Shown piece after piece: positions 1-56,835 of a stretch of 56,835 bases of DNA. The stretch comes from Weissella thailandensis (GTDB lineage: Bacteria; Bacillota; Bacilli; Lactobacillales; Lactobacillaceae). A program made the translations under genes and the position numbers. The stretch spans positions 1 to 56,835 of the forward strand of contig NZ_BJEC01000014.1 of the NCBI RefSeq assembly GCF_005405465.1. The letters run 5' to 3'. The stretch's first letter is position 1; the number at the start of each line of letters is the position of its first letter. The notes under the pieces are model-generated. The model was given only the letters and a program-made list of their open reading frames with translations, did no database searches and was not told where the DNA came from.

Positions 1-2
1 TG

Positions 3-113
3 CAATTAGACAGTGGCGAAGTTGCTCGAGCTACTTATCCTAAGATTAAAATGTTACAAAATCAAGATATTCAATTGAAAGGTCAAATCACAGGTAATAT
101 GTATGGCTACTAA
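3..113 (+). CDS. C-terminal end of an upstream phage tail gene (probable tape measure protein)
   Basis: An open frame enters from the left edge and ends with TAA at 111-113, giving 36 visible residues that end in NMYGY. It overlaps the start of the distal tail protein by 11 bases. The gene directly upstream of a Dit gene in siphoviruses is normally the tape measure protein, so that identity is inferred from position only; the visible residues carry no diagnostic motif. Confidence 0.5.
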   Translation, partial: QLDSGEVARATYPKIKMLQNQDIQLKGQITGNMYGY

Positions 114-939
114 ATTTCAAAGTGACATTTTAATTCAAAAGTTAGATGGAACTGTCTATGATTTAGGGGCAGAAGGTATTCGTGTTGTTACGTTTGACCC
201 ACCATCACCAGCCTATGCGCATACTTACGCACAGACGAGTGATTATGGGGCGTCTTTAACAGGCACACAGGTCACACAGACCACGATTCCTATAACGTTT
301 GATGTATTTGCACACGATAATTTTGATTACGAATTACAAAGGCTCAAGGTACTAAAAATATTTAGTAGTGTGGAGCCTTTTTACGTGATTAGTTTACGAA
401 CGCCGTTTATGCGGTGGAAAGTAGTTGCTGATGCGTTCACTTACCCCCGATTAGGTAATTACTGGAAAGCTAAAAACGTGGCAATTAGCCTGGTTTGTTA
501 TGAGGGCTTTGCAGAAAGTATTGCCACAACACTACAAAAAGCCAAAGTGAATGGCGTTGACTATGATGCGAGCCTCGGTGTGCCATTTGATGATTATCAG
601 TACGAATTTACAACGGCAAGTTTTAAAGTCTACAATCCGTCAGTCATTCCATTATTGGCGGATGAACGACCAGTCACCATCACGTTTAAAGGTAGCGCAC
701 CAAACGGACTGACAATTACGAATAAGACCACTAACCAATCCTTTACGTATAAAAAGGTGCTGACGGATAACGATAGTTTTCAATTAGTTGGGCTAGTTCC
801 AATCGTTAATGGTATTCAACGGTTGGGTAATGATTACTCGAGTCGCAGTTTCCTAGACTTTGCACAGGGGTACAACGATATGGAAATTACTGGTGCGAGT
901 GGTTTTACGATTTCATTTGAAACGAGGTTTTACTATTAA
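103..939 (+). CDS. Phage distal tail protein (Dit, siphovirus tail component family)
   Basis: The 278-residue protein has the N-terminal pattern of the siphovirus tail component family: a region around residues 28-50 with PPSP and a Gly-rich turn, then a beta-rich stretch and the DYELQRLKVLKIF segment typical of Dit N-terminal domains. The C-terminal half is beta-rich, as in galectin-like Dit extensions. Dit forms the hexameric hub joining the tail tube to the baseplate. It overlaps the upstream gene by 11 bp, and its TAA shares one base with the next ATG, so translation is coupled. Family call is confident; details of the C-terminal domain are not. Confidence 0.8.
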   Translation: MATKFQSDILIQKLDGTVYDLGAEGIRVVTFDPPSPAYAHTYAQTSDYGASLTGTQVTQTTIPITFDVFAHDNFDYELQRLKVLKIFSSVEPFYVISLRTPFMRWKVVADAFTYPRLGNYWKAKNVAISLVCYEGFAESIATTLQKAKVNGVDYDASLGVPFDDYQYEFTTASFKVYNPSVIPLLADERPVTITFKGSAPNGLTITNKTTNQSFTYKKVLTDNDSFQLVGLVPIVNGIQRLGNDYSSRSFLDFAQGYNDMEITGASGFTISFETRFYY

Positions 940-2066
940 TGGCAAATATAGTTTATGCACATACAGCTCATCTTGATGAAGTCCCAGCAGTTGTCACTGA
1001 TTTGTCGATTACAGAGACACTGAATGAGTTTAGTACCTTGTCGTTTAGTTTTGTAGCTAATGACCGCAATAAGATAGCTGCAGAAGCTATGTTGCCACAA
1101 ACAAGGGTGCTTGTGCCTGAAACTGGCCAATGGTTCCGCCTGAGCAACGTGAGCCCCACATCTACTGGTGACGTACGCACGTATCAAGTATCAGCTGTCC
1201 ATGTTGGGACGGACTTACACGATAGGTACGTGGAAAATAAATTAACAAATACACAGGGTTTAGATCAGTGTATGAAATTAATTACTGAAGGCACTTTATT
1301 CAAGTATGTTATACATGATTCGTTTCCTAATTATTCGTTTAGTGATGGTTTTGGAGCAGATTATGCTGATTCATTGTTGATGAACACGTTGAAAGATGAT
1401 TTTGGATTTGAATTTTATGTTGATAATTGGACCATTCATATTTATAAAATGCTTGGCCAGACAGATGGATTTATTTTCATTGACGGCTATAATGCCAGTA
1501 AAATTCAATGGACTGAAGATTACAGTAATATTCGGACCAAGATTAAAGGTCTGGGTAAGCAAAAGGATGATGGAACGTATGAAGCTACGGCCGAATACAA
1601 CAGTCCAACTCAGACTATTTGGGGCATTAAACAAGCAGCAACCATTCAAGATGATCGCTTCACAGATAATAATTCATTATTAGCTTATATCAAATCAAAA
1701 TTGCAAGATTATCCAATCGTCCAGTACACAATGGAACAAGCTGAGTTTGAGCATCATGCGAAACTATCAGAAATTAACAACGTTGCCATTGGTAATTCTG
1801 GTCTTATTAAGGATCGTCTGGGAGTGGATGTGGATGTACGCATTATTGGTATGACCATACATCCACAGGATGCGAAACAATCTGATACTGTGACGTTTGG
1901 TAATAAACTGTTTGATTATGCTCGTAACTACACTAATTTACAAAAAGCTCGTAAAAGCAATGAAACGTTGGGTAAAACTATTTCAAAGTTACAAATCAAT
2001 ATAGGAAACATTATAAATACTGATGCTAATCGAAAACTATGGAACATAGGAGAGGTGGAAGAATGA
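939..2066 (+). CDS. Phage tail-tip protein (prophage endopeptidase tail / Tal-like)
   Basis: This 375-residue protein follows Dit directly, where siphoviruses encode the tail-associated lysin or tail-tip spike. The N-terminal two thirds look like the gp27/gp18-type hub fold: an ITETLNEFSTLSFSF segment, then repeated short beta strands. There is no C-terminal peptidase domain. The wall-degrading activity appears instead to be in the next gene, a separate GH25 protein that starts inside the stop codon of this one (ATGA at 2063-2066). The role is a baseplate hub contacting the host envelope; the family assignment rests on position and general pattern. Confidence 0.7.
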   Translation: MANIVYAHTAHLDEVPAVVTDLSITETLNEFSTLSFSFVANDRNKIAAEAMLPQTRVLVPETGQWFRLSNVSPTSTGDVRTYQVSAVHVGTDLHDRYVENKLTNTQGLDQCMKLITEGTLFKYVIHDSFPNYSFSDGFGADYADSLLMNTLKDDFGFEFYVDNWTIHIYKMLGQTDGFIFIDGYNASKIQWTEDYSNIRTKIKGLGKQKDDGTYEATAEYNSPTQTIWGIKQAATIQDDRFTDNNSLLAYIKSKLQDYPIVQYTMEQAEFEHHAKLSEINNVAIGNSGLIKDRLGVDVDVRIIGMTIHPQDAKQSDTVTFGNKLFDYARNYTNLQKARKSNETLGKTISKLQINIGNIINTDANRKLWNIGEVEE

Positions 2067-2872
2067 CACTGAACGGAATAGATGTTTCAGGCTGGCAACC
2101 AGATATTGATTTGTCTAAAGTATCTGCTGATTTTGTCATTGTTAAAATGACACAGGGTGTAGATTATTTATCGCCTGTCAGAACAAGTCAGTATATTAGT
2201 GCTAAAAAAACTAAAAAGCTGTTAGGCGTTTATCACTATGCCGATGGTTCCGGAGCAGAGGCGGAGGCTAAATATTTTTTAAATAATGTTAAAGATTATG
2301 TTGGTGAAGCGGTATTAACTTTAGATTGGGAAGGTGAAGTTGTTACCAAAGGAGTTAGTTATGCTAAAACATGGCTAGATTATGTGTATAAGCAGACAAA
2401 AGTTAAGCCTCTAATCTACATGAGTAAATCAGTCACTAACGCTTACAATTGGTCTATTGTTTCTAAAGATTATGGATTGTGGTGTGCTCAGTATGCTTCT
2501 GAAGAATCAACTGGCTATCAAGAAGAGCCTTGGACAGATAACACGGTATTTGGTAGTTGGACGACACCAACAATTTATCAATATAGTTCACACGGTAATT
2601 TACCTGGCTACAACGGCAGCCTTGATTTAAATAAATTTTATGGGGGCAAAGATGATTGGGCAAAGTTAGCCAAAACTGGTGATATTGTGACAACCACCAT
2701 TACACCTATTATTCAATACAGTGATGACAACGGTAACCGTGCGTATGCTTATACACATTGGCAGGCTGTTGCAGGGAAACCGGAATTAAATATTTTGGAA
2801 AGCCCTAACGGTACGAAATTTGAGTTGAGAGTAGATAACACGGGTAAATTAACCGCTGTTAAAAAGGAGTAG
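2063..2872 (+). CDS. Tail-module GH25 muramidase (lysozyme)
   Basis: The 269-residue protein has a complete glycoside hydrolase 25 fold. An N-terminal D-V-S-x-W motif is at residues 6-10, a VYHYADG strand near residue 60, and the catalytic Asp-x-Glu in LDWEGE near residue 92. It hydrolyses the MurNAc-GlcNAc bond of peptidoglycan. About 55 residues after the GH25 domain form a small beta-rich domain of unknown use. There is no signal peptide, fitting a virion-associated enzyme for DNA entry rather than the lysis endolysin, which is a second GH25 at 7571. The start at 2063 is chosen because AGGAG lies about 9 bases upstream and GH25 proteins begin just before D-V-S; an in-frame ATG at 2039 would add eight unlikely residues. 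Confidence 0.85.
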   Translation: MTLNGIDVSGWQPDIDLSKVSADFVIVKMTQGVDYLSPVRTSQYISAKKTKKLLGVYHYADGSGAEAEAKYFLNNVKDYVGEAVLTLDWEGEVVTKGVSYAKTWLDYVYKQTKVKPLIYMSKSVTNAYNWSIVSKDYGLWCAQYASEESTGYQEEPWTDNTVFGSWTTPTIYQYSSHGNLPGYNGSLDLNKFYGGKDDWAKLAKTGDIVTTTITPIIQYSDDNGNRAYAYTHWQAVAGKPELNILESPNGTKFELRVDNTGKLTAVKKE

Positions 2873-2875
2873 CTT

Positions 2876-3256
2876 ATGTTCGACACAGAAAAATTGAATG
2901 ATGTGGATGGTGCATTATACAAACTTCATAAAAGGTTGTATGAGCTATATATGATAAATTATCCACCAACTTCCGGTGGCCCTTTTGGAATTACTGTGGT
3001 TAATGAAAAAACCTATATTTATTTAATTGATACATTAGATCAATTAATAAAATGGCATAACTTGTTAGTGGATACTTTAACGTCATATCACATGAATCCA
3101 TTTGGAAATATTAATGTTAAAAAAATTTACTATACAAATAAAGGTAGTGATTTGAACCTTTTGGTTGACGACTACAAAAAAACATTAATCGAATTGAATA
3201 GATCACTAGATACTTTTAATCAAATTATGGAATTAAACAAACTAATGAAGGAGTAA
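2876..3256 (+). CDS. Hypothetical phage protein, 126 aa
   Basis: A short protein between the tail muramidase and the first baseplate protein, with GGAGT just upstream of its ATG. It appears largely alpha-helical, with Leu/Ile heptad-like spacing and a Pro/Gly-rich turn near residue 33 (PPTSGGPFG). It has no signal peptide, membrane segment or catalytic motif. Position suggests a small tail or baseplate accessory, or an adaptor between tail tip and receptor-binding proteins. I do not recognise the family. Confidence 0.65.
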   Translation: MFDTEKLNDVDGALYKLHKRLYELYMINYPPTSGGPFGITVVNEKTYIYLIDTLDQLIKWHNLLVDTLTSYHMNPFGNINVKKIYYTNKGSDLNLLVDDYKKTLIELNRSLDTFNQIMELNKLMKE

Positions 3257-3260
3257 AATT

Positions 3261-5063
3261 ATGGCAGAAAAACAAGGCCGATATACAGTAGTTGATACAA
3301 CGTTAAATAAAACGGATTCTACAGTGGTGGAAGATTTGAGTGGTCGACAAGGTGATAACGGCCGCATTGTATACTTTGCAATGAAAGACAATGGATTGCC
3401 ACATGACTTAACTAACCAAGATGTGACATTAAAAGCTCGCGATTCAGCTGATAAAATTAAGGTAATCAATGGTATTAATGAGATGATTTCAGCGACTGCT
3501 GGCTTATTTTCAATGTATATTCCAAATGAAATGTATGAAGCAGTGGGTGATATTAAAGAAGCCTTTTTAACAGTTACTGATAATAAAAATACAGTTGTTT
3601 CTACCATTCCGATTATGTTCACTGTGTTTGAAAATGGTATCGTCATTTCTACGCGTGCATCACAAGATTATATCGATTCAATTCAAAAAATTATTAATGA
3701 AGTCAAAGGTAAGTTAGATGGCTTTCAGTCAGCTTATGACAAGCTGAAGGCAACGATTAATGATTATGTGAATACAATCAATAGTAATGAAGTGGCGGTT
3801 AAGAATAAGACTAATGAATTCAAAGAAAATAATACGTTTGATAAAGACGTTATTGTAAAAGGAACTGTTGAAGGAAAGGTGACTGGGGATGTAACCGGTG
3901 ATCTCCATGGTAAAGCAGATGATGCCAATAAATTTGGCGGCCACACGTACGCGGAAGCACTATCACATCCAGCCTTTAAAGTTGGAACGAAATTCTTTGC
4001 ACATCGTGGGGCGCAAAAGATTGCGCCAGAAAATTCTTTGGTAGCCATGCGTAAAATTGCTAATCATTCTGGTATGGAAATTGACATTCATGTAACCAAA
4101 GACGGCCATTGGGTGGTTATGCATGATGGCAACATTGACCGTATGACCACTAAGTCTGGTGCCATTAGTTCATATAATTTTGCCGATTTGCGTAAGATAC
4201 CAATTAGCAATGGAAGTAAGGCAGGACAATATGAAACTTCTGAGTTGGTTATTCCAACATTAGAAGAAGCTTTGACCATTGCAAAAGACAAGCGAATTAT
4301 TCCAGTTATTGAAATTAAGAAAGATTCTACTGACAATTACACCGCTGCCAATTGGGATTCCCTGATTAAAATCATTAAGAAGTTCAATGTACAAAATGAA
4401 ATGATGTTTATCTCATTTGATTATGGCTCACTACAAGAGGTAAAGAAACGTCTACCAGTAGTGGAAGTATCTTATCTGGTTAATAAGGTAACAAAACAGA
4501 TTCTTGATGATGCCGTTGCTTTGGGTGTTAATTCAGGTGTCGATGTAAACATCGCAGGTCTAACTGCACAAAATGTTATTGACGCTCATAATCGCAATTT
4601 GAATGTTGGAGCATGGACGCCAAATGATGATTCGAAGCGAGAAAAATTGTTGTCATGGGGTGTCGATTCTATTACCACTAATAGTTTATCTGGGGAATTA
4701 CGATACGAAGAATTACAGTTGGTTAATGGTTGGAAGAACCATCCTGCAGGAAATTTTAATGCTTATGTTACTGAAATTGCTCCTCAAAAAATTCAACTAC
4801 ATTTTCTAGTCTATGGTGGAACACGTACTAAGAATAAGGTCATTGCAAAATTGCCAAAGTGGGCAATGCCTCATTCAGCGGTTTGGGGTATTTCAGCTAC
4901 TCGTATGACTAAAGGAACTGAATCAATCACTATCTCAACTTTTGATATTGATGGTAAAGGTGATTATCCAAATACAACAGTTAAGACTGGTCTTAATTGG
5001 GATAAAGGTGACAGCAATAATGATGGTGATTGGGTAAACGGTAGCCTGACCTATTACATTTAA
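3261..5063 (+). CDS. Baseplate upper protein fused to a glycerophosphodiester phosphodiesterase (GDPD) domain
   Basis: The 600-residue protein has three parts. Residues 1-125 resemble the BppU N-terminal domain of lactococcal-type phages. Residues 130-240 contain a helical stretch and short repeats. Residues about 243-480 are a GDPD TIM barrel with HRG at 248-250, PEN at 256-258, the metal ligands E273 and D275, and the catalytic HD at 288-289. A beta-rich tail of about 110 residues follows. GDPD enzymes cleave glycerophosphodiesters, and polyglycerolphosphate teichoic acid is the obvious substrate at a Gram-positive surface. The inferred role is adsorption combined with local teichoic acid hydrolysis. 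All catalytic residues are intact. Confidence 0.85.
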   Translation: MAEKQGRYTVVDTTLNKTDSTVVEDLSGRQGDNGRIVYFAMKDNGLPHDLTNQDVTLKARDSADKIKVINGINEMISATAGLFSMYIPNEMYEAVGDIKEAFLTVTDNKNTVVSTIPIMFTVFENGIVISTRASQDYIDSIQKIINEVKGKLDGFQSAYDKLKATINDYVNTINSNEVAVKNKTNEFKENNTFDKDVIVKGTVEGKVTGDVTGDLHGKADDANKFGGHTYAEALSHPAFKVGTKFFAHRGAQKIAPENSLVAMRKIANHSGMEIDIHVTKDGHWVVMHDGNIDRMTTKSGAISSYNFADLRKIPISNGSKAGQYETSELVIPTLEEALTIAKDKRIIPVIEIKKDSTDNYTAANWDSLIKIIKKFNVQNEMMFISFDYGSLQEVKKRLPVVEVSYLVNKVTKQILDDAVALGVNSGVDVNIAGLTAQNVIDAHNRNLNVGAWTPNDDSKREKLLSWGVDSITTNSLSGELRYEELQLVNGWKNHPAGNFNAYVTEIAPQKIQLHFLVYGGTRTKNKVIAKLPKWAMPHSAVWGISATRMTKGTESITISTFDIDGKGDYPNTTVKTGLNWDKGDSNNDGDWVNGSLTYYI

Positions 5064-5075
5064 GAAGGAGGACAC

Positions 5076-6638
5076 ATGTCAAAATTATTAAAACGGTTAA
5101 ATGATAACCAAAATAAAGTTGCCGACACCAATGGCATCATGAAGTTACAGGCATGGGATTACGGTGTTGCCCAAGACTTAACCAATAAGCAAATTACAGC
5201 TACTGTTGCGAATGCCAGTGGCTTTTTATTTGACATCGATTTGGTAAGCAATGGCACTGAAATTGACTTGGACTTTAAGGACAGCCAATTGCAAAAGTTA
5301 ACTCCTGATACGTATTTCCTTGAAATTAAAGTTACAGATAAAGATGGTGATGTCTCAGTATTTCCAACGGAAGGGTATGCCACATTCACTATCAATAAGA
5401 ACTTACATGCCACAGAAGGTGCGTTAGTCCCGCAAATAACCTTTGACACTGTATTGGCAGATGTCAAAAAGGCAATGGACGACAAGGTGGCTGATTATAC
5501 CAGCACGATTGCCAAAGGTGATAAAGGAGATACTGGTCCGCAAGGTCCACAAGGAATACAGGGTATCCAAGGTCCTAAGGGAGACAAGGGAGACGCTGGT
5601 GCTACAGGTCCACAAGGCTTTACTGGTAAAACAGGACCCCAAGGTCCAAAGGGTGATAAAGGAGACACTGGACCAAAGGGTGATAAGGGAGACACTGGTC
5701 CTGCTGGTAAAGATGGAGTTGTGGACTACAGCATGACCGTTAATACCACAGGGGACCAATCAGCAACAGGAACAAAAAGTTTTACTGATGTAAATGTCAG
5801 TCATATTTTGGAGGCAAACACACTTTACAAGCGCGTCCCTTCAGCAGGTGCTACCCCATTCCTTGAGATGAATGACACAAATAAAGGTACTAAACAAGCC
5901 ATCGGGCATTACTACTCAGCATTTACTCATGGAAGTGGTGTCACTTTAGGTGCGGGTGGACTTACGATTGTTGGTGGTGGAGAGTCTGCAAAAGGACTTG
6001 GTGATGCCATCAATAATGGGTTAGCTGATACATCAGCCTCTGGTTTACCTATTTCCGACCACGGTAATGAGCATACAATTATCGCTTCAGATGGTTATAT
6101 CTACTTCATGCCAGGTCAGCAAGCAGGTTACCCAACACTTGCCCCAGCGTTCCGCTTATCAAGTAGTGGATACCTTGATAAGTATACAGGTTCTGGTTGG
6201 ACACCTTTAATTACTCCAACTTCTACCCTACTGGCACAAGATAGTCAAGTGGTTCACAATACAGGTAATGAAACCGTTGCGGGTAACAAGACGTTTTCTG
6301 GTAATACCACGATTGGTGGTACCTTGATGAACGATTCTGGTTGGAAAAATATGTCTCTTGCCAGTGGTGTGAAAGCAACTGTTGCTCGTTACCGCTTACT
6401 GAATGGTGTTGTTTACATTCAAGTGCTGGATGTTACTGCCGATGTTGGTAAAGTATTCGCAACGTTGCCTGCTGGTTATAGACCTCAACACTGGATTTGG
6501 GAGTCTTGGTTTGCAGCCAATAAATCAGGAAACTTTTTAATTGGCAACAATGGTGAAGTATCACGTGCCTCATCAACCACATCAGGCACTGACTCAGGTA
6601 CAAAGGCTTCATTTGAAGTTTCTTATCCAATTGATTAA
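5076..6638 (+). CDS. Receptor-binding / tail fibre protein with collagen-like stalk
   Basis: The 520-residue protein begins with a BppU-like domain (residues 1-120) similar in layout to the N terminus of the preceding gene, so both probably attach to the same baseplate site. Residues about 148-214 are uninterrupted Gly-X-Y triplets rich in GDKGDTGP and GPQG, predicted to form a collagen-type trimeric stalk. The remaining 300 residues are Gly/Ser/Thr-rich beta structure ending in a probable head domain for host recognition. The DNA of the stalk holds near-exact 27-bp tandem copies (5646-5699), so triplet number can change by slippage. AAGAAGGAGG precedes the start. Confidence 0.85.
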   Translation: MSKLLKRLNDNQNKVADTNGIMKLQAWDYGVAQDLTNKQITATVANASGFLFDIDLVSNGTEIDLDFKDSQLQKLTPDTYFLEIKVTDKDGDVSVFPTEGYATFTINKNLHATEGALVPQITFDTVLADVKKAMDDKVADYTSTIAKGDKGDTGPQGPQGIQGIQGPKGDKGDAGATGPQGFTGKTGPQGPKGDKGDTGPKGDKGDTGPAGKDGVVDYSMTVNTTGDQSATGTKSFTDVNVSHILEANTLYKRVPSAGATPFLEMNDTNKGTKQAIGHYYSAFTHGSGVTLGAGGLTIVGGGESAKGLGDAINNGLADTSASGLPISDHGNEHTIIASDGYIYFMPGQQAGYPTLAPAFRLSSSGYLDKYTGSGWTPLITPTSTLLAQDSQVVHNTGNETVAGNKTFSGNTTIGGTLMNDSGWKNMSLASGVKATVARYRLLNGVVYIQVLDVTADVGKVFATLPAGYRPQHWIWESWFAANKSGNFLIGNNGEVSRASSTTSGTDSGTKASFEVSYPID

Positions 6639-6649
6639 AGGAGGACGCA

Positions 6650-7003
6650 ATGAACATTACAACATCAATCACAAATACCAGTCTTAAAAACTCAGATAAA
6701 GGGCTAGTCATCGAGTTTATCGACTTGGTGGTTAATTTTGTCGAACCAGATAATTATTTTGGTGGACAAATTCGATTAACTGCAGAAGAGGACGGTATCT
6801 CATTTCAAACAACCACTGAAGACTTACAAGATTTGGCAATCGTTAAAGCAAAGAAGTTAATTGCTAGGGCACAGGTGGTTGTGCCAGAACCAGAGCCAGA
6901 ATATGTGCCAGATGACCCTGAACCTGTACAATCAGAAGCAACATCTGAAGCACCTGTTGCAGATACACCAACGTCAGAAGATCCTCAATCAGAAGCTGAT
7001 TAA
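6650..7003 (+). CDS. Hypothetical phage protein with acidic Pro/Glu-rich tail, 117 aa
   Basis: Residues 1-75 form a compact alpha/beta region. From about residue 77 the protein becomes a disordered acidic tail rich in Pro and Glu, with PEPEPE-like repeats. It sits between the receptor-binding protein and the lysis cassette with GGAGG upstream. Small proteins with such tails are common at this place in lactic acid bacterial phages, but their function is unknown. No signal peptide or membrane segment is visible. Confidence 0.65.
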   Translation: MNITTSITNTSLKNSDKGLVIEFIDLVVNFVEPDNYFGGQIRLTAEEDGISFQTTTEDLQDLAIVKAKKLIARAQVVVPEPEPEYVPDDPEPVQSEATSEAPVADTPTSEDPQSEAD

Positions 7004-7014
7004 GGTGTGTGCCA

Positions 7015-7254
7015 ATGAAAGGATTTATGCCCCATGATTTAGTAGGCTGGTTGACGACACTTGGTAGCATATCTGGTGCCGTGTGGGTGGTTATCAAGTT
7101 CACATTTGTTAAGTCGTTCAACCAATTAAATGACACCATCAAAGAGCTTCAAAACACGATTGGCTCCGTTGACCAGCGCCTCGATGATTTAGATAAGCGG
7201 ACGTTACGTTTGGAGGATTGGCGAGAATACCACTCCAAAAAAGACGATAAGTAA
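7015..7254 (+). CDS. Small membrane-anchored phage lysis-module protein (holin-like / XhlA-like)
   Basis: The 79-residue protein has one hydrophobic segment at about residues 8-28 followed by a coiled coil (residues 32-62) and a charged C terminus. This is a layout shared by XhlA-type lysis proteins and by small phage membrane proteins next to holins. The ATG at 7015 is preferred over an in-frame GTG at 7009 because AAGG at 7003-7006 is then correctly spaced. It could assist holin action or membrane targeting; the family is not certain. Confidence 0.6.
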   Translation: MKGFMPHDLVGWLTTLGSISGAVWVVIKFTFVKSFNQLNDTIKELQNTIGSVDQRLDDLDKRTLRLEDWREYHSKKDDK

Positions 7255-7263
7255 GGAGACGTC

Positions 7264-7560
7264 ATGTTACAAAAAATAAATAACGCACTTAAGAACCCAG
7301 ACGGTAGTTACTCACGAAAAGTAATTGCAGGTCTGGTTTCTTTATTAATCGTACTTGTTCAACAAGTATTTTCAGTGTTTGGTATCAAGTTTACTGGCGA
7401 TTGGAACGCCATTGTTGCTGTGGTTAATACCGTGTTGACCATCTTGGGTGCATTAGGTGTACTGTCTGGTGGTGGTGTGGTTGAAGCACCAACAACTGTT
7501 AAGTTAGAAGATCCAGTCAAAGTCACTCAAGTACCCGATACGACTGAACAATTAAAATAA
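7264..7560 (+). CDS. Phage holin
   Basis: The 98-residue protein has two hydrophobic segments (about residues 20-40 and 48-68) joined by a short turn, and a charged C-terminal tail. The N terminus with NALKNPDGSYSRKV matches the style of phage holins in lactic acid bacteria. It lies directly upstream of the endolysin, the classic holin-lysin order. It would form membrane lesions that set the time of lysis. GGAG is 4-9 bases upstream of the start. Confidence 0.8.
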   Translation: MLQKINNALKNPDGSYSRKVIAGLVSLLIVLVQQVFSVFGIKFTGDWNAIVAVVNTVLTILGALGVLSGGGVVEAPTTVKLEDPVKVTQVPDTTEQLK

Positions 7561-7570
7561 GGGAGATGTT

Positions 7571-8662
7571 ATGAATAAATTAAAGCAAGCACTTGTTCTG
7601 GCAGGTGCTTTTTTAGCGTTCGCAGGTGTTGGTCAATTAACTGTCCATGCTGATACACCTCGTGTGGACATGGTGGACGTGTCTAACCACAACGGACAAA
7701 TGACAGCGCCAGAGTTTGTGTATATGCGAAATAACTATGGTATGAAAGCTGTGGCGACCAAGATTTCAGAAGGAACAACCTTTCATGATTACACCGCACC
7801 AGGTAACATTGCTTCTGCAAAACGAGCTGGCTTGTACATCAATGGGTATCATTTCCTGTCATCAACGACAGTTGCTGGGGCGATTGCTGAAGCTGATTAT
7901 GCGGTTCGAATGGCAAAGGCTGATGGATTACCTGTTGGTGCTGTCTTGGCTGTGGATATTGAGAACTCATACCAATTGTTAATGGGTTCACGTATGCAAC
8001 CAGTTGCGACAGCGTTTGAGAATCGTGTCCGTGCTTATGGTTACCGCTCAACGACTTACACTGGTGGTTACTCATCAAGTGTCAGCCCTGCTGGTGAGAA
8101 AGCATGGTTAGCACAATATCCATACGTGCCAACATCAGCCATGAAGCATTACTCAACTGAACACGCATGGCAATGGACGTCTAATCAACGTTTCGCCAGT
8201 TCATTAGGGCGTTTTGATGCTTCAATTCTGTACGACAATTTCTTCACGGCAGGTACTGATAAGGATGTTGTTGTGCCAAACGTGACACCATCTAAGCCAG
8301 TAGTGAATAAGGACACATCAGCTATCAAAAAATTTAAGAACGCTGGTAATCGCTTCACGGCTTACAAGTCATTCCGTGTTGACAAGATCGCTTATGCAAA
8401 TGGCATGTGGCAAGCTATCAACTATGACCTGGCAGGTGGCAAGGATGCTAACTGGACGGCTAATGGTATTCCGCTAGCAATGTTGGATAATGTGACTCGT
8501 GGTAACTATGCAGCAACTCGCGTAGGTGATCAGGTTAAGTTCATGCGTGGTTACAACTACGGAACGATTGATCAATACGATAACAACTCAAATGGTGCTG
8601 GTATTGTTGAAGGACGATATGGCAACGTTTGGTACAATGCCAATTCATTATTAGCTAAATAA
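7571..8662 (+). CDS. Secreted GH25 endolysin (lysozyme)
   Basis: The 363-residue protein starts with an apparent Sec signal peptide of about 27 residues ending at VHA before DTPRVD. A GH25 domain follows (about 30-225) with DVSNHNG near the start and the catalytic Asp-x-Glu in VDIENS. A linker leads to a C-terminal domain of about 110 residues with repeated short strands (YANGMWQ, NGIPLAML), probably an SH3-like or wall-binding module. A signal peptide means export does not strictly need the holin, as in Oenococcus phage Lys44. The holin next door could then act by depolarising the membrane. It ends the prophage late operon before a terminator. Confidence 0.88.
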   Translation: MNKLKQALVLAGAFLAFAGVGQLTVHADTPRVDMVDVSNHNGQMTAPEFVYMRNNYGMKAVATKISEGTTFHDYTAPGNIASAKRAGLYINGYHFLSSTTVAGAIAEADYAVRMAKADGLPVGAVLAVDIENSYQLLMGSRMQPVATAFENRVRAYGYRSTTYTGGYSSSVSPAGEKAWLAQYPYVPTSAMKHYSTEHAWQWTSNQRFASSLGRFDASILYDNFFTAGTDKDVVVPNVTPSKPVVNKDTSAIKKFKNAGNRFTAYKSFRVDKIAYANGMWQAINYDLAGGKDANWTANGIPLAMLDNVTRGNYAATRVGDQVKFMRGYNYGTIDQYDNNSNGAGIVEGRYGNVWYNANSLLAK

Positions 8663-8666
8663 AATT

Positions 8667-8712
8667 AAAGCCCACTAGGTTATTCGATTGAATAGCTTAG
8701 TGGGCTTTTTGT
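8667..8712. terminator. Bidirectional terminator between endolysin and membrane protein gene
   Basis: Inverted repeat AAAGCCCACTA / TAGTGGGCTTT with an A-run on the left and a T-run on the right, placed between two converging genes. It can terminate both. Confidence 0.85.
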
Positions 8713-8714
8713 GT

Positions 8715-10514
8715 TTACTGTGGTATTGATTTAGATATTTCTTTATCAGATCTTACCAACGTGTTCATAAATATAAAATAACCAATTAAAATTAACCAAC
8801 TCAAATCAGACACGATGACCATAAGATTAAATATGTGACTAGTTTTATATTGTAGTGTAAGTGAATTTTTACCTTTAACACCATTAATATTTATTGTTCC
8901 AATTGGTGTCTTAGAAATAGTTATAGCATTTATTTTTTTGCCATTAAGGTGGGCAATTGTGTTTTTATATATAAAGGCAGGTACCTCAATTTGGTGAGCT
9001 TTATTTTGAATCCAAGAAATATGCAAAATTCCATGTGATCGTACATCTTTATTAAATAAACTATGTTTTTCTAAAACATGTTCTGTATATAGTCCATAGT
9101 AATCTTCTTTATTATTGAACTTAGTAATAGGTAAGTAATCTGGCGTTGTCCGATCTACTGTATTTATAAGTTGACTTAAGTCTCGATTACTCCAAGCTGC
9201 TCTTAGGTCAGTTGTTGTATTTACTGGATGACCATTCATTGGCTTTAGTCTTAAATCTTTTGGATTGATTGCAGCACTTTGCGCGATGCTAGTAGTCTGT
9301 CTGTAGTTTGAAATAACGTTGTTTGAAACTGAGGTTACTAGGCTAATAACGCTAATAACAGACATTGTAATTACTATGAACTCTAGTAATTTATTAAAAT
9401 TAAAATCAGTACTATTTACTAATTCTTTCATAGCTAATAATGTACCAATTAAAACGAATATTTCGCCAACCAGTGTGAATCGGAAAGAAAATTGCAAAAA
9501 ATTCCTTATTTCAGGCAAGTTTAGTTGGATAATTGGCCATGGCATTAAATTACTGCCTAAGACAAAATAAGCAAGGCCTGAAATAATTAAAATCCTGCTT
9601 AGGATAGATATTCTTTTCCAAAACATAATGATTATGGCAATCCCTAGCATAGATAAAATGGCCAATATGTTTTCAGATACTGATATATGGTTTCCTAGTA
9701 AGGAAATACCATTCGTTGATAGAACATCAAATGGATTAAAAATACTATTAGTTACATCTATGCTTGTTGGTGGCACTAAGATATTATGTGTTGATAACTG
9801 TAGATAAGGTAAAATAGTATTTAAACATAATATTATTGAAGTGAAAATCGCAATAACAAGATACTTGATCATTAACCATTTTTTGTGCGTTTGAATGAAG
9901 CCAACAACGAAGGCAGAAATCAATACAGGGATTGCAAATGCGGCGCTTAGTAAGTGACCCTGAACTTGTAAACTAACAGCTAACGCTAGCACAAGAGAGT
10001 TTTTTAATTTGAAATTACTATTTAGCATGTCTATCATAGGCAAGATTATCAAAGGTAGGAACGCTAGCCCTATTGAACGCCAACCAGATACAATTAAGAA
10101 TGATGCAATAGCATTGGTACTTAAATAAATGGTTCCTAATCCAATACTTATATTTTTACTAAATCCAATTTTTCTTGAAATAAAGTAGGTAATTAAACCT
10201 GCTGTAAAAAGTACTAAAATGTTTAAGACTATCTGAAATTTAAGCCAAGAACCAGAAATCAATAGTAAAACCCCAAGTAAATAAGTTAAAAATGGACTAT
10301 ATAGCGCGTTTACAACACGTCCAGACTGCTGAAAAGAATATAGATTCAACGTTGAAAAATTTAAATGTTTTATTTGCAATGCAGCTTCATATATTCTGCC
10401 ATAATGAAAATATCCATCAACTCCTAAAACAGGGGTTTTATTTAAAATAATTGGGCTGACTATAAAAATAGAAATAAAAAAGATAATAACTATTGGTTGA
10501 ATGTGTTTTTTCAT
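8715..10514 (-). CDS. Polytopic membrane protein, possible GT-C glycosyltransferase (YfhO-like)
   Basis: The 599-residue protein has an N-terminal membrane segment, then a conserved-looking loop VDGYFHYGRIYEA at about residues 32-44, then about ten further hydrophobic helices. A large loop of about 150 residues lies between residues 410 and 560, and a last membrane helix sits near the C terminus. An acidic/His loop after the first helix followed by many helices and a late exterior domain is the layout of GT-C type lipid-linked sugar transferases. Substrate is unknown. Its SD (GAGGTG) precedes the ATG at 10514. It converges on the prophage endolysin and could be a host gene or a prophage-linked cell-surface modifier; the sequence does not decide. 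Confidence 0.6.
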   Translation of the reverse strand: MKKHIQPIVIIFFISIFIVSPIILNKTPVLGVDGYFHYGRIYEAALQIKHLNFSTLNLYSFQQSGRVVNALYSPFLTYLLGVLLLISGSWLKFQIVLNILVLFTAGLITYFISRKIGFSKNISIGLGTIYLSTNAIASFLIVSGWRSIGLAFLPLIILPMIDMLNSNFKLKNSLVLALAVSLQVQGHLLSAAFAIPVLISAFVVGFIQTHKKWLMIKYLVIAIFTSIILCLNTILPYLQLSTHNILVPPTSIDVTNSIFNPFDVLSTNGISLLGNHISVSENILAILSMLGIAIIIMFWKRISILSRILIISGLAYFVLGSNLMPWPIIQLNLPEIRNFLQFSFRFTLVGEIFVLIGTLLAMKELVNSTDFNFNKLLEFIVITMSVISVISLVTSVSNNVISNYRQTTSIAQSAAINPKDLRLKPMNGHPVNTTTDLRAAWSNRDLSQLINTVDRTTPDYLPITKFNNKEDYYGLYTEHVLEKHSLFNKDVRSHGILHISWIQNKAHQIEVPAFIYKNTIAHLNGKKINAITISKTPIGTININGVKGKNSLTLQYKTSHIFNLMVIVSDLSWLILIGYFIFMNTLVRSDKEISKSIPQ

Positions 10515-10789
10515 GGTACACCTCTAAAAAATTTATCAAATTTAATATACCATATATAGACAACAATATTTTCTTTATCCTTAATTAAAGTTTCCCAGTC
10601 TTGCGGTTTTTTATATAGGCAGAAAAAATTACCGCATAGTTACTGCAATAGGTGTACAATCGTTGAAGTAATAACATTCGCTAGTCCCACCAGTTGCATC
10701 AATATGACCTTAGGAATGTTGATAAATCAACGCTCCTAAGGTCATTTTTGTATTTGTAATACTTATTTACTTGAACTAACGCATTACCA
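10515..10789. other. Intergenic region between membrane protein gene and rplU promoter
   Basis: No open frame of note. It must contain the promoter of the minus-strand membrane gene and holds a strong terminator at 10704-10751. That terminator has no gene immediately upstream on the + strand, so a short unannotated RNA from about 10560-10700 is possible. No known RNA family was recognised. Confidence 0.4.
10704..10751 (+). terminator. Orphan rho-independent terminator upstream of rplU
   Basis: Inverted repeat ATGACCTTAGGA / TCCTAAGGTCAT followed by a run of T. No coding gene precedes it on this strand within the intergenic region, so it insulates rplU or ends a small RNA. Confidence 0.75.
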
Positions 10790-10818
10790 TTGAATTTGTG
10801 TGTTGACTAGGTTATAAT
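10790..10818 (+). promoter_or_regulatory. Sigma-A promoter of rplU-rpmA
   Basis: TTGAAT at 10790-10795 and TATAAT at 10813-10818 are separated by exactly 17 bp. Transcription would start near 10825, leaving a leader of about 120 nt before rplU. Confidence 0.8.
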
Positions 10819-10824
10819 AGTTTA

Positions 10825-10948
10825 CGTTGTGTTTGTGGAATCTCACAAACTGCAACCACTCATGGCCTGTATTAAGCAATTCTTTGAGTTCGCGGGCATT
10901 GGTGAGTCTAAGTTTTTACAAAAATTTTTTATGGAGGTCTACAGACTC
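10825..10948 (+). ncRNA. Probable ribosomal protein L21 leader
   Basis: The approximately 120-nt untranslated leader between the rplU promoter and its start contains short dyads, for example TTTGTGG...CTCACAAA near 10835-10850. Firmicutes rplU operons commonly carry an L21 autoregulatory leader at this place (Rfam L21_leader). The assignment rests on position and visible folding potential, not on a covariance match. Confidence 0.55.
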
Positions 10949-11251
10949 ATGGCAGCATATGCAATCATTGAGAACGGTGGAAAGCAATACAAAGTTTCTG
11001 CCGGTGACGTAATTTACGTCGAGAAGTTGGATGCCGCAGAAGGTGACAAGGTTGTCTTTGACAAAGTTGTCTTCGCTGATGGCAAAGTAGGTGCACCTTA
11101 CGTTGAAGGTGTTACTGTTTCAGGAACTGTTGAGAAGCAAGGTAAGGAAAAGAAGGTTGTTACTTTCAAGTACAAGCCAAAGAAGCACTCACATGCTAAG
11201 CAAGGTCACCGCCAACCTTATTCTAAGGTTGTCATTGACTCAATTGCCTAA
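10949..11251 (+). CDS. rplU: 50S ribosomal protein L21
   Basis: The 100-residue protein carries the L21 signature from its start ([13 protein letters not shown]) and the C-terminal Lys/His/Arg-rich [18 protein letters not shown] rRNA-binding segment. L21 is part of the large ribosomal subunit. The ATG at 10949 is chosen over a 40-residue upstream extension because L21 proteins start just before YAII and GGAGG lies at 10933-10937. It is co-transcribed with rpmA 25 bp downstream. The protease gene prp (ysxB), often found between the two in Firmicutes, is absent. Confidence 0.95.
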
Positions 11252-11276
11252 GCCATCGGATAGGAGGATTTAAATC

Positions 11277-11588
11277 ATGCAATTAAATTTGAATAACTTG
11301 ACGATGCTTGCTCACCACAAAGGTGGTGGTTCATCAGCCAACGGTCGTGACTCAGCTGGTCGTCGTCTAGGTACAAAGCGTGCCGACGGACAAGAAATCA
11401 AAGCTGGATCAATCATTTACCGCCAACGTGGTACTCACATCTACCCAGGTGTTAACGTTGGTCGCGGTAACGATGATACATTGTTTGCACTGACTGATGG
11501 TGTTGTAAAGTTCGGTCGTATGGGCCGTGACAAGCGCCAAGTATCAGTTGTATCTCGTGAAGAATACAAAGAAATCATCGCTAAGTAA
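11277..11588 (+). CDS. rpmA: 50S ribosomal protein L27
   Basis: The 103-residue protein shows the L27 core [20 protein letters not shown] and the later [11 protein letters not shown] and GRDKRQVSV segments. L27 reaches the peptidyl transferase centre. In Firmicutes its N-terminal extension is removed by the Prp protease at a LNLQFFA-like site; here the extension reads [12 protein letters not shown], so the usual LQFFA is replaced by LTMLA. The last codons and stop form the left copy of a 40-bp direct repeat used as an island attachment site. A near-copy lies at 28475. Confidence 0.95.
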
Positions 11589-11650
11589 TTAGCTAATAAA
11601 ATGACCTTACTAACTTTGGTTAGTAGGGTCTTTTTTGTTGCTATGATAGG
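11554..11650 (+). repeat. attL: left copy of island attachment repeat (rpmA 3' end plus terminator)
   Basis: Positions 11554-11593 match 28475-28514 over 40 bp with a single C/T difference (11579 versus 28500). The match covers the last eleven rpmA codons and the stop. Lower similarity continues through the terminator hairpin to about 11650, where TTGTTG and TATGATAG are shared. This is the pattern left by a tyrosine recombinase that inserts at a gene 3' end and restores the gene. Confidence 0.85.
11603..11637 (+). terminator. rpmA terminator (left att copy)
   Basis: GACCTTACTAAC / GTTAGTAGGGTC hairpin followed by TTTTTT. It is related to the hairpins at 28520 and 30634. Confidence 0.85.
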
Positions 11651-11877
11651 GTTTGTGGACATTGATGTGTAATATTGGTACTGAGTAGACAAGATCGCTG
11701 ATAAGGCGAATTTGTTCAAAATTGACTTTAATTGACTCCAAAAATGTCACCAATTGTCACTTACTTGTCTCTGCTTTTGTTCAAGGAGAGGTTAATTGTT
11801 GGGTCCAATATTTTCTTGGCCAATAAAAAGCACAAACCCAACGACCCCAATGACCCCAAAAATTAATGAAAAATTCA

Positions 11878-11901
11878 TATATTGTATTGTAATACAATAT
11901 A
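11878..11901. repeat. Operator-like perfect inverted repeat upstream of the pgs operon
   Basis: TATATTGTATT and AATACAATATA are perfect 11-bp arms around a GT centre. The size and symmetry fit a dimeric repressor site. Confidence 0.65.
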
Positions 11902-12027
11902 GAAGAGCATCGTGTACAGTAGGATGTATATATTGTGAAAAGAATAACGTATTAAGTAGAATGTATTAAATTAATTTCGTAAATACGAATCAAGTTAGAA
12001 AAGTGGTTATTATTTTTGGAGGGACGA

Positions 12028-12067
12028 ATTTATAATATATAAACCATGAGCATTATATATTATAAAT
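12028..12067 (+). repeat. Leader hairpin with 14-bp perfect arms
   Basis: Arms ATTTATAATATATA and TATATATTATAAAT are perfectly complementary around a 12-nt loop. An ATG in the loop (12046) opens a seven-codon frame, MSIIYYK, which could be a leader peptide. A GGAGGG lies at 12018-12023, rather far from that ATG. Confidence 0.55.
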
Positions 12068-12183
12068 GAGAGTATTTTAATTTCACCTGTATATCCCTTT
12101 ATTATACATATTTAATATTGATTTAAAGTTGAATCAATGATAAATTTTAAGTATATAACATGGAGGTTCTGGGTGATTTTTTT

Positions 12184-12765
12184 ATGGTGCATAAAATATT
12201 AAAAGTATTATTAATTGGTTTGAGTAGTATTGGTTTATTTTTTATTGGACAGAGTTCATATATAGTTAGTGCTTCGCAAACACCAAATAAAGTTATTAAT
12301 ACGCATGACAATGTCAAAGATAGGGTGTTTGAAAGCTCACAAACGAATACGACAATTGAACAAGTACAAGACTATTTTTTAGTCCAAGATTCTGATACAC
12401 AAAAACAATATACTCTAAAGAAAGATAAAAAAATAGATTTCCGTGGACAAAAAATGCAAAGCTATATAAGTAGCGACTCAAAAAAGATGGTTTTATTTTT
12501 ATCAAAGGGTAAAAAAGAAATCATTTATAAAAATAATAAATTTGAGTTATTGAAAACCGGAAGGAAAATACTAAACGTTCAAACAGCAATCAACAGAGTT
12601 AAGGCGAAAATTAATTTAGATCATGTAACTTTTGGTGGCTCAAATATACGTTTAACCAGTCGAAGTGGTCGACTATACTACCGGATTAACGTCTATCAAT
12701 CACACCAATTGGTTAGAACTTATAGGGTCTACTCTGATAATGGAAATGTGTATTGGATAAAGTGA
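12184..12765 (+). CDS. Secreted hypothetical protein, first gene of the poly-gamma-glutamate operon
   Basis: The 193-residue protein has a strong signal peptide at about residues 1-30 (hydrophobic core VLLIGLSSIGLFFIG, cleavage near VSA-SQ). It is followed by a Lys-rich mature domain of about 160 residues with many short beta strands. The last 70 residues look like a PepSY-type fold (KILNVQTAINRVKAK, then RLYYRINVYQ). The start at 12184 gives the best signal peptide; an upstream ATG at 12160 lies directly on the GGAGG. It sits first in the operon, so a role in export or anchoring of the polymer is plausible, but I do not recognise the family. Confidence 0.6.
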   Translation: MVHKILKVLLIGLSSIGLFFIGQSSYIVSASQTPNKVINTHDNVKDRVFESSQTNTTIEQVQDYFLVQDSDTQKQYTLKKDKKIDFRGQKMQSYISSDSKKMVLFLSKGKKEIIYKNNKFELLKTGRKILNVQTAINRVKAKINLDHVTFGGSNIRLTSRSGRLYYRINVYQSHQLVRTYRVYSDNGNVYWIK

Positions 12766-12776
12766 AGGTGATTATT

Positions 12777-13955
12777 TTGTTTCAAAGAATTAGTTTAATA
12801 GTTATTTTTTTAATTAGTATTGGGGTTGGTTTAGCTATCCACAAAACACGGAAAAGAAATCCAACCATTTTAAATCATATTAGTAAGATTATCTTTGATG
12901 CTATTGCTATCATATCAGGAGCCTTGGTAGGTGGCCTTTTTTTACGAGTTAAAGAACAACAAATGGGCATGATAATGATTTTAATCACAGTAATTATATT
13001 CTTTCAAATTGTTATTGAAATTGTTAATGAACCAATTAAGACAAATAAAATAATATTGAGCTTGTTGCTTATACTACCCGTGGTAGGTATTTATTATGGG
13101 AATAGTCAGTTCAAAGTAATCTATAATTCTGAACAAACGATTTTAAAAAAATCCGAAGATAGCGGAGATTATATTAATACAACATATAAAAGAAAATTTA
13201 ACTTACGAAGTCAACGGGGGAATAAACTTAGTAATAAGCAGCAAAAAATATTGAAATATGATGACTTTTTGCTAATAAATGGGAAAAGTACTCCTAATAT
13301 ATATGTTTATGGTGAAGATGCAAGTACTCATAAAAAGCTATTTCTAACAAAAACTAACAACGTTGGTAATTTTACTGTTAAATTAGATAAAAAAAAGATA
13401 GCTAACAATTATAAAATTAATGTGTTTGTTAATAATATTGCCTTGCAAAATAAGCAAAAAGTTGTCAAAGGAGCGTCAGCAATACCCGACCGTGTGTTAA
13501 GTTTAAATAATCTATCGGAACAAGGGATACTTACTGAAGGGGTACATCAAGTTGGTGATGATCTGGATGCAGGTAATTATGTATTGCTGAGTGAAGATAC
13601 TGGAAGTATCCAATGGCTAAATGGTGACAATATAGAGAGAGCTTTTGACAAAAATCTATATATCAAGTTTCATCAAAATGATATGATCAAGGTTAATAAT
13701 GCTAAATTATTAAAAATAACATCAGGAATGAATTTTGCTAATGGTGATGCAACAAATGGTATGTTGAAGGTAGGAACCGACATACTACCTGGAAAATATC
13801 AATTAAAATCAACAGATAATTATAGTATTGCAAAGCTTTATTCCAAACCATTCGAGAATAATAGTCAAGAGGGTGAGCTTGTCATTACTGAACATGTAAC
13901 TTTGCAACCAGGCGACTATATTTATGTAATGAACACGAAATTAATTAAAAAGTAA
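12777..13955 (+). CDS. Membrane protein with repeated extracellular beta domains, pgs operon accessory
   Basis: About 392 residues. The first 125 hold four to five membrane helices. The remainder is predicted extracellular: an Ig-like stretch near FTVKLDKKK, then two related repeats with VGDDLDAGNYVLL and VGTDILPGKYQLK, each followed by an acidic strand. Such V-G-x-D-x-x-x-G-x-Y repeats occur in surface proteins of Gram-positives. The TTG at 12777 has AAGGTGA at a proper distance; an in-frame TTG at 12753 would overlap the previous gene by 13 bp. It ends 11 bp before pgsB. An envelope accessory of polymer synthesis is inferred. Confidence 0.6.
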   Translation: MFQRISLIVIFLISIGVGLAIHKTRKRNPTILNHISKIIFDAIAIISGALVGGLFLRVKEQQMGMIMILITVIIFFQIVIEIVNEPIKTNKIILSLLLILPVVGIYYGNSQFKVIYNSEQTILKKSEDSGDYINTTYKRKFNLRSQRGNKLSNKQQKILKYDDFLLINGKSTPNIYVYGEDASTHKKLFLTKTNNVGNFTVKLDKKKIANNYKINVFVNNIALQNKQKVVKGASAIPDRVLSLNNLSEQGILTEGVHQVGDDLDAGNYVLLSEDTGSIQWLNGDNIERAFDKNLYIKFHQNDMIKVNNAKLLKITSGMNFANGDATNGMLKVGTDILPGKYQLKSTDNYSIAKLYSKPFENNSQEGELVITEHVTLQPGDYIYVMNTKLIKK

Positions 13956-13966
13956 AAGAGGTAGCG

Positions 13967-15148
13967 ATGAACTTCGAATTAGCATTACTCATTATTATTG
14001 CGGTTGTATTAGTCGCTGTGGGTATAATAGAAAAAAAGCATAATCACATACGAGCTACTAACATTCCTATTCGAGTGAATGTTAATGGCATTCGTGGTAA
14101 GTCAACAGCAACTCGGTTAATTACTGCAATTATTGATGAGGCTGGTTATAAAACTATGGGGAAAACAACGGGAACAGCTGCACGTAAGATTTTTCCTTAT
14201 AAGCGTGAAGAAATACCAATTCAACGTAAACCACAAGGAGCCAATATAAAAGAACAGCTAGATACAATTAAAGAGGCTGAACGTTATAAAGTGGATGCTC
14301 TAGTTTGTGAGTGTATGGCTGTAAAGCCTGAATACCAAGAAATTTATCAACATCAGATGTTCAAAAGCAATATCTACGTGATTGTCAATGTATTGGAAGA
14401 TCATTTGGATCAGATGGGACCAACATTGACAGAAATTGGTTATACTTTTGCTAAATCTATTCCTTATAACGGATATGTTGTCACAGTGCCTAGTCCTTTT
14501 ACTACATACTTTCAGAAGGTCGCTGATGAAAGAAATACCAAGTTAGTTTTAGCAGATAATTCAAGAATTCCTTCAGGCTATTTGGATAAGTTTGATTATG
14601 TGCTGTTTAAAGATAACGTTAGTTTAGCAATGGCAGTCGCGGATATTTTAAATATTGATGAAGAGGTAGCTTTCCGAGGGATGTTAAACGCTGAACCTGA
14701 TCCAGGCGCATTAAAAGTTAAACGTATTCAAAATGACAAAGTTGACTTTACTTTTGTCAATGCGTTTGCAGCCAATGAGCCAGCGTCTACGTTAAATATT
14801 TGGGAGTATATTAAGAATAATCCAGATATTCCAAGCGATAATCCGATTGTTTTGTTTAATGGTCGTCCAGATCGTGGCGATCGTACAGAACAGTTCGCTA
14901 AAGACTTTTTCCCATATGTAGAAAATGCAACAATAATTGGTATGGGACAAGCAATTAGACGTATTGGTTATTATTACGACAAGGGATTTTATCCTGACGC
15001 AAAAGAGTACATTGATGAAGAAGATGAAAAGCCAGTAAGTATAATGAAAGAACTGTTACCATTGTTAAACGGGCGTGTATTATTAACTGTTGGTAATATC
15101 CATGGTGATGCTGAAGAATTATTAGACATCATTAAAGACATAATGTAA
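13967..15148 (+). CDS. pgsB: Poly-gamma-glutamate synthase ligase subunit PgsB/CapB
   Basis: The 393-residue protein matches the length of Bacillus PgsB. An N-terminal membrane helix (residues 3-20) is followed by a Mur-ligase-like nucleotide-binding loop VNGIRGKSTATRL near residues 40-52. Conserved blocks such as CECMAVKPEYQ, EDHLDQMGPT and NGRPDRGDR follow. PgsB is an ATP-dependent amide ligase that extends the gamma-linked glutamate chain at the membrane with PgsC and PgsA. It is the third gene of a six-gene operon on the rpmA island. AAGAGGT lies just upstream of the ATG. Confidence 0.93.
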   Translation: MNFELALLIIIAVVLVAVGIIEKKHNHIRATNIPIRVNVNGIRGKSTATRLITAIIDEAGYKTMGKTTGTAARKIFPYKREEIPIQRKPQGANIKEQLDTIKEAERYKVDALVCECMAVKPEYQEIYQHQMFKSNIYVIVNVLEDHLDQMGPTLTEIGYTFAKSIPYNGYVVTVPSPFTTYFQKVADERNTKLVLADNSRIPSGYLDKFDYVLFKDNVSLAMAVADILNIDEEVAFRGMLNAEPDPGALKVKRIQNDKVDFTFVNAFAANEPASTLNIWEYIKNNPDIPSDNPIVLFNGRPDRGDRTEQFAKDFFPYVENATIIGMGQAIRRIGYYYDKGFYPDAKEYIDEEDEKPVSIMKELLPLLNGRVLLTVGNIHGDAEELLDIIKDIM

Positions 15149-15167
15149 TAGGGAGTATATAAGTTAA

Positions 15168-15620
15168 ATGGTTATAACGGATTTTTATTTAGCATTAATT
15201 TTTGGGCTATTCATAGGTTTATTTTTTTCTGAGTTTACGGGTATTGCTACTGGTGGAATAATAACACCTTGTTATTTATCCTTAGTTATTGATACACCAG
15301 AGGTTTTAGTTTCAATCTACTTAGTCGCAATTTTGTCATTCTTAATAGTACAATATATTTTACCTAAGTTTGTTATCTTGTTTGGTAGACGACGCTTTGT
15401 GGCTTTTCTTTTGACTGCTGTAATTTTAAAGCTCTTGCTTGAACTAGTTTATCCATTAATGCCATTCTCGACATTCCTTTTTAGAGGAATTGGCATTATT
15501 GTTCCTGCGTTAATTGCGAATACATTCTCTAAGCAAGGGATTAGGCTAACGACATTTTCAACATTATTTATTGCTTTTCTGGTTTTTGTGGTTATTTCAA
15601 TTATCCATTTATTTATATAA
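15168..15620 (+). CDS. pgsC: Poly-gamma-glutamate synthase membrane subunit PgsC/CapC
   Basis: The 150-residue, very hydrophobic protein has four to five membrane helices and the PgsC features FTGIATGGIITPCY and a late LIANTFSKQGIR segment. Its length equals that of Bacillus PgsC (149 aa). PgsC forms the membrane complex with PgsB. It lies 20 bp after pgsB, with GGGAG at an extended spacing upstream. Confidence 0.92.
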   Translation: MVITDFYLALIFGLFIGLFFSEFTGIATGGIITPCYLSLVIDTPEVLVSIYLVAILSFLIVQYILPKFVILFGRRRFVAFLLTAVILKLLLELVYPLMPFSTFLFRGIGIIVPALIANTFSKQGIRLTTFSTLFIAFLVFVVISIIHLFI

Positions 15621-15632
15621 GAGGGGTAGTTA

Positions 15633-16931
15633 TTGATTATGAAAAAAGATATGCATGAAGATGAACAAATGTCTAGACTAAAAAGAAATAAACATTTGAA
15701 AAATAATAAGCATTTCGGGTTAAAAAATACACATGTACATAAGGGAAAAAATCTTACGTTACTACCACAATCCGATAATGAATCTTTGACTCTAAAACAA
15801 AAAATAAACCGGTCTATACGGTATCAAGTTAAGGCTAAGCCAGCCGCACTATTATTAGGAGCATTGATTTTATTTGGGTTAGTATGGGCGCTAGATTATG
15901 TACATAATGATTTATTAGTTTCAAATAAAAATGTATCATTGACTAGTAAAAAATCTGATCGTTTTCAAATGACACTCGTTGGTGATATGATGATGGCCCG
16001 AGGAAACCAACGTCAAGCAGATCATTTAGGGTATAATCATTTTTTCCAAAAAAGTAAATATTTATGGCAAGACTCTGACTTGGTTATGGGAAACTTAGAA
16101 TCTGCCATTATTACTGATAGGAAAAAAGTTAAGGAAAATCCAGATACCAATATCCATCTTTTGATGGATCCTAAAGGTGCATCAGCTATGAAAGATGCTG
16201 GATTTACAACTTTAGGTACAGCTAATAATCACGTTGGTGATTATGGTAAATCAGGTATACGCCAAGAGCTAAATTATTTAAAGAAAAATAATATAGATTT
16301 TGTAGGGATTGGTAGTGATACTTCAGAGGCATTAAAATACCAAACTTATAATGTAAATGACGTAAAAATTAGTGTAGTAGCTGTTACTGACGTTATACCT
16401 GATCATACAAGTGTTCAACAAAATGCAGCTGGAGCATTGACAACAAAGAATAATGATTATTTAAATCTTATTAAGGAAGCTTCTGCTCATTCAGATTATA
16501 CAATTGTTTATTCTCATGGTGGCTTTGAAAATGGTTTGACGGTTACTGAGCGTCAAAAAGAATTAGACAAAAAGATGGTTGATTCAGGAGCAGATTTGGT
16601 TGTGGGTGCGCATGCCCACGTGTTACAGCCAATAAGTAAATATAAAAATGCTCTGATTTTAAATGGCATGGGTAATTTCATTTTTGAACAAGAACAGTCT
16701 CGTACAAAGGATGCTGTGGTTGCCAACTTACGTATGACGCAAAAAGGAAAAATGAAATTAGAACTTATTCCTATGAGAATTAAAGATGGTGTGCCAACAG
16801 TAACTAAGAACTTATTTTATCAACAACGAATTTTTCATCAATTAACAAAGAATTTACCGCAACGTGATTACCATAAAGTTGACCAGTCAGTAATAATGGA
16901 CAACTTTGGTTATAATTATCGCTTTGAGTAG
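15633..16931 (+). CDS. pgsA: Poly-gamma-glutamate export/synthesis protein PgsA/CapA
   Basis: The 432-residue protein has a basic cytoplasmic N terminus of about 65 residues, one membrane helix near residues 70-90 and an extracellular PGA_cap metallophosphatase-like domain. Conserved blocks include LVGDMMMARG, MGNLESAI, GTANNHVGDYG, YSHGG and VGAHAHVLQP. CapA/PgsA is needed for polymer transport and completes the synthase. The basic N-terminal extension is longer than in Bacillus PgsA (about 380 aa). The TTG at 15633 has GAGGGG 6 bp upstream; an ATG at 15639 is the alternative. It lies 12 bp after pgsC. Confidence 0.92.
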   Translation: MIMKKDMHEDEQMSRLKRNKHLKNNKHFGLKNTHVHKGKNLTLLPQSDNESLTLKQKINRSIRYQVKAKPAALLLGALILFGLVWALDYVHNDLLVSNKNVSLTSKKSDRFQMTLVGDMMMARGNQRQADHLGYNHFFQKSKYLWQDSDLVMGNLESAIITDRKKVKENPDTNIHLLMDPKGASAMKDAGFTTLGTANNHVGDYGKSGIRQELNYLKKNNIDFVGIGSDTSEALKYQTYNVNDVKISVVAVTDVIPDHTSVQQNAAGALTTKNNDYLNLIKEASAHSDYTIVYSHGGFENGLTVTERQKELDKKMVDSGADLVVGAHAHVLQPISKYKNALILNGMGNFIFEQEQSRTKDAVVANLRMTQKGKMKLELIPMRIKDGVPTVTKNLFYQQRIFHQLTKNLPQRDYHKVDQSVIMDNFGYNYRFE

Positions 16932-16945
16932 GCGAGGTCATTAAT

Positions 16946-18586
16946 ATGAAATATCTTAAAACAATTGGTAGTATATTACTTATTATTCTGGGTGTTGTCT
17001 TTTTATTCGTTATATTGGGTTATTCTACGAGCAATACAGGAAACACTAAAAGTTTAGTAGCAAAAATAACTAAAACTGTTCCTTGGCATAATGAAAAAGA
17101 AAAAATATCTCATCATAAAGTGGCTGTATCAACATCTAATCCATATGCTACAAGAGTAGGAATGGATATATTGAACGATGGTGGTAACGCTGTTGACGCT
17201 GCAGTAGGGGTTTCATATGCGCTATCAATTACAGAGCCATACGCATCCGGTTTAGGTGGTGGTGGTGGAATGCTAATATATAATCCTAAAAATAATCAAT
17301 ATCATGGTATTGATTATCGTGATAGTGCTCCAGTTTCTCACCAAACAAATACTTCAGAGATTGGTGTTCCCACTTTTGTTAAAGGTATGGATTATGCTAG
17401 TCGACAGTACGGGACAAAAACAATGTCTGAAAATATACAACCGGCCTTGAATATTGCACAAGAGGGTTTTAAAGTATCACCCTTTTTTGCAAAATATATT
17501 AATGTATATCGTTATTTTTTAAAAAATAACGATGATTATTTAGACAAAAATGGTAATCTGATTACCCAAGGGGAAAAAATGAACCCTAAAAAGATGGCTA
17601 AAACGTTAAAATATATTCAAAGACGTGGTGTTGAAGGCTATTATTCAGGTCCTGTTGCCAAGGAAATTATGAAACAGGGTGACTTAACAAAAAAAGATTT
17701 AAATTCATCTAGAGTAGAAGTGACTGAACCAGTTGTGTCTAATGTTGGGGATAGTCAGTTTGCTACATTAGCTGCGCCATTTTCAGGTGTTACTCTGTTA
17801 CAAATGGTTAAAATGGCTGATAAAGTTTCATTAGCTAATCCAGGTACAAATCCTGATACTTATTTAAAGCAATACGATCATATAAAGCAACTAGCATATC
17901 AAGACCGTATGCAGCACCTGGGTGATCCAACACGTAAACACGTGAATTCCCAAAAAATGGTTAGTTCTGAATATATCAATCAATTACTAACTAGTTATGG
18001 TCAGCAGCCTGATTTGAGTGCACAAGAAGACGATAGTCAAAATACTACTCATTTTTCAATAATTGATTCAGAGGGTATGGCTGTTTCGAGCACAAATACC
18101 TTAGGTAATTTTTATGGATCACAAAAAGAAGCAGGTGGCTTTTACTTGAATGCTGCGAACCGATTATTCACGGCTAGTAAGACGAGTATTAATAGCTATG
18201 AGCCTGGGAAAAAGCCACGTAATTTTACGTCACCAATGATTATTAGAAAAGAAAATAAGGAAACTATTGCACTGGGAACACCAGGTGGTAACATGATTCC
18301 CGAATTTCTTTTTCAAATTATTTATGATCATAATGTTAGAGGGACAGACTATCAAAAAGCAATAACCAAGAACCGAATGTATACTACTAAAAACAATCAA
18401 TTAGTTTTAGAAGACGGTGCAAAAAGACCAGATTATGTAGCAATATCGAAGCTTAAGGATATTCCTTATGTAAAAAAGAAAACTAGTGAATTTTTTGGAT
18501 CTGTGCAGATAGCTTACAGAAATAATGAGACTGGTAAGACAAATGTTTATAATGATAATCGTCGGGCTCCAAATTTGAATAATTAG
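16946..18586 (+). CDS. Membrane-anchored gamma-glutamyltransferase (GGT/CapD-like)
   Basis: The 546-residue protein has an N-terminal membrane anchor (residues 5-27), then the Ntn-hydrolase GGT fold with NDGGNAVDAAVG, the SGLGGGGG loop, a TTHFSIID processing site whose second Thr should become the nucleophile, and GTPGGN near the C terminus. GGT family members transfer or hydrolyse gamma-glutamyl groups. In Bacillus anthracis the homologue CapD attaches poly-gamma-glutamate to peptidoglycan, and in B. subtilis GGT degrades the polymer. Being the last gene of the pgs operon, 14 bp after pgsA, it is likely to anchor, trim or release the polymer; these roles cannot be separated from sequence alone. 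Confidence 0.9.
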   Translation: MKYLKTIGSILLIILGVVFLFVILGYSTSNTGNTKSLVAKITKTVPWHNEKEKISHHKVAVSTSNPYATRVGMDILNDGGNAVDAAVGVSYALSITEPYASGLGGGGGMLIYNPKNNQYHGIDYRDSAPVSHQTNTSEIGVPTFVKGMDYASRQYGTKTMSENIQPALNIAQEGFKVSPFFAKYINVYRYFLKNNDDYLDKNGNLITQGEKMNPKKMAKTLKYIQRRGVEGYYSGPVAKEIMKQGDLTKKDLNSSRVEVTEPVVSNVGDSQFATLAAPFSGVTLLQMVKMADKVSLANPGTNPDTYLKQYDHIKQLAYQDRMQHLGDPTRKHVNSQKMVSSEYINQLLTSYGQQPDLSAQEDDSQNTTHFSIIDSEGMAVSSTNTLGNFYGSQKEAGGFYLNAANRLFTASKTSINSYEPGKKPRNFTSPMIIRKENKETIALGTPGGNMIPEFLFQIIYDHNVRGTDYQKAITKNRMYTTKNNQLVLEDGAKRPDYVAISKLKDIPYVKKKTSEFFGSVQIAYRNNETGKTNVYNDNRRAPNLNN

Positions 18587-19160
18587 TAATAGTGTGGATT
18601 TTTCTGTGACTTGTAATAGCTTTGAGCTGTGTGTTAGGAAATACTAATAGAATAGTTATCTTATTAATACAAGAGTTTAATAGGGGAATGTTTATAGAAA
18701 AGCGAACATTTTTCATTAACTTGGTAGTTGATTAAATTTTGGTTATTCATCAAGTGCTATTGATAGCAAAATTATTTAATTGAATAGGTAAAGAATTAGT
18801 AGCTAATATTTTACGAAGTACCTAGAAAAGTTGGTTATGTAAATCATTTTTAATTATCTAATACCCGTTTCTGATATGCAATTAGGTACAGGCTTTTTAT
18901 GCCTGATAAAAAAGCAGATAGTGTTAGCCTAGGTATTTTGGATGAAGTTAACCCAACTAAGCTATTAAACCTAACATTAGAAGAAACTGGAAAGTTTGAC
19001 CGTAAAACGATATGGATAACTGAACAGGCATTAAATGTAAACGCAGGGTTTAAGGACTAATATCCTGTCCACAAGAGGCTGCACAATTTTTGACAGTTAG
19101 TAGTATAATTGAGCAAATTCAGACACATATCTTAATAATGTACGATTGGTATGTATAAGC
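18587..19160. other. Degenerate intergenic stretch after the pgs operon
   Basis: A 570-bp AT-rich stretch with no convincing gene except a possible 53-codon frame at 18899-19060. No clear terminator for the pgs operon was found here. It may be the scar of deletion or of fusion between two mobile elements. Confidence 0.4.
18899..19060 (+). CDS. Small hypothetical protein or gene remnant, 53 aa
   Basis: An ATG-TAA frame of 53 codons starting MPDKKADSVSLGILD and ending NVNAGFKD. It is acidic and soluble-looking, with no good ribosome binding site upstream. It stands alone in a degenerate intergenic stretch and may be a fragment of a lost gene. Confidence 0.3.
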   Translation: MPDKKADSVSLGILDEVNPTKLLNLTLEETGKFDRKTIWITEQALNVNAGFKD

Positions 19161-19192
19161 AAAAGAACCAACAACGTTGTTGGTTCTTTTTT
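19161..19192 (+). terminator. Perfect palindromic terminator directly before the 19208 gene
   Basis: A perfect 30-bp palindrome (arm AAAAGAACCAACAAC, no spacer) ends in TTTTTT only 5 bp before the AGGAGG ribosome binding site of the following gene. Either it ends upstream transcription or it acts as an attenuator for the gene. Confidence 0.8.
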
Positions 19193-19207
19193 GTATAGGA
19201 GGAAGAT

Positions 19208-19534
19208 ATGGATGTTACACGTATAGTGCCACAAATAGAATTAGATATTGTATATTTGGCAGTGAGCTTGCTAGATATGCAAAATGTGCAACGAATAGAT
19301 TTTTCAGGACTGGATAATGCCCGCTTGGATATTGATGAGATGGAACCGACTATGGTGCCATCTTTTTTATTATCCAAGCAGACAGTCAATTGTTTTATGT
19401 TAGCTGGGACGATCAACCAAAAGGAAGAGTTGTTGGTAGTCGTTTATTGTGATTTGGCTGGCAATTATATCGGTAAAGCAGCTTTATATCATGGCGATGT
19501 TGCCTTTGAAAAGAAAGTGGGTGAAAGCACATGA
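19208..19534 (+). CDS. Hypothetical protein, 108 aa, island middle cassette
   Basis: A small acidic soluble protein with AGGAGG at ideal distance. It appears alpha/beta, with hydrophobic strands near residues 78-95 (LLVVVYCDLAGNYIG). No signal peptide or known motif. It overlaps the next, very short frame by an ATGA, so the two are translationally coupled. A terminator hairpin sits just before its ribosome binding site. Function unknown; it may be a partner or immunity protein for the 29-residue peptide. Confidence 0.55.
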   Translation: MDVTRIVPQIELDIVYLAVSLLDMQNVQRIDFSGLDNARLDIDEMEPTMVPSFLLSKQTVNCFMLAGTINQKEELLVVVYCDLAGNYIGKAALYHGDVAFEKKVGEST

Positions 19535-19620
19535 CAGTAGATATTATCTCAATTATTGTGAAAGAAATGATGATTGCAGTTGGCAAAGCGTTAATTGAAT
19601 TAAGCGCTAATTTAGGTTAA
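19531..19620 (+). CDS. 29-residue amphipathic peptide
   Basis: The frame opens at the ATGA overlap with the 108-aa gene and encodes 29 residues beginning MTVDIISIIVKEMM. The whole peptide can form one amphipathic helix with few charges. The start resembles that of staphylococcal delta-haemolysin (MAQDIIS...), and size and composition resemble phenol-soluble modulins or type I toxin peptides. This is a resemblance by eye, not homology. Coupled translation and a stop followed by a terminator support a real gene. Confidence 0.45.
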   Translation: MTVDIISIIVKEMMIAVGKALIELSANLG

Positions 19621-19664
19621 GTGAATTAGCTATATTTTCATACAACGACGTAAAAATTGGTTAG

Positions 19665-19704
19665 ATAAAGCATCCTGAAAATGAGGATGCTTTATTTTTT
19701 TATT
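19665..19704 (+). terminator. Terminator between the small-peptide gene and integrase 1
   Basis: TAAAGCATCCT / AGGATGCTTTA hairpin with a 7-nt loop followed by a T-run. It ends 6-7 bp before the AGGAGG of the integrase gene. Confidence 0.8.
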
Positions 19705-19724
19705 CTTTGTAGGAGGTCATAAGA

Positions 19725-20876
19725 ATGAAATTGCCCAAGGGAATTGATTTAATGCCAAGTGGCAAATATAAGGCGACGGCTAGCATTGGGTCAGGTAGTA
19801 CACGTAAACGTAAATCAAAAAGTTTTACGACGGTGAGTGATGCCAAAGCATGGTTACTGGAAATGAATGCCGATATGCATTCGGGGACAACTTATGTTGG
19901 CGATGATGTCAAAATTACAGATACTTATAATGAATGGGTGGCTACTTTTGTGACTAGTAAGGTCAGTCCAGCAACTGAAAAAGGCTATTATTTTACAGGA
20001 AAGATCCTCGCAAAATATTGTGAAGGTTGGTTAGTGAAAATACTAGATCGTCGACATTGCCAAAAGTTGTTCAATCAATTAATTGCTGATAACTATACCA
20101 AAAATACAATTAAGAAAATCAAGGTACATGTCGGTAAGTATTGTCGCAGTTTAGTCACAGAGGGGGTTATCAAGCGAAACCCCATGCAAGAAATAGACAT
20201 TCGAGGGGCTCGCTTAGGTAAGGATGCTAATCAAAAATTTATTAGTATCGGTCAGTACAAGCAGTTGTTGCAAACACTAAAGCAACGACCAATATCACAG
20301 ATGACACCCTACACGATGGTTATACTGGTTATTTTGTGTACCGGTATGCGAGTAAGTGAGGCCATTGACTTACGGCAGGATGATCTTGACGAAATCAAAC
20401 TGACGTTACGCGTTGACTCAAGTTATTCACGAACGGTGCACGATAGTAAAGCACCTAAGACCAAAAATTCATATCGGACCATACCGATACCTAGATTTTT
20501 ATTGCAACGTTTAAGAGAATGGCGGTTTGAACAGAATCGCTTGTTAATGCTGAATGGTCATCGAAATCACGAGCAGCATTTATTCATCACCAAATTTGGT
20601 AATGTACCCGATGCAAGTAGTGTAAATTACTATGTACAAAAACTAGAACATACAATCTGTCAGATACCAGTGGGGCAAACAACTTCAACACATTCACTTC
20701 GACATACTTATGCGAGCTACTTATTATCACGTGAAGGTGGTAATCAGTCGTTACAGTATGTCGCCAATGTATTAGGTGATACCCAAGCAATGGTACAAGA
20801 AGTGTATGCACACTTGATGCCAGAAGAAAAAGCATCACAAGCCAATGTGGTTCGTGATGCTTTGGAAGTTATTTAA
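19725..20876 (+). CDS. Tyrosine recombinase / integrase 1
   Basis: The 383-residue protein has an N-terminal arm-binding domain (GKYKATASIGSGSTRKRKSKSF), a SAM-like core-binding domain (about 65-160) and a catalytic domain. Catalytic features are Arg in TGMRVSEA, Lys in KAPKTKNSYR, the HSLRHT box, and the Tyr nucleophile in EVYAHL. The position usually filled by His in LGH reads Asp (LGDT). It belongs to the phage/ICE integrase type and is clearly related to the second integrase at 25940 along its length. Its 3' end nearly touches a convergent gene, leaving no room for an attachment site there. Confidence 0.9.
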   Translation: MKLPKGIDLMPSGKYKATASIGSGSTRKRKSKSFTTVSDAKAWLLEMNADMHSGTTYVGDDVKITDTYNEWVATFVTSKVSPATEKGYYFTGKILAKYCEGWLVKILDRRHCQKLFNQLIADNYTKNTIKKIKVHVGKYCRSLVTEGVIKRNPMQEIDIRGARLGKDANQKFISIGQYKQLLQTLKQRPISQMTPYTMVILVILCTGMRVSEAIDLRQDDLDEIKLTLRVDSSYSRTVHDSKAPKTKNSYRTIPIPRFLLQRLREWRFEQNRLLMLNGHRNHEQHLFITKFGNVPDASSVNYYVQKLEHTICQIPVGQTTSTHSLRHTYASYLLSREGGNQSLQYVANVLGDTQAMVQEVYAHLMPEEKASQANVVRDALEVI

Positions 20877-20882
20877 TATGGG

Positions 20883-22349
20883 TTAATTGTCGTGCATATC
20901 ACCTTTTGTGTAAATTTTTTTAACCGACAGCTTATTTGGATTGCCTTCAGTTGAAGAAATAGTAGTAGAAAGCATATTGCTTTCTTTTTTTAGTGCAATC
21001 AAATCTAAAATATCCTGGGCGGTAATAACAACATCAGTATTTAAAAGACTATTCATCATACGCTCAAGGAATAAACCATCTTGGTCAGTTAGTAGCGGGT
21101 CGCAAGAGTTCGCAAGCATGCCAAAGTTTACGTTCTTGTATTCATGCAAGAACATGAACAGCTTGGATGACCATTCTTTAGTTGTTGCGTAAAGCAGCCA
21201 AGTATCAATTGGGGCACGGGTAATTGACCTATCAGCATTTGCCAAATTAAGAAGTACTGGTTGATTACGCAATAGGTCAAAAGTATAGTTAAATTTTCTA
21301 ATGCCCAAACGAATATTCTGCATTTTAGTGTTGAAATCTTGAATTATGTGATTATCAGTAAAGTTATATGGGTCTAATAGCGCAGACAAATCACCAGGGA
21401 TAAAGTCATTCAACTGATCTAAAATAGCAGAAAATTGTTCAATATCACGGATCGAGGCCGCTTTAATTTGATGATTCAGGTACATAGTGGCTGCTGCAAA
21501 TTTGAATTTACTGATTGAATTGATATTTGAATTATCGTTATTGAAAGAGGCTAGCTCTTGTAGGTCAGTTACGTCCAGGTGGTACAGGTCCAAGAAAGCT
21601 AATAATGCTTTTGTAATAAAAAATTGATTAGATTGTGTTACTGAAATTTGTGATAAATGTAACTCATTATCAGCATCCTCTCTGCTAAAGCAAACGTCCA
21701 AGGGCAAGGCCAATAAGAACATGCTGTAAATTTTAACTATTGAATTTAATAATGACAGTGGTTCTTTCAATTTGGTCTGCAAATCCGTAATTTCTTCAGA
21801 GAACGGCTGATTGTTGGTGATTGCAAATTGTTTTTGAGCATGCAAGTCATTTAAATCATCCCAAGTAGTTTCCTTGAAGTTATGATAATTAAAGTCACGC
21901 CTAAATCTTTGAATGGATTCACGATTTGATGGCAAAAGTTTCCTCCAGTCAGAAAATCGCTTGTCTAATATATCTTCAACGTATTGTCCAGGTAATGCGT
22001 GGAATATAAATAATGGAATTAGTACAGCATCAATAGGTCCGTCTGTCTGTAACCCATAAAAGTCGTAAAAATTTTGACTCGTCCGTAACTGATTACGCCA
22101 ATCATGATGATAAATTGGTTTAATATATAAATTTGAGTCTTTTCCATTATTTTTTAATTGCATAGCCATAGAAAATTTTCGAAGCTTTATTGTGTCTTCA
22201 AAAAAAGATTTATCAATTTCATTTGGCATATGTTTATTTGAGTAGGTACTAATGTTGATGATGGGGGTAGATTGATCATTGGGATAGTCAGTTTTCAGAG
22301 CAATATTTAAAGTTAAAAATAATGCGTTACCTTTTGAAAAAGCATACAT
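20883..22349 (-). CDS. Unknown 488-aa island protein divergent from the replication operon
   Basis: I do not recognise this protein. It is mostly helical, soluble, lacks a signal peptide and has no nucleotide-binding or nuclease motif that I can see. The N-terminal 100 residues look beta-rich; residues 110-460 are rich in Leu, Asn, Asp and Phe helices; the C-terminal 30 residues are polar. The start at 22349 is preferred over a GTG at 22358 because AAGGAAG is then 8 bp upstream. It is transcribed away from the polymerase-helicase operon across a dyad-rich 180-bp region, the usual place for a regulator or a defence effector. Confidence 0.6.
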   Translation of the reverse strand: MYAFSKGNALFLTLNIALKTDYPNDQSTPIINISTYSNKHMPNEIDKSFFEDTIKLRKFSMAMQLKNNGKDSNLYIKPIYHHDWRNQLRTSQNFYDFYGLQTDGPIDAVLIPLFIFHALPGQYVEDILDKRFSDWRKLLPSNRESIQRFRRDFNYHNFKETTWDDLNDLHAQKQFAITNNQPFSEEITDLQTKLKEPLSLLNSIVKIYSMFLLALPLDVCFSREDADNELHLSQISVTQSNQFFITKALLAFLDLYHLDVTDLQELASFNNDNSNINSISKFKFAAATMYLNHQIKAASIRDIEQFSAILDQLNDFIPGDLSALLDPYNFTDNHIIQDFNTKMQNIRLGIRKFNYTFDLLRNQPVLLNLANADRSITRAPIDTWLLYATTKEWSSKLFMFLHEYKNVNFGMLANSCDPLLTDQDGLFLERMMNSLLNTDVVITAQDILDLIALKKESNMLSTTISSTEGNPNKLSVKKIYTKGDMHDN

Positions 22350-22531
22350 AAATATCACTTCCTTATTTTTTTTTATACATAATGAATTGTGAGCATTTTA
22401 CTAGTATTAACGCCCTCAGCAATTTTTTATAGAGTGCCATATGATTATGAATGTACCAAGGAATACGAATTGGTACTTTCTAAATCAGCGCTGATTTATG
22501 TTTTATTGTATAACAAATGAAGGGGATTTAT
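22350..22531. promoter_or_regulatory. Divergent control region with two dyads (possible operator or origin)
   Basis: Between the divergent 488-aa gene and the polymerase gene lie an interrupted dyad GTACCAA / TTGGTAC at 22453-22476 and an 18-bp perfect palindrome TAAATCAGCGCTGATTTA at 22481-22498, in an AT-rich background. Spacing fits an operator pair or a replication origin next to the replication genes. Confidence 0.6.
22481..22498. repeat. 18-bp perfect palindrome
   Basis: TAAATCAGC followed by GCTGATTTA, 33 bp before the polymerase start codon. A likely protein-binding site. Confidence 0.7.
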
Positions 22532-23524
22532 ATGGCTTTATTGAATATTGAAAAAAATTTAGTTGGTGTTGATCAAGGGTTTGATGAACTTATATTGCCG
22601 CTGCTTGATTCGACTGGTTTTTCTGTGGCTTACTTTCAAATATTGAATGACCACAATACTGGCAAGTTAGTTGTAGATGATTTGGTGGAGTTGCGAAGGT
22701 GGAGTACTGGCTTGTTAAACATACAAGGTAGGACGATTAATGAAGTTGATGGGACCGTGCATATTATTGGCAAGCATGAAGCCTACGCTAACATTCCAAT
22801 GCAACTGACAACCAGAGCTCCGAACACACAGGGTATACCAAAATGGTGTAGGAATTATCTGGTTGCACCAACTGGAAGACGCTTTGTTGCCTTGGACATT
22901 GGCTCTGCTGAGCCTCGTGCGTTAGCTGGTGTTGCTGATGATGAAAAATTACGAATGGCAATCTCTGAAGGGTTGTACGAATCAGTGGGTAACTCTTTAC
23001 TAGAGCACACGGGAATCGTAATACCACGTAAACTTGTGAAAGTTTTACTGCTAGGGTTCCTGTACGGACAATCCTCGAAGGGTGTAGCTAATACTCTGTC
23101 TGAAATGAAGTTAACTAATGAATTAACCAGGGAGGTATTTTTGGCACTGCAAAGTTTATTTCTAAAATCTAGATCTCTGTTGGAGCAAGTTAGCAAGATG
23201 CAGGTCGCCTTTTTACAAGGACGACCCTCTAAGATCGATGTTTCAGACAAACGACCTAATCAACGACGATCCTACTTGGCTTCCAGTATCATAGCGGCCC
23301 TGGTAAAACGTTGGGCAACTAGGCTTATTGAATTGAATCCAGAAATATGGATACATGAAATACCAAGGGATGCTTTGTGGTTAAGTATACCTGAATCAGA
23401 AACTGATGAAACAGTGCTCAATCAAGGCATTTTGGCATTGAAACAAGCAATTAACGATTGCAAATTTCAGTTCCCAATTGATGAACATATAATGACAATA
23501 AAAAATTTTGGAGGACAAGAATAA
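22532..23524 (+). CDS. Minimal family-A DNA polymerase (palm and fingers only)
   Basis: The 330-residue protein carries the polymerase core of family A. TTRAPNTQGIP (93-103) matches the TGR...PNLQNIP lead-in. Motif A is VALDIGSAEPRALA, with the catalytic Asp at 122. Motif B is RKLVKVLLLGFLYG, with R166, K170 and Y178 and a Leu where Pol I has Phe762. Motif C is PRDALWLSIP, with Asp279. Pol I proteins have 5' and 3' exonuclease and thumb domains; only about 110 residues precede motif A here, so no exonuclease is present. ATG 22532 follows AAGGGG. Together with the next four genes it forms a compact replication and integration operon. Activity is likely because the catalytic Asp residues are kept. 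Confidence 0.75.
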   Translation: MALLNIEKNLVGVDQGFDELILPLLDSTGFSVAYFQILNDHNTGKLVVDDLVELRRWSTGLLNIQGRTINEVDGTVHIIGKHEAYANIPMQLTTRAPNTQGIPKWCRNYLVAPTGRRFVALDIGSAEPRALAGVADDEKLRMAISEGLYESVGNSLLEHTGIVIPRKLVKVLLLGFLYGQSSKGVANTLSEMKLTNELTREVFLALQSLFLKSRSLLEQVSKMQVAFLQGRPSKIDVSDKRPNQRRSYLASSIIAALVKRWATRLIELNPEIWIHEIPRDALWLSIPESETDETVLNQGILALKQAINDCKFQFPIDEHIMTIKNFGGQE

Positions 23525-23979
23525 TGAAAATTGGTAAGAATGTTACGCCACGATTGGTTAATGATAAGGAACCTGTAGCAGTTAAATTAGTAAGTTTAGA
23601 TCCTTATACACAAATGAATTCATTTGGTGAGGTTGCCTGGCGGGCGTACATCCTTGAGTTGGTTCCTGAGGACACAAACATACGTCCGTTTAAAACACGG
23701 ATGTATTTGGCTGACAAGACTGATGCCAGCTTCGAAAATATCGGTGATCGATTTTTGGCTATGATAGAACGCTTTAATGACTTTGCCGCAGAGCAATATG
23801 GTAAGGAAGAATACGATATTACTGACTTAATTGGGTCAACATTTGTAGTGGAAGTTACTTACAGTAAAGCAGGTCACTTGCCTTATATTAATTTAATTAA
23901 AATAAATTCAATGCCTGCATTAGAAGATAACGATAATAATGGGCATGGACTAGGTTATTTGGTGACTGAACATGAATAA
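23524..23979 (+). CDS. Probable ssDNA-binding protein (DUF669-like)
   Basis: The 151-residue protein has an OB-like pattern. The C-terminal half contains IGSTFVVEVTYSKAGHLPYINLIKI, similar in style to the phage DUF669 proteins that accompany replicative helicases. An acidic tail (EDNDNNGHG) recalls the interaction tails of SSB proteins. Its ATG overlaps the polymerase stop region (TAATG), and it overlaps the helicase gene by 8 bp, so the three proteins are translationally coupled. A role in protecting ssDNA during replication of the island is inferred. Confidence 0.55.
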   Translation: MKIGKNVTPRLVNDKEPVAVKLVSLDPYTQMNSFGEVAWRAYILELVPEDTNIRPFKTRMYLADKTDASFENIGDRFLAMIERFNDFAAEQYGKEEYDITDLIGSTFVVEVTYSKAGHLPYINLIKINSMPALEDNDNNGHGLGYLVTEHE

Positions 23980-25699
23980 TATCAAAAGTAGAACTACTCT
24001 AATGGAGGATGTCGAAACATTCATTACACCCTTGTTATCCCAAGATAAAATTGTAGGGCTAACAGAATTTCGACCGTTAATACTAGCCGAATCACTTAAG
24101 GATCAACTTAAGCAAGCAAACATAACTACGCTTAATGATGCAGGTTCTAAACTGGTTAGCATATATGGCGAAAAATTAATTTCTTTTCTGAATGTTTACT
24201 TAGGTACTCTGGGCAAAAAGTTGGATTATCGTGATGGACATATTGAACAGGCAGACAATACCGCGGTTCAATTATTGAACGAGTTGTTGAAGGAGGCTTT
24301 GTTTGCACATTTAGGATTGCCACGTAACAGAAATGGCCATCAAACACCTATTGATGCTGGTAAAGCGGCCGTAGGTTTACGCTCGCTAATGGATGTCGTT
24401 ACTTTAAAAACTGAATCACCGGTGGATGCTACTTCAGTACGCGTTTACAACGATAGGCTTCACTATTATCAAGCACTGCAATCTACATTTGGTAGCTTTT
24501 GGCTGACTCTGTTAACACGGATACTAGGAATCAAGGCCACTATTCAATCTGAAATAGAAACCTTGCTTGCATTAGCTAAGCTAGGGGAGAAGTTCGATTT
24601 TTCAGAGCTGAACAAGTCTTATACAACGCTATTAACCGGTGATCTTAATTTAAGCACGTTTGAACTAGAACCATTTGATGCCAGTCATATGACTTCCTAT
24701 CAACTGAATTTAGCACCGAATTTAGATGCTCAAGTGATACCGCCTGCTTGGCAGAAGTATTTGGATGGACAATGGGAAAATGATGAAGAGACCGTTACGT
24801 TTATTCTGGAATGGTTAGCAACACATTTGCTTTTACAAAACCCAGGAAAGGTACTCTTTTTGTATTCGCCAGGTGGGTCAGGAAAGACACTACTGCTCGA
24901 TGCAATCAGGGCAATGCTTTCACCACAGTTGACGGCAAGCGTGCCCACAGATCAACTGGATAGGCAATTTGGCTTGGAATACTTACTTCAAGGTGATCGT
25001 CAAACGGTAGTCAGAGCTAATTTGGTTGATGAAAATTCGTTGTATAAAAGCATCGATTGGTCGAAGATAAAACGTCTGGCAGATATTAATGCTGTGATGA
25101 ATGTTGACCGCAAGAATACTAGCAGCTTGTTATTGCCTATGAATGTGCAATGTACATTTGCTATGAATTCATTGAATGTGCAGACCAACAATGTTGAAAC
25201 AACGTATGCAGTACAACGTAAAGTTTGCTTGCTGAGGTTTGAAAAATCATTTTCTAAGGAAGAAATGGACGAGGGTCTTGGTCAAAGAATGATTGGCGAG
25301 TTACCACAGTTGGGTGGGTTACTAATTCAAACGTTAAAAGAAATGAAGGGACGCGGCGATATGGTTCCAAAAGAGAGCCATAAGATGTTGGCTGATAAGA
25401 AAGCATGGTTTGCTAGCATGACCCAGGATAATTCACCAGTGGCATCATTTGCAACAGAGAGATTACAGCAAAAGAATGATGAGAGTGTTACGCGTATTGA
25501 GCTCTTGGATGCATTTGTTGATTATTGTGTAAAAAGAGATATACCTAAAATTGGTTTTGATAGTCCCAGACGCTTTTTTCCTGAACTTCGACGAGTTTTG
25601 AAAAATAATGGTATCGAAGTCGTTGAAAATAATTCGCATACGTCACCTAAATTCTTAAACTTGATAATTACAGGAGATACAGACGATGAAGCAATTTGA
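23972..25699 (+). CDS. D5N/SF3 replicative helicase (phage/plasmid primase P4 C-terminal type)
   Basis: The 575-residue protein has a D5N domain (about 215-275, with LNLSTFELEPFD and PPAWQKYLD) followed by an SF3 ATPase with Walker A SPGGSGKT near residue 300 and an acidic Walker-B-like NLVDEN. Conserved NVDRKNTSSLLLPMNVQCTFAMNS follows. A winged-helix-like C terminus (RFFPELRRVLKNNG) ends the protein. SF3 helicases unwind origins of plasmids and satellites. The N-terminal 200 residues show no primase Asp-x-Asp or zinc motif that I can detect, so priming may rely on another enzyme. It is coupled to the upstream and downstream genes by overlaps. Confidence 0.8.
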   Translation: MNNIKSRTTLMEDVETFITPLLSQDKIVGLTEFRPLILAESLKDQLKQANITTLNDAGSKLVSIYGEKLISFLNVYLGTLGKKLDYRDGHIEQADNTAVQLLNELLKEALFAHLGLPRNRNGHQTPIDAGKAAVGLRSLMDVVTLKTESPVDATSVRVYNDRLHYYQALQSTFGSFWLTLLTRILGIKATIQSEIETLLALAKLGEKFDFSELNKSYTTLLTGDLNLSTFELEPFDASHMTSYQLNLAPNLDAQVIPPAWQKYLDGQWENDEETVTFILEWLATHLLLQNPGKVLFLYSPGGSGKTLLLDAIRAMLSPQLTASVPTDQLDRQFGLEYLLQGDRQTVVRANLVDENSLYKSIDWSKIKRLADINAVMNVDRKNTSSLLLPMNVQCTFAMNSLNVQTNNVETTYAVQRKVCLLRFEKSFSKEEMDEGLGQRMIGELPQLGGLLIQTLKEMKGRGDMVPKESHKMLADKKAWFASMTQDNSPVASFATERLQQKNDESVTRIELLDAFVDYCVKRDIPKIGFDSPRRFFPELRRVLKNNGIEVVENNSHTSPKFLNLIITGDTDDEAI

Positions 25700-25925
25700 T
25701 GAGATGGGTGAAGCTAATGATAGCATGACACTAATTAGTGCTTCGCAAGCCGCCAAGCTGTTGGGAATATCACGGGCAACATTTAAACAATTATCTGACA
25801 TGTATGATTTCCCACGAATTAAGGTAGGTCGGGCTATTAGATTTCCAAAGCAAGGTCTGTTGGATAAGGTAGACTATGTTGCAACTAACTATCGAGAGTT
25901 CTTATCACTTGATGATTTATTATAG
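25686..25925 (+). CDS. Excisionase / helix-turn-helix DNA-binding protein
   Basis: The 79-residue protein contains a MerR-like winged HTH typical of excisionases: ISASQAAKLLGISRATF, then a wing with FPRIKVGRAIRFPKQGL. It overlaps the helicase gene by 14 bp and lies 14 bp before the integrase, the usual xis-int arrangement. It should bend attachment-site DNA and bias the integrase toward excision. Confidence 0.8.
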   Translation: MKQFDEMGEANDSMTLISASQAAKLLGISRATFKQLSDMYDFPRIKVGRAIRFPKQGLLDKVDYVATNYREFLSLDDLL

Positions 25926-25939
25926 GAAGGATAGGTGAT

Positions 25940-27061
25940 ATGCAAAAAATTAGTAGTGGCAAATACAAGGTTGTCATTTCTTCAGGTAGTGGTACTAATC
26001 GTGTCAGAAAGAGTCGGACTTTTGCAACTAAAAGGGAGGCGTTATCATGGGAAGGTAAGATGCAGCTATTACGTAGTACAACGCGCACAATAAACTATGC
26101 TAATGTGTCATTTTGTTCAGCGTTTGAAGTATTTATCTTAAAGTATAAGCGACCTGTGGTATCAGCAGCGACGTATAAGTCGTATGAGAGTACATTGCGA
26201 ATGCTATCCAGACAAGTACCGGATCTGAAGTTGGGTAATTTGAATCATGATATGATGTATAAATTATTCAATAGATTAGGAAAATCTGGACTATCAAATC
26301 GTAGTTTGCGGAAACATAAGAGCAATATCAGCGCAGCTTTGAGCATGCTTGTCCAACATGGTGTCTTATTGAAAAACTATGTCGCCTTAGTTGATTGTCG
26401 AAGCGCTGCTAAAAATATGCCGCCAAAAGAGATGAGTGTGCTATCAATTACGCAATATAAGCGGTTGGTTGGTTATCTTAATCAAACAGAGGTATCAAGA
26501 CTTGATTGTTGGCAAATGCTGATTTTAGTCATGTTGTCTACGGGGTTACGTACGCAGGAAGCACAAGCTCTAACTGCAGATTGCTTAGACCTAGATAATC
26601 AGACACTAACTGTTAAACAAGCCTGGTCTCGGGCAGGTCATTCGATAAAAGAGCCCAAAACAAGGCATTCATATCGGACCATCAAGATACCACAATCACT
26701 ACTTAATAAGTTAGTGACTTGGGATAATATCCATAATCAGACTCATGATGATAACCAGCTGCTTATTAGGAATGCCAATGGTTGTGTACCTGATTCTGCA
26801 GCACTTAATTACCACTTTCGACAGATACAACAAGACGTTTTGGGAATGGATCCTAGTGATTGTATTGCACCGCATGGATTACGAAGGACGTTTGCTTCGG
26901 TCATGCTTTCCAAAGACTTTGGTAACATGAGTGTGGAGGTGGTTAGCCAAATATTGGGAGACACTATTACAGTGGTCAATGAATTCTATCGCAAGGTAAT
27001 GCCGGAAACCAGCCATGCAGAAGTCTCTAACATGATTGAGCAATTGAATGATATAGCGTAA
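25940..27061 (+). CDS. Tyrosine recombinase / integrase 2
   Basis: The 373-residue protein parallels integrase 1 from the arm-binding domain (SSGKYKVVISSGSGTNRVRK) to the end. Catalytic features are Arg in STGLRTQEA, Lys in EPKTRHSYR, HGLRRTF (with Arg where the second His often stands) and Tyr in NEFYRKV. The His/Trp position again reads Asp (LGDT). It follows the excisionase and lies nearest the right attachment repeat, so it is the better candidate for the enzyme that inserted the island at rpmA. It ends in a terminator at 27073-27101. Confidence 0.9.
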   Translation: MQKISSGKYKVVISSGSGTNRVRKSRTFATKREALSWEGKMQLLRSTTRTINYANVSFCSAFEVFILKYKRPVVSAATYKSYESTLRMLSRQVPDLKLGNLNHDMMYKLFNRLGKSGLSNRSLRKHKSNISAALSMLVQHGVLLKNYVALVDCRSAAKNMPPKEMSVLSITQYKRLVGYLNQTEVSRLDCWQMLILVMLSTGLRTQEAQALTADCLDLDNQTLTVKQAWSRAGHSIKEPKTRHSYRTIKIPQSLLNKLVTWDNIHNQTHDDNQLLIRNANGCVPDSAALNYHFRQIQQDVLGMDPSDCIAPHGLRRTFASVMLSKDFGNMSVEVVSQILGDTITVVNEFYRKVMPETSHAEVSNMIEQLNDIA

Positions 27062-27072
27062 ATGATCTAGTA

Positions 27073-27101
27073 AAGCACGGAGTGAATAGCTTCGTGCTTT
27101 T
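27073..27101 (+). terminator. Terminator after integrase 2
   Basis: AAAGCACG / CGTGCTTT hairpin followed by T-rich sequence just after the integrase stop. Confidence 0.75.
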
Positions 27102-27240
27102 GTATTGGGGATGTCGGGGTAGTTGGGATGATGTTTCATACTAGCCTAACTCTCTGCTGTTGAAAAATGAGCCTATTTATATGTAGTAAATTGCGAAAAA
27201 TATGTTAATATAATGTAAAAATGTAAATGGAGCAATAGAT

Positions 27241-28236
27241 ATGAGCAATTTGTTGATTATTGGTAACGGCTTTGATATGAAACATGGATTACAAACCGGA
27301 TATGATTCTTTTAAGGACTATTTGGAGATTAAAAAAAAGTCTTGTTCAGATTTTGATAGTGTAAAAGAAAGTCCGGATGGTGATATCTATCTTGAGGAAG
27401 ATGATGCAGCAACTATTCTTTTTGAATTATTGAATAATACTAATGAGGATTGGGCTGAATTTGAGAAAATGCTGGGATCAATAAACTATGAATATTTAGA
27501 TAATCAGGTTCAACCCTTCTTTCAAAAGGACCGTTGGACGGGAGAACTAGATGAAAACTATTCTGCAAGTGATGAAAATGCTATCTCAGTATATGAGTGT
27601 CCATACTTGGCATTTAAATACCATTTAATTCCACTTTTTAAAGAATGGTTGGAATCTAAAGAAATTAAATCAAGTAAATTCGAAAAAAATAAGTTGGATG
27701 ATATTAAAAAAAGTACGATAGATAAATTAATATCACCAGAAACATTAATAATAAATTTTAACTACACCAATACAGTAGAAAAATTATATGGTGAGAAATT
27801 AAATGAGAACAATGTCCTACATATTCATGGCACCATTGATAATGATGACATTGTTTTAGGACACTTAAAAGAGGGAAAAGTATTTGACAACAAATATTTT
27901 TCAGCATCAGAATATCAGAAAAAAATTTATGATTTATTGATTAAAAATACTGAAAAGGGTCAAGATGTTTTAAAAAGATTCATAGCAAATCATCAATTTG
28001 AAAAGGTTGATAAGGTGTATATTATCGGACACAGTGTATCTGAAGTTGACAAGGGATACTTTACTAAATTAGCGGGTAGTACATCGGATGTAACTTTGTT
28101 TTTGGATAAATATCAATATGAACATGCAGGTAAAAATAAGAACAAATTGTTTAATAGAATAGAAAATGTGTGGAATGATAATCGAAATGGGAATAACAAG
28201 GAGATTCAGATAAAGTGTATTGATCTTGAGAAATGA
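27241..28236 (+). CDS. AbiH-family phage abortive infection protein
   Basis: The 331-residue protein begins with the AbiH signature NLLIIGNGFDMKHGLQTGYDSF. It later shows LIINFNYTNTVEKLY, the HIHG turn and the VYIIGHSVSEVDKGYF segment, all typical of the family. AbiH proteins cause abortive infection against phages in lactococci; the mechanism is not established. It has its own SD and stands alone between integrase 2 and the right attachment repeat. It thus looks like cargo giving superinfection defence. AT content is higher than in neighbouring chromosomal genes. Confidence 0.85.
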   Translation: MSNLLIIGNGFDMKHGLQTGYDSFKDYLEIKKKSCSDFDSVKESPDGDIYLEEDDAATILFELLNNTNEDWAEFEKMLGSINYEYLDNQVQPFFQKDRWTGELDENYSASDENAISVYECPYLAFKYHLIPLFKEWLESKEIKSSKFEKNKLDDIKKSTIDKLISPETLIINFNYTNTVEKLYGEKLNENNVLHIHGTIDNDDIVLGHLKEGKVFDNKYFSASEYQKKIYDLLIKNTEKGQDVLKRFIANHQFEKVDKVYIIGHSVSEVDKGYFTKLAGSTSDVTLFLDKYQYEHAGKNKNKLFNRIENVWNDNRNGNNKEIQIKCIDLEK

Positions 28237-28474
28237 TTTTTTGCTTATTCCAATTTAATGATTTAGTAGTTTAAATTAACTACAGCTAATACCTTTACTA
28301 AAATTTCGATAAATTTGGCTGCATCTGTGTAAAAGAACTATCCTTGATTGATGTCAAGACTGCTCAAAATTGACTTCAAAAAAGGCGCTTAATGGCACTT
28401 GGAAAAGGATACTTGTCGCTCGTATGTCGCTTGCTATCAACGTTTTCATTGAATTAATAAGCACCGATAAAGAA

Positions 28475-28571
28475 CTCGTGAAGAATACAAAGAAATCATT
28501 GCTAAGTAATTAGCGATTGAAAGAACCTTACTAATTTCGGTTAGTAGGGTTCTTTTTTGTTGATATGATAG
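28475..28571 (+). repeat. attR: right copy of island attachment repeat
   Basis: A 40-bp core at 28475-28514 is identical to 11554-11593 except at one base. Similarity continues through a hairpin terminator to the shared TATGATAG near 28571. Upstream of 28475 the similarity to rpmA stops abruptly. This fixes the left edge of the crossover core and shows that only the gene end is duplicated. Confidence 0.85.
28520..28557 (+). terminator. Terminator within attR
   Basis: AAGAACC...TTACTAA / TTAGTAG...GGTTCTT hairpin plus T-run. It probably represents the original rpmA terminator displaced by the island. Confidence 0.8.
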
Positions 28572-28802
28572 AGGGGATGATTATTAGTTATATGATTAGT
28601 GTTGGAGTATGAATAAATATTTTTAAGTTGATTTAGAAAAGTTAATACAAGCATTTTATAATTAAAAAGCATCAGAATGAAGACAAGGTTCTTCGTTCTG
28701 ATGTTTATGCTTAACTGGATTTTGTTTTTATAGAAAACCTATTCTTAATCCGTGTTTTACTGTAACGTGTTTTTAAACTAATTTTTATACTTAAAGTGCC
28801 AA

Positions 28803-29156
28803 TCAATTTAATTTACTGTCAGAATCACAGACTAAATATTGATTTCCCCATTTTTTCATTGCAAGAATAATTGGCATAAGTGATCGGCCCTCTTCAGTCA
28901 GGGAATATGAAGATGTCACTTGGTTATCATTGCTATATTTATTATTAAATACTAGCCCGTTGCTAATTAATCTATCTAGTTGTTGCTTGGGTACTTTTCG
29001 GCTGGCTAACATTGTCTTGTGTAATTCTTCAAAACGATACGGATGATTGGCAAGCGTCAACATGATGGTTGGCACCCATTTTTTACCAATCAAATTGGTA
29101 GTTGTTTCGACGGGACAACTAAATAATTGTTGATCTGCTAAGTATGTTTTTACCAT
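28803..29156 (-). CDS. HxlR-family transcriptional regulator
   Basis: The 117-residue winged-helix protein has the HxlR pattern: Cys-Pro (CPVE) near residue 14, IGKKWVPTIML, YRFEELHKTM, then SLTEEGRSLMPII and KKWGNQY. HxlR proteins often sense reactive electrophiles or oxidants through the N-terminal Cys. It is divergent from an RclA-like oxidoreductase with 106 bp between the starts, so it probably controls that gene. Confidence 0.9.
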   Translation of the reverse strand: MVKTYLADQQLFSCPVETTTNLIGKKWVPTIMLTLANHPYRFEELHKTMLASRKVPKQQLDRLISNGLVFNNKYSNDNQVTSSYSLTEEGRSLMPIILAMKKWGNQYLVCDSDSKLN

Positions 29157-29196
29157 GAAGAATACCTTATCTCTCTAGTTACTTTAAAGTTCCTAA

Positions 29197-29225
29197 TTGT
29201 TTACTCGCTTCTCTGTAATTATACT
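29197..29225 (+). promoter_or_regulatory. Promoter of the RclA-like oxidoreductase gene
   Basis: TTGTTT and TATACT are spaced by 17 bp in the divergent HxlR-oxidoreductase intergenic region. Confidence 0.6.
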
Positions 29226-29262
29226 ATAGATAAAATTACTAAAAGACAAGGGGTCATTGATT

Positions 29263-30597
29263 ATGAAACATTTTGAGAATATTATTATTGGCTTCGGTAA
29301 AGCCGGTAAGACACTTGCTGGATCATTAATAAAAAATGGACAAGAAGTTCTACTAATTGAAAAAGATTCTGCAATGTATGGTGGTACTTGTATTAATGTT
29401 GCTTGTCTACCGTCTAAGAATATGATAATCAATGCACAGCGCGGTACCGGCTATGATGAAGCAATCGCCACTAAAAGTAGACTGGTTGATAAATTAAGAA
29501 ATAAAAATTATCATAAGGTTGCTGATCAAGAAAATGCCACAGTTTTAAGGGCTGATGTGTCGTTTATTGATGATTACACGATTGAGGTTAGTGATGATTC
29601 AGGACAAGAGACGGTGACTGGCGACAAAATTTTTATCAATACAGGGTCAACGCCTGTTTTGCCAAATGTTCAAGGGTTAAAAAATAGTCAGCATGTTTTT
29701 ACATCTAAGACACTTTTAGACCAGACACAGCAAACTAAAAATATTGCTATCTTAGGTGATGGTCCAATTGGATTAGAATTTGCCGCAATGTATGCCAAAT
29801 TTGGTAGCCAGGTTACGGTGGTTGGTCAAAATAAAATGATTCTAAATCAGCTTGAACCAGAAATAGCCAATGCAGCCAAGGAAGATATGATGACAGATGG
29901 CGTTCAATTTTTATTAAATAGCCAACTCACAAAAGTAACTGATATGGCTAACGGCATTATCTTAGATATCGATACGCCTAATGGCGGGCAAACTCTACAT
30001 GTCGATGCCTTGTTGGTTGCCACAGGACGGCGTGCTAACACGGATGACCTTCATCTTGAACGTACTAACATCAAAACAGGAAGTCATGGTGAAATTCTTG
30101 TTAATGACGTATTAGAAACCAATGTCACTAATGTTTTTGCAATGGGGGATGTTAAAGGTGGTCCACAATTCACTTATATCTCATTAGATGATTGGCGTAT
30201 TTTAAACAGTCAATTTTTTGGCGACCAGACGCGTACACGTGCTAATCGCCCCGTTTTTGCTAATACTATTTTCTTAAATCCAGCAATTAGCAGTGTTGGT
30301 CAAACTGAAGCCCAGTTGCAAAAGAAAGCGCAGCCTTACAAAATTTTCCAAATGCTCACTGCGGGGGTTCCGAAAGCACAAGTCATTGGAAATCCACGTG
30401 GTAGTTATAAAGTTCTTGTAGATGAAAAAAAACACCAGATACTTGGCGCAACGATTTATGCAGAAGAAGCATATGAGACAATCAATGTTATCAGTCTTGC
30501 CATGCAAAACAATTTACCAGCTGAAGCATTGCGAGATCAAATTTATACGCACCCCACTATGACTGAAGCGTTGAATGACCTTTTTGCTGAATTGTAG
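29263..30597 (+). CDS. RclA-like flavin-dependent pyridine nucleotide disulfide oxidoreductase
   Basis: The 444-residue class I FAD oxidoreductase begins with a dinucleotide fold IIIGFGKAGKTLA, very close in style to E. coli RclA. The redox-active disulfide is in GGTCINVACLPSK (about residues 42-54). A second NAD(P) fold is at LGDGPIGLEFAAMYAKFG, and the C terminus has the interface HPTMTEAL. RclA reduces Cu(II) with NAD(P)H and protects against hypochlorous acid. ATG 29263 follows AGGGG by 9 bp. Regulation by the divergent HxlR gene is likely. RclA is the best match; a mercuric-reductase-like relative is possible. Confidence 0.85.
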   Translation: MKHFENIIIGFGKAGKTLAGSLIKNGQEVLLIEKDSAMYGGTCINVACLPSKNMIINAQRGTGYDEAIATKSRLVDKLRNKNYHKVADQENATVLRADVSFIDDYTIEVSDDSGQETVTGDKIFINTGSTPVLPNVQGLKNSQHVFTSKTLLDQTQQTKNIAILGDGPIGLEFAAMYAKFGSQVTVVGQNKMILNQLEPEIANAAKEDMMTDGVQFLLNSQLTKVTDMANGIILDIDTPNGGQTLHVDALLVATGRRANTDDLHLERTNIKTGSHGEILVNDVLETNVTNVFAMGDVKGGPQFTYISLDDWRILNSQFFGDQTRTRANRPVFANTIFLNPAISSVGQTEAQLQKKAQPYKIFQMLTAGVPKAQVIGNPRGSYKVLVDEKKHQILGATIYAEEAYETINVISLAMQNNLPAEALRDQIYTHPTMTEALNDLFAEL

Positions 30598-30633
30598 TAT
30601 GTCAAAATTTGGTGAATAAAAATACCTTATAAT

Positions 30634-30676
30634 GAAAAAGAACCTGACTAATTTCGGTTAGTCGGGTTCTTTTTTG
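30634..30676 (+). terminator. Terminator after the RclA-like gene
   Basis: AAAGAACCTGACTAA / TTAGTCGGGTTCTTT hairpin and T-run. Its sequence is close to the hairpins at 11603 and 28520. Confidence 0.85.
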
Positions 30677-30812
30677 TTGTTATTTTTAGTATTAAATAAC
30701 AACACACATAACTTAAGTTTCAGTTGAGCCTAGTTTAACATTTATGAAAGTTCGTCCACATAGAATAAAATTATTCAAACCTCATAAATTATTCGGAAGT
30801 GGAGTCGGAAAC

Positions 30813-32257
30813 ATGAATTTTATTAAACGAGCAGGGATTACCCTGTGGGCCCGCAAAGGTCGGACCGTTTTGCTGGTAATTACTGCTAGTGTTGTTTTGA
30901 TGTTTGTGATGGCAGGATTAATTATTCAAAATGCCGCATTAATGTCGGCAAAGACAGCTACTAATTCAATTGGTTCAACTGTTACCTTGTCACAAAATCG
31001 AGAAAAGATGATGCAAAAGATGCAGAAAAAAATGTCATCATCTTCGGCTGATGAGCAGCCAACTTTCACTCAGCCGACAACAACAATTGCAAAAGTTAAA
31101 AAGATTGCTGCACTCTCAAATGTTGCATCATACAATATATCAACCAGTGCTTCTGTTAACGCCAGTGGTTTCAATGCAGTTTCGACTTCGTCTGCATCAA
31201 GTCAAACTGGTATGGGCGGTCCCTTTGGTAACTCATCGAGTAATGGGAGCATCCAAATTAATGGTGTTAGTACAACAGCTGGTTCAGCAAATTTTTCGGA
31301 TGGTACGGCTAAGATGATAAGTGGACGGGGATCAAGGCAAGCGATGAAAATAAAAATAATGTTGTCATCGAGTCAGAATTAGCCAGTGCTAATAATTTAA
31401 AGATAGGTGATCGCATTAAGTTTGCAAATACTTCAGATGCATCAAAGAAAACATCAGTAAAGGTTGTCGGTATTTACAACGCGAAAACTACTACGAATGG
31501 TTTTTCACACCAAGATCCTTCAAATACGATTTATGCCTCATTTACTTTGTCGAATGAATTGGCTGGTACTGAAGGAAAGGTTTCAAATGTGATCTACACG
31601 ATGGCCGATTCATCAAAGACAAAAGCCTTCATTAAAGCAGCTAAACAGATTTTGAATGATTCAAACATGACGCTAACAAGTGATGCGGCGACATACAAGA
31701 CGGCAGCAAAGCAAATGAAAGACGTTGCAAACTTTGCTTCAAAGATTATTTGGGTAGTTGCGATTGCTGGTGCGTTGATCCTTGGTTTGATTATTCTTTT
31801 AATGACGCGTGAACGTCGACATGAAATTGGTATTTTGGTTGCGTTGGGGGAGACTAAGGTTAAAGTAGTTGCCCAGTTGTTTACTGAATTGTTAATTGTT
31901 TTGGTTGTGGCGTTAGGGATTGCGACAGCTGCCGGAACAGCAGCTTCTGGACCAATTTCAGATCGCCTAGTTTCACAACAGCAAAGTTCACAACAGTTTG
32001 TGATGAAACAAGGTGCCCCCGGTGGGAATATGAATAAATCGGATCACCAAGGTAATAGCGCACCCGCTACTGGTAAAATAACTGATGGTGCAATGGACCA
32101 ATCAACGACAAAACCAACGACTATTAATACTGTCTTAACGCCAATGGCAGTCGCTGAGTTAGGTGGCATCGCAATCTTGATTGCTTTGTTATCAGTTAGT
32201 GGCGCAGGCATAACCATTTTACGATTGAAACCGAAGAAAATATTACAAGCTGATTAA
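30813..32257 (+). pseudogene. ABC exporter permease (FtsX/MacB type), frameshifted
   Basis: The first frame (30813-31382) encodes an N-terminal membrane helix after MNFIKRAGITLWARKGR and a Ser/Thr-rich extracellular domain, then runs into a stop. The second frame, open from 31331, continues in register with ISGRG|IKASDENKNNVVIESELASANNLKIGDRIKF and reaches three C-terminal membrane helices, including the FtsX core MTRERRHEIGILVALGETK. Missing one base in the GGGG run at 31327-31330 explains the break; restoring it gives one protein of about 481 residues. It forms an exporter with the ATPase at 32280. It could be a real mutation, a phase-variable tract or a read error. Confidence 0.85.
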
Positions 32258-32279
32258 CTAGAGAGCGAAGGAAGATGAA

Positions 32280-32939
32280 ATGATATTAACCACTAAAAAT
32301 TTGGCGCATTGGTATACTGATGAGTCCAGCAAGCTCTACAGTGATGTCAATTTAACATTTGGATCTAATAAGTTTTATGCGATCATTGGTGAGTCTGGCT
32401 CAGGAAAGACAACGATTTTATCATTTTTAGCTGGTTTAGATGTCCCACGCACAGGTGAAATAGCTATTGATGGGGTATCAATTAACAAAATTGGCTTAAC
32501 CAAATACCGGCAACGTTATGTGGCAACGATTTTTCAATCGTATAATTTATTAACGTCAATGACAGCCTATCAAAATATTGAAACTGCTTTGGCAATAACG
32601 CGTTCGTCACATAAAGGTGATCGTCAGTATATTTTAGAGCAGTTAGCTCGAGTTGGTATAAGCCAAGCGCAAGCCTTTAAAAATGTTCAGAAACTTTCTG
32701 GTGGTGAACAGCAACGTATTGCTATCGTGCGAGCGTTACTTGTTGATGCACCGATTGTTGCGGCTGATGAAGCGACAGGAAACTTAGACCATGAGAATTC
32801 AGGAGTCATTGTTAACTTGTTTAAAGAGCTAGCCCATGATTACGGTAAAATGGTCATTTTAATTACGCATGATCGCGAGATTGCCAAAGAAGCAGATGTT
32901 CAAATAGAATTGAAAAATCGTCAATTTACAGTCTTGTAA
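32280..32939 (+). CDS. ABC transporter ATP-binding protein (MacB/LolD-like)
   Basis: The 219-residue ATPase has Walker A GESGSGKTT, a Q-loop, signature LSGGEQQRIAIVRAL, Walker B PIVAADEATGNLD and a switch His in LITHDRE. The pattern DEATGNLD is typical of FtsX/MacB-type exporters. It starts 23 bp after the frameshifted permease and should energise it. A bidirectional-type hairpin (GGTTGAAAC / GTTTCAACC) follows at 32961-32991. Confidence 0.9.
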   Translation: MILTTKNLAHWYTDESSKLYSDVNLTFGSNKFYAIIGESGSGKTTILSFLAGLDVPRTGEIAIDGVSINKIGLTKYRQRYVATIFQSYNLLTSMTAYQNIETALAITRSSHKGDRQYILEQLARVGISQAQAFKNVQKLSGGEQQRIAIVRALLVDAPIVAADEATGNLDHENSGVIVNLFKELAHDYGKMVILITHDREIAKEADVQIELKNRQFTVL

Positions 32940-32960
32940 AGAATACATCTTTAGCAAAAA

Positions 32961-32991
32961 AAGGTTGAAACGTTTTTGCCTGTTTCAACCT
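32961..32991 (+). terminator. Terminator after the ABC ATPase gene
   Basis: GGTTGAAAC / GTTTCAACC hairpin with A-run before and T-rich sequence after. A similar hairpin ends the next gene at 33454. Confidence 0.75.
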
Positions 32992-33083
32992 CTTTGTTAT
33001 TTATTGATAATTTATTTAAAGGGGAGCCATTCTCTAATAATAGGTGTACGATAAAGAGAGTATTTCTTCAGGAGGGAATAGTT

Positions 33084-33437
33084 ATGGTAAATATGTGGGT
33101 TCATTTTGTGACATGGATCGTCTTAATTATCGTTGTGGCAATCGCAGTTTTTAGCACAAATCAGAAGGTTAGTGTCATTAGTATGATGATTGCCCGTCTT
33201 TCTTACATCGTGGCAATCATAACAGGGATTGGGCTGTTTCAATATGCTTATCAATCAAGTCCGGTATTAACAATTGTTAAAATCATTTTTGCTATCTTAT
33301 TGATGGGCATTATCGAAATGAGTTTTGCTAAGAAAAAGCAACAACGGTTAAACAGAAACTTTGTGATAGGCGTTATAATTCTAATTTTATTGTTGGGACT
33401 ATTTGGTATTTACTTAGCAAGTGGTTTCCCTTTTTAA
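33084..33437 (+). CDS. DUF1516 (YisL-type) integral membrane protein
   Basis: The 117-residue protein consists of four membrane helices with short loops. Features such as VHFVTWIVLIIVV, MMIARLSYIVAIITG and EMSFAKKKQ match the small YisL/DUF1516 family. The start at 33084 is chosen for its AGGAGGG; the frame is open farther upstream only through a terminator. Function of the family is unknown. Confidence 0.75.
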   Translation: MVNMWVHFVTWIVLIIVVAIAVFSTNQKVSVISMMIARLSYIVAIITGIGLFQYAYQSSPVLTIVKIIFAILLMGIIEMSFAKKKQQRLNRNFVIGVIILILLLGLFGIYLASGFPF

Positions 33438-33453
33438 ATATTTAATTTGATAA

Positions 33454-33487
33454 AAGGTTGAAACGATACAATGTTTCAGCTTTTTTT
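33454..33487 (+). terminator. Terminator after the DUF1516 gene
   Basis: GGTTGAAAC / GTTTCAGC imperfect hairpin followed by TTTTTTT. Confidence 0.7.
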
Positions 33488-33556
33488 AGTTGCTTTGGAT
33501 TGCATAATCAGTGAAATGGTCCGTGAATCTTTGTTCGCATATTGTATACTAGAATT

Positions 33557-34747
33557 ATGAAAAATTCTGCAGTAGAAAAATTTAATGTAACCGATTTGAC
33601 AGAAAATCAAAGACAGCAATTAACTAAGATAGAAGGTTTTGTCCAACGGCAATTGCAACAATCCGAGTCTAGTATCGCCGTCATTGAAGGAGCTGCTGGG
33701 ACTGGGAAAAGTGTCATCTTAACAAAATTATTTGAAAAATTACAGACGGGGGCTAAAAATCCGGCCAGCCCATATTATGGATTAAAAAATAAGTTTACAG
33801 TGAATCATCCAGAGCTACTGAAGGTTTACCAAGAGTTATCGACAACCATTCCTAGTTTAAAAAAGGGCGACTATATTCGGCCAACGTCTTTAATCAATCA
33901 GGCACATAAAAATAACCAACGTTATGATGTCATCGTTGTTGATGAAGGTCATTTACTACTTTCTAAGCCGGAACCCTATATTCGATTTACACAGGATAAC
34001 CAGTTGAGCGAATTAATTAAACTGGCAAAAGTGGTGATTGTTGTGTTTGATTTCCAACAAGTCATGCAATCAAAAATGTTTTGGAATCGTTCATTATTAG
34101 AAAAGTGCCTAGCGCCGTATCCGCATCAAACATTTAATTTAACGATGCAGTATCGCATGCAAGCACCAGCCAGTGTGCAAGCTTGGATAAAATCACTGGC
34201 AGCTGGACATCTATCAGCCTTACCAAAGGATTTGGGCGACTATGATTTAAGAATTTTCTCGCGAGCAGCTGATATGTATGAATTGATCAAGGAGAAAAAC
34301 GAGTCGTTTGGCTTGTCACGTATGTTAGCAACAACGGGGTTTATTAAACGAACAGCAAACGAACACAATGTTTACCTCGACGATTTTGACTTACCTTGGG
34401 ATGAATATGATGTTCAAACGACGCCTTGGGCAGAACGACCAGAGTCTATTTATGAGGTTGGATCAATTTATACGATTCAAGGATTTGATTTGAATTATGC
34501 AGGGGTAATTTTAGGACCACCTTTTAGATACGATGAGGCGAATGATCAATTATATATTGATACAGATAAAGTGACTCATCGTGAAATATATAAGAAAACT
34601 CCTCATATTACTGATGAAAAATCCATGCAGCAGATGAAACAATCAGTTATGTTTCATGTGTTGAACGTTGTATTAACGCGTGGCACCAGGGGGTTATATT
34701 TAACGGCAGCAGATGACGACCTACGGCAACGTCTTGAGCGGTTATGA
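33557..34747 (+). CDS. DUF2075 family ATPase/helicase
   Basis: The 396-residue P-loop protein has Walker A EGAAGTGKSVI near residue 40, a Walker-B-like VIVVDEGHLL near residue 127, and TIQGFDLNYAGVILGP near residue 305 with a late LTRGTRGLYL, all signatures of DUF2075 (schlafen group 3-like) helicases. It probably acts on nucleic acid; substrate unknown. The ATG at 33557 lies only 6 bp after a TATACT, and no Shine-Dalgarno is visible, so the mRNA may be leaderless. Confidence 0.85.
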   Translation: MKNSAVEKFNVTDLTENQRQQLTKIEGFVQRQLQQSESSIAVIEGAAGTGKSVILTKLFEKLQTGAKNPASPYYGLKNKFTVNHPELLKVYQELSTTIPSLKKGDYIRPTSLINQAHKNNQRYDVIVVDEGHLLLSKPEPYIRFTQDNQLSELIKLAKVVIVVFDFQQVMQSKMFWNRSLLEKCLAPYPHQTFNLTMQYRMQAPASVQAWIKSLAAGHLSALPKDLGDYDLRIFSRAADMYELIKEKNESFGLSRMLATTGFIKRTANEHNVYLDDFDLPWDEYDVQTTPWAERPESIYEVGSIYTIQGFDLNYAGVILGPPFRYDEANDQLYIDTDKVTHREIYKKTPHITDEKSMQQMKQSVMFHVLNVVLTRGTRGLYLTAADDDLRQRLERL

Positions 34748-34756
34748 AGCGCAAAA

Positions 34757-34788
34757 AGTGGTTAGGACATTTATTTGTCCCAACCACT
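34757..34788 (+). terminator. Hairpin after the DUF2075 gene
   Basis: AGTGGTTAGGACA / TGTCCCAACCACT inverted repeat with a short loop, just after the DUF2075 stop. No strong T-run follows, so it is a weak terminator or an mRNA-end stabiliser. Confidence 0.5.
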
Positions 34789-34952
34789 CCATGCTTTGGA
34801 TACAGGAGAACAGTTAGGGGTATTACGCTACTGTTATCCCGTATGAATTTAGTATACGCTAAACTTTGCTCAATGGGTAACAAATTGCGAGATTATATCA
34901 AAGCAATCGTTGCAATAGTGAAACAATTATTAAAAATAAGTGAGGTATCATA

Positions 34953-36134
34953 GTGGGATTTTTGACGGAAGAAGAGCTACAAAATACTTTTGCATTAGCT
35001 AGTGATGCGGTTTATTTTGCAACACCTGATGGGCAGACGAAGTATTATGGTTTTGGAAAGCAGGCTGAATTAATTGGTGCTTCTTTTGATCAGGTACAAG
35101 AGTGGCTAACAACCCTTAAAAAGGATGAACCAAAACCAGTATTTGGTGGTTTTGCCTTTGATGACCAGCAAAATGCTGATTCAGAATTGATGAATGGTTA
35201 TTTCATGCAACCAGCAATTGTCTATGATGTTGTTAATCATAAAAGCAGCGGTCAACCAATTGATTTGGTGCGCCACCAAACCAGTTTTAATACCACTATT
35301 AAGCAAATTACGGACGAAATTGATTGGCCAGTACGCATCCAAGAAGCGATTGATGATATGAAGCAAAATAAACAACATGCAAAAGTTGTGTTGGGACGTC
35401 AGCGTCAAGTTGCTTTATCAGATCCATTAGATGAAAAGCAATTGCTTAAAAAGTTACAAAATTCACAATCAACGAGTTATCAATTTGTTTTAAAACATTG
35501 TGACGAGTTATTTGTATCTGCAACACCAGAACGATTAGTTAAAATAACTAATGGTCAACTAGCAACAGCGGCTGTTGCGGGTACGATTAAGCGTGGTACC
35601 GATGTGGCGAGTGATCAAGCACTAGCTGATACATTATGGCATGATACAAAGAATCGAATTGAACATGAAACGGTCGTTGCCACGATTAAGGAGCGCCTGC
35701 AAGCGGCGCAAGTGCAAGCATTGACGGTACCAGATGAACCACAAATTATGAAAAATCCGCAGGTACAACACTTGTATACGCCAATTACTGGCCAATTAGC
35801 ACCTGATTCAAACCTGTTACAGATTGCAGCAGCACTACATCCGACACCTGCATTAGGTGGTAAGCCACGTGATTGGGCACTTGCAGAAATTGCCCAGATT
35901 GAAAAACAACCAAGAGGTCTATTCAGTGGGCCAGTTGGGATGATTGATCCTGATGGCGATGGCGAATTTATTGTTGGTATTAGATCGATGTGGTACCGTG
36001 AAAACCTGGCAACTTTATTTGCTGGCGCAGGTATTTTAGCTGATTCGGATGCGCAAATGGAGTACCAAGAAACGGCATTAAAATTATTACCAATGATGAA
36101 CTTATTGAAGGAGCAAACAGAAAATGACGGATAG
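34953..36134 (+). CDS. menF: Isochorismate synthase
   Basis: The 393-residue protein has the chorismate-binding enzyme domain in its C-terminal 260 residues: VVLGRQRQVAL, SATPERLVKI, AGTIKRGTD, the HPTPALGGKPRDWAL block and FAGAGILADSDAQMEY. MenF converts chorismate to isochorismate, the first step of menaquinone synthesis. GTG start with GAGG 8 bp upstream. It overlaps menD by 11 bp, starting a four-gene operon menF-menD-menH-menC. Confidence 0.92.
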   Translation: MGFLTEEELQNTFALASDAVYFATPDGQTKYYGFGKQAELIGASFDQVQEWLTTLKKDEPKPVFGGFAFDDQQNADSELMNGYFMQPAIVYDVVNHKSSGQPIDLVRHQTSFNTTIKQITDEIDWPVRIQEAIDDMKQNKQHAKVVLGRQRQVALSDPLDEKQLLKKLQNSQSTSYQFVLKHCDELFVSATPERLVKITNGQLATAAVAGTIKRGTDVASDQALADTLWHDTKNRIEHETVVATIKERLQAAQVQALTVPDEPQIMKNPQVQHLYTPITGQLAPDSNLLQIAAALHPTPALGGKPRDWALAEIAQIEKQPRGLFSGPVGMIDPDGDGEFIVGIRSMWYRENLATLFAGAGILADSDAQMEYQETALKLLPMMNLLKEQTENDG

Positions 36135-37803
36135 CTTAACACGCAACATTAAACATTTACTAACGTCCCTTGTTTTACAAGGTGTGCACGACTTTGTGGT
36201 TTCACCGGGTTCAAGAACAACCCCGGTGGCATTATTACTAGCAGAAATGCAACAAGTTCGTGATGACGTGCGCGTGACAGTTGATGTCGATGAACGTTCG
36301 GCAGCTTTTTTTGCGCTAGGTATTGCTAAAACTGCGCATCAACCCGTTGTCTTACTGGCTACTTCAGGAACGGCGACTGGTAATTATTTACCAGCCTTTA
36401 TGGAAGCTAGTATTTCACACATTCCATTGATTGCGTTGACAACTGATCGACCAACCGAATTACAACAAATCGGCGCCCCCCAAACGGTGCATCAAGAACA
36501 TTTATATGGTAATCATGCAAAGGCCTATACTGCTATTGAAATGCAAGATGATCATGCAGATGTGACGGCATATATTGACTATCACGTACAGGAATTAGTT
36601 GGTCGTGCATTAACACAGCCAATGGGACCCATCCAAATCAACTTACCTTTGCGAAAGCCACTGATGCCTAAGTTGGGTGAAGCATGGCCGGATGTAACAC
36701 CACAAAGAATTTTAGTTGGCCAACGTCAAGCAGGGTGGCAAGATATTCAAGCCATTGCGGCATTGTTACGAAAGCCAAAGGCTATGATGTTATTAGGACC
36801 AGATGAAATTGGTTGGCAGACTGAAAAAATAGAACAATTAGCAGCTCACTATCAACTGCCTGTTTTGGCTGATATTTTGAGTAATTTCCGTCCCAGTCAG
36901 TATGCCGTTAATGGTATTGATAGTCTAATAGCGGCTGATGTCATTGATGATTCACTAATACCGGATGTTGTCCTCCGCTTTGGTGGTACACCGGTTTCAG
37001 CAAAAGTCATTACGTGGTTACGTGAGAAAGAAATTCCAGTTATTCAAATTGGTCAGGAACATGCAGGTCATGACCATGGCCGTCATACGCATACGACGGT
37101 GGTTGCGGACCCAGATACCGTCATATCTGACTTATTAGCTGAACCGGGCGTTAAAAATGCGAATTTCTTGAAAAAGTGGCAAGATTTGACTGATAAATTA
37201 ATGTCAGTTGTGACAGCAGAGGCATCTAACGCAGTGGAATATCAAGTGCCAACGGCATTAGCGGAATTACCAGAAAATGCCAAGTTATTCATTGCAAATT
37301 CAATGCCAATCAGAGATATGGATAATTATTTTGTCCCTAAGCAACGGTTTCAGATTGCTGCTAATCGTGGTGCCAACGGAATCGATGGCACAGTCTCTTC
37401 TGCATTTGGGATGGCAATGTCCGGACAGCCAACGACTTTATTAACGGGTGATTTGACATTATTCCATGATATGAATGGGTTAATGTTAAGTCATCAGGCA
37501 CATGTGCCCATGACGATCGTCGTTGTTAATAATCAGGGTGGTGGCATTTTTTCATTTTTGCCACAGTCTGAGGCAGCAGCCTACTTTGAACCGATGTTTG
37601 GGACGCCATTACCAATTGTGATTGAACGAATAGCCCGCTTGTATGATGCCGAATATAAATTAGTCGACGATCTTGCATCCTTATCAGAGTTAATACGCAA
37701 GCCAGCTACTCGCTTGCGTATCATTGAAATTCAGAGCAACCGTCAAAAGAATGTTACCGCTCATCGTGATTTGACCACGGCGATTAACGAGGCTTTATCA
37801 TGA
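36124..37803 (+). CDS. menD: 2-succinyl-5-enolpyruvyl-6-hydroxy-3-cyclohexene-1-carboxylate synthase
   Basis: The 559-residue thiamine diphosphate enzyme shows the MenD N terminus (DFVVSPGSRTTPVAL), the catalytic Glu region DVDERSAAFFALG, SGTATGNYLPA, and a C-terminal ThDP motif GDLTLFHDMNG through VNNQGGGIFSFLP. It joins isochorismate and 2-oxoglutarate. It overlaps menF, and its stop overlaps the start of menH (ATGA), showing coupled translation. Confidence 0.95.
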   Translation: MTDSLTRNIKHLLTSLVLQGVHDFVVSPGSRTTPVALLLAEMQQVRDDVRVTVDVDERSAAFFALGIAKTAHQPVVLLATSGTATGNYLPAFMEASISHIPLIALTTDRPTELQQIGAPQTVHQEHLYGNHAKAYTAIEMQDDHADVTAYIDYHVQELVGRALTQPMGPIQINLPLRKPLMPKLGEAWPDVTPQRILVGQRQAGWQDIQAIAALLRKPKAMMLLGPDEIGWQTEKIEQLAAHYQLPVLADILSNFRPSQYAVNGIDSLIAADVIDDSLIPDVVLRFGGTPVSAKVITWLREKEIPVIQIGQEHAGHDHGRHTHTTVVADPDTVISDLLAEPGVKNANFLKKWQDLTDKLMSVVTAEASNAVEYQVPTALAELPENAKLFIANSMPIRDMDNYFVPKQRFQIAANRGANGIDGTVSSAFGMAMSGQPTTLLTGDLTLFHDMNGLMLSHQAHVPMTIVVVNNQGGGIFSFLPQSEAAAYFEPMFGTPLPIVIERIARLYDAEYKLVDDLASLSELIRKPATRLRIIEIQSNRQKNVTAHRDLTTAINEALS

Positions 37804-38603
37804 AAAAGAAGGTCTCCATCAATGGTTACGAGTACGAATTAGAAATTAAAGGCACTGGCCGACCTACCTGGCTATTTTTACATGGCTTTATGGGGAGTTT
37901 GGCAGACTATCAAGGCATTACCCCCACTGGTACGCGCATTTATTTGAACTTATTCGGCTTTGGAGCTAAATCACAGACAGTGAAGCAGCCCAAACGTTTC
38001 ATGGTTCGACAACAAGTGTCCGATATCTACCAATTATTAGATAAACTGGCCATTGACCAAGTGAATTTAGTGGGGTATTCAATGGGTGCTAGATTAGCGC
38101 TCGCTATGGGTATAATGATGCCTGAGCGAATCAATCATTTGGTCTTAGAGAGCGGTACGGCCGGATTGCCAACACAATCAATGCGGCAACAACGTATTAT
38201 TGCAGATACGCATAAGGCAGAACATGTGGTGCAGGTAGGTATGCCAACATTTATTCATGAATGGGAGCAGTTACCACTCTTTAAAAGCCAACAAAATATG
38301 TCTATGCAGCAACAATCATTTATGCATGAGCAACGTATTAATCAAAATGCACAAAATGTTGCCAATTCACTACGCTTTTTTGGTACGGGAGCGATGCCTA
38401 ATCTATGGTCAGAATTAGCGTATGTGAAACTACCGGTTACTTTAATTACTGGGACGGGTGATTATAAATTTACTCGTATCAATAAAAATATGCAGGAGCG
38501 ATTACCTAACGTCCAATGGCAGCAAGTACCTCACGCAGGACACAATGTTCATTTCGAACAACCCAGTCAAGTGACTGCTATTTTGAACGGTATTAATAAT
38601 TAA
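37800..38603 (+). CDS. menH: 2-succinyl-6-hydroxy-2,4-cyclohexadiene-1-carboxylate synthase
   Basis: The 267-residue alpha/beta hydrolase has the oxyanion HGFMGS, the nucleophile elbow GYSMGAR (Ser near residue 91), an Asp in TGTGDYKF and the catalytic His in HAGHNVHFEQP. It eliminates pyruvate from the MenD product. Operon position between menD and menC confirms the assignment. Confidence 0.93.
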   Translation: MKKKVSINGYEYELEIKGTGRPTWLFLHGFMGSLADYQGITPTGTRIYLNLFGFGAKSQTVKQPKRFMVRQQVSDIYQLLDKLAIDQVNLVGYSMGARLALAMGIMMPERINHLVLESGTAGLPTQSMRQQRIIADTHKAEHVVQVGMPTFIHEWEQLPLFKSQQNMSMQQQSFMHEQRINQNAQNVANSLRFFGTGAMPNLWSELAYVKLPVTLITGTGDYKFTRINKNMQERLPNVQWQQVPHAGHNVHFEQPSQVTAILNGINN

Positions 38604-38627
38604 TTTGCATCTTGGGAGGTGTTTGGT

Positions 38628-39740
38628 TTGCAGGTGAAAGAAATCAAGATTTATCCGCTCGCATTGATGATGAAATCGCCATTTAAAACGGCTCATGGGA
38701 CGACATTAAAGCGGCCGCTGACGTTAGTTGCGATTACCTTAATGAATGGCATCACGGGTTATGGTGAAATTCAATCATTTGCGGATGATCAATATGCGCC
38801 TGAAACACATGCTCAGTCTTTATCAGTGGTGCGACGTTTGAGCAAGGATTTGCTAACCCGTCATTTTGAGACACCGTTTGCGGTTGCGACATGGCTAGCG
38901 AATCAGGCGGATCAATCATTTGCCAAGGCTGCTATTGAAATGGCGGTTTGGGATGCCTATGGTAAACAGGTACAACAACCACTATGGACGATGCTGGGCG
39001 GGCAGCAACAACAAATTGCTGTCAGTTCGGTTGTCGGGATGCAGACCAATTGGCAACAAACGTCCCATTTAGTCAACAGGCTGAATCAGCAAGGTTATCA
39101 ACGGATAAAAATTAAAATTAATCAACAGACGGATATCACGGCTATTAGACAATTAGTGGCAGAATTTCCGCAGCAAATGTTTTCATTGGACGCCAATGCC
39201 TCATGGGCAACAACTGATATTGAGCGGTTAAAGGCATTAGATCAGGCTGGTTTAGCCTTGATTGAGCAGCCGTTTCAATCCAACGCCTGGACTGAACATA
39301 AGTTTGCACAACAGCAATTGACGCAGTTACAGTTAAGTTTGGATGAATCATTAAATAGTTTAGCCGATGTGGACTATGCCATTGCAAATCGAACGACGCG
39401 GGCGTTAACCATTAAGCAAGGCAAGTTGGGCGGCATTGCATCAGCGCGCCAAGCCATTATGTCAGCAACCCAGGCCCAATTGAATCCATGGATAGGTGGT
39501 ATGTTAGGCAGTGGTTTGGGACGAGCAGTGGATTTAGCGTTAGCTAGCTTACCAGGCGCAAATCAAGTACCGGCTGACAGTGCCCAATTTGATCATTATT
39601 TTGAAGCTGATATTGGGAAAAATTTACCATATGTGCAACAAGGTACCTTACCTTTGCCTGCCGAAAATGGTATCGGTGTGTCAATTGATTGGCCAACGGT
39701 GGCCAAATATCTAGTACATGAACCAATTGTTTACCAATAA
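38628..39740 (+). CDS. menC: o-Succinylbenzoate synthase
   Basis: The 370-residue enolase-superfamily enzyme shows an N-terminal capping domain and a barrel with the acid/base Lys in RIKIKI, the metal ligands Asp (SLDANASW), Glu (LIEQPF) and Asp (LSLDESL), and a second Lys in LTIKQGKLGG. It dehydrates the MenH product to o-succinylbenzoate. The TTG start at 38628 is 8 bp after GGGAGG; the earlier GTG overlaps that site. The genes for later steps (menE, menB, menA) are not in this window. Confidence 0.92.
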   Translation: MQVKEIKIYPLALMMKSPFKTAHGTTLKRPLTLVAITLMNGITGYGEIQSFADDQYAPETHAQSLSVVRRLSKDLLTRHFETPFAVATWLANQADQSFAKAAIEMAVWDAYGKQVQQPLWTMLGGQQQQIAVSSVVGMQTNWQQTSHLVNRLNQQGYQRIKIKINQQTDITAIRQLVAEFPQQMFSLDANASWATTDIERLKALDQAGLALIEQPFQSNAWTEHKFAQQQLTQLQLSLDESLNSLADVDYAIANRTTRALTIKQGKLGGIASARQAIMSATQAQLNPWIGGMLGSGLGRAVDLALASLPGANQVPADSAQFDHYFEADIGKNLPYVQQGTLPLPAENGIGVSIDWPTVAKYLVHEPIVYQ

Positions 39741-39791
39741 GCAAGTGTTACAATTTGATATAATAGAAGTAATATAGAAATGAGGGCTACT

Positions 39792-40877
39792 ATGACAACG
39801 AGAATTGAAAATGTACGACAAGTATTTACACCCTTAAAAATTGATGGGGTGTTAGTGGCTGATGGTACTAATATGCAATATTTGACGGGCTTTACTGGTG
39901 GTACTGGGGATGGACTTGTCCTGGTTGGCCCGGAAAAGGCGGCTTTGATTACAGATTCGCGGTATGAAGATGCCTATCGTGATCAATTACCAGCAGGTGT
40001 TGAACTACTAGTGACCCGCAATTACTGGGGTGTCGCCATGGCTGCGGCACGTCGTTTTAAAATTGAAAAACTGGGATTTGAAGATACCCTGGCTTTCCGG
40101 GATTTTGATTATATTGATGAAAATTTCGTTGGGACTGACATTGCGCCAGTACCTGATTTAATTGAAGCTCTACGCGAAATTAAAGATGACAGCGAATTAG
40201 ACAAGTTGCGCCATGCTGCTGATGTTGCGGTGGCTGGCTTTAATGACTTATTATCAGAATTACACGTTGGTATGACTGAGCGTGAAGTTGCTAACTTATT
40301 AGATTATAAAATGAAACAACACGGTGCTGATAAACCATCATTCGATACAATTGTTGCGTCAGGATATCGTGGTGCTTTACCACATGGTACTTATTCAGAT
40401 AAGCCAATTGCTGAGGGCGAGTTAGTGACAATTGATTTTGGTTATTATGTTGATGGCTATACGTCTGATATTACTCGTACGATTGCTTTTGGTGAATTAG
40501 ATGATGAATCACAGAAGATTTATGACGTTGTGTTACGTGCACAAAAAGCAACCATTGCCGTTACTAAGGACGGGGTTTCAGTCAGTCACTTGGATGATGT
40601 GGCTCGTCAAATTATTACCGAAGCTGGTTATGGTGAGCAATACACACATTCGACAGGTCATGGTGTTGGACTAGATATTCATGAAGGACCAATTCTTTCT
40701 GGACATGCACCAGTAGAAGACCAAGTTAAAGCGGGCATGATTTTAACGATTGAGCCAGGCATTTATCTTAGTGGCAAAGGTGGCGTTAGAATAGAAGATG
40801 ATGTTATCGTAACATCAGATGGTTATGAAAACTTGACTGAGGGCATCACAACCGATTTGATTGTGATTGATAAATAA
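39792..40877 (+). CDS. M24 family Xaa-Pro peptidase (aminopeptidase P / prolidase type)
   Basis: The 361-residue protein has a creatinase-like N domain (1-125) and a pita-bread metallopeptidase domain with TIDFGYYVDGYTSDITRT (two Asp ligands), HSTGHGVGLDIHEGP (His ligand) and the Glu ligands in TIEPGIYL and RIEDDV. It cleaves peptides next to proline. The start at 39792 follows GAGGG; an in-frame ATG four codons upstream overlaps that site. It is preceded by its own short intergenic region after menC. Confidence 0.92.
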   Translation: MTTRIENVRQVFTPLKIDGVLVADGTNMQYLTGFTGGTGDGLVLVGPEKAALITDSRYEDAYRDQLPAGVELLVTRNYWGVAMAAARRFKIEKLGFEDTLAFRDFDYIDENFVGTDIAPVPDLIEALREIKDDSELDKLRHAADVAVAGFNDLLSELHVGMTEREVANLLDYKMKQHGADKPSFDTIVASGYRGALPHGTYSDKPIAEGELVTIDFGYYVDGYTSDITRTIAFGELDDESQKIYDVVLRAQKATIAVTKDGVSVSHLDDVARQIITEAGYGEQYTHSTGHGVGLDIHEGPILSGHAPVEDQVKAGMILTIEPGIYLSGKGGVRIEDDVIVTSDGYENLTEGITTDLIVIDK

Positions 40878-40878
40878 T

Positions 40879-41331
40879 ATGGCATTAGAATACTTAACTT
40901 TTTATCAAGGTAATTTAGCAACAGGTTTTGATTACATCTATGCTAAGAAGGTTGCAAGTCACGCATTTTATGTGAATGCACCAGCGAGTCTTGGTGCATC
41001 CATCATGGATATTACAGCAGATAGTTTTGATTTTTCACAAGAGAATCATTTGAAAATTTTAACTGATAAGGATTTGCGTCAGTTTTCATCAGTTTGGCAG
41101 AACATTACTTTTCAGTGGCCAAATATTGAGCGTCAACTGACAATGATTACGGCTGATTGGCAGTCAGAATATCAGCAACAAGTCCCAGGACCAGTTAAAG
41201 AATGGGGCTTAACGATGAAGTGGTCTGATAATGAAAAGCCCCACCAAATAATTGGTTATAATGATTATCCGGAGAATTTTTCTCAGTTGGTCCAGTGGTT
41301 AAATAGTTACGCTGGTGGTAAGTTGCGTTAA
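40879..41331 (+). CDS. Conserved hypothetical protein, 150 aa
   Basis: A soluble alpha/beta protein starting one base after the peptidase stop, with a weak ribosome binding site, so translation is probably coupled. It contains aromatic-rich strands (LEYLTFYQGN, VWQNITFQWPNI) and no catalytic motif that I recognise. Conserved position between the peptidase and a phosphoesterase suggests a housekeeping role. Function unknown. Confidence 0.7.
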   Translation: MALEYLTFYQGNLATGFDYIYAKKVASHAFYVNAPASLGASIMDITADSFDFSQENHLKILTDKDLRQFSSVWQNITFQWPNIERQLTMITADWQSEYQQQVPGPVKEWGLTMKWSDNEKPHQIIGYNDYPENFSQLVQWLNSYAGGKLR

Positions 41332-41346
41332 GAAAAGAGGTTGATG

Positions 41347-41967
41347 ATGGACTTTTTTACGGCAGATACCCATTTCTATCATGAGAAATTATTATTAAGC
41401 CAACATTTTTTACCACGTCCATATGACAATTTAGCAGACGAACATGCTGGATTGATTAAAGTTTGGAATCAACGGGTTGATGAAAATGATACGGTCTATC
41501 ATCTTGGTGATATCGCCATGATGAATCATGTCCGTCCGGAGAAACATGCTCATGAACTGGTGGCGGACATTTTAAATCAACTGCAGGGGCATATTGTGTT
41601 CATTAAAGGCAATCATGATTCACGATCATTGTTTAAGTACTTAACGGCACATAATCCTGTTTTAGCAGATGGCCGTGCAAAGTTTGATTTTGAAGATGTT
41701 GGCCGTATCGTGAAAGCCAATCATCATCAATTCTTTTTGACACATTACCCGTTGATTCTAGGGCAAACGCAAAATAGTATCAATTTACATGGACACATTC
41801 ACCATACAATGGTCGCCGTCCCCGAGAATATTAATGTTGGCGTTGATAGTGCTGATTTAGATTACTTAACAATCAGCGAAAAGCCAGTTTGGGGCAGCCC
41901 CTTATCTTTAGAAGAGATTGAAATGATGATGCAGCGTAAAAAAGATGATTTTGCAAAACGGAGGTAA
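41347..41967 (+). CDS. Calcineurin-like metallophosphoesterase
   Basis: The 206-residue protein has the short metallophosphoesterase motif set: ADTHFYHEKLL, HLGDIAM, KGNHDSR, LTHYPL and HGHIHH. These bind two metals. Small enzymes of this kind hydrolyse phosphodiester or monoester substrates; the substrate is unknown. ATG 41347 has GAGG 6 bp upstream. It is four bases before the next metallophosphatase. Confidence 0.88.
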   Translation: MDFFTADTHFYHEKLLLSQHFLPRPYDNLADEHAGLIKVWNQRVDENDTVYHLGDIAMMNHVRPEKHAHELVADILNQLQGHIVFIKGNHDSRSLFKYLTAHNPVLADGRAKFDFEDVGRIVKANHHQFFLTHYPLILGQTQNSINLHGHIHHTMVAVPENINVGVDSADLDYLTISEKPVWGSPLSLEEIEMMMQRKKDDFAKRR

Positions 41968-41971
41968 AAGA

Positions 41972-43348
41972 ATGTCGGACAAAATTTCAATTCTCCATAC
42001 CAATGACTTGCATTCACATTTGGAACGATGGCCAAAAATTCGCCGTCATTTGTTGACTCGTAAACGTCAATTAATTCGAGATGGACGCAGTGTCTTAACT
42101 TTTGATATTGGTGATTTTATGGATCGACAACATCCATTAACTGAAGCAACCTTTGGCCAAGCGAATGTTAGCTTAATGAATGAAATTGGTTACGATGCCG
42201 TTACCATTGGTAATAATGAGGGGTTAGGGCTAAATCATGATCAACTCAATCATTTATATGATGAGGCTAAGTTTCCGGTCATTTTAGGCAATTTACGTGA
42301 TCGGCAGACCGATGAATTGCCTAGTTGGGCAATCCCATATCACATTATTACAACTCATGAAGGTACTCGTATTGGTGTTTTAGGTTTTACGGCACCATTT
42401 GAATTAACCTATCCCTTATTAGGCTGGACACCAGAACAAGTTGATGCTGCGCTAGCTAAAATATTACCGGAACTAGCTGGTAAAACAGATTTTAATATCT
42501 TGCTATCCCATTTGGGACTACCGGTGGATCGTTATATTTCTGAAAGATATAGTGAGATACAGGTGATTATTGGTGCCCATACTCATCACTTACTAGAGCA
42601 TGGTGAGAAGCATGCTAACTCATTACTTGCAGCAGCGGGTCGTTATGGTGATCATATTGGTCGCATTGATCTCGAATTTGCTGATGGCAAGTTGATTAAT
42701 ATGCAAGCTCGTACAATCGTGACGGATGATTTACCACCTGTTTATGGAGATGAAGTAGAAATTAATGGTTATCAGGCGAGTGGTGAAGAGCAATTGACCA
42801 AACGAGTGGTTGCTACTTTGCCAGCTGATTATCATATGGAGTTAGGAATTGATCATCAGTTGATTGACTTGGGCTTGGCGGCATTAATGGACTGTACAAA
42901 AACTGACATTGCCATGTTATCAACGGGAATGTTTTTACATGACTTACCCGCTGGTGTGGTGACAGCTAATGATTTGCATGCTTTACTACCGCATGCCGTT
43001 CATCCAATGCGGACGATTTTACAAGGACGTGAATTATGGCGTTTGGTGCATGAAGTGTTGAAAAACCAACGCTTTTTGGAGAACCATCGCTTAAAGGGCA
43101 TGGGATTCCGTGGTAATTTGTGGGGTCGAGTTGTTTGGTCAGGTCTAACTGTTGATGACAATGGCGATGTCTTGATTCATGACAAACCACTTGAAATGGA
43201 TACCTATTATACAATTGGCGGTTTGGACCACTATTTGTTTATTCCATATTTCCCAACCTTGGAAATTATGGGCCAAAATACGTTATCGTACGATACTGTA
43301 TTAAGAGAAGACTTTGCAAACTACCTACATAAGGAATTTGCACCATAA
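41972..43348 (+). CDS. yunD: YunD-type 5'-nucleotidase family metallophosphatase
   Basis: The 458-residue protein has an N-terminal metallophosphatase domain (LHTNDLHSHLE, DIGDFMDRQ, IGNNEG, LLSHLGL, GAHTHHLLEHG) and a C-terminal 5'-nucleotidase substrate domain. No signal peptide is present, as in cytoplasmic YunD. YunD-type genes are found next to yutD and a HAD phosphatase gene, as here. ATG 41972 follows GGAGG. Likely substrate: nucleotides or nucleotide sugars. Confidence 0.88.
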   Translation: MSDKISILHTNDLHSHLERWPKIRRHLLTRKRQLIRDGRSVLTFDIGDFMDRQHPLTEATFGQANVSLMNEIGYDAVTIGNNEGLGLNHDQLNHLYDEAKFPVILGNLRDRQTDELPSWAIPYHIITTHEGTRIGVLGFTAPFELTYPLLGWTPEQVDAALAKILPELAGKTDFNILLSHLGLPVDRYISERYSEIQVIIGAHTHHLLEHGEKHANSLLAAAGRYGDHIGRIDLEFADGKLINMQARTIVTDDLPPVYGDEVEINGYQASGEEQLTKRVVATLPADYHMELGIDHQLIDLGLAALMDCTKTDIAMLSTGMFLHDLPAGVVTANDLHALLPHAVHPMRTILQGRELWRLVHEVLKNQRFLENHRLKGMGFRGNLWGRVVWSGLTVDDNGDVLIHDKPLEMDTYYTIGGLDHYLFIPYFPTLEIMGQNTLSYDTVLREDFANYLHKEFAP

Positions 43349-43365
43349 TTATAGAAAGAAAAACT

Positions 43366-44037
43366 ATGAATCGAGAACGCATGAAAGAGCTAGCTGATGC
43401 GCAATTTATTGAACGTCAGGCTAGTACAGCAATTACAACGGGAGATACGCCAGAAGATATCTTTATCAATGAGCGGCCATATCGATTATTAAAAAACTAT
43501 CGAGACGCTTATGATCAACAAAAGATGGCAGCTCGTTTTAGTGATTTCCTAGAAAAGTATGATTTTATTGTGGGCGATATTGCAGCAGATCAATTGCGGT
43601 TACAGGGATTTTACAAGGATGGGACCAAGGGCATTGCCCGGAGTCAACAAATTTCATCATTACAGGATTTTTTGTATGAAGAAGCAAATTTTGGAGCACC
43701 CTACTTTGTATTAGAAAATTTGAATCCGCACGAAGTTGTTGACCCGGCGGACAAGGAAAACGCCAAACCTAAGCGCCGTCGTCGCCAACATCGCAATGGG
43801 AATAACGGTGGTGCAAAAGCTAAACATGGTAACAAGCAACATAACCATAGTAATCAGCATCGCGACAATAAGAAACATAAAAATACGCCAGCCACGAAGG
43901 AAAAAGTTAACTCAGGAAATCATCCTGAAAAGCATGTGGCTAATCGTTCAAATTCTGTGGCGTCTTCTGATTCAAAGAAACGTCGTCATTTCCAAGTAAG
44001 AGAGCGGTCAAAAAATAAGACAAAGGGAAAAGAATAA
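43366..44037 (+). CDS. yutD: YutD family protein with long basic C-terminal tail
   Basis: Residues 1-125 are the YutD/DUF1027 domain: NERPYRLLKNYRDAYD, FSDFLEKYDFIVGDIA, LRLQGFYKDG and APYFVLENLNPHEV. Residues 126-223 are a low-complexity tail rich in Lys, Arg, His and Asn (KRRRRQHRN and similar). The tail could bind RNA or ribosomes. Function of YutD is unknown. The gene is two bases upstream of the HAD phosphatase. Confidence 0.85.
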   Translation: MNRERMKELADAQFIERQASTAITTGDTPEDIFINERPYRLLKNYRDAYDQQKMAARFSDFLEKYDFIVGDIAADQLRLQGFYKDGTKGIARSQQISSLQDFLYEEANFGAPYFVLENLNPHEVVDPADKENAKPKRRRRQHRNGNNGGAKAKHGNKQHNHSNQHRDNKKHKNTPATKEKVNSGNHPEKHVANRSNSVASSDSKKRRHFQVRERSKNKTKGKE

Positions 44038-44038
44038 C

Positions 44039-44818
44039 ATGGCAACACAGTATGATGGTTATTTAATTGATTTAGATGGTACGATCTATCAAGGGACCAA
44101 GAAAATTCCTAGTGGTCGTCGTTTTATCAGTCGGCTAGCAGCTAATGATACAAAATATCTGTTTGTCACTAATAATTCAACGAAAACACCGGAAGCTGTC
44201 GCTGAAAATTTAACTAATAATCATCAGATTCCAACGACGCCTGAGCAAGTTTATACTTCTGGCATGGCGTTGGCTGATTATTTAGCAAAGTTTGACCATA
44301 TTCATCGAGTACTAATGATTGGTGAGGAAGGCCTTGAACAGGCTTTGTTAGACAAGGGATTTGAATTAGTGACTGAAGCACCGGCAGATGCAGTGGCCAT
44401 TGGTTTAGACAGATCAGTTACTTATGAAAAAATTCTCCAAGGTACCTTAGCGATTCAACAAGGGGCAATGTTTGTTGCAACGAATCCAGATACTAATTTG
44501 CCAACAGAGCGGGGGATGGTACCTGGTGCCGGTTCGGTGGTTGCCTTCTTGGCAACTGCAGTGAGACCAGCCCCAGTCGTCATCGGTAAGCCAGAGCATA
44601 TTATTATGGACGGTGCCCTAGAAAAACTACAACTTAAACGTGATGAAGCGATTATGGTTGGAGATAACTATAATACAGATATCAAAGCCGGGTTAAGTGC
44701 GGACATCGATACATTATTAGTTTATTCGGGTGTCTCGAAAAAAGCTGATGTGTTGCAGCAAGCCAAGCAACCGACACATTGGGTTGACTCATTAGATGAT
44801 TGGACCATTGAAAAATAA
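44039..44818 (+). CDS. yutF: HAD-superfamily sugar-phosphatase (YutF/NagD family)
   Basis: The 259-residue protein has the HAD motifs IDLDGTIYQGTKKIP (nucleophile Asp), FVTNNSTKT, GKPEHII and VGDNYNTDI, and the class IIA cap typical of NagD/YutF. It dephosphorylates small phosphorylated metabolites. It ends the yunD-yutD-yutF group. Confidence 0.92.
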   Translation: MATQYDGYLIDLDGTIYQGTKKIPSGRRFISRLAANDTKYLFVTNNSTKTPEAVAENLTNNHQIPTTPEQVYTSGMALADYLAKFDHIHRVLMIGEEGLEQALLDKGFELVTEAPADAVAIGLDRSVTYEKILQGTLAIQQGAMFVATNPDTNLPTERGMVPGAGSVVAFLATAVRPAPVVIGKPEHIIMDGALEKLQLKRDEAIMVGDNYNTDIKAGLSADIDTLLVYSGVSKKADVLQQAKQPTHWVDSLDDWTIEK

Positions 44819-44930
44819 CATCGACGTATCGTCAGTCTGGTTAATAAAAAATTAGCTAGAGCTGGCGTTTTATTTTATAAACTATTTTTATATAATCAAT
44901 GTCATAGTAAATTGTGCTGAGGGTACATTG

Positions 44931-46088
44931 ATGAAAAAAATAGTATTTTGTTTCAGGGCAACGGTAATTTATAATAACAATCATTTTTTGGGGCATTGGA
45001 CAGACGTCAATTACCAAAAGGTATATGACAAATTAACTTTAGCTTGTGAGTCACTTGATGCAAATGGTTATATACAAATTATTGATGAGGGACTTGCCGA
45101 AAATAATCAAACAAAATGGACCATCTTAACACAACTTTGGGCTTATCACTGGGCAAAGTCTTGGCAGGTTGCTATAAAACAGGCAACACAGTGGTTAGAA
45201 ATCAATGAGAGTGCGCAATGGTGCGAACGACGCTGTTACGGTCTCAATGACAAAATGGACGCCAGGATACCAATACCTCTGGTGAAAATTTCTGTCAATC
45301 AACAAGATATGACAGTTAATGAGCAATCCATTTGGAGTATAAGTGAGGAATATCTATATGGCTGTCAACTGACGACATATGTCTTAACCAATCATTGTCA
45401 GTTAACTGTTTTAAAGTTACGTTCAATTGGGACACAACAATGGTTAGGGCAACGAATTACAATGACCACTAATCACGCAACGCCTATGGCACTGGCGCTT
45501 TCAAATCAAGGCGATCAAGTAGCTTGGACGAGTAATGGTCAATTACGACAAATTGGCCAACAAACATTTTATGTGTCACATGATAGACTAGTACTAGAAA
45601 CACATTTATTTAAGGGAAAACTTGGACAGCAACGGGGATTATGGCAGCGTTACTGGCAATTATTTGCGATTACGTGGGAAAAGGACTATCGTTGGGCGCG
45701 ATTATATCAACACTTAATGTATGAAATCTATCTTAGAAAATCAATTCAAGAAATCCAAGACCTATTATGGGAACCACCATTAGATGTTACGGGAGATTTT
45801 TCTTGTCTGGCTTGGCAATGTGATTGGCAACCAGTGTTGACTGGATTTTGGCGACAATTAATTGGTGGCCATATGATTGACGGGCAATTAGTGATTGTCG
45901 ATTGGCCGCAATTGCCGCTACTGGGGAAGCGTGAGTTAACAATCCATTTGGATCAGCAAAAATTCAAAGTCAGACTAACTGAATGGCAAATGGCGGTACA
46001 GCCAAGTAAGCCCTTAAACGTTGTCAGTCAGCAACGTCAAATACTGTGTCCACGACAATGTTGGACAGTTATTTGGCAAAATAGTTAA
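44931..46088 (+). CDS. Orphan Trp-rich protein, 385 aa
   Basis: I do not recognise the family with confidence. The protein is soluble and unusually rich in Trp, Gln and His, with many Trp-containing strands. The C-terminal segment (LTIHLDQQKFKVRL) and a middle block (RSIGTQQWLGQRITM) recall glycoside hydrolase 65 relatives, but catalytic residues could not be placed and the length is half that of GH65 enzymes. ATG 44931 follows GAGGG by 7 bp; a TTG is directly upstream. It stands alone between the yunD group and the pst operon. Confidence 0.6.
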   Translation: MKKIVFCFRATVIYNNNHFLGHWTDVNYQKVYDKLTLACESLDANGYIQIIDEGLAENNQTKWTILTQLWAYHWAKSWQVAIKQATQWLEINESAQWCERRCYGLNDKMDARIPIPLVKISVNQQDMTVNEQSIWSISEEYLYGCQLTTYVLTNHCQLTVLKLRSIGTQQWLGQRITMTTNHATPMALALSNQGDQVAWTSNGQLRQIGQQTFYVSHDRLVLETHLFKGKLGQQRGLWQRYWQLFAITWEKDYRWARLYQHLMYEIYLRKSIQEIQDLLWEPPLDVTGDFSCLAWQCDWQPVLTGFWRQLIGGHMIDGQLVIVDWPQLPLLGKRELTIHLDQQKFKVRLTEWQMAVQPSKPLNVVSQQRQILCPRQCWTVIWQNS

Positions 46089-46101
46089 TGTAAAGGAAAA
46101 A

Positions 46102-46140
46102 TTTACAAAAAATAGGTATCACATTTACAAAGATTAGGGA
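46102..46140 (+). promoter_or_regulatory. Pho-box-like direct repeats upstream of pstS
   Basis: Hexamers TTTACA, TAGGTA, TTTACA and TAGGGA follow each other with an 11-bp period, ending about 48 bp before the pstS ATG. The arrangement matches PhoP sites of Firmicutes (TTWACA-type repeats with 5-bp spacers). A -10-like TAATAA follows at once, with no good -35, as expected of an activated promoter. Confidence 0.65.
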
Positions 46141-46187
46141 TAATAAATGTATGGTCATAGCAAAATAAATTTAGGAGGCGTTCACTA

Positions 46188-47060
46188 ATGAAACGCAATT
46201 GGTTGATAAGTGCTGCAATCGTGATTGTTGCAGTCTGCCTATTAACGTTTGGCTACGCAACGCGACAAAAAGATAATGGCGTGAATATCACAGCAGTGGG
46301 ATCCACAGCATTACAGCCACTAGTAGAGGCAGCAGGAGAGGACTTTGCTGGTGAAAATAAGGGCGTTTACGTTAACGTGCAAGGTGGTGGTACAGGTACC
46401 GGCTTAGCACAAATTCAGTCAGGTGCAGTCGACTTGGGCAATTCAGATATGTTCGCTGGTGAAAAGGACGCCATCAATGATAAAAAATTGGTTGATCATA
46501 AGGTTAGTGTCGTTGGTATTTCACCAATGATCAATAAAGAAGCTAAGGTTGATCATTTAACAAAACAGCAATTGATTGCAATTTTTACAAAAAAGGTGAC
46601 AAATTGGCGCCAAGTTGGGGGTGCTGATTTGCCAATTATTCTTATTAATCGTGTGACTGGCTCAGGAACACGGGCTACGTTTGAAAAATGGGGCCTTGAC
46701 GGCGCTAAATCAGCTGACTCTCAAGAACAAGAATCTTCGGGAACAGTCCAGTCAATGGTCAGTTCAACTCCTGGTGCGATATCATATGCTTCATTTGGTT
46801 ATCTGAATGATTCAGTGGTTGCACCAAAAATTGATGGTGTTACCGCAACTAATGAGAATGTTATTTCAGGTAAGTGGCCAATTTGGTCTTATGAGCATAT
46901 TTATACCAATGGTCAACCAACCGGAGAAGTTAAACAATTCCTAGCTTATATTGATTCAGAACATATTCAAAAAACGCTGGTACCAAAATTAGGATATATC
47001 TCAGTGCATGATATGAAGGTATCTCGTGATGAGAATGGTAAGTTAAGTACAGTAGATTAA
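46188..47060 (+). CDS. pstS: Phosphate ABC transporter substrate-binding protein
   Basis: The 290-residue protein has one N-terminal hydrophobic segment (6-24), then the PstS phosphate-binding fold with GSTALQPL near residue 38, GGGTGTGLAQIQSGAVDLGNSD, NRVTGSGTRATFEKW and a late SYASFGYL. The membrane segment contains Cys17 but not a good lipobox, so the protein may be held by an uncleaved helix. First gene of pstS-C-A-B-B-phoU; GGAGG upstream. Confidence 0.93.
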   Translation: MKRNWLISAAIVIVAVCLLTFGYATRQKDNGVNITAVGSTALQPLVEAAGEDFAGENKGVYVNVQGGGTGTGLAQIQSGAVDLGNSDMFAGEKDAINDKKLVDHKVSVVGISPMINKEAKVDHLTKQQLIAIFTKKVTNWRQVGGADLPIILINRVTGSGTRATFEKWGLDGAKSADSQEQESSGTVQSMVSSTPGAISYASFGYLNDSVVAPKIDGVTATNENVISGKWPIWSYEHIYTNGQPTGEVKQFLAYIDSEHIQKTLVPKLGYISVHDMKVSRDENGKLSTVD

Positions 47061-47072
47061 GGAGTTTAGGCC

Positions 47073-47990
47073 ATGGATTCAATTCGTGAATCATTATTAA
47101 AGAAATCAAAGGCAACTAAGAAAGATCGATTTGGTCGTGTGATTACTTTTTCAGCACTGTTATTGATCGTTGTCGTTGTTATCTCAATCTTTTTGTTTGT
47201 CGCTTCAAAAGGCTTGGCGACATTTTTCACCAACAAGGTCAATCTTTGGGATTTCTTGTCTGGTAAAAAGTGGGCTCCTGGCCAAACAAATGCGCAGGGA
47301 CAACCCTTAACTGGTGCTTTGCCGATGATCACTGGGTCATTTTTGGTAACATTGATTGCAGCATTAGTTGCAACCCCATTTGCGATTGGTACGGCGGTGT
47401 TTATGACAGAAATATCACCTAAGCACGGTGCCAAAATTTTAGGTCCGGTTACTGAACTATTGGTTGGTATTCCATCAGTGGTTTATGGTTTTATTGGACT
47501 ATCAGTAATCGTGCCAGTTATGCGTCATATTTTTGGTGGTTCTGGTTTTGGTATCATAGCGGGGGCCATGGTGCTATTTATTATGATTCTGCCCACGGTG
47601 ACATCAATGACCGTCGATACTTTGAAATCTGTGCCACGCCACTATCGTGAATCCGCATTGGCATTGGGTGCAACGAGATGGCAAATGATTTATAAAGTTA
47701 TTTTGCGTTCAGCAACACCGGGAATTTTAACGGCGGTGGTATTCGGTATGGCGCGTGCGTTTGGTGAAGCTTTAGCTGTTCAAATGGTCATTGGAAATGC
47801 GCCTTTGATGCCAAAGGGACTAACGTCACCTTCATCAACATTGACCTCTATCCTGACGCAAGGAATTGGAAACACGGTGATGGGCTCGTTAGAGAATAAT
47901 GCCCTATGGAGTTTGGCTTTGATTCTCCTTTTGATGTCATTAGTCTTTAATATCATTATGAGAGCAATCGCGAAGAAGGGAGCAATGTAA
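47073..47990 (+). CDS. pstC: Phosphate ABC transporter permease PstC
   Basis: The 305-residue protein has six predicted membrane helices, with TGSFLVTLIAALVATPFAIG, PSVVYGFIGL and the EAA-like loop RESALALGATRWQMIYKVILR, which contacts the ATPase. It forms the channel with PstA. It starts 12 bp after pstS and its stop is one base from pstA. Confidence 0.95.
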   Translation: MDSIRESLLKKSKATKKDRFGRVITFSALLLIVVVVISIFLFVASKGLATFFTNKVNLWDFLSGKKWAPGQTNAQGQPLTGALPMITGSFLVTLIAALVATPFAIGTAVFMTEISPKHGAKILGPVTELLVGIPSVVYGFIGLSVIVPVMRHIFGGSGFGIIAGAMVLFIMILPTVTSMTVDTLKSVPRHYRESALALGATRWQMIYKVILRSATPGILTAVVFGMARAFGEALAVQMVIGNAPLMPKGLTSPSSTLTSILTQGIGNTVMGSLENNALWSLALILLLMSLVFNIIMRAIAKKGAM

Positions 47991-47991
47991 G

Positions 47992-48885
47992 ATGTTAAAT
48001 CCAAAACAAAGTGATAAATTAGCAAGCATCATCTTATATACAATTGCTGGCTTGGTTATATTGATTTTGGCGGCATTAGTTGGTTATATTCTTGTTCAAG
48101 GTGTTCCCCATTTATCATGGCACTTCTTAACGTCACCATCATCTGCCTTTACTGCTGGTGGTGGTATCGGTGTGCAATTGTTCAACTCGTTCTACTTACT
48201 GATTATTACGATGCTGATTTCTTTCCCAATTGCTTTGGGAGCAGGTGTTTACTTGCACGAGTATGCTAATCAAAAAAGCCGCTTGATTCAACTCATTAGA
48301 ACAGCTATCGAAATTTTGTCGTCGTTACCTTCCGTTGTTGTGGGACTGTTCGGTTTCTTATTGTTTGTTGTGCAATTCAAGTTAGGTTTCTCGATTTTAT
48401 CAGGAGCCATTGCGTTAACATTCTTTAACTTACCGCTATTAACACGATCAGTTGAAGAGTCTCTCCGTAGTATTCCTGATTTACAAAGAGAAGCTGGTGC
48501 GGCATTAGGCCTGTCACGGTGGGAGACAGTTGGGCATATTATCTTACCTGCCGCTGTACCATCGATTGTAACCGGAGTTGTTTTGTCGGCCGGACGTGTC
48601 TTTGGTGAAGCCGCCGCATTGATCTATACCGCTGGACAATCTGCACCGGCTTTAGATTTCGGTGATTGGAATCCATTTAATACGGCGAGCCCACTAAATA
48701 TTATGCGACCAGCTGAAACTTTGGCTGTGCATATTTGGAAAGTCAATTCAGAAGGTATTATGCCAGATGCAGCAGCTGTTTCAGCCGGTGCTTCTGCAGT
48801 CTTGATTATTGCCGTGTTGTTATTTAATTTCCTGGCACGGTTCTTGAGTAACGTTTTGTATAAACGTCTAACAGCGACAAAATAG
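47992..48885 (+). CDS. pstA: Phosphate ABC transporter permease PstA
   Basis: The 297-residue protein has six membrane helices, with LLIITMLISFPIALGAGVYLHEYA, LPSVVVGLFGF and the coupling loop QREAGAALGLSRWETVGHIILP. It pairs with PstC. Starts directly after pstC. Confidence 0.95.
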   Translation: MLNPKQSDKLASIILYTIAGLVILILAALVGYILVQGVPHLSWHFLTSPSSAFTAGGGIGVQLFNSFYLLIITMLISFPIALGAGVYLHEYANQKSRLIQLIRTAIEILSSLPSVVVGLFGFLLFVVQFKLGFSILSGAIALTFFNLPLLTRSVEESLRSIPDLQREAGAALGLSRWETVGHIILPAAVPSIVTGVVLSAGRVFGEAAALIYTAGQSAPALDFGDWNPFNTASPLNIMRPAETLAVHIWKVNSEGIMPDAAAVSAGASAVLIIAVLLFNFLARFLSNVLYKRLTATK

Positions 48886-48903
48886 AAAAGAGGACGGTCA
48901 TTT

Positions 48904-49734
48904 ATGGCAGCAGGAACACAAGGTTCTTTAAATTTAACAAATGAACAACCCGATCGTCATATTTATCATATGGACGAAAATAAGCATGAAATTGCTTTGT
49001 CTACCAAAAATTTAGAAGTTTATTATGGCGACCACTTAGCTTTACAGGGTGCTGATTTATCTTTTGAAAGATTTAAAATCACTTCATTGATTGGTGCATC
49101 TGGATCAGGGAAATCAACATTTTTGCGTTCATTGAATCGGATGAATGATGATGTTGCGACTGTTAAGGGAAACATTATGTATCGTGGTTTGGACATTAAT
49201 TCGCAAGATATCGATGTTTATGAAATGCGTAAACATATTGGGATGGTCTTTCAGCGTCCTAATCCATTTGCTAAGTCAATCAGTGACAACATCACTTTTG
49301 CCCTAAAGCAACATGGTGTACACGATAAAGCAAAACTGGCAGAGATTGTGGAGACATCCTTAAAACAAGCTGCCCTGTGGGATGAGGTTAAAGATGACTT
49401 GAAAAAATCAGCCTTATCGCTATCAGGTGGTCAGCAACAGCGGCTAGTGATTGCACGTGCAATTGCTATGCAGCCAGATATTTTATTGCTGGATGAGCCT
49501 GCTTCTGCATTAGACCCAATTTCATCTGCTAAAATAGAAGACACGCTGATGGAATTGAAGAAGCGATTTACAATTATTATTGTGACGCACAATATGCAAC
49601 AAGCGAGTCGTGTTTCGGATTACACAGCATTCTTTCACACAGGTCAAGTACTTGAATATGACTTGACCAGAAAAATATTTACACGGCCAAAGGTCCAAAT
49701 GACAATTGATTATGTGAACGGTAACTTTGGTTAA
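48904..49734 (+). CDS. pstB: Phosphate ABC transporter ATPase PstB (first copy)
   Basis: The 276-residue ATPase has a 30-residue N-terminal extension, then Walker A IGASGSGKSTFLRSLNRM, signature [15 protein letters not shown], Walker B ILLLDEPASALDPIS and switch His VTHNMQQASR. NRMND after Walker A is diagnostic of PstB. Two pstB genes in tandem are common in lactic acid bacteria. Confidence 0.94.
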   Translation: MAAGTQGSLNLTNEQPDRHIYHMDENKHEIALSTKNLEVYYGDHLALQGADLSFERFKITSLIGASGSGKSTFLRSLNRMNDDVATVKGNIMYRGLDINSQDIDVYEMRKHIGMVFQRPNPFAKSISDNITFALKQHGVHDKAKLAEIVETSLKQAALWDEVKDDLKKSALSLSGGQQQRLVIARAIAMQPDILLLDEPASALDPISSAKIEDTLMELKKRFTIIIVTHNMQQASRVSDYTAFFHTGQVLEYDLTRKIFTRPKVQMTIDYVNGNFG

Positions 49735-49749
49735 AAGGGGAGCTAACAG

Positions 49750-50508
49750 ATGACACAAAAAATTTTAACAACTGAGAATGTGCATCTTTATTACGGTAAA
49801 AAAGAAGCCTTGCATGGGATAAATCTTGACTTTAATAAAAATGACATAACAGCTTTGATTGGTCCATCTGGTTCAGGAAAGTCGACCTATTTACGCGCTT
49901 TAAATCGCATGCATGATTTATCGGATTCTGTGACTGTCAATGGTACTTTCATGTTCAATGGTCATGACATTTATGCGCCCAATACTGATACAGTTGCCTT
50001 ACGCCAAAAAATTGGCATGGTCTTTCAACAGCCTAACCCATTTCCGTTTTCAATCTACGATAATGTTGCATTTGGCGTTCGCACTGCTGAGAAGAAAAGT
50101 AAAGCTGAACTGGATGAAATTGTTGAAAAGTCTTTGAAACAAGCGGCTATTTGGGATGAAGTCAAAGATAATTTACATAAGTCGGCTTTATCATTATCAG
50201 GTGGTCAGCAGCAACGAGTTTCAATCGCCCGTGCATTGGCAACGAGTCCGGAAATTTTATTGTTGGATGAGCCAACAGCGGCACTAGACCCAGTTTCAGC
50301 AAGTAAAGTTGAAAATACTATGATGCAACTGCGTAATCAGTTAACAATGATTATTGTGACCCATTCAATGGCGCAGGCATCACGCATATCTGATAATACG
50401 GCTTTCTTTATGGATGGTCATTTAGTTGAATTTAATCATACGAAGAAGGTTTTCTTAGATCCGGATCGGCAGGAAACACAAGATTATATATCTGGGCGTT
50501 TTGGATAA
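49750..50508 (+). CDS. pstB: Phosphate ABC transporter ATPase PstB (second copy)
   Basis: The 252-residue ATPase has Walker [19 protein letters not shown], signature [15 protein letters not shown], Walker [16 protein letters not shown] and [10 protein letters not shown]. It is a diverged paralogue of the previous gene, without its N-terminal extension. The two may form a heterodimer. Confidence 0.94.
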
Positions 50509-50556
50509 ATTGATTTTTAGGGTATGATAAGGGAAACATAGAAAGGAAATATTGAT

Positions 50557-51231
50557 ATGCGCCAGTATTTTGATGATGAATTAGCAGACTTGGATACGTC
50601 CTTTAAAGAAATGGGGTTGCTTGTATCTGAGACTTTGGATGAAGCTGTTCAAGCGTTTTTAGATCATGATCGCGTTGTCGCACAAGAAATCATTGATCGT
50701 GACAAGGCAATTAACCAACGTGAAATTGCTATTGAGAAGAAAAGCTTTGAAATGATTGCTTTGTATCAACCCGTGACAACTGACTTACGTGAAATTATGA
50801 CGGTACTAAAAGCAGTATCTGTTTTGGAGCGTATTGGGGATAATGCGCGAAATATTGCCATATCAACGATTCACGTTAAGGGTAACAAGCGTGTCGCAGA
50901 AATTGAAGAAACTATCGGTAATACGGGAACAGTTGTTGCCAAGATGGTTTCACAAGTTTTGGATTATTATGTTAACGATGACGCCGTTGCTGCTGAAAGT
51001 ATTTCCGAAGTTGCTTCGGGGGTTTCAGAGACGACTAGACACATCCGTGAGCTGGCTATTGAAGCTAGTAAAGCTGACCCAGAACAAGTGACTGCGGCAA
51101 CGGATTACCTAGTTGTTGCCGGCTATTTAAAGCGTACATCAGATTACGTAACTGACATTGCCGAATGGATTATCTATAAGCGAACAGGAAAAATCGTTGA
51201 GCTAAATCCTGGGACATCTTCATTTATTTAA
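50557..51231 (+). CDS. phoU: Phosphate transport regulator PhoU
   Basis: The 224-residue all-helical protein contains the two PhoU repeats, each with an acidic metal-binding pattern (ERIGDNARNIA near 90 and a second block near KRTSDYVTDIAEW). PhoU links Pst activity to the PhoR-PhoP two-component system and restrains phosphate uptake. It ends the pst operon; a terminator follows. Confidence 0.95.
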   Translation: MRQYFDDELADLDTSFKEMGLLVSETLDEAVQAFLDHDRVVAQEIIDRDKAINQREIAIEKKSFEMIALYQPVTTDLREIMTVLKAVSVLERIGDNARNIAISTIHVKGNKRVAEIEETIGNTGTVVAKMVSQVLDYYVNDDAVAAESISEVASGVSETTRHIRELAIEASKADPEQVTAATDYLVVAGYLKRTSDYVTDIAEWIIYKRTGKIVELNPGTSSFI

Positions 51232-51247
51232 TGACTTATAAAGTAAG

Positions 51248-51282
51248 AAACAGTGGATCTAAATCTTGGTTCACTGTTTTTA
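51248..51282 (+). terminator. pst-phoU operon terminator
   Basis: AAACAGTG / CACTGTTT hairpin followed by T-run after phoU. Confidence 0.8.
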
Positions 51283-51318
51283 CTATTTCAGTTAAAATGA
51301 ACATGAATGGAGGATACG

Positions 51319-52113
51319 ATGCAAACAGTAACGAAGGTGACACGTCAACGGCGCAAGGGACGTTATAATGTCTACTTAGATGATGAGTATGCCTTTGCAG
51401 TTGATGAAAAAATATTGATTTCGTATAACTTATTTAAAGGTACGACCCTAGATGAAACGGCTATTGATGAAATTAAGACAGCCGAATTTAGTCAAAAAGC
51501 TTATACGAAGGCGTTGCTTTATGCAACTGGTCAAATGCGGACAAGCCAGCAAGTATCTCGTAAACTGAAAGACCAAGGTTATGACTGGGCAACAATTAAA
51601 GATGTGGTACAGCGTTTGCAAAATGATCATGTCCTTGACGATGAGACATATGCTGAAACGTATGTTGATCAAGCTAAGACAGCCGGTAAGTTGGGACCAC
51701 GAGGCGTTAAATTTAAATTACAACAAGCAGGTATTGATCAATTTGTCATTGAAGATGCTTTAGTGGCTTACACAATTGATGATCAAATAGATGCATTGAC
51801 GGAACGCGTGGGGGCTTTATTAGAGAAAAACGCTCGTCACTCAAAATTTTTAGCGGAACAGAAAACACAGCAAAAATTGTTACAACAAGGTTTTAATCAA
51901 CATCTTATTCAGCAAGCAATTAGTGAGTACCGGGAAAACGAAGCATTTGATACTGATCAAGAGTGGGAAAATCTAGATCGAGATGCGACAATTGCAGCTG
52001 ATCGTTATGCATCTTTTACTGGCTGGGAATTTAAAACGAAAGTTAAAGCAGCAATGTATCGTAAAGGCTACAATTTGAATTTAGTTGATCAATGGCTAAA
52101 GCAAAGAGACTAA
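51319..52113 (+). CDS. recX: Recombination regulator RecX
   Basis: The 264-residue protein has the RecX pattern of repeated three-helix units: ALLYATGQMRTSQQVSRKL, then LQNDHVLDDETYAETYV with LGPRGVKFKLQQAGI, then AAMYRKGYNLNLVDQWL. Gram-positive RecX proteins of about 270 residues have such an extended form. It binds RecA filaments and limits strand exchange. ATG 51319 follows GGAGG. Confidence 0.93.
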   Translation: MQTVTKVTRQRRKGRYNVYLDDEYAFAVDEKILISYNLFKGTTLDETAIDEIKTAEFSQKAYTKALLYATGQMRTSQQVSRKLKDQGYDWATIKDVVQRLQNDHVLDDETYAETYVDQAKTAGKLGPRGVKFKLQQAGIDQFVIEDALVAYTIDDQIDALTERVGALLEKNARHSKFLAEQKTQQKLLQQGFNQHLIQQAISEYRENEAFDTDQEWENLDRDATIAADRYASFTGWEFKTKVKAAMYRKGYNLNLVDQWLKQRD

Positions 52114-52193
52114 GTCGACAGTGTTTTTTAACGGCTCGCGTGATACAATGAAATAGAAAAAAATTTGGTGAAATTCACAGAAAGCTCAAGATA

Positions 52194-52748
52194 ATGAAAG
52201 ATAGTCGATTACCACGTGAAGGCGACTTCGTAACTATTAAGAGCTACAAGCATGATGGGAGTTTACATCGGACTTGGCGTGACACAATGGTGTTGAAAAC
52301 CAGTGAGAATGCAATTATTGGCTTAAATGATCATACATTAGTGACCGAAGATGACGGTCGCCGATGGGTGACACGGGAACCGGCAATCGTTTATTTTCAT
52401 CGAAAGTATTGGTTTAACATTGTTGCTATGATACGAGAGAATGGTGTGTCGTACTATTGTAACCTGGCATCACCATTTGTGTTGGATAAAGAAGCGTTGA
52501 AGTATGTCGATTATGATTTGGATGTGAAAGTTTTTCCAAATGGTGAGAAACGTTTGTTAGATACAGACGAATATGAATTACATAAAGCACGTTGGCGTTA
52601 TCCAGCAGATGTTGATTATATTGTGCGTGAGCATGTCAAAATCTTAGTCGATTGGATCAACAATCAGCAAGGGCCGTTTTCCGATGCCTATATTGACTTG
52701 TGGTACCGACGTTATTTAGAAATTAAACGTCGAAATAGTCAACAATAG
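52194..52748 (+). CDS. DUF402 nucleoside tri/diphosphate phosphatase (YgaC/Ntdp family)
   Basis: The 184-residue protein shows the family features [21 protein letters not shown] near its start, [26 protein letters not shown] in the middle and [13 protein letters not shown] later. Family members in Firmicutes hydrolyse nucleoside tri- and diphosphates using divalent metal. It is a single-gene unit ending in a terminator at 52765. Confidence 0.88.
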
Positions 52749-52764
52749 TTGTCATAATATAAAT

Positions 52765-52803
52765 AAAAAGACTGGGCCATGGGATGGTGCCAGTCTTTTT
52801 TGT
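52765..52803 (+). terminator. Terminator after the DUF402 gene
   Basis: AAAAAGACTGG / CCAGTCTTTTT hairpin followed by T-run. Confidence 0.85.
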
Positions 52804-52919
52804 TGCTATTTACAATAGCAGCACAGGATTATGATCTATTGAAACGAATGATAATATTCGTTATACTAAATTGTTAAGAATTTTAAAAATAATATAAAAT
52901 AATAAAAAGGCGATTAATT

Positions 52920-54491
52920 ATGGCATCATTAAAAGAAGCAACGCAAACCCGGCGTACATTTGCTATTATTTCTCATCCGGATGCTGGTAAGACGACAATT
53001 ACAGAGCAGTTACTAAAGCTTGGAGGAGTTGTCCGTGAGGCTGGTACGGTTAAGGGTCGTAAAGGAAACTTTGCGAAATCTGACTGGATGGAAATTGAGC
53101 AAAAGCGTGGTATTTCTGTTACATCATCTGTTTTACAATTTGATTTTGACGGTAAACGAATTAATATTTTGGACACCCCAGGGCACGAGGATTTTTCTGA
53201 GGATACTTACCGTACATTGATGGCTGTTGATTCAGTTATCATGGTAGTCGATTCAGCAAAGGGAATTGAGCCACAAACTAAGAAATTGTTTGAGATTGTT
53301 AGCAAGCGGCACATTCCTATTTTTACTTTCTTCAATAAGCTTGACCGCGATGGTCGTGAGCCATTGGATTTAGTAGATGAATTAGAAACTACGCTAGGTA
53401 TCAACGCCTATCCAATGAATTGGCCAATTGGTTCGGGTCAAATTTTGGCTGGATTATTTGATCGTTACCATAACAATGTGGAAGTCTATCGACCAGCTAG
53501 TGAATCAGAACGCTTTTTACCACTTAATGATGAGGGTGTTGATCTCGCTAAGCCAAATGCTATTCAAGAGAATTCATTATGGGATGATACACGTGATGAA
53601 ATTGAGATGCTCCAAGATGCGGGTAATCAATTTGATGAAGCAGCTGTTATGAATGGTAAGCTAACACCAGTTTTCTTTGGTTCAGCACTACGCGGATTTG
53701 GTATCGAGACATTTTTGCAAACTTATATGCAATTTGCGCCAGCACCAGGAGCGAAAAACACCACTACTGGTGAAGCAATTGCACCTGAAAATGAGCAATT
53801 TACAGGTTTTGTTTTCAAAATTCAAGCAAATATGAATCCAAATCATCGTGATCGCATTGCCTTTTTGCGGATTGCTTCAGGGAAATTTGAGCGTGGTATG
53901 GATGTCACGTTGCAACGGACCAAGAAGAAAATTCGGCTCGCTAATGTGACGCAGTTTATGGCTGATACACGTGAGAATGTTGAAACAGCCTATCCGGGTG
54001 ATATTATTGGTATTTATGATACGGGGAATTTCCAAATTGGTGACACGATTTATGCTGGTAAGCATGAAGTCGCTTTCGAAGAGCTACCAACATTTACACC
54101 TGAACTATTTATGCGTGTGCATGCTAAAAATGTCTTGAAGCAAAAATCATTCCATAAAGGTGTGACGCAATTGGTTCAAGAAGGAACGATTCAAATGTAT
54201 ACTGCTTGGGATTCGGGAGACTACATTATCGGTGCCGTTGGTGCCTTGCAGTTCGAAGTTTTCCAATTCCGTATGGAAAATGAATACAATACTGAGGTCT
54301 CATTAGAAACGATGGGTCCAAAGATTGCTCGTTGGATAAACCCAGAGCAGTTAGATCCAAAAATGGCATCATCACGAAACTTACTTGTTCGTGATCGCTA
54401 TGAAAATCCCGTCTTCTTATTTGAGAATCAATTTGCGGAGCGCTGGTTTACAAATAAGTATCCGGATGTTGAATTGGAGGCCAAGCTATGA
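52920..54491 (+). CDS. prfC: Peptide chain release factor 3
   Basis: The 523-residue translational GTPase has G1 [15 protein letters not shown], the switch I region [11 protein letters not shown]3 [14 protein letters not shown] and G4 NKLDRDGR, followed by domains II and III. RF3 recycles RF1 and RF2 after termination. The stop overlaps the start of a small membrane protein gene (ATGA). Confidence 0.95.
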
Positions 54492-54697
54492 CATTAATGT
54501 TACCTGTTATGCCAACTAATTGGCTGATGGGCGCATTGGTGTTTGCCGTGGTATTATTAATGCCTACAGCAGTTTATTTTGCTGGTCATTCGGCGTTAAG
54601 GCGGTTTCCAAAATTATTCAATGCCTTACATTGGTTGTTTGGGGCGTATTTAATTTATTTAATTGTTGCTGGCGTGGCAACTTTGTTAATTAGCTAA
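54488..54697 (+). CDS. Small two-helix membrane protein, 69 aa
   Basis: Two hydrophobic segments (about 12-30 and 46-68) flank a basic loop ([11 protein letters not shown]). It is translationally coupled to prfC by ATGA. The short helix-loop-helix is reminiscent of DUF1146-type small proteins, but the match is not firm. Confidence 0.6.
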
Positions 54698-54704
54698 AAA
54701 TTTA

Positions 54705-54770
54705 AACACTTGTGAGCAATAAGCGAACGTCTATCTGGTTCGTTTATGCGTTTATGCTCACAGGTGTTTT
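54705..54770 (+). terminator. Terminator after prfC unit
   Basis: Long hairpin with CACTTGTGAGCA pairing with TGCTCACAGGTG, and an internal arm, followed by TTTTTT. Confidence 0.8.
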
Positions 54771-54964
54771 TTGTTATTTATAACATTAAAAAATAATGAA
54801 CTTTATTTGTTTTAAATTAGATTGTTAAATTATTTTTTCTAATATATTATTGACATTTACTAGTTAAAAAGATTAAACTGCATTCAATCTTTAAATTTAA
54901 AAACATGTTTCGTATGAGTGGATTTGTTGTTAAGTTTAAAAATAATGAAAAAGAGGTGGTCAAT

Positions 54965-55945
54965 ATGAAGTACGGAGTTATCGGTGCAGGCGCAATGGGG
55001 TATAGGTTTGGAATCATGTTACAAAAGAACGCCGATGTTGACGTTGATTTTATTGACACTTGGGAACCTAATGTTGAAGCAGTTCGTGAACAAGGCGGTG
55101 TTTCTGTCGCCCGTGATCACGAAAATCGCCATATTGAACCCATTAATATTTTTTATCCCGAAGAATATACAGGTCATCCTGATGTTTGGATTGTCTTTAA
55201 AAAGCAGATGCAACTGGCAGAAGAGTTAAAACGTGATGCTGCGGCAGGTATTTTTCATGATGATCAGTTTGTTTTTTCTGCGATGAATGGGTTGGGGCAT
55301 TTTGAAAAGATTGCCCAATATTTTCCTAAAGACCATATTTACTGTGGGACAGCAATGATTGCAACTCGCTTGGATGGTCCGGCTAACGTTGACTTTATGG
55401 GTGCTGAAGGAACTGAAGTTATGCACATCGCCAAATATGATCAACAAGCAGACGAAGAAACATTTCAGGCCGTGGTCGCTGACTTGAAACAGGCAAAATT
55501 AAACCCAGTTGTCGTGGATGAATGGTTGGGCATGTGTATGTCAAAGGTTGTCTTTAATGCGGTGACGAATACACTATGCACCATGTTTGAAATGCAGATG
55601 GGACAATTTATTGAGTATGATGGTGTTAGAGAAATGTCTAAACAACTGTTTGATGAGGCTTATGATGCCTGCGAGCGAGCTGGTATCTATTTGATTGCAA
55701 CACGGCAGGAACAAGTTGATTCAGTAATCATGGTTAGTCAAGAATATAAATATCATTATCCTTCAATGTATCAGGATTTCTCGAAAGGACGTCCAACTGA
55801 GGTAGATTATATTAATGGCTATATTGCAAAAATAGGACGTGAACATGACTACGTTTGTCGCACTCATGAATTTGTTGTTCATGAAGTACACATGGCAGAA
55901 ATGATGCGCAAATATCATCAAGTTCAGGAGAATGTGGCACAGTAG
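54965..55945 (+). CDS. panE: 2-Dehydropantoate 2-reductase (ketopantoate reductase)
   Basis: The 326-residue protein has an N-terminal Rossmann motif GVIGAGAMGYRFG for NADPH, the catalytic Lys in MCMSKVVFNAVTN near residue 190, and a C-terminal helical domain with PSMYQDFSKGRPTEVDYINGYIAKIG. It reduces ketopantoate to pantoate in coenzyme A synthesis, or acts on related 2-oxo acids, as lactic acid bacterial paralogues do. AGAGGTGG precedes the ATG at 54965. It stands alone, with a long AT-rich upstream region. Confidence 0.88.
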   Translation: MKYGVIGAGAMGYRFGIMLQKNADVDVDFIDTWEPNVEAVREQGGVSVARDHENRHIEPINIFYPEEYTGHPDVWIVFKKQMQLAEELKRDAAAGIFHDDQFVFSAMNGLGHFEKIAQYFPKDHIYCGTAMIATRLDGPANVDFMGAEGTEVMHIAKYDQQADEETFQAVVADLKQAKLNPVVVDEWLGMCMSKVVFNAVTNTLCTMFEMQMGQFIEYDGVREMSKQLFDEAYDACERAGIYLIATRQEQVDSVIMVSQEYKYHYPSMYQDFSKGRPTEVDYINGYIAKIGREHDYVCRTHEFVVHEVHMAEMMRKYHQVQENVAQ

Positions 55946-56044
55946 TCTATGGACCATCAAAATTAATACAGATTAAACGTAAAAGGATTGGGTGAACTGA
56001 ACCCCGTAAGTTGGAGTAATTTCCAAAACTTACGGGGTTTTACT

Positions 56045-56530
56045 ATGTTTTCAAAAGAAGTACAAATTGAAGCAGTCACGATGTACCTACAAGGTATTCC
56101 GCCTTATAAAATACGGAAAAAGTTTGGTATTAAAGGAACAGACACCATTCGTAACTGGGTTACTAATATCAAGGAACTTGGTGTCTATGGATTAAACAAC
56201 GCTAGTCAAAGTAAGACAAATTATCAATATTCCTTTAAAATCAAGGTAATTCAATGGCGACTTGAGCACAAAGCTTCGCTTCCGGTAACTGCTAAGAAAT
56301 TTCATATTCGTACCCCAGCTACCATTTGGCAATGGGAAAGAGCACTGGAATCTGGGCGCCTGAAATCTAATAAGCAAAGGCGGAAGAAAATTATGACTAA
56401 GCAAGAAGATAATAAAATTAAGAAACTTGAAGAAGAGAATGAATTACTGCGTATTAAGGTAGCCTATCTGGAAAAACTCGAGGCCTTAGCACAGGAGAAA
56501 AAGAAATTACAAACCAAGACAAGGCGGTAG
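56045..56530 (+). CDS. IS3-family transposase OrfA
   Basis: The 161-residue protein has two helix-turn-helix units (KEVQIEAVTMYLQGIPPYKIRKKF with TIRNWV, then IKVIQWRLEHKASLPVTAKKF with TIWQWE) and a C-terminal leucine-zipper coiled coil (KKLEEENELLRIKVAYLEKLEAL). This is the layout of IS150-type OrfA. A GAAAAAG tract at 56497-56503 could promote -1 frameshifting into orfB. Confidence 0.85.
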   Translation: MFSKEVQIEAVTMYLQGIPPYKIRKKFGIKGTDTIRNWVTNIKELGVYGLNNASQSKTNYQYSFKIKVIQWRLEHKASLPVTAKKFHIRTPATIWQWERALESGRLKSNKQRRKKIMTKQEDNKIKKLEEENELLRIKVAYLEKLEALAQEKKKLQTKTRR

Positions 56531-56538
56531 TAATTACT

Positions 56539-56835
56539 GTGTTAAGGCAAGAATTGAAATGTAAATTGAAATTAATTCTTCAAGTAGCAGAAATGTCTAG
56601 TAGTAGCTACTATGATGCTTGCAAGCGAGCATATAAAGAATATCCTCGTGATTTGATTAATGCCATTACTGCAGTTCGTAACGAAAATCCCGATTATGGT
56701 TACCGTCGTGTCACTCAGGAATTGCATAACCAAGGGTTTAATACCAACCATAAGGTTGTATTGAAAATCATGAAAATGAACGGTATTCTTTGTACTGCAT
56801 TTAACCGAATAACTCGTAAGTACAATTCATATGTT
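56539..56835 (+). CDS. IS3-family transposase OrfB, 5' part
   Basis: An open frame in -1 register to orfA encodes about 99 residues up to the window edge. It includes the IS3 OrfB N-terminal helix-turn-helix region, with VAEMSSSSYYDACKRA and NPDYGYRRVTQELHNQG. The DDE catalytic core lies beyond the window. Frame is open back into the end of orfA, so a frameshift fusion protein is likely; a GTG at 56539 could also start it. Confidence 0.8.
   Translation, partial: MLRQELKCKLKLILQVAEMSSSSYYDACKRAYKEYPRDLINAITAVRNENPDYGYRRVTQELHNQGFNTNHKVVLKIMKMNGILCTAFNRITRKYNSYV

Follow-up and report, generated by a model that had tools for sequence, protein, structure and literature searches.

The window analyzed here, a 56,835-nucleotide stretch of Weissella thailandensis DNA, carries on its forward strand five co-directional genes at positions 22,532 to 27,061 that overlap or nearly do so, as a prior sequence-only reading had proposed. 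They encode a 330-aa exonuclease-free, CCPol-like family-A DNA polymerase core (22,532–23,524), recognized by Pfam, predicted structure, alignment and tree; a 151-aa middle protein (23,524–23,979), a candidate SSB/MP by its position between polymerase and helicase; a 575-aa SF3-type, Cch2-like helicase (23,972–25,699); a 79-aa excisionase-like HTH protein (xis, 25,686–25,925); and a 373-aa tyrosine integrase, Int-B (25,940–27,061), whose earlier labeling as an integrase is confirmed by Pfam Phage_integrase (E 6.4e-13). For the polymerase, 22,532 is the better start, with AAGGGGA directly 5' of it, and the excisionase label is a fair one, the Pfam HTH_17 match scoring 27.2 bits against a cut-off of 27 and the TIGR01764 match falling below its own. 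The cluster is not a chance arrangement, since the same five genes recur in two sister Weissella genomes, with protein identities of 75–77% for the polymerase, 74–93% for the middle ORF, 83–91% for the helicase, 97% for xis and 96% for the integrase. Pfam and family profile scans reported no DnaG or AEP primase domain in the module proteins.

These genes are the replication-integration core of a 16.9-kb integrative element inserted at the 3' end of rpmA. Its left end, attL, is a 40-bp core within the rpmA (L27 by Pfam) 3' end at 11,554–11,593 on the forward strand, and the same sequence recurs with 1 mismatch 16,921 bp downstream as attR (28,475–28,514, forward strand). Even with 12 mismatches allowed, the core occurs nowhere else in the window than at these two ends, and it sits inside a 97-bp repeat of 89.7% identity; the same pair lies 17,456 bp apart in one sister genome (G203) and 18,563 bp apart in the other (G137). 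Empty sites are found in two genus members without the element's second integrase, Int-A (G252 and G382), where rplU-rpmA stands directly before a menF-like gene (labeled by eye), and the flanks of the G137 element, when joined, equal these sites at 98.7% over 238 and 236 columns; in G267, a third genome without Int-A, the contig ends, so that it was left out of the comparison. With ends and empty sites located, the proposal of a replication-integration module with an exonuclease-free family-A polymerase on an integrative element stands. Int-A itself, a tyrosine integrase at 19,725–20,876 on the forward strand (Pfam Phage_integrase, E 6.8e-14), is found in 3 of 28 genus genomes (E<=1e-80), is 98–99% identical in the sister elements and, in a 14-row integrase tree, groups with Int-B (each with its orthologues) as mutually nearest (support 0.991). 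Across the three Weissella genomes, dN/dS (NG86) is 0.03–0.06 for Int-A, 0.11–0.23 for Int-B and 0.27, on very few changes, for xis.

Phage tail/lysin-like ORFs (by eye) occupy 103–8,662 and end shortly before rplU-rpmA, so that a prophage end seems to adjoin the element. On the other side, a third, partial copy of the rpmA terminator region (30,636–30,683; 48 bp, 83%, without the 40-bp core) follows genes for an HxlR regulator and a disulphide reductase and may be an older insertion end. At 30,744–32,257, an ABC permease encoded by a single 507-aa ORF in the sister locus L009 is split into ORFs of 212 and 236 aa.

Within the element, the forward-strand cargo at 12,160–18,586 consists of two ORFs without assigned function and a poly-gamma-glutamate capsule-type cluster of pgsB/pgsC/pgsA-like genes and a gamma-glutamyltranspeptidase (Pfam Mur_ligase_M, CapC, PGA_cap and G_glu_transpept). 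A 108-aa forward ORF (19,208–19,534), present in both sister elements at 95–97% identity, has no Pfam match at E<=0.1, and downstream of Int-B lies an AbiH-type abortive-infection protein (27,241–28,236, forward strand; Pfam AbiH E 2.7e-45, PADLOC AbiH). Restriction-type genes adjoin the module in both sister loci: L009 carries a type I methyltransferase, and L010 a SNF2-type helicase resembling ZorD together with a type III restriction enzyme. Among more distant relatives, L011 carries a type IIG enzyme, and DndH lies in the vicinity of the module in L012, an element with unmapped ends. The defense-gene scan, which included PADLOC, covered 10 proteins, among which P0006 and the product of L010 16,566–17,837 gave no match. 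A reverse transcriptase (Pfam RVT_1, E 4e-12) lies at L011 3,857–4,792, between the gpmA-like repeats described below, and DUF1643 proteins accompany the module in three scanned relatives (L011 11,854–12,384, L012 1,774–2,400 and L013 5,618–6,217); DUF1643 is an SCC-associated family.

Opposed to the operon on the reverse strand, a 491-aa protein (20,883–22,358) has no Pfam match at E<=1, and BLASTP against the ORFs of the loci gave no relative at E<=0.1. An ORF of 281–491 aa nevertheless stands directly upstream of the polymerase in 10/10 loci (window, L009–L015, L046 and L047), and BLASTP at E<=0.1 links these ORFs only between L009 and L010, between L013 and L014 (weakly also L051) and between L046 and L047, suggesting that they may be a partner of the module that evolves fast or can be exchanged. 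Across 20,990–22,651, which covers the opposed gene and the polymerase 5' end, identity to the sister elements is 45–64% in nine 200-column blocks, against 69% in the block that follows, 93–100% in the Int-A blocks and 86–100% in those of xis and Int-B: a recombination-type mosaic in which the opposed gene and polymerase 5' end are replaced relative to both sisters while the integrases are nearly identical. The sisters' polymerases are 94.5% alike, yet their middle proteins only 74%, whereas the window and G137 share 93% in the middle protein and 75% in the polymerase. Judged from these alignments, parts have evidently been exchanged between elements, with one switch apparently falling in the polymerase N-terminus, the region predicted to touch the SSB in most published models of such pairs (Rice 2023, PMC10061031).

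The family-A assignment of the 330-aa protein is borne out by Pfam and by the predicted structure. Its DNA_pol_A match (E 2.8e-6, 27 bits) lies below the curated cut-off of 34.3, and a structure search found the Pol I palm fold, the model presenting a Pol I palm and fingers with both aspartates and the motif B Arg, Lys and Tyr in place; both metal-binding aspartates and the helix O residues are thus kept in the catalytic domain. Asp122, Arg166, Lys170 and Tyr178 had been assigned correctly beforehand, but the motif C aspartate is residue 280, not 279. Exonuclease sequence is absent, as had been claimed; the thumb, which had been taken to be missing, is shortened, the model aligning with Klenow residues 519–928, so that the N-terminal truncation takes in the exonuclease region. 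The motif A aspartate is preceded by 126 residues (121 from start 22,532), compared with 169 in SCC polymerases, and the three Weissella enzymes (325–335 aa, versus 379–381 aa in SCC) are the shortest among the 12 mobile-element polymerases compared. They alone among these 12, and thus unlike the SCC enzymes, have lost the TGR-motif Arg and carry R-D-A in place of H-D-E; because the TGR Arg and the HDE His are lost, polymerase activity is not a given.

The linker that joins the PN motif to the aspartate of motif A is likewise short, with 25 residues in Weissella, 26 in SCC-type polymerases, 25–29 in six other short polymerases and 25 in the longer enzyme of L048; of the 26 Pol I-type rows, 24 have 32 residues here. 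As for the last thumb helix, the Weissella model has a helix at residues 109–114, with pLDDT of about 57–73. Read from the alignment, the short linker would be in line with the published shorter last thumb helix of CCPol, but it is not special to primases, since the remaining two Pol I-type rows also have 25 residues and 17 phage rows have 22–31.

The middle protein had been called a probable SSB, a label that by position and analogy alone makes it a candidate. Neither it, in Pfam and other family profile scans, nor the eight middle ORFs of its relatives, in Pfam, gave a convincing family match. Its model (pLDDT 43.5, unreliable) has the OB-like order E-E-E-H-E-E and, weak as it is, no Foldseek match at E<=0.001, and hhalign gives probabilities of 2% to the SCC MP pair, 21% to one of the L011 ORFs and 5% to the L048 ORF. 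Published MP sequences are themselves poorly conserved (Rice 2023, PMC10061031). The Weissella protein has a dN/dS (NG86, three genomes) of 0.17–0.25, or 0.17–0.21 for the pairs that include the window. The helicase had been described as D5N/SF3: the SF3 type holds, through a TIGR01613 primase_Cterm match at residues 222–523 (E 3.3e-21) that lies below that profile's curated cut-off, and Pfam reported no D5_N match at E<=1. A COG3378/primase_Cterm helicase is thus present downstream of the polymerase, with a dN/dS (NG86, three Weissella genomes) of 0.12–0.15.

How far does this arrangement extend? At E<=0.001 the window polymerase (P0001) matches 8 of 397 family genomes, its own included; two of the others are from Weissella itself, at 75 and 77% identity, and five from four further genera, at 26–27%. 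All eight loci keep the order polymerase, middle ORF, helicase, small HTH-like ORF and tyrosine integrase, where in L013 and L014 the small ORF was judged by eye and L011 has two ORFs between polymerase and helicase; at least two tyrosine integrases are seen in seven of the eight in the DNA read, and L011 shows one. A further locus, L051 in Lactiplantibacillus fabifermentans, has polymerase, middle ORF and helicase up to the end of its contig. In L011 (3,436–3,645), L013 (1,615–1,824) and L015 (3,950–4,156), the 3' end of a gpmA-like gene (phosphoglycerate-mutase-like, labeled by eye) is duplicated, the 207–210-bp copy lying on the far side of the element at 94–99.5% identity, so that these elements seem to insert inside that gene and restore its end; L014 and L051 show no second copy in the DNA read, and the comparison was made without L012. 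Polymerase, middle ORF and helicase are followed by serine-recombinase-like ORFs (by eye) in L046 and L047; on this ground, and with the SAUGI and DUF960 genes of L046, both are taken as SCC-type. The window and L046 helicases share 25% identity over 467 aa (E 1e-25), and polymerase and helicase are both related by sequence between SCC-type and Weissella modules.

Outside these genomes, a tblastn search of phages at E up to 1 yielded 81 records, every one below 60% identity and short of 80% query coverage, and plasmids gave 6 weak records. Viral contigs yielded no relative by single-sequence scans (P0001, P0003) or by the A5 profile, one locus by the A4 profile, whose overlapping ORF is 979 aa, and 276 relatives by the A6 profile, where the 30 examined from the best 80 are all at least 546 aa. 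The A4 profile found 3 loci in the genome contigs scan, and the class-level A1 search matched 398 of 398 genomes, a tally that says nothing on prevalence because Pol I itself matches. No molecule named CCPol, MP or Cch2 is among the solved-structure matches listed for P0001 (15), A1 (best 60 of 74), A3 (3) and P0002 (2), and no description of this element is among the literature matches listed by title, a search with subscription journals mostly outside its scope.

A FastTree phylogeny over 309 columns places the three Weissella polymerases, those of L011–L015 and L051 and the two SCC-type enzymes in one clade (support 0.999) apart from the phage and Pol I rows, with the Weissella enzymes paired with L011 inside it (0.905). 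Although branches are long, this grouping argues for probable common descent with the SCC-type, CCPol-like polymerases. The clade is not the whole PolA-SSB class, since the 605-aa polymerase of L048, a locus that also has a middle ORF, a helicase and what looks by eye like a serine-recombinase ORF, branches outside it among phage polymerases.

The architecture itself has published counterparts. In pattern-2 SCC, CCPol is a family-A polymerase without exonuclease on which MP confers synthesis without a primer, and the helicase Cch2, of 3'-to-5' polarity, acts on repeats that follow its gene (Bebel 2020, PMC7581432); as in Weissella, an exonuclease-free polymerase, a small middle protein and a D5/COG3378-type helicase precede a recombinase. 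PolA-SSB primases have been described as a module class in Bacillota (Rice 2023, PMC10061031) with the same gene order, truncated polymerase N-terminus, COG3378-type helicase, downstream recombinase and conflict-related cargo, and family-A-related TV-Pols, linked to D5-like helicases and integrases on mobile elements, were named and predicted to act as primases in 2008 (Iyer 2008, PMC2579912). The earlier suggestion that the module would be a new replicon design, lacking any visible primase, therefore finds no support, the SCC polymerase and middle protein together being a primase. The differences lie elsewhere. SCC uses large serine recombinases (Ccr) at rlmH, whereas the Weissella element has two tyrosine integrases at rpmA and is not an SCC on both counts; the origin in SCC lies between helicase and recombinase (PMC7581432), whereas Weissella has no such gap because helicase and xis overlap. 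We found no repeat family of more than 2 copies, and no iteron-like origin, in 22,350–22,530, 27,050–27,250 or 11,560–12,170; inverted repeats before the polymerase (9 nt perfect; 18 nt at 83%) fall in a stretch that neither sister element has in common with the window. The site-specific recombinase that PolA-SSB modules have just downstream is here the tyrosine enzyme Int-B, whereas among the pairs described in Rice 2023 (PMC10061031) one has a Y recombinase and most have large serine recombinases, and the hosts in Table 1 of that work include neither Weissella nor a Lactobacillus-type genus. An additional N-terminal domain or a helicase fusion is found in many TV-Pols (PMC2579912); the Weissella polymerase has neither. 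What is unusual in Weissella is the shortened polymerase, the tyrosine integrases and the rpmA site; the replicon design is already known. Pipolins, too, are integrative elements with their own primer-making polymerase and a tyrosine recombinase. Their piPolB (mentioned in PMC10061031) is a family-B enzyme, and the family-A polymerase of the Weissella element rules out its being a pipolin.

In light of these results we propose, by analogy and with a probability of about 0.7, that the Weissella genes form a PolA-SSB-type primase module on a tyrosine-integrase island, for which no separate primase would be needed. This reading draws on the Pol I fold, the gene order kept in 8/8 loci, the clade with SCC enzymes, the related helicase, the linker, selection, the mapped ends and the lack of a DnaG or AEP primase domain in the scans; the OB fold of the middle protein and its homology to SCC MP, both unproven in the comparisons run, count against it, as do the lost TGR Arg and HDE His, the long tree branches with L048 outside the clade, the short linkers of phage and some Pol I-type rows, and the failure to see an iteron-like origin in the three stretches. 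A tyrosine integrase and the excisionase-like protein would move the element in and out by recombination at the 40-bp core, keeping rpmA whole; ends and empty sites are observed, whereas the reaction and the integrase that serves it we infer. The SF3 helicase would act as initiator, either on the excised circle or on transferred single-stranded DNA; there the exonuclease-free polymerase and the middle protein would lay down DNA primers de novo, and these could be extended by the same polymerase or by the host replicase. The helicase and priming steps are modeled on CCPol-MP-Cch2 biochemistry and on the common descent of polymerase and helicase.

Rather than replicating an excised circle, the module might synthesize the complementary strand on single-stranded DNA that enters through transformation or conjugation, as Rice 2023 (PMC10061031) proposed for SCC. 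No transfer genes were recognized by eye in the element, which may depend on transfer from outside, but an initiator-type helicase is not explained by that role alone, and we consider it a somewhat unlikely substitute for circle replication. The same work (PMC10061031) raised the possibility of defense for PolA-SSB sets, and AbiH next to the module, restriction-modification and DndH genes in its relatives and a PADLOC match of the polymerase to RTasPolA of DRT systems (E 4e-9) would all suit an anti-phage system; that match, however, spans the shared polymerase core alone (residues 97–202), xis and integrase genes accompany the set in every one of the eight loci, and the SCC operon's biochemistry is of the replication type (PMC7581432), which makes a defense role instead of replication improbable. 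PICI/SaPI elements combine integrase, excisionase and helicase in elements of similar size, so that a helper-phage-mobilized satellite would account for these genes and the length of the Weissella element. SaPI5 Rep is moreover the closest homologue of Cch2 (Bebel 2020, PMC7581432), but no capsid, terminase or packaging gene was recognized among the element proteins scanned (small ORFs in part), and we regard a satellite as quite improbable. Least probable of all is that the polymerase is a truncated remnant, now without function, of some phage or host Pol I, for although the short N-terminus, the loss of two otherwise well-kept motif residues and the sporadic occurrence (8/397 genomes) would fit decay, and the sequence-only reading had itself considered a truncated phage copy, the short architecture is common to three Weissella species and under constraint (dN/dS 0.24–0.26, NG86, three genomes), the catalytic residues are kept, the clade is one of mobile-element enzymes apart from phage and host polymerases, and none of the 30 viral-contig relatives examined (from the best 80 of 276) is short.

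Beyond the PolA-SSB-type reading, we tentatively entertain a broader possibility: that Lactobacillaceae have their own line of SCC-like tyrosine-integrase islands, set in rpmA or the gpmA-like gene and bearing defense or capsule cargo, and that the Weissella PolA-SSB enzyme would be a minimal primase working without the TGR Arg and H-D-E, the smallest catalytically complete mobile-element polymerase among those compared. The PolA-SSB-type module would extend this primase class to food-associated bacteria with another mobility chemistry, and its exactly mapped ends make the replication and excision of such elements testable outside MRSA. Its pared-down polymerase, in turn, offers a way to ask what a Pol I enzyme can dispense with on becoming a primase.
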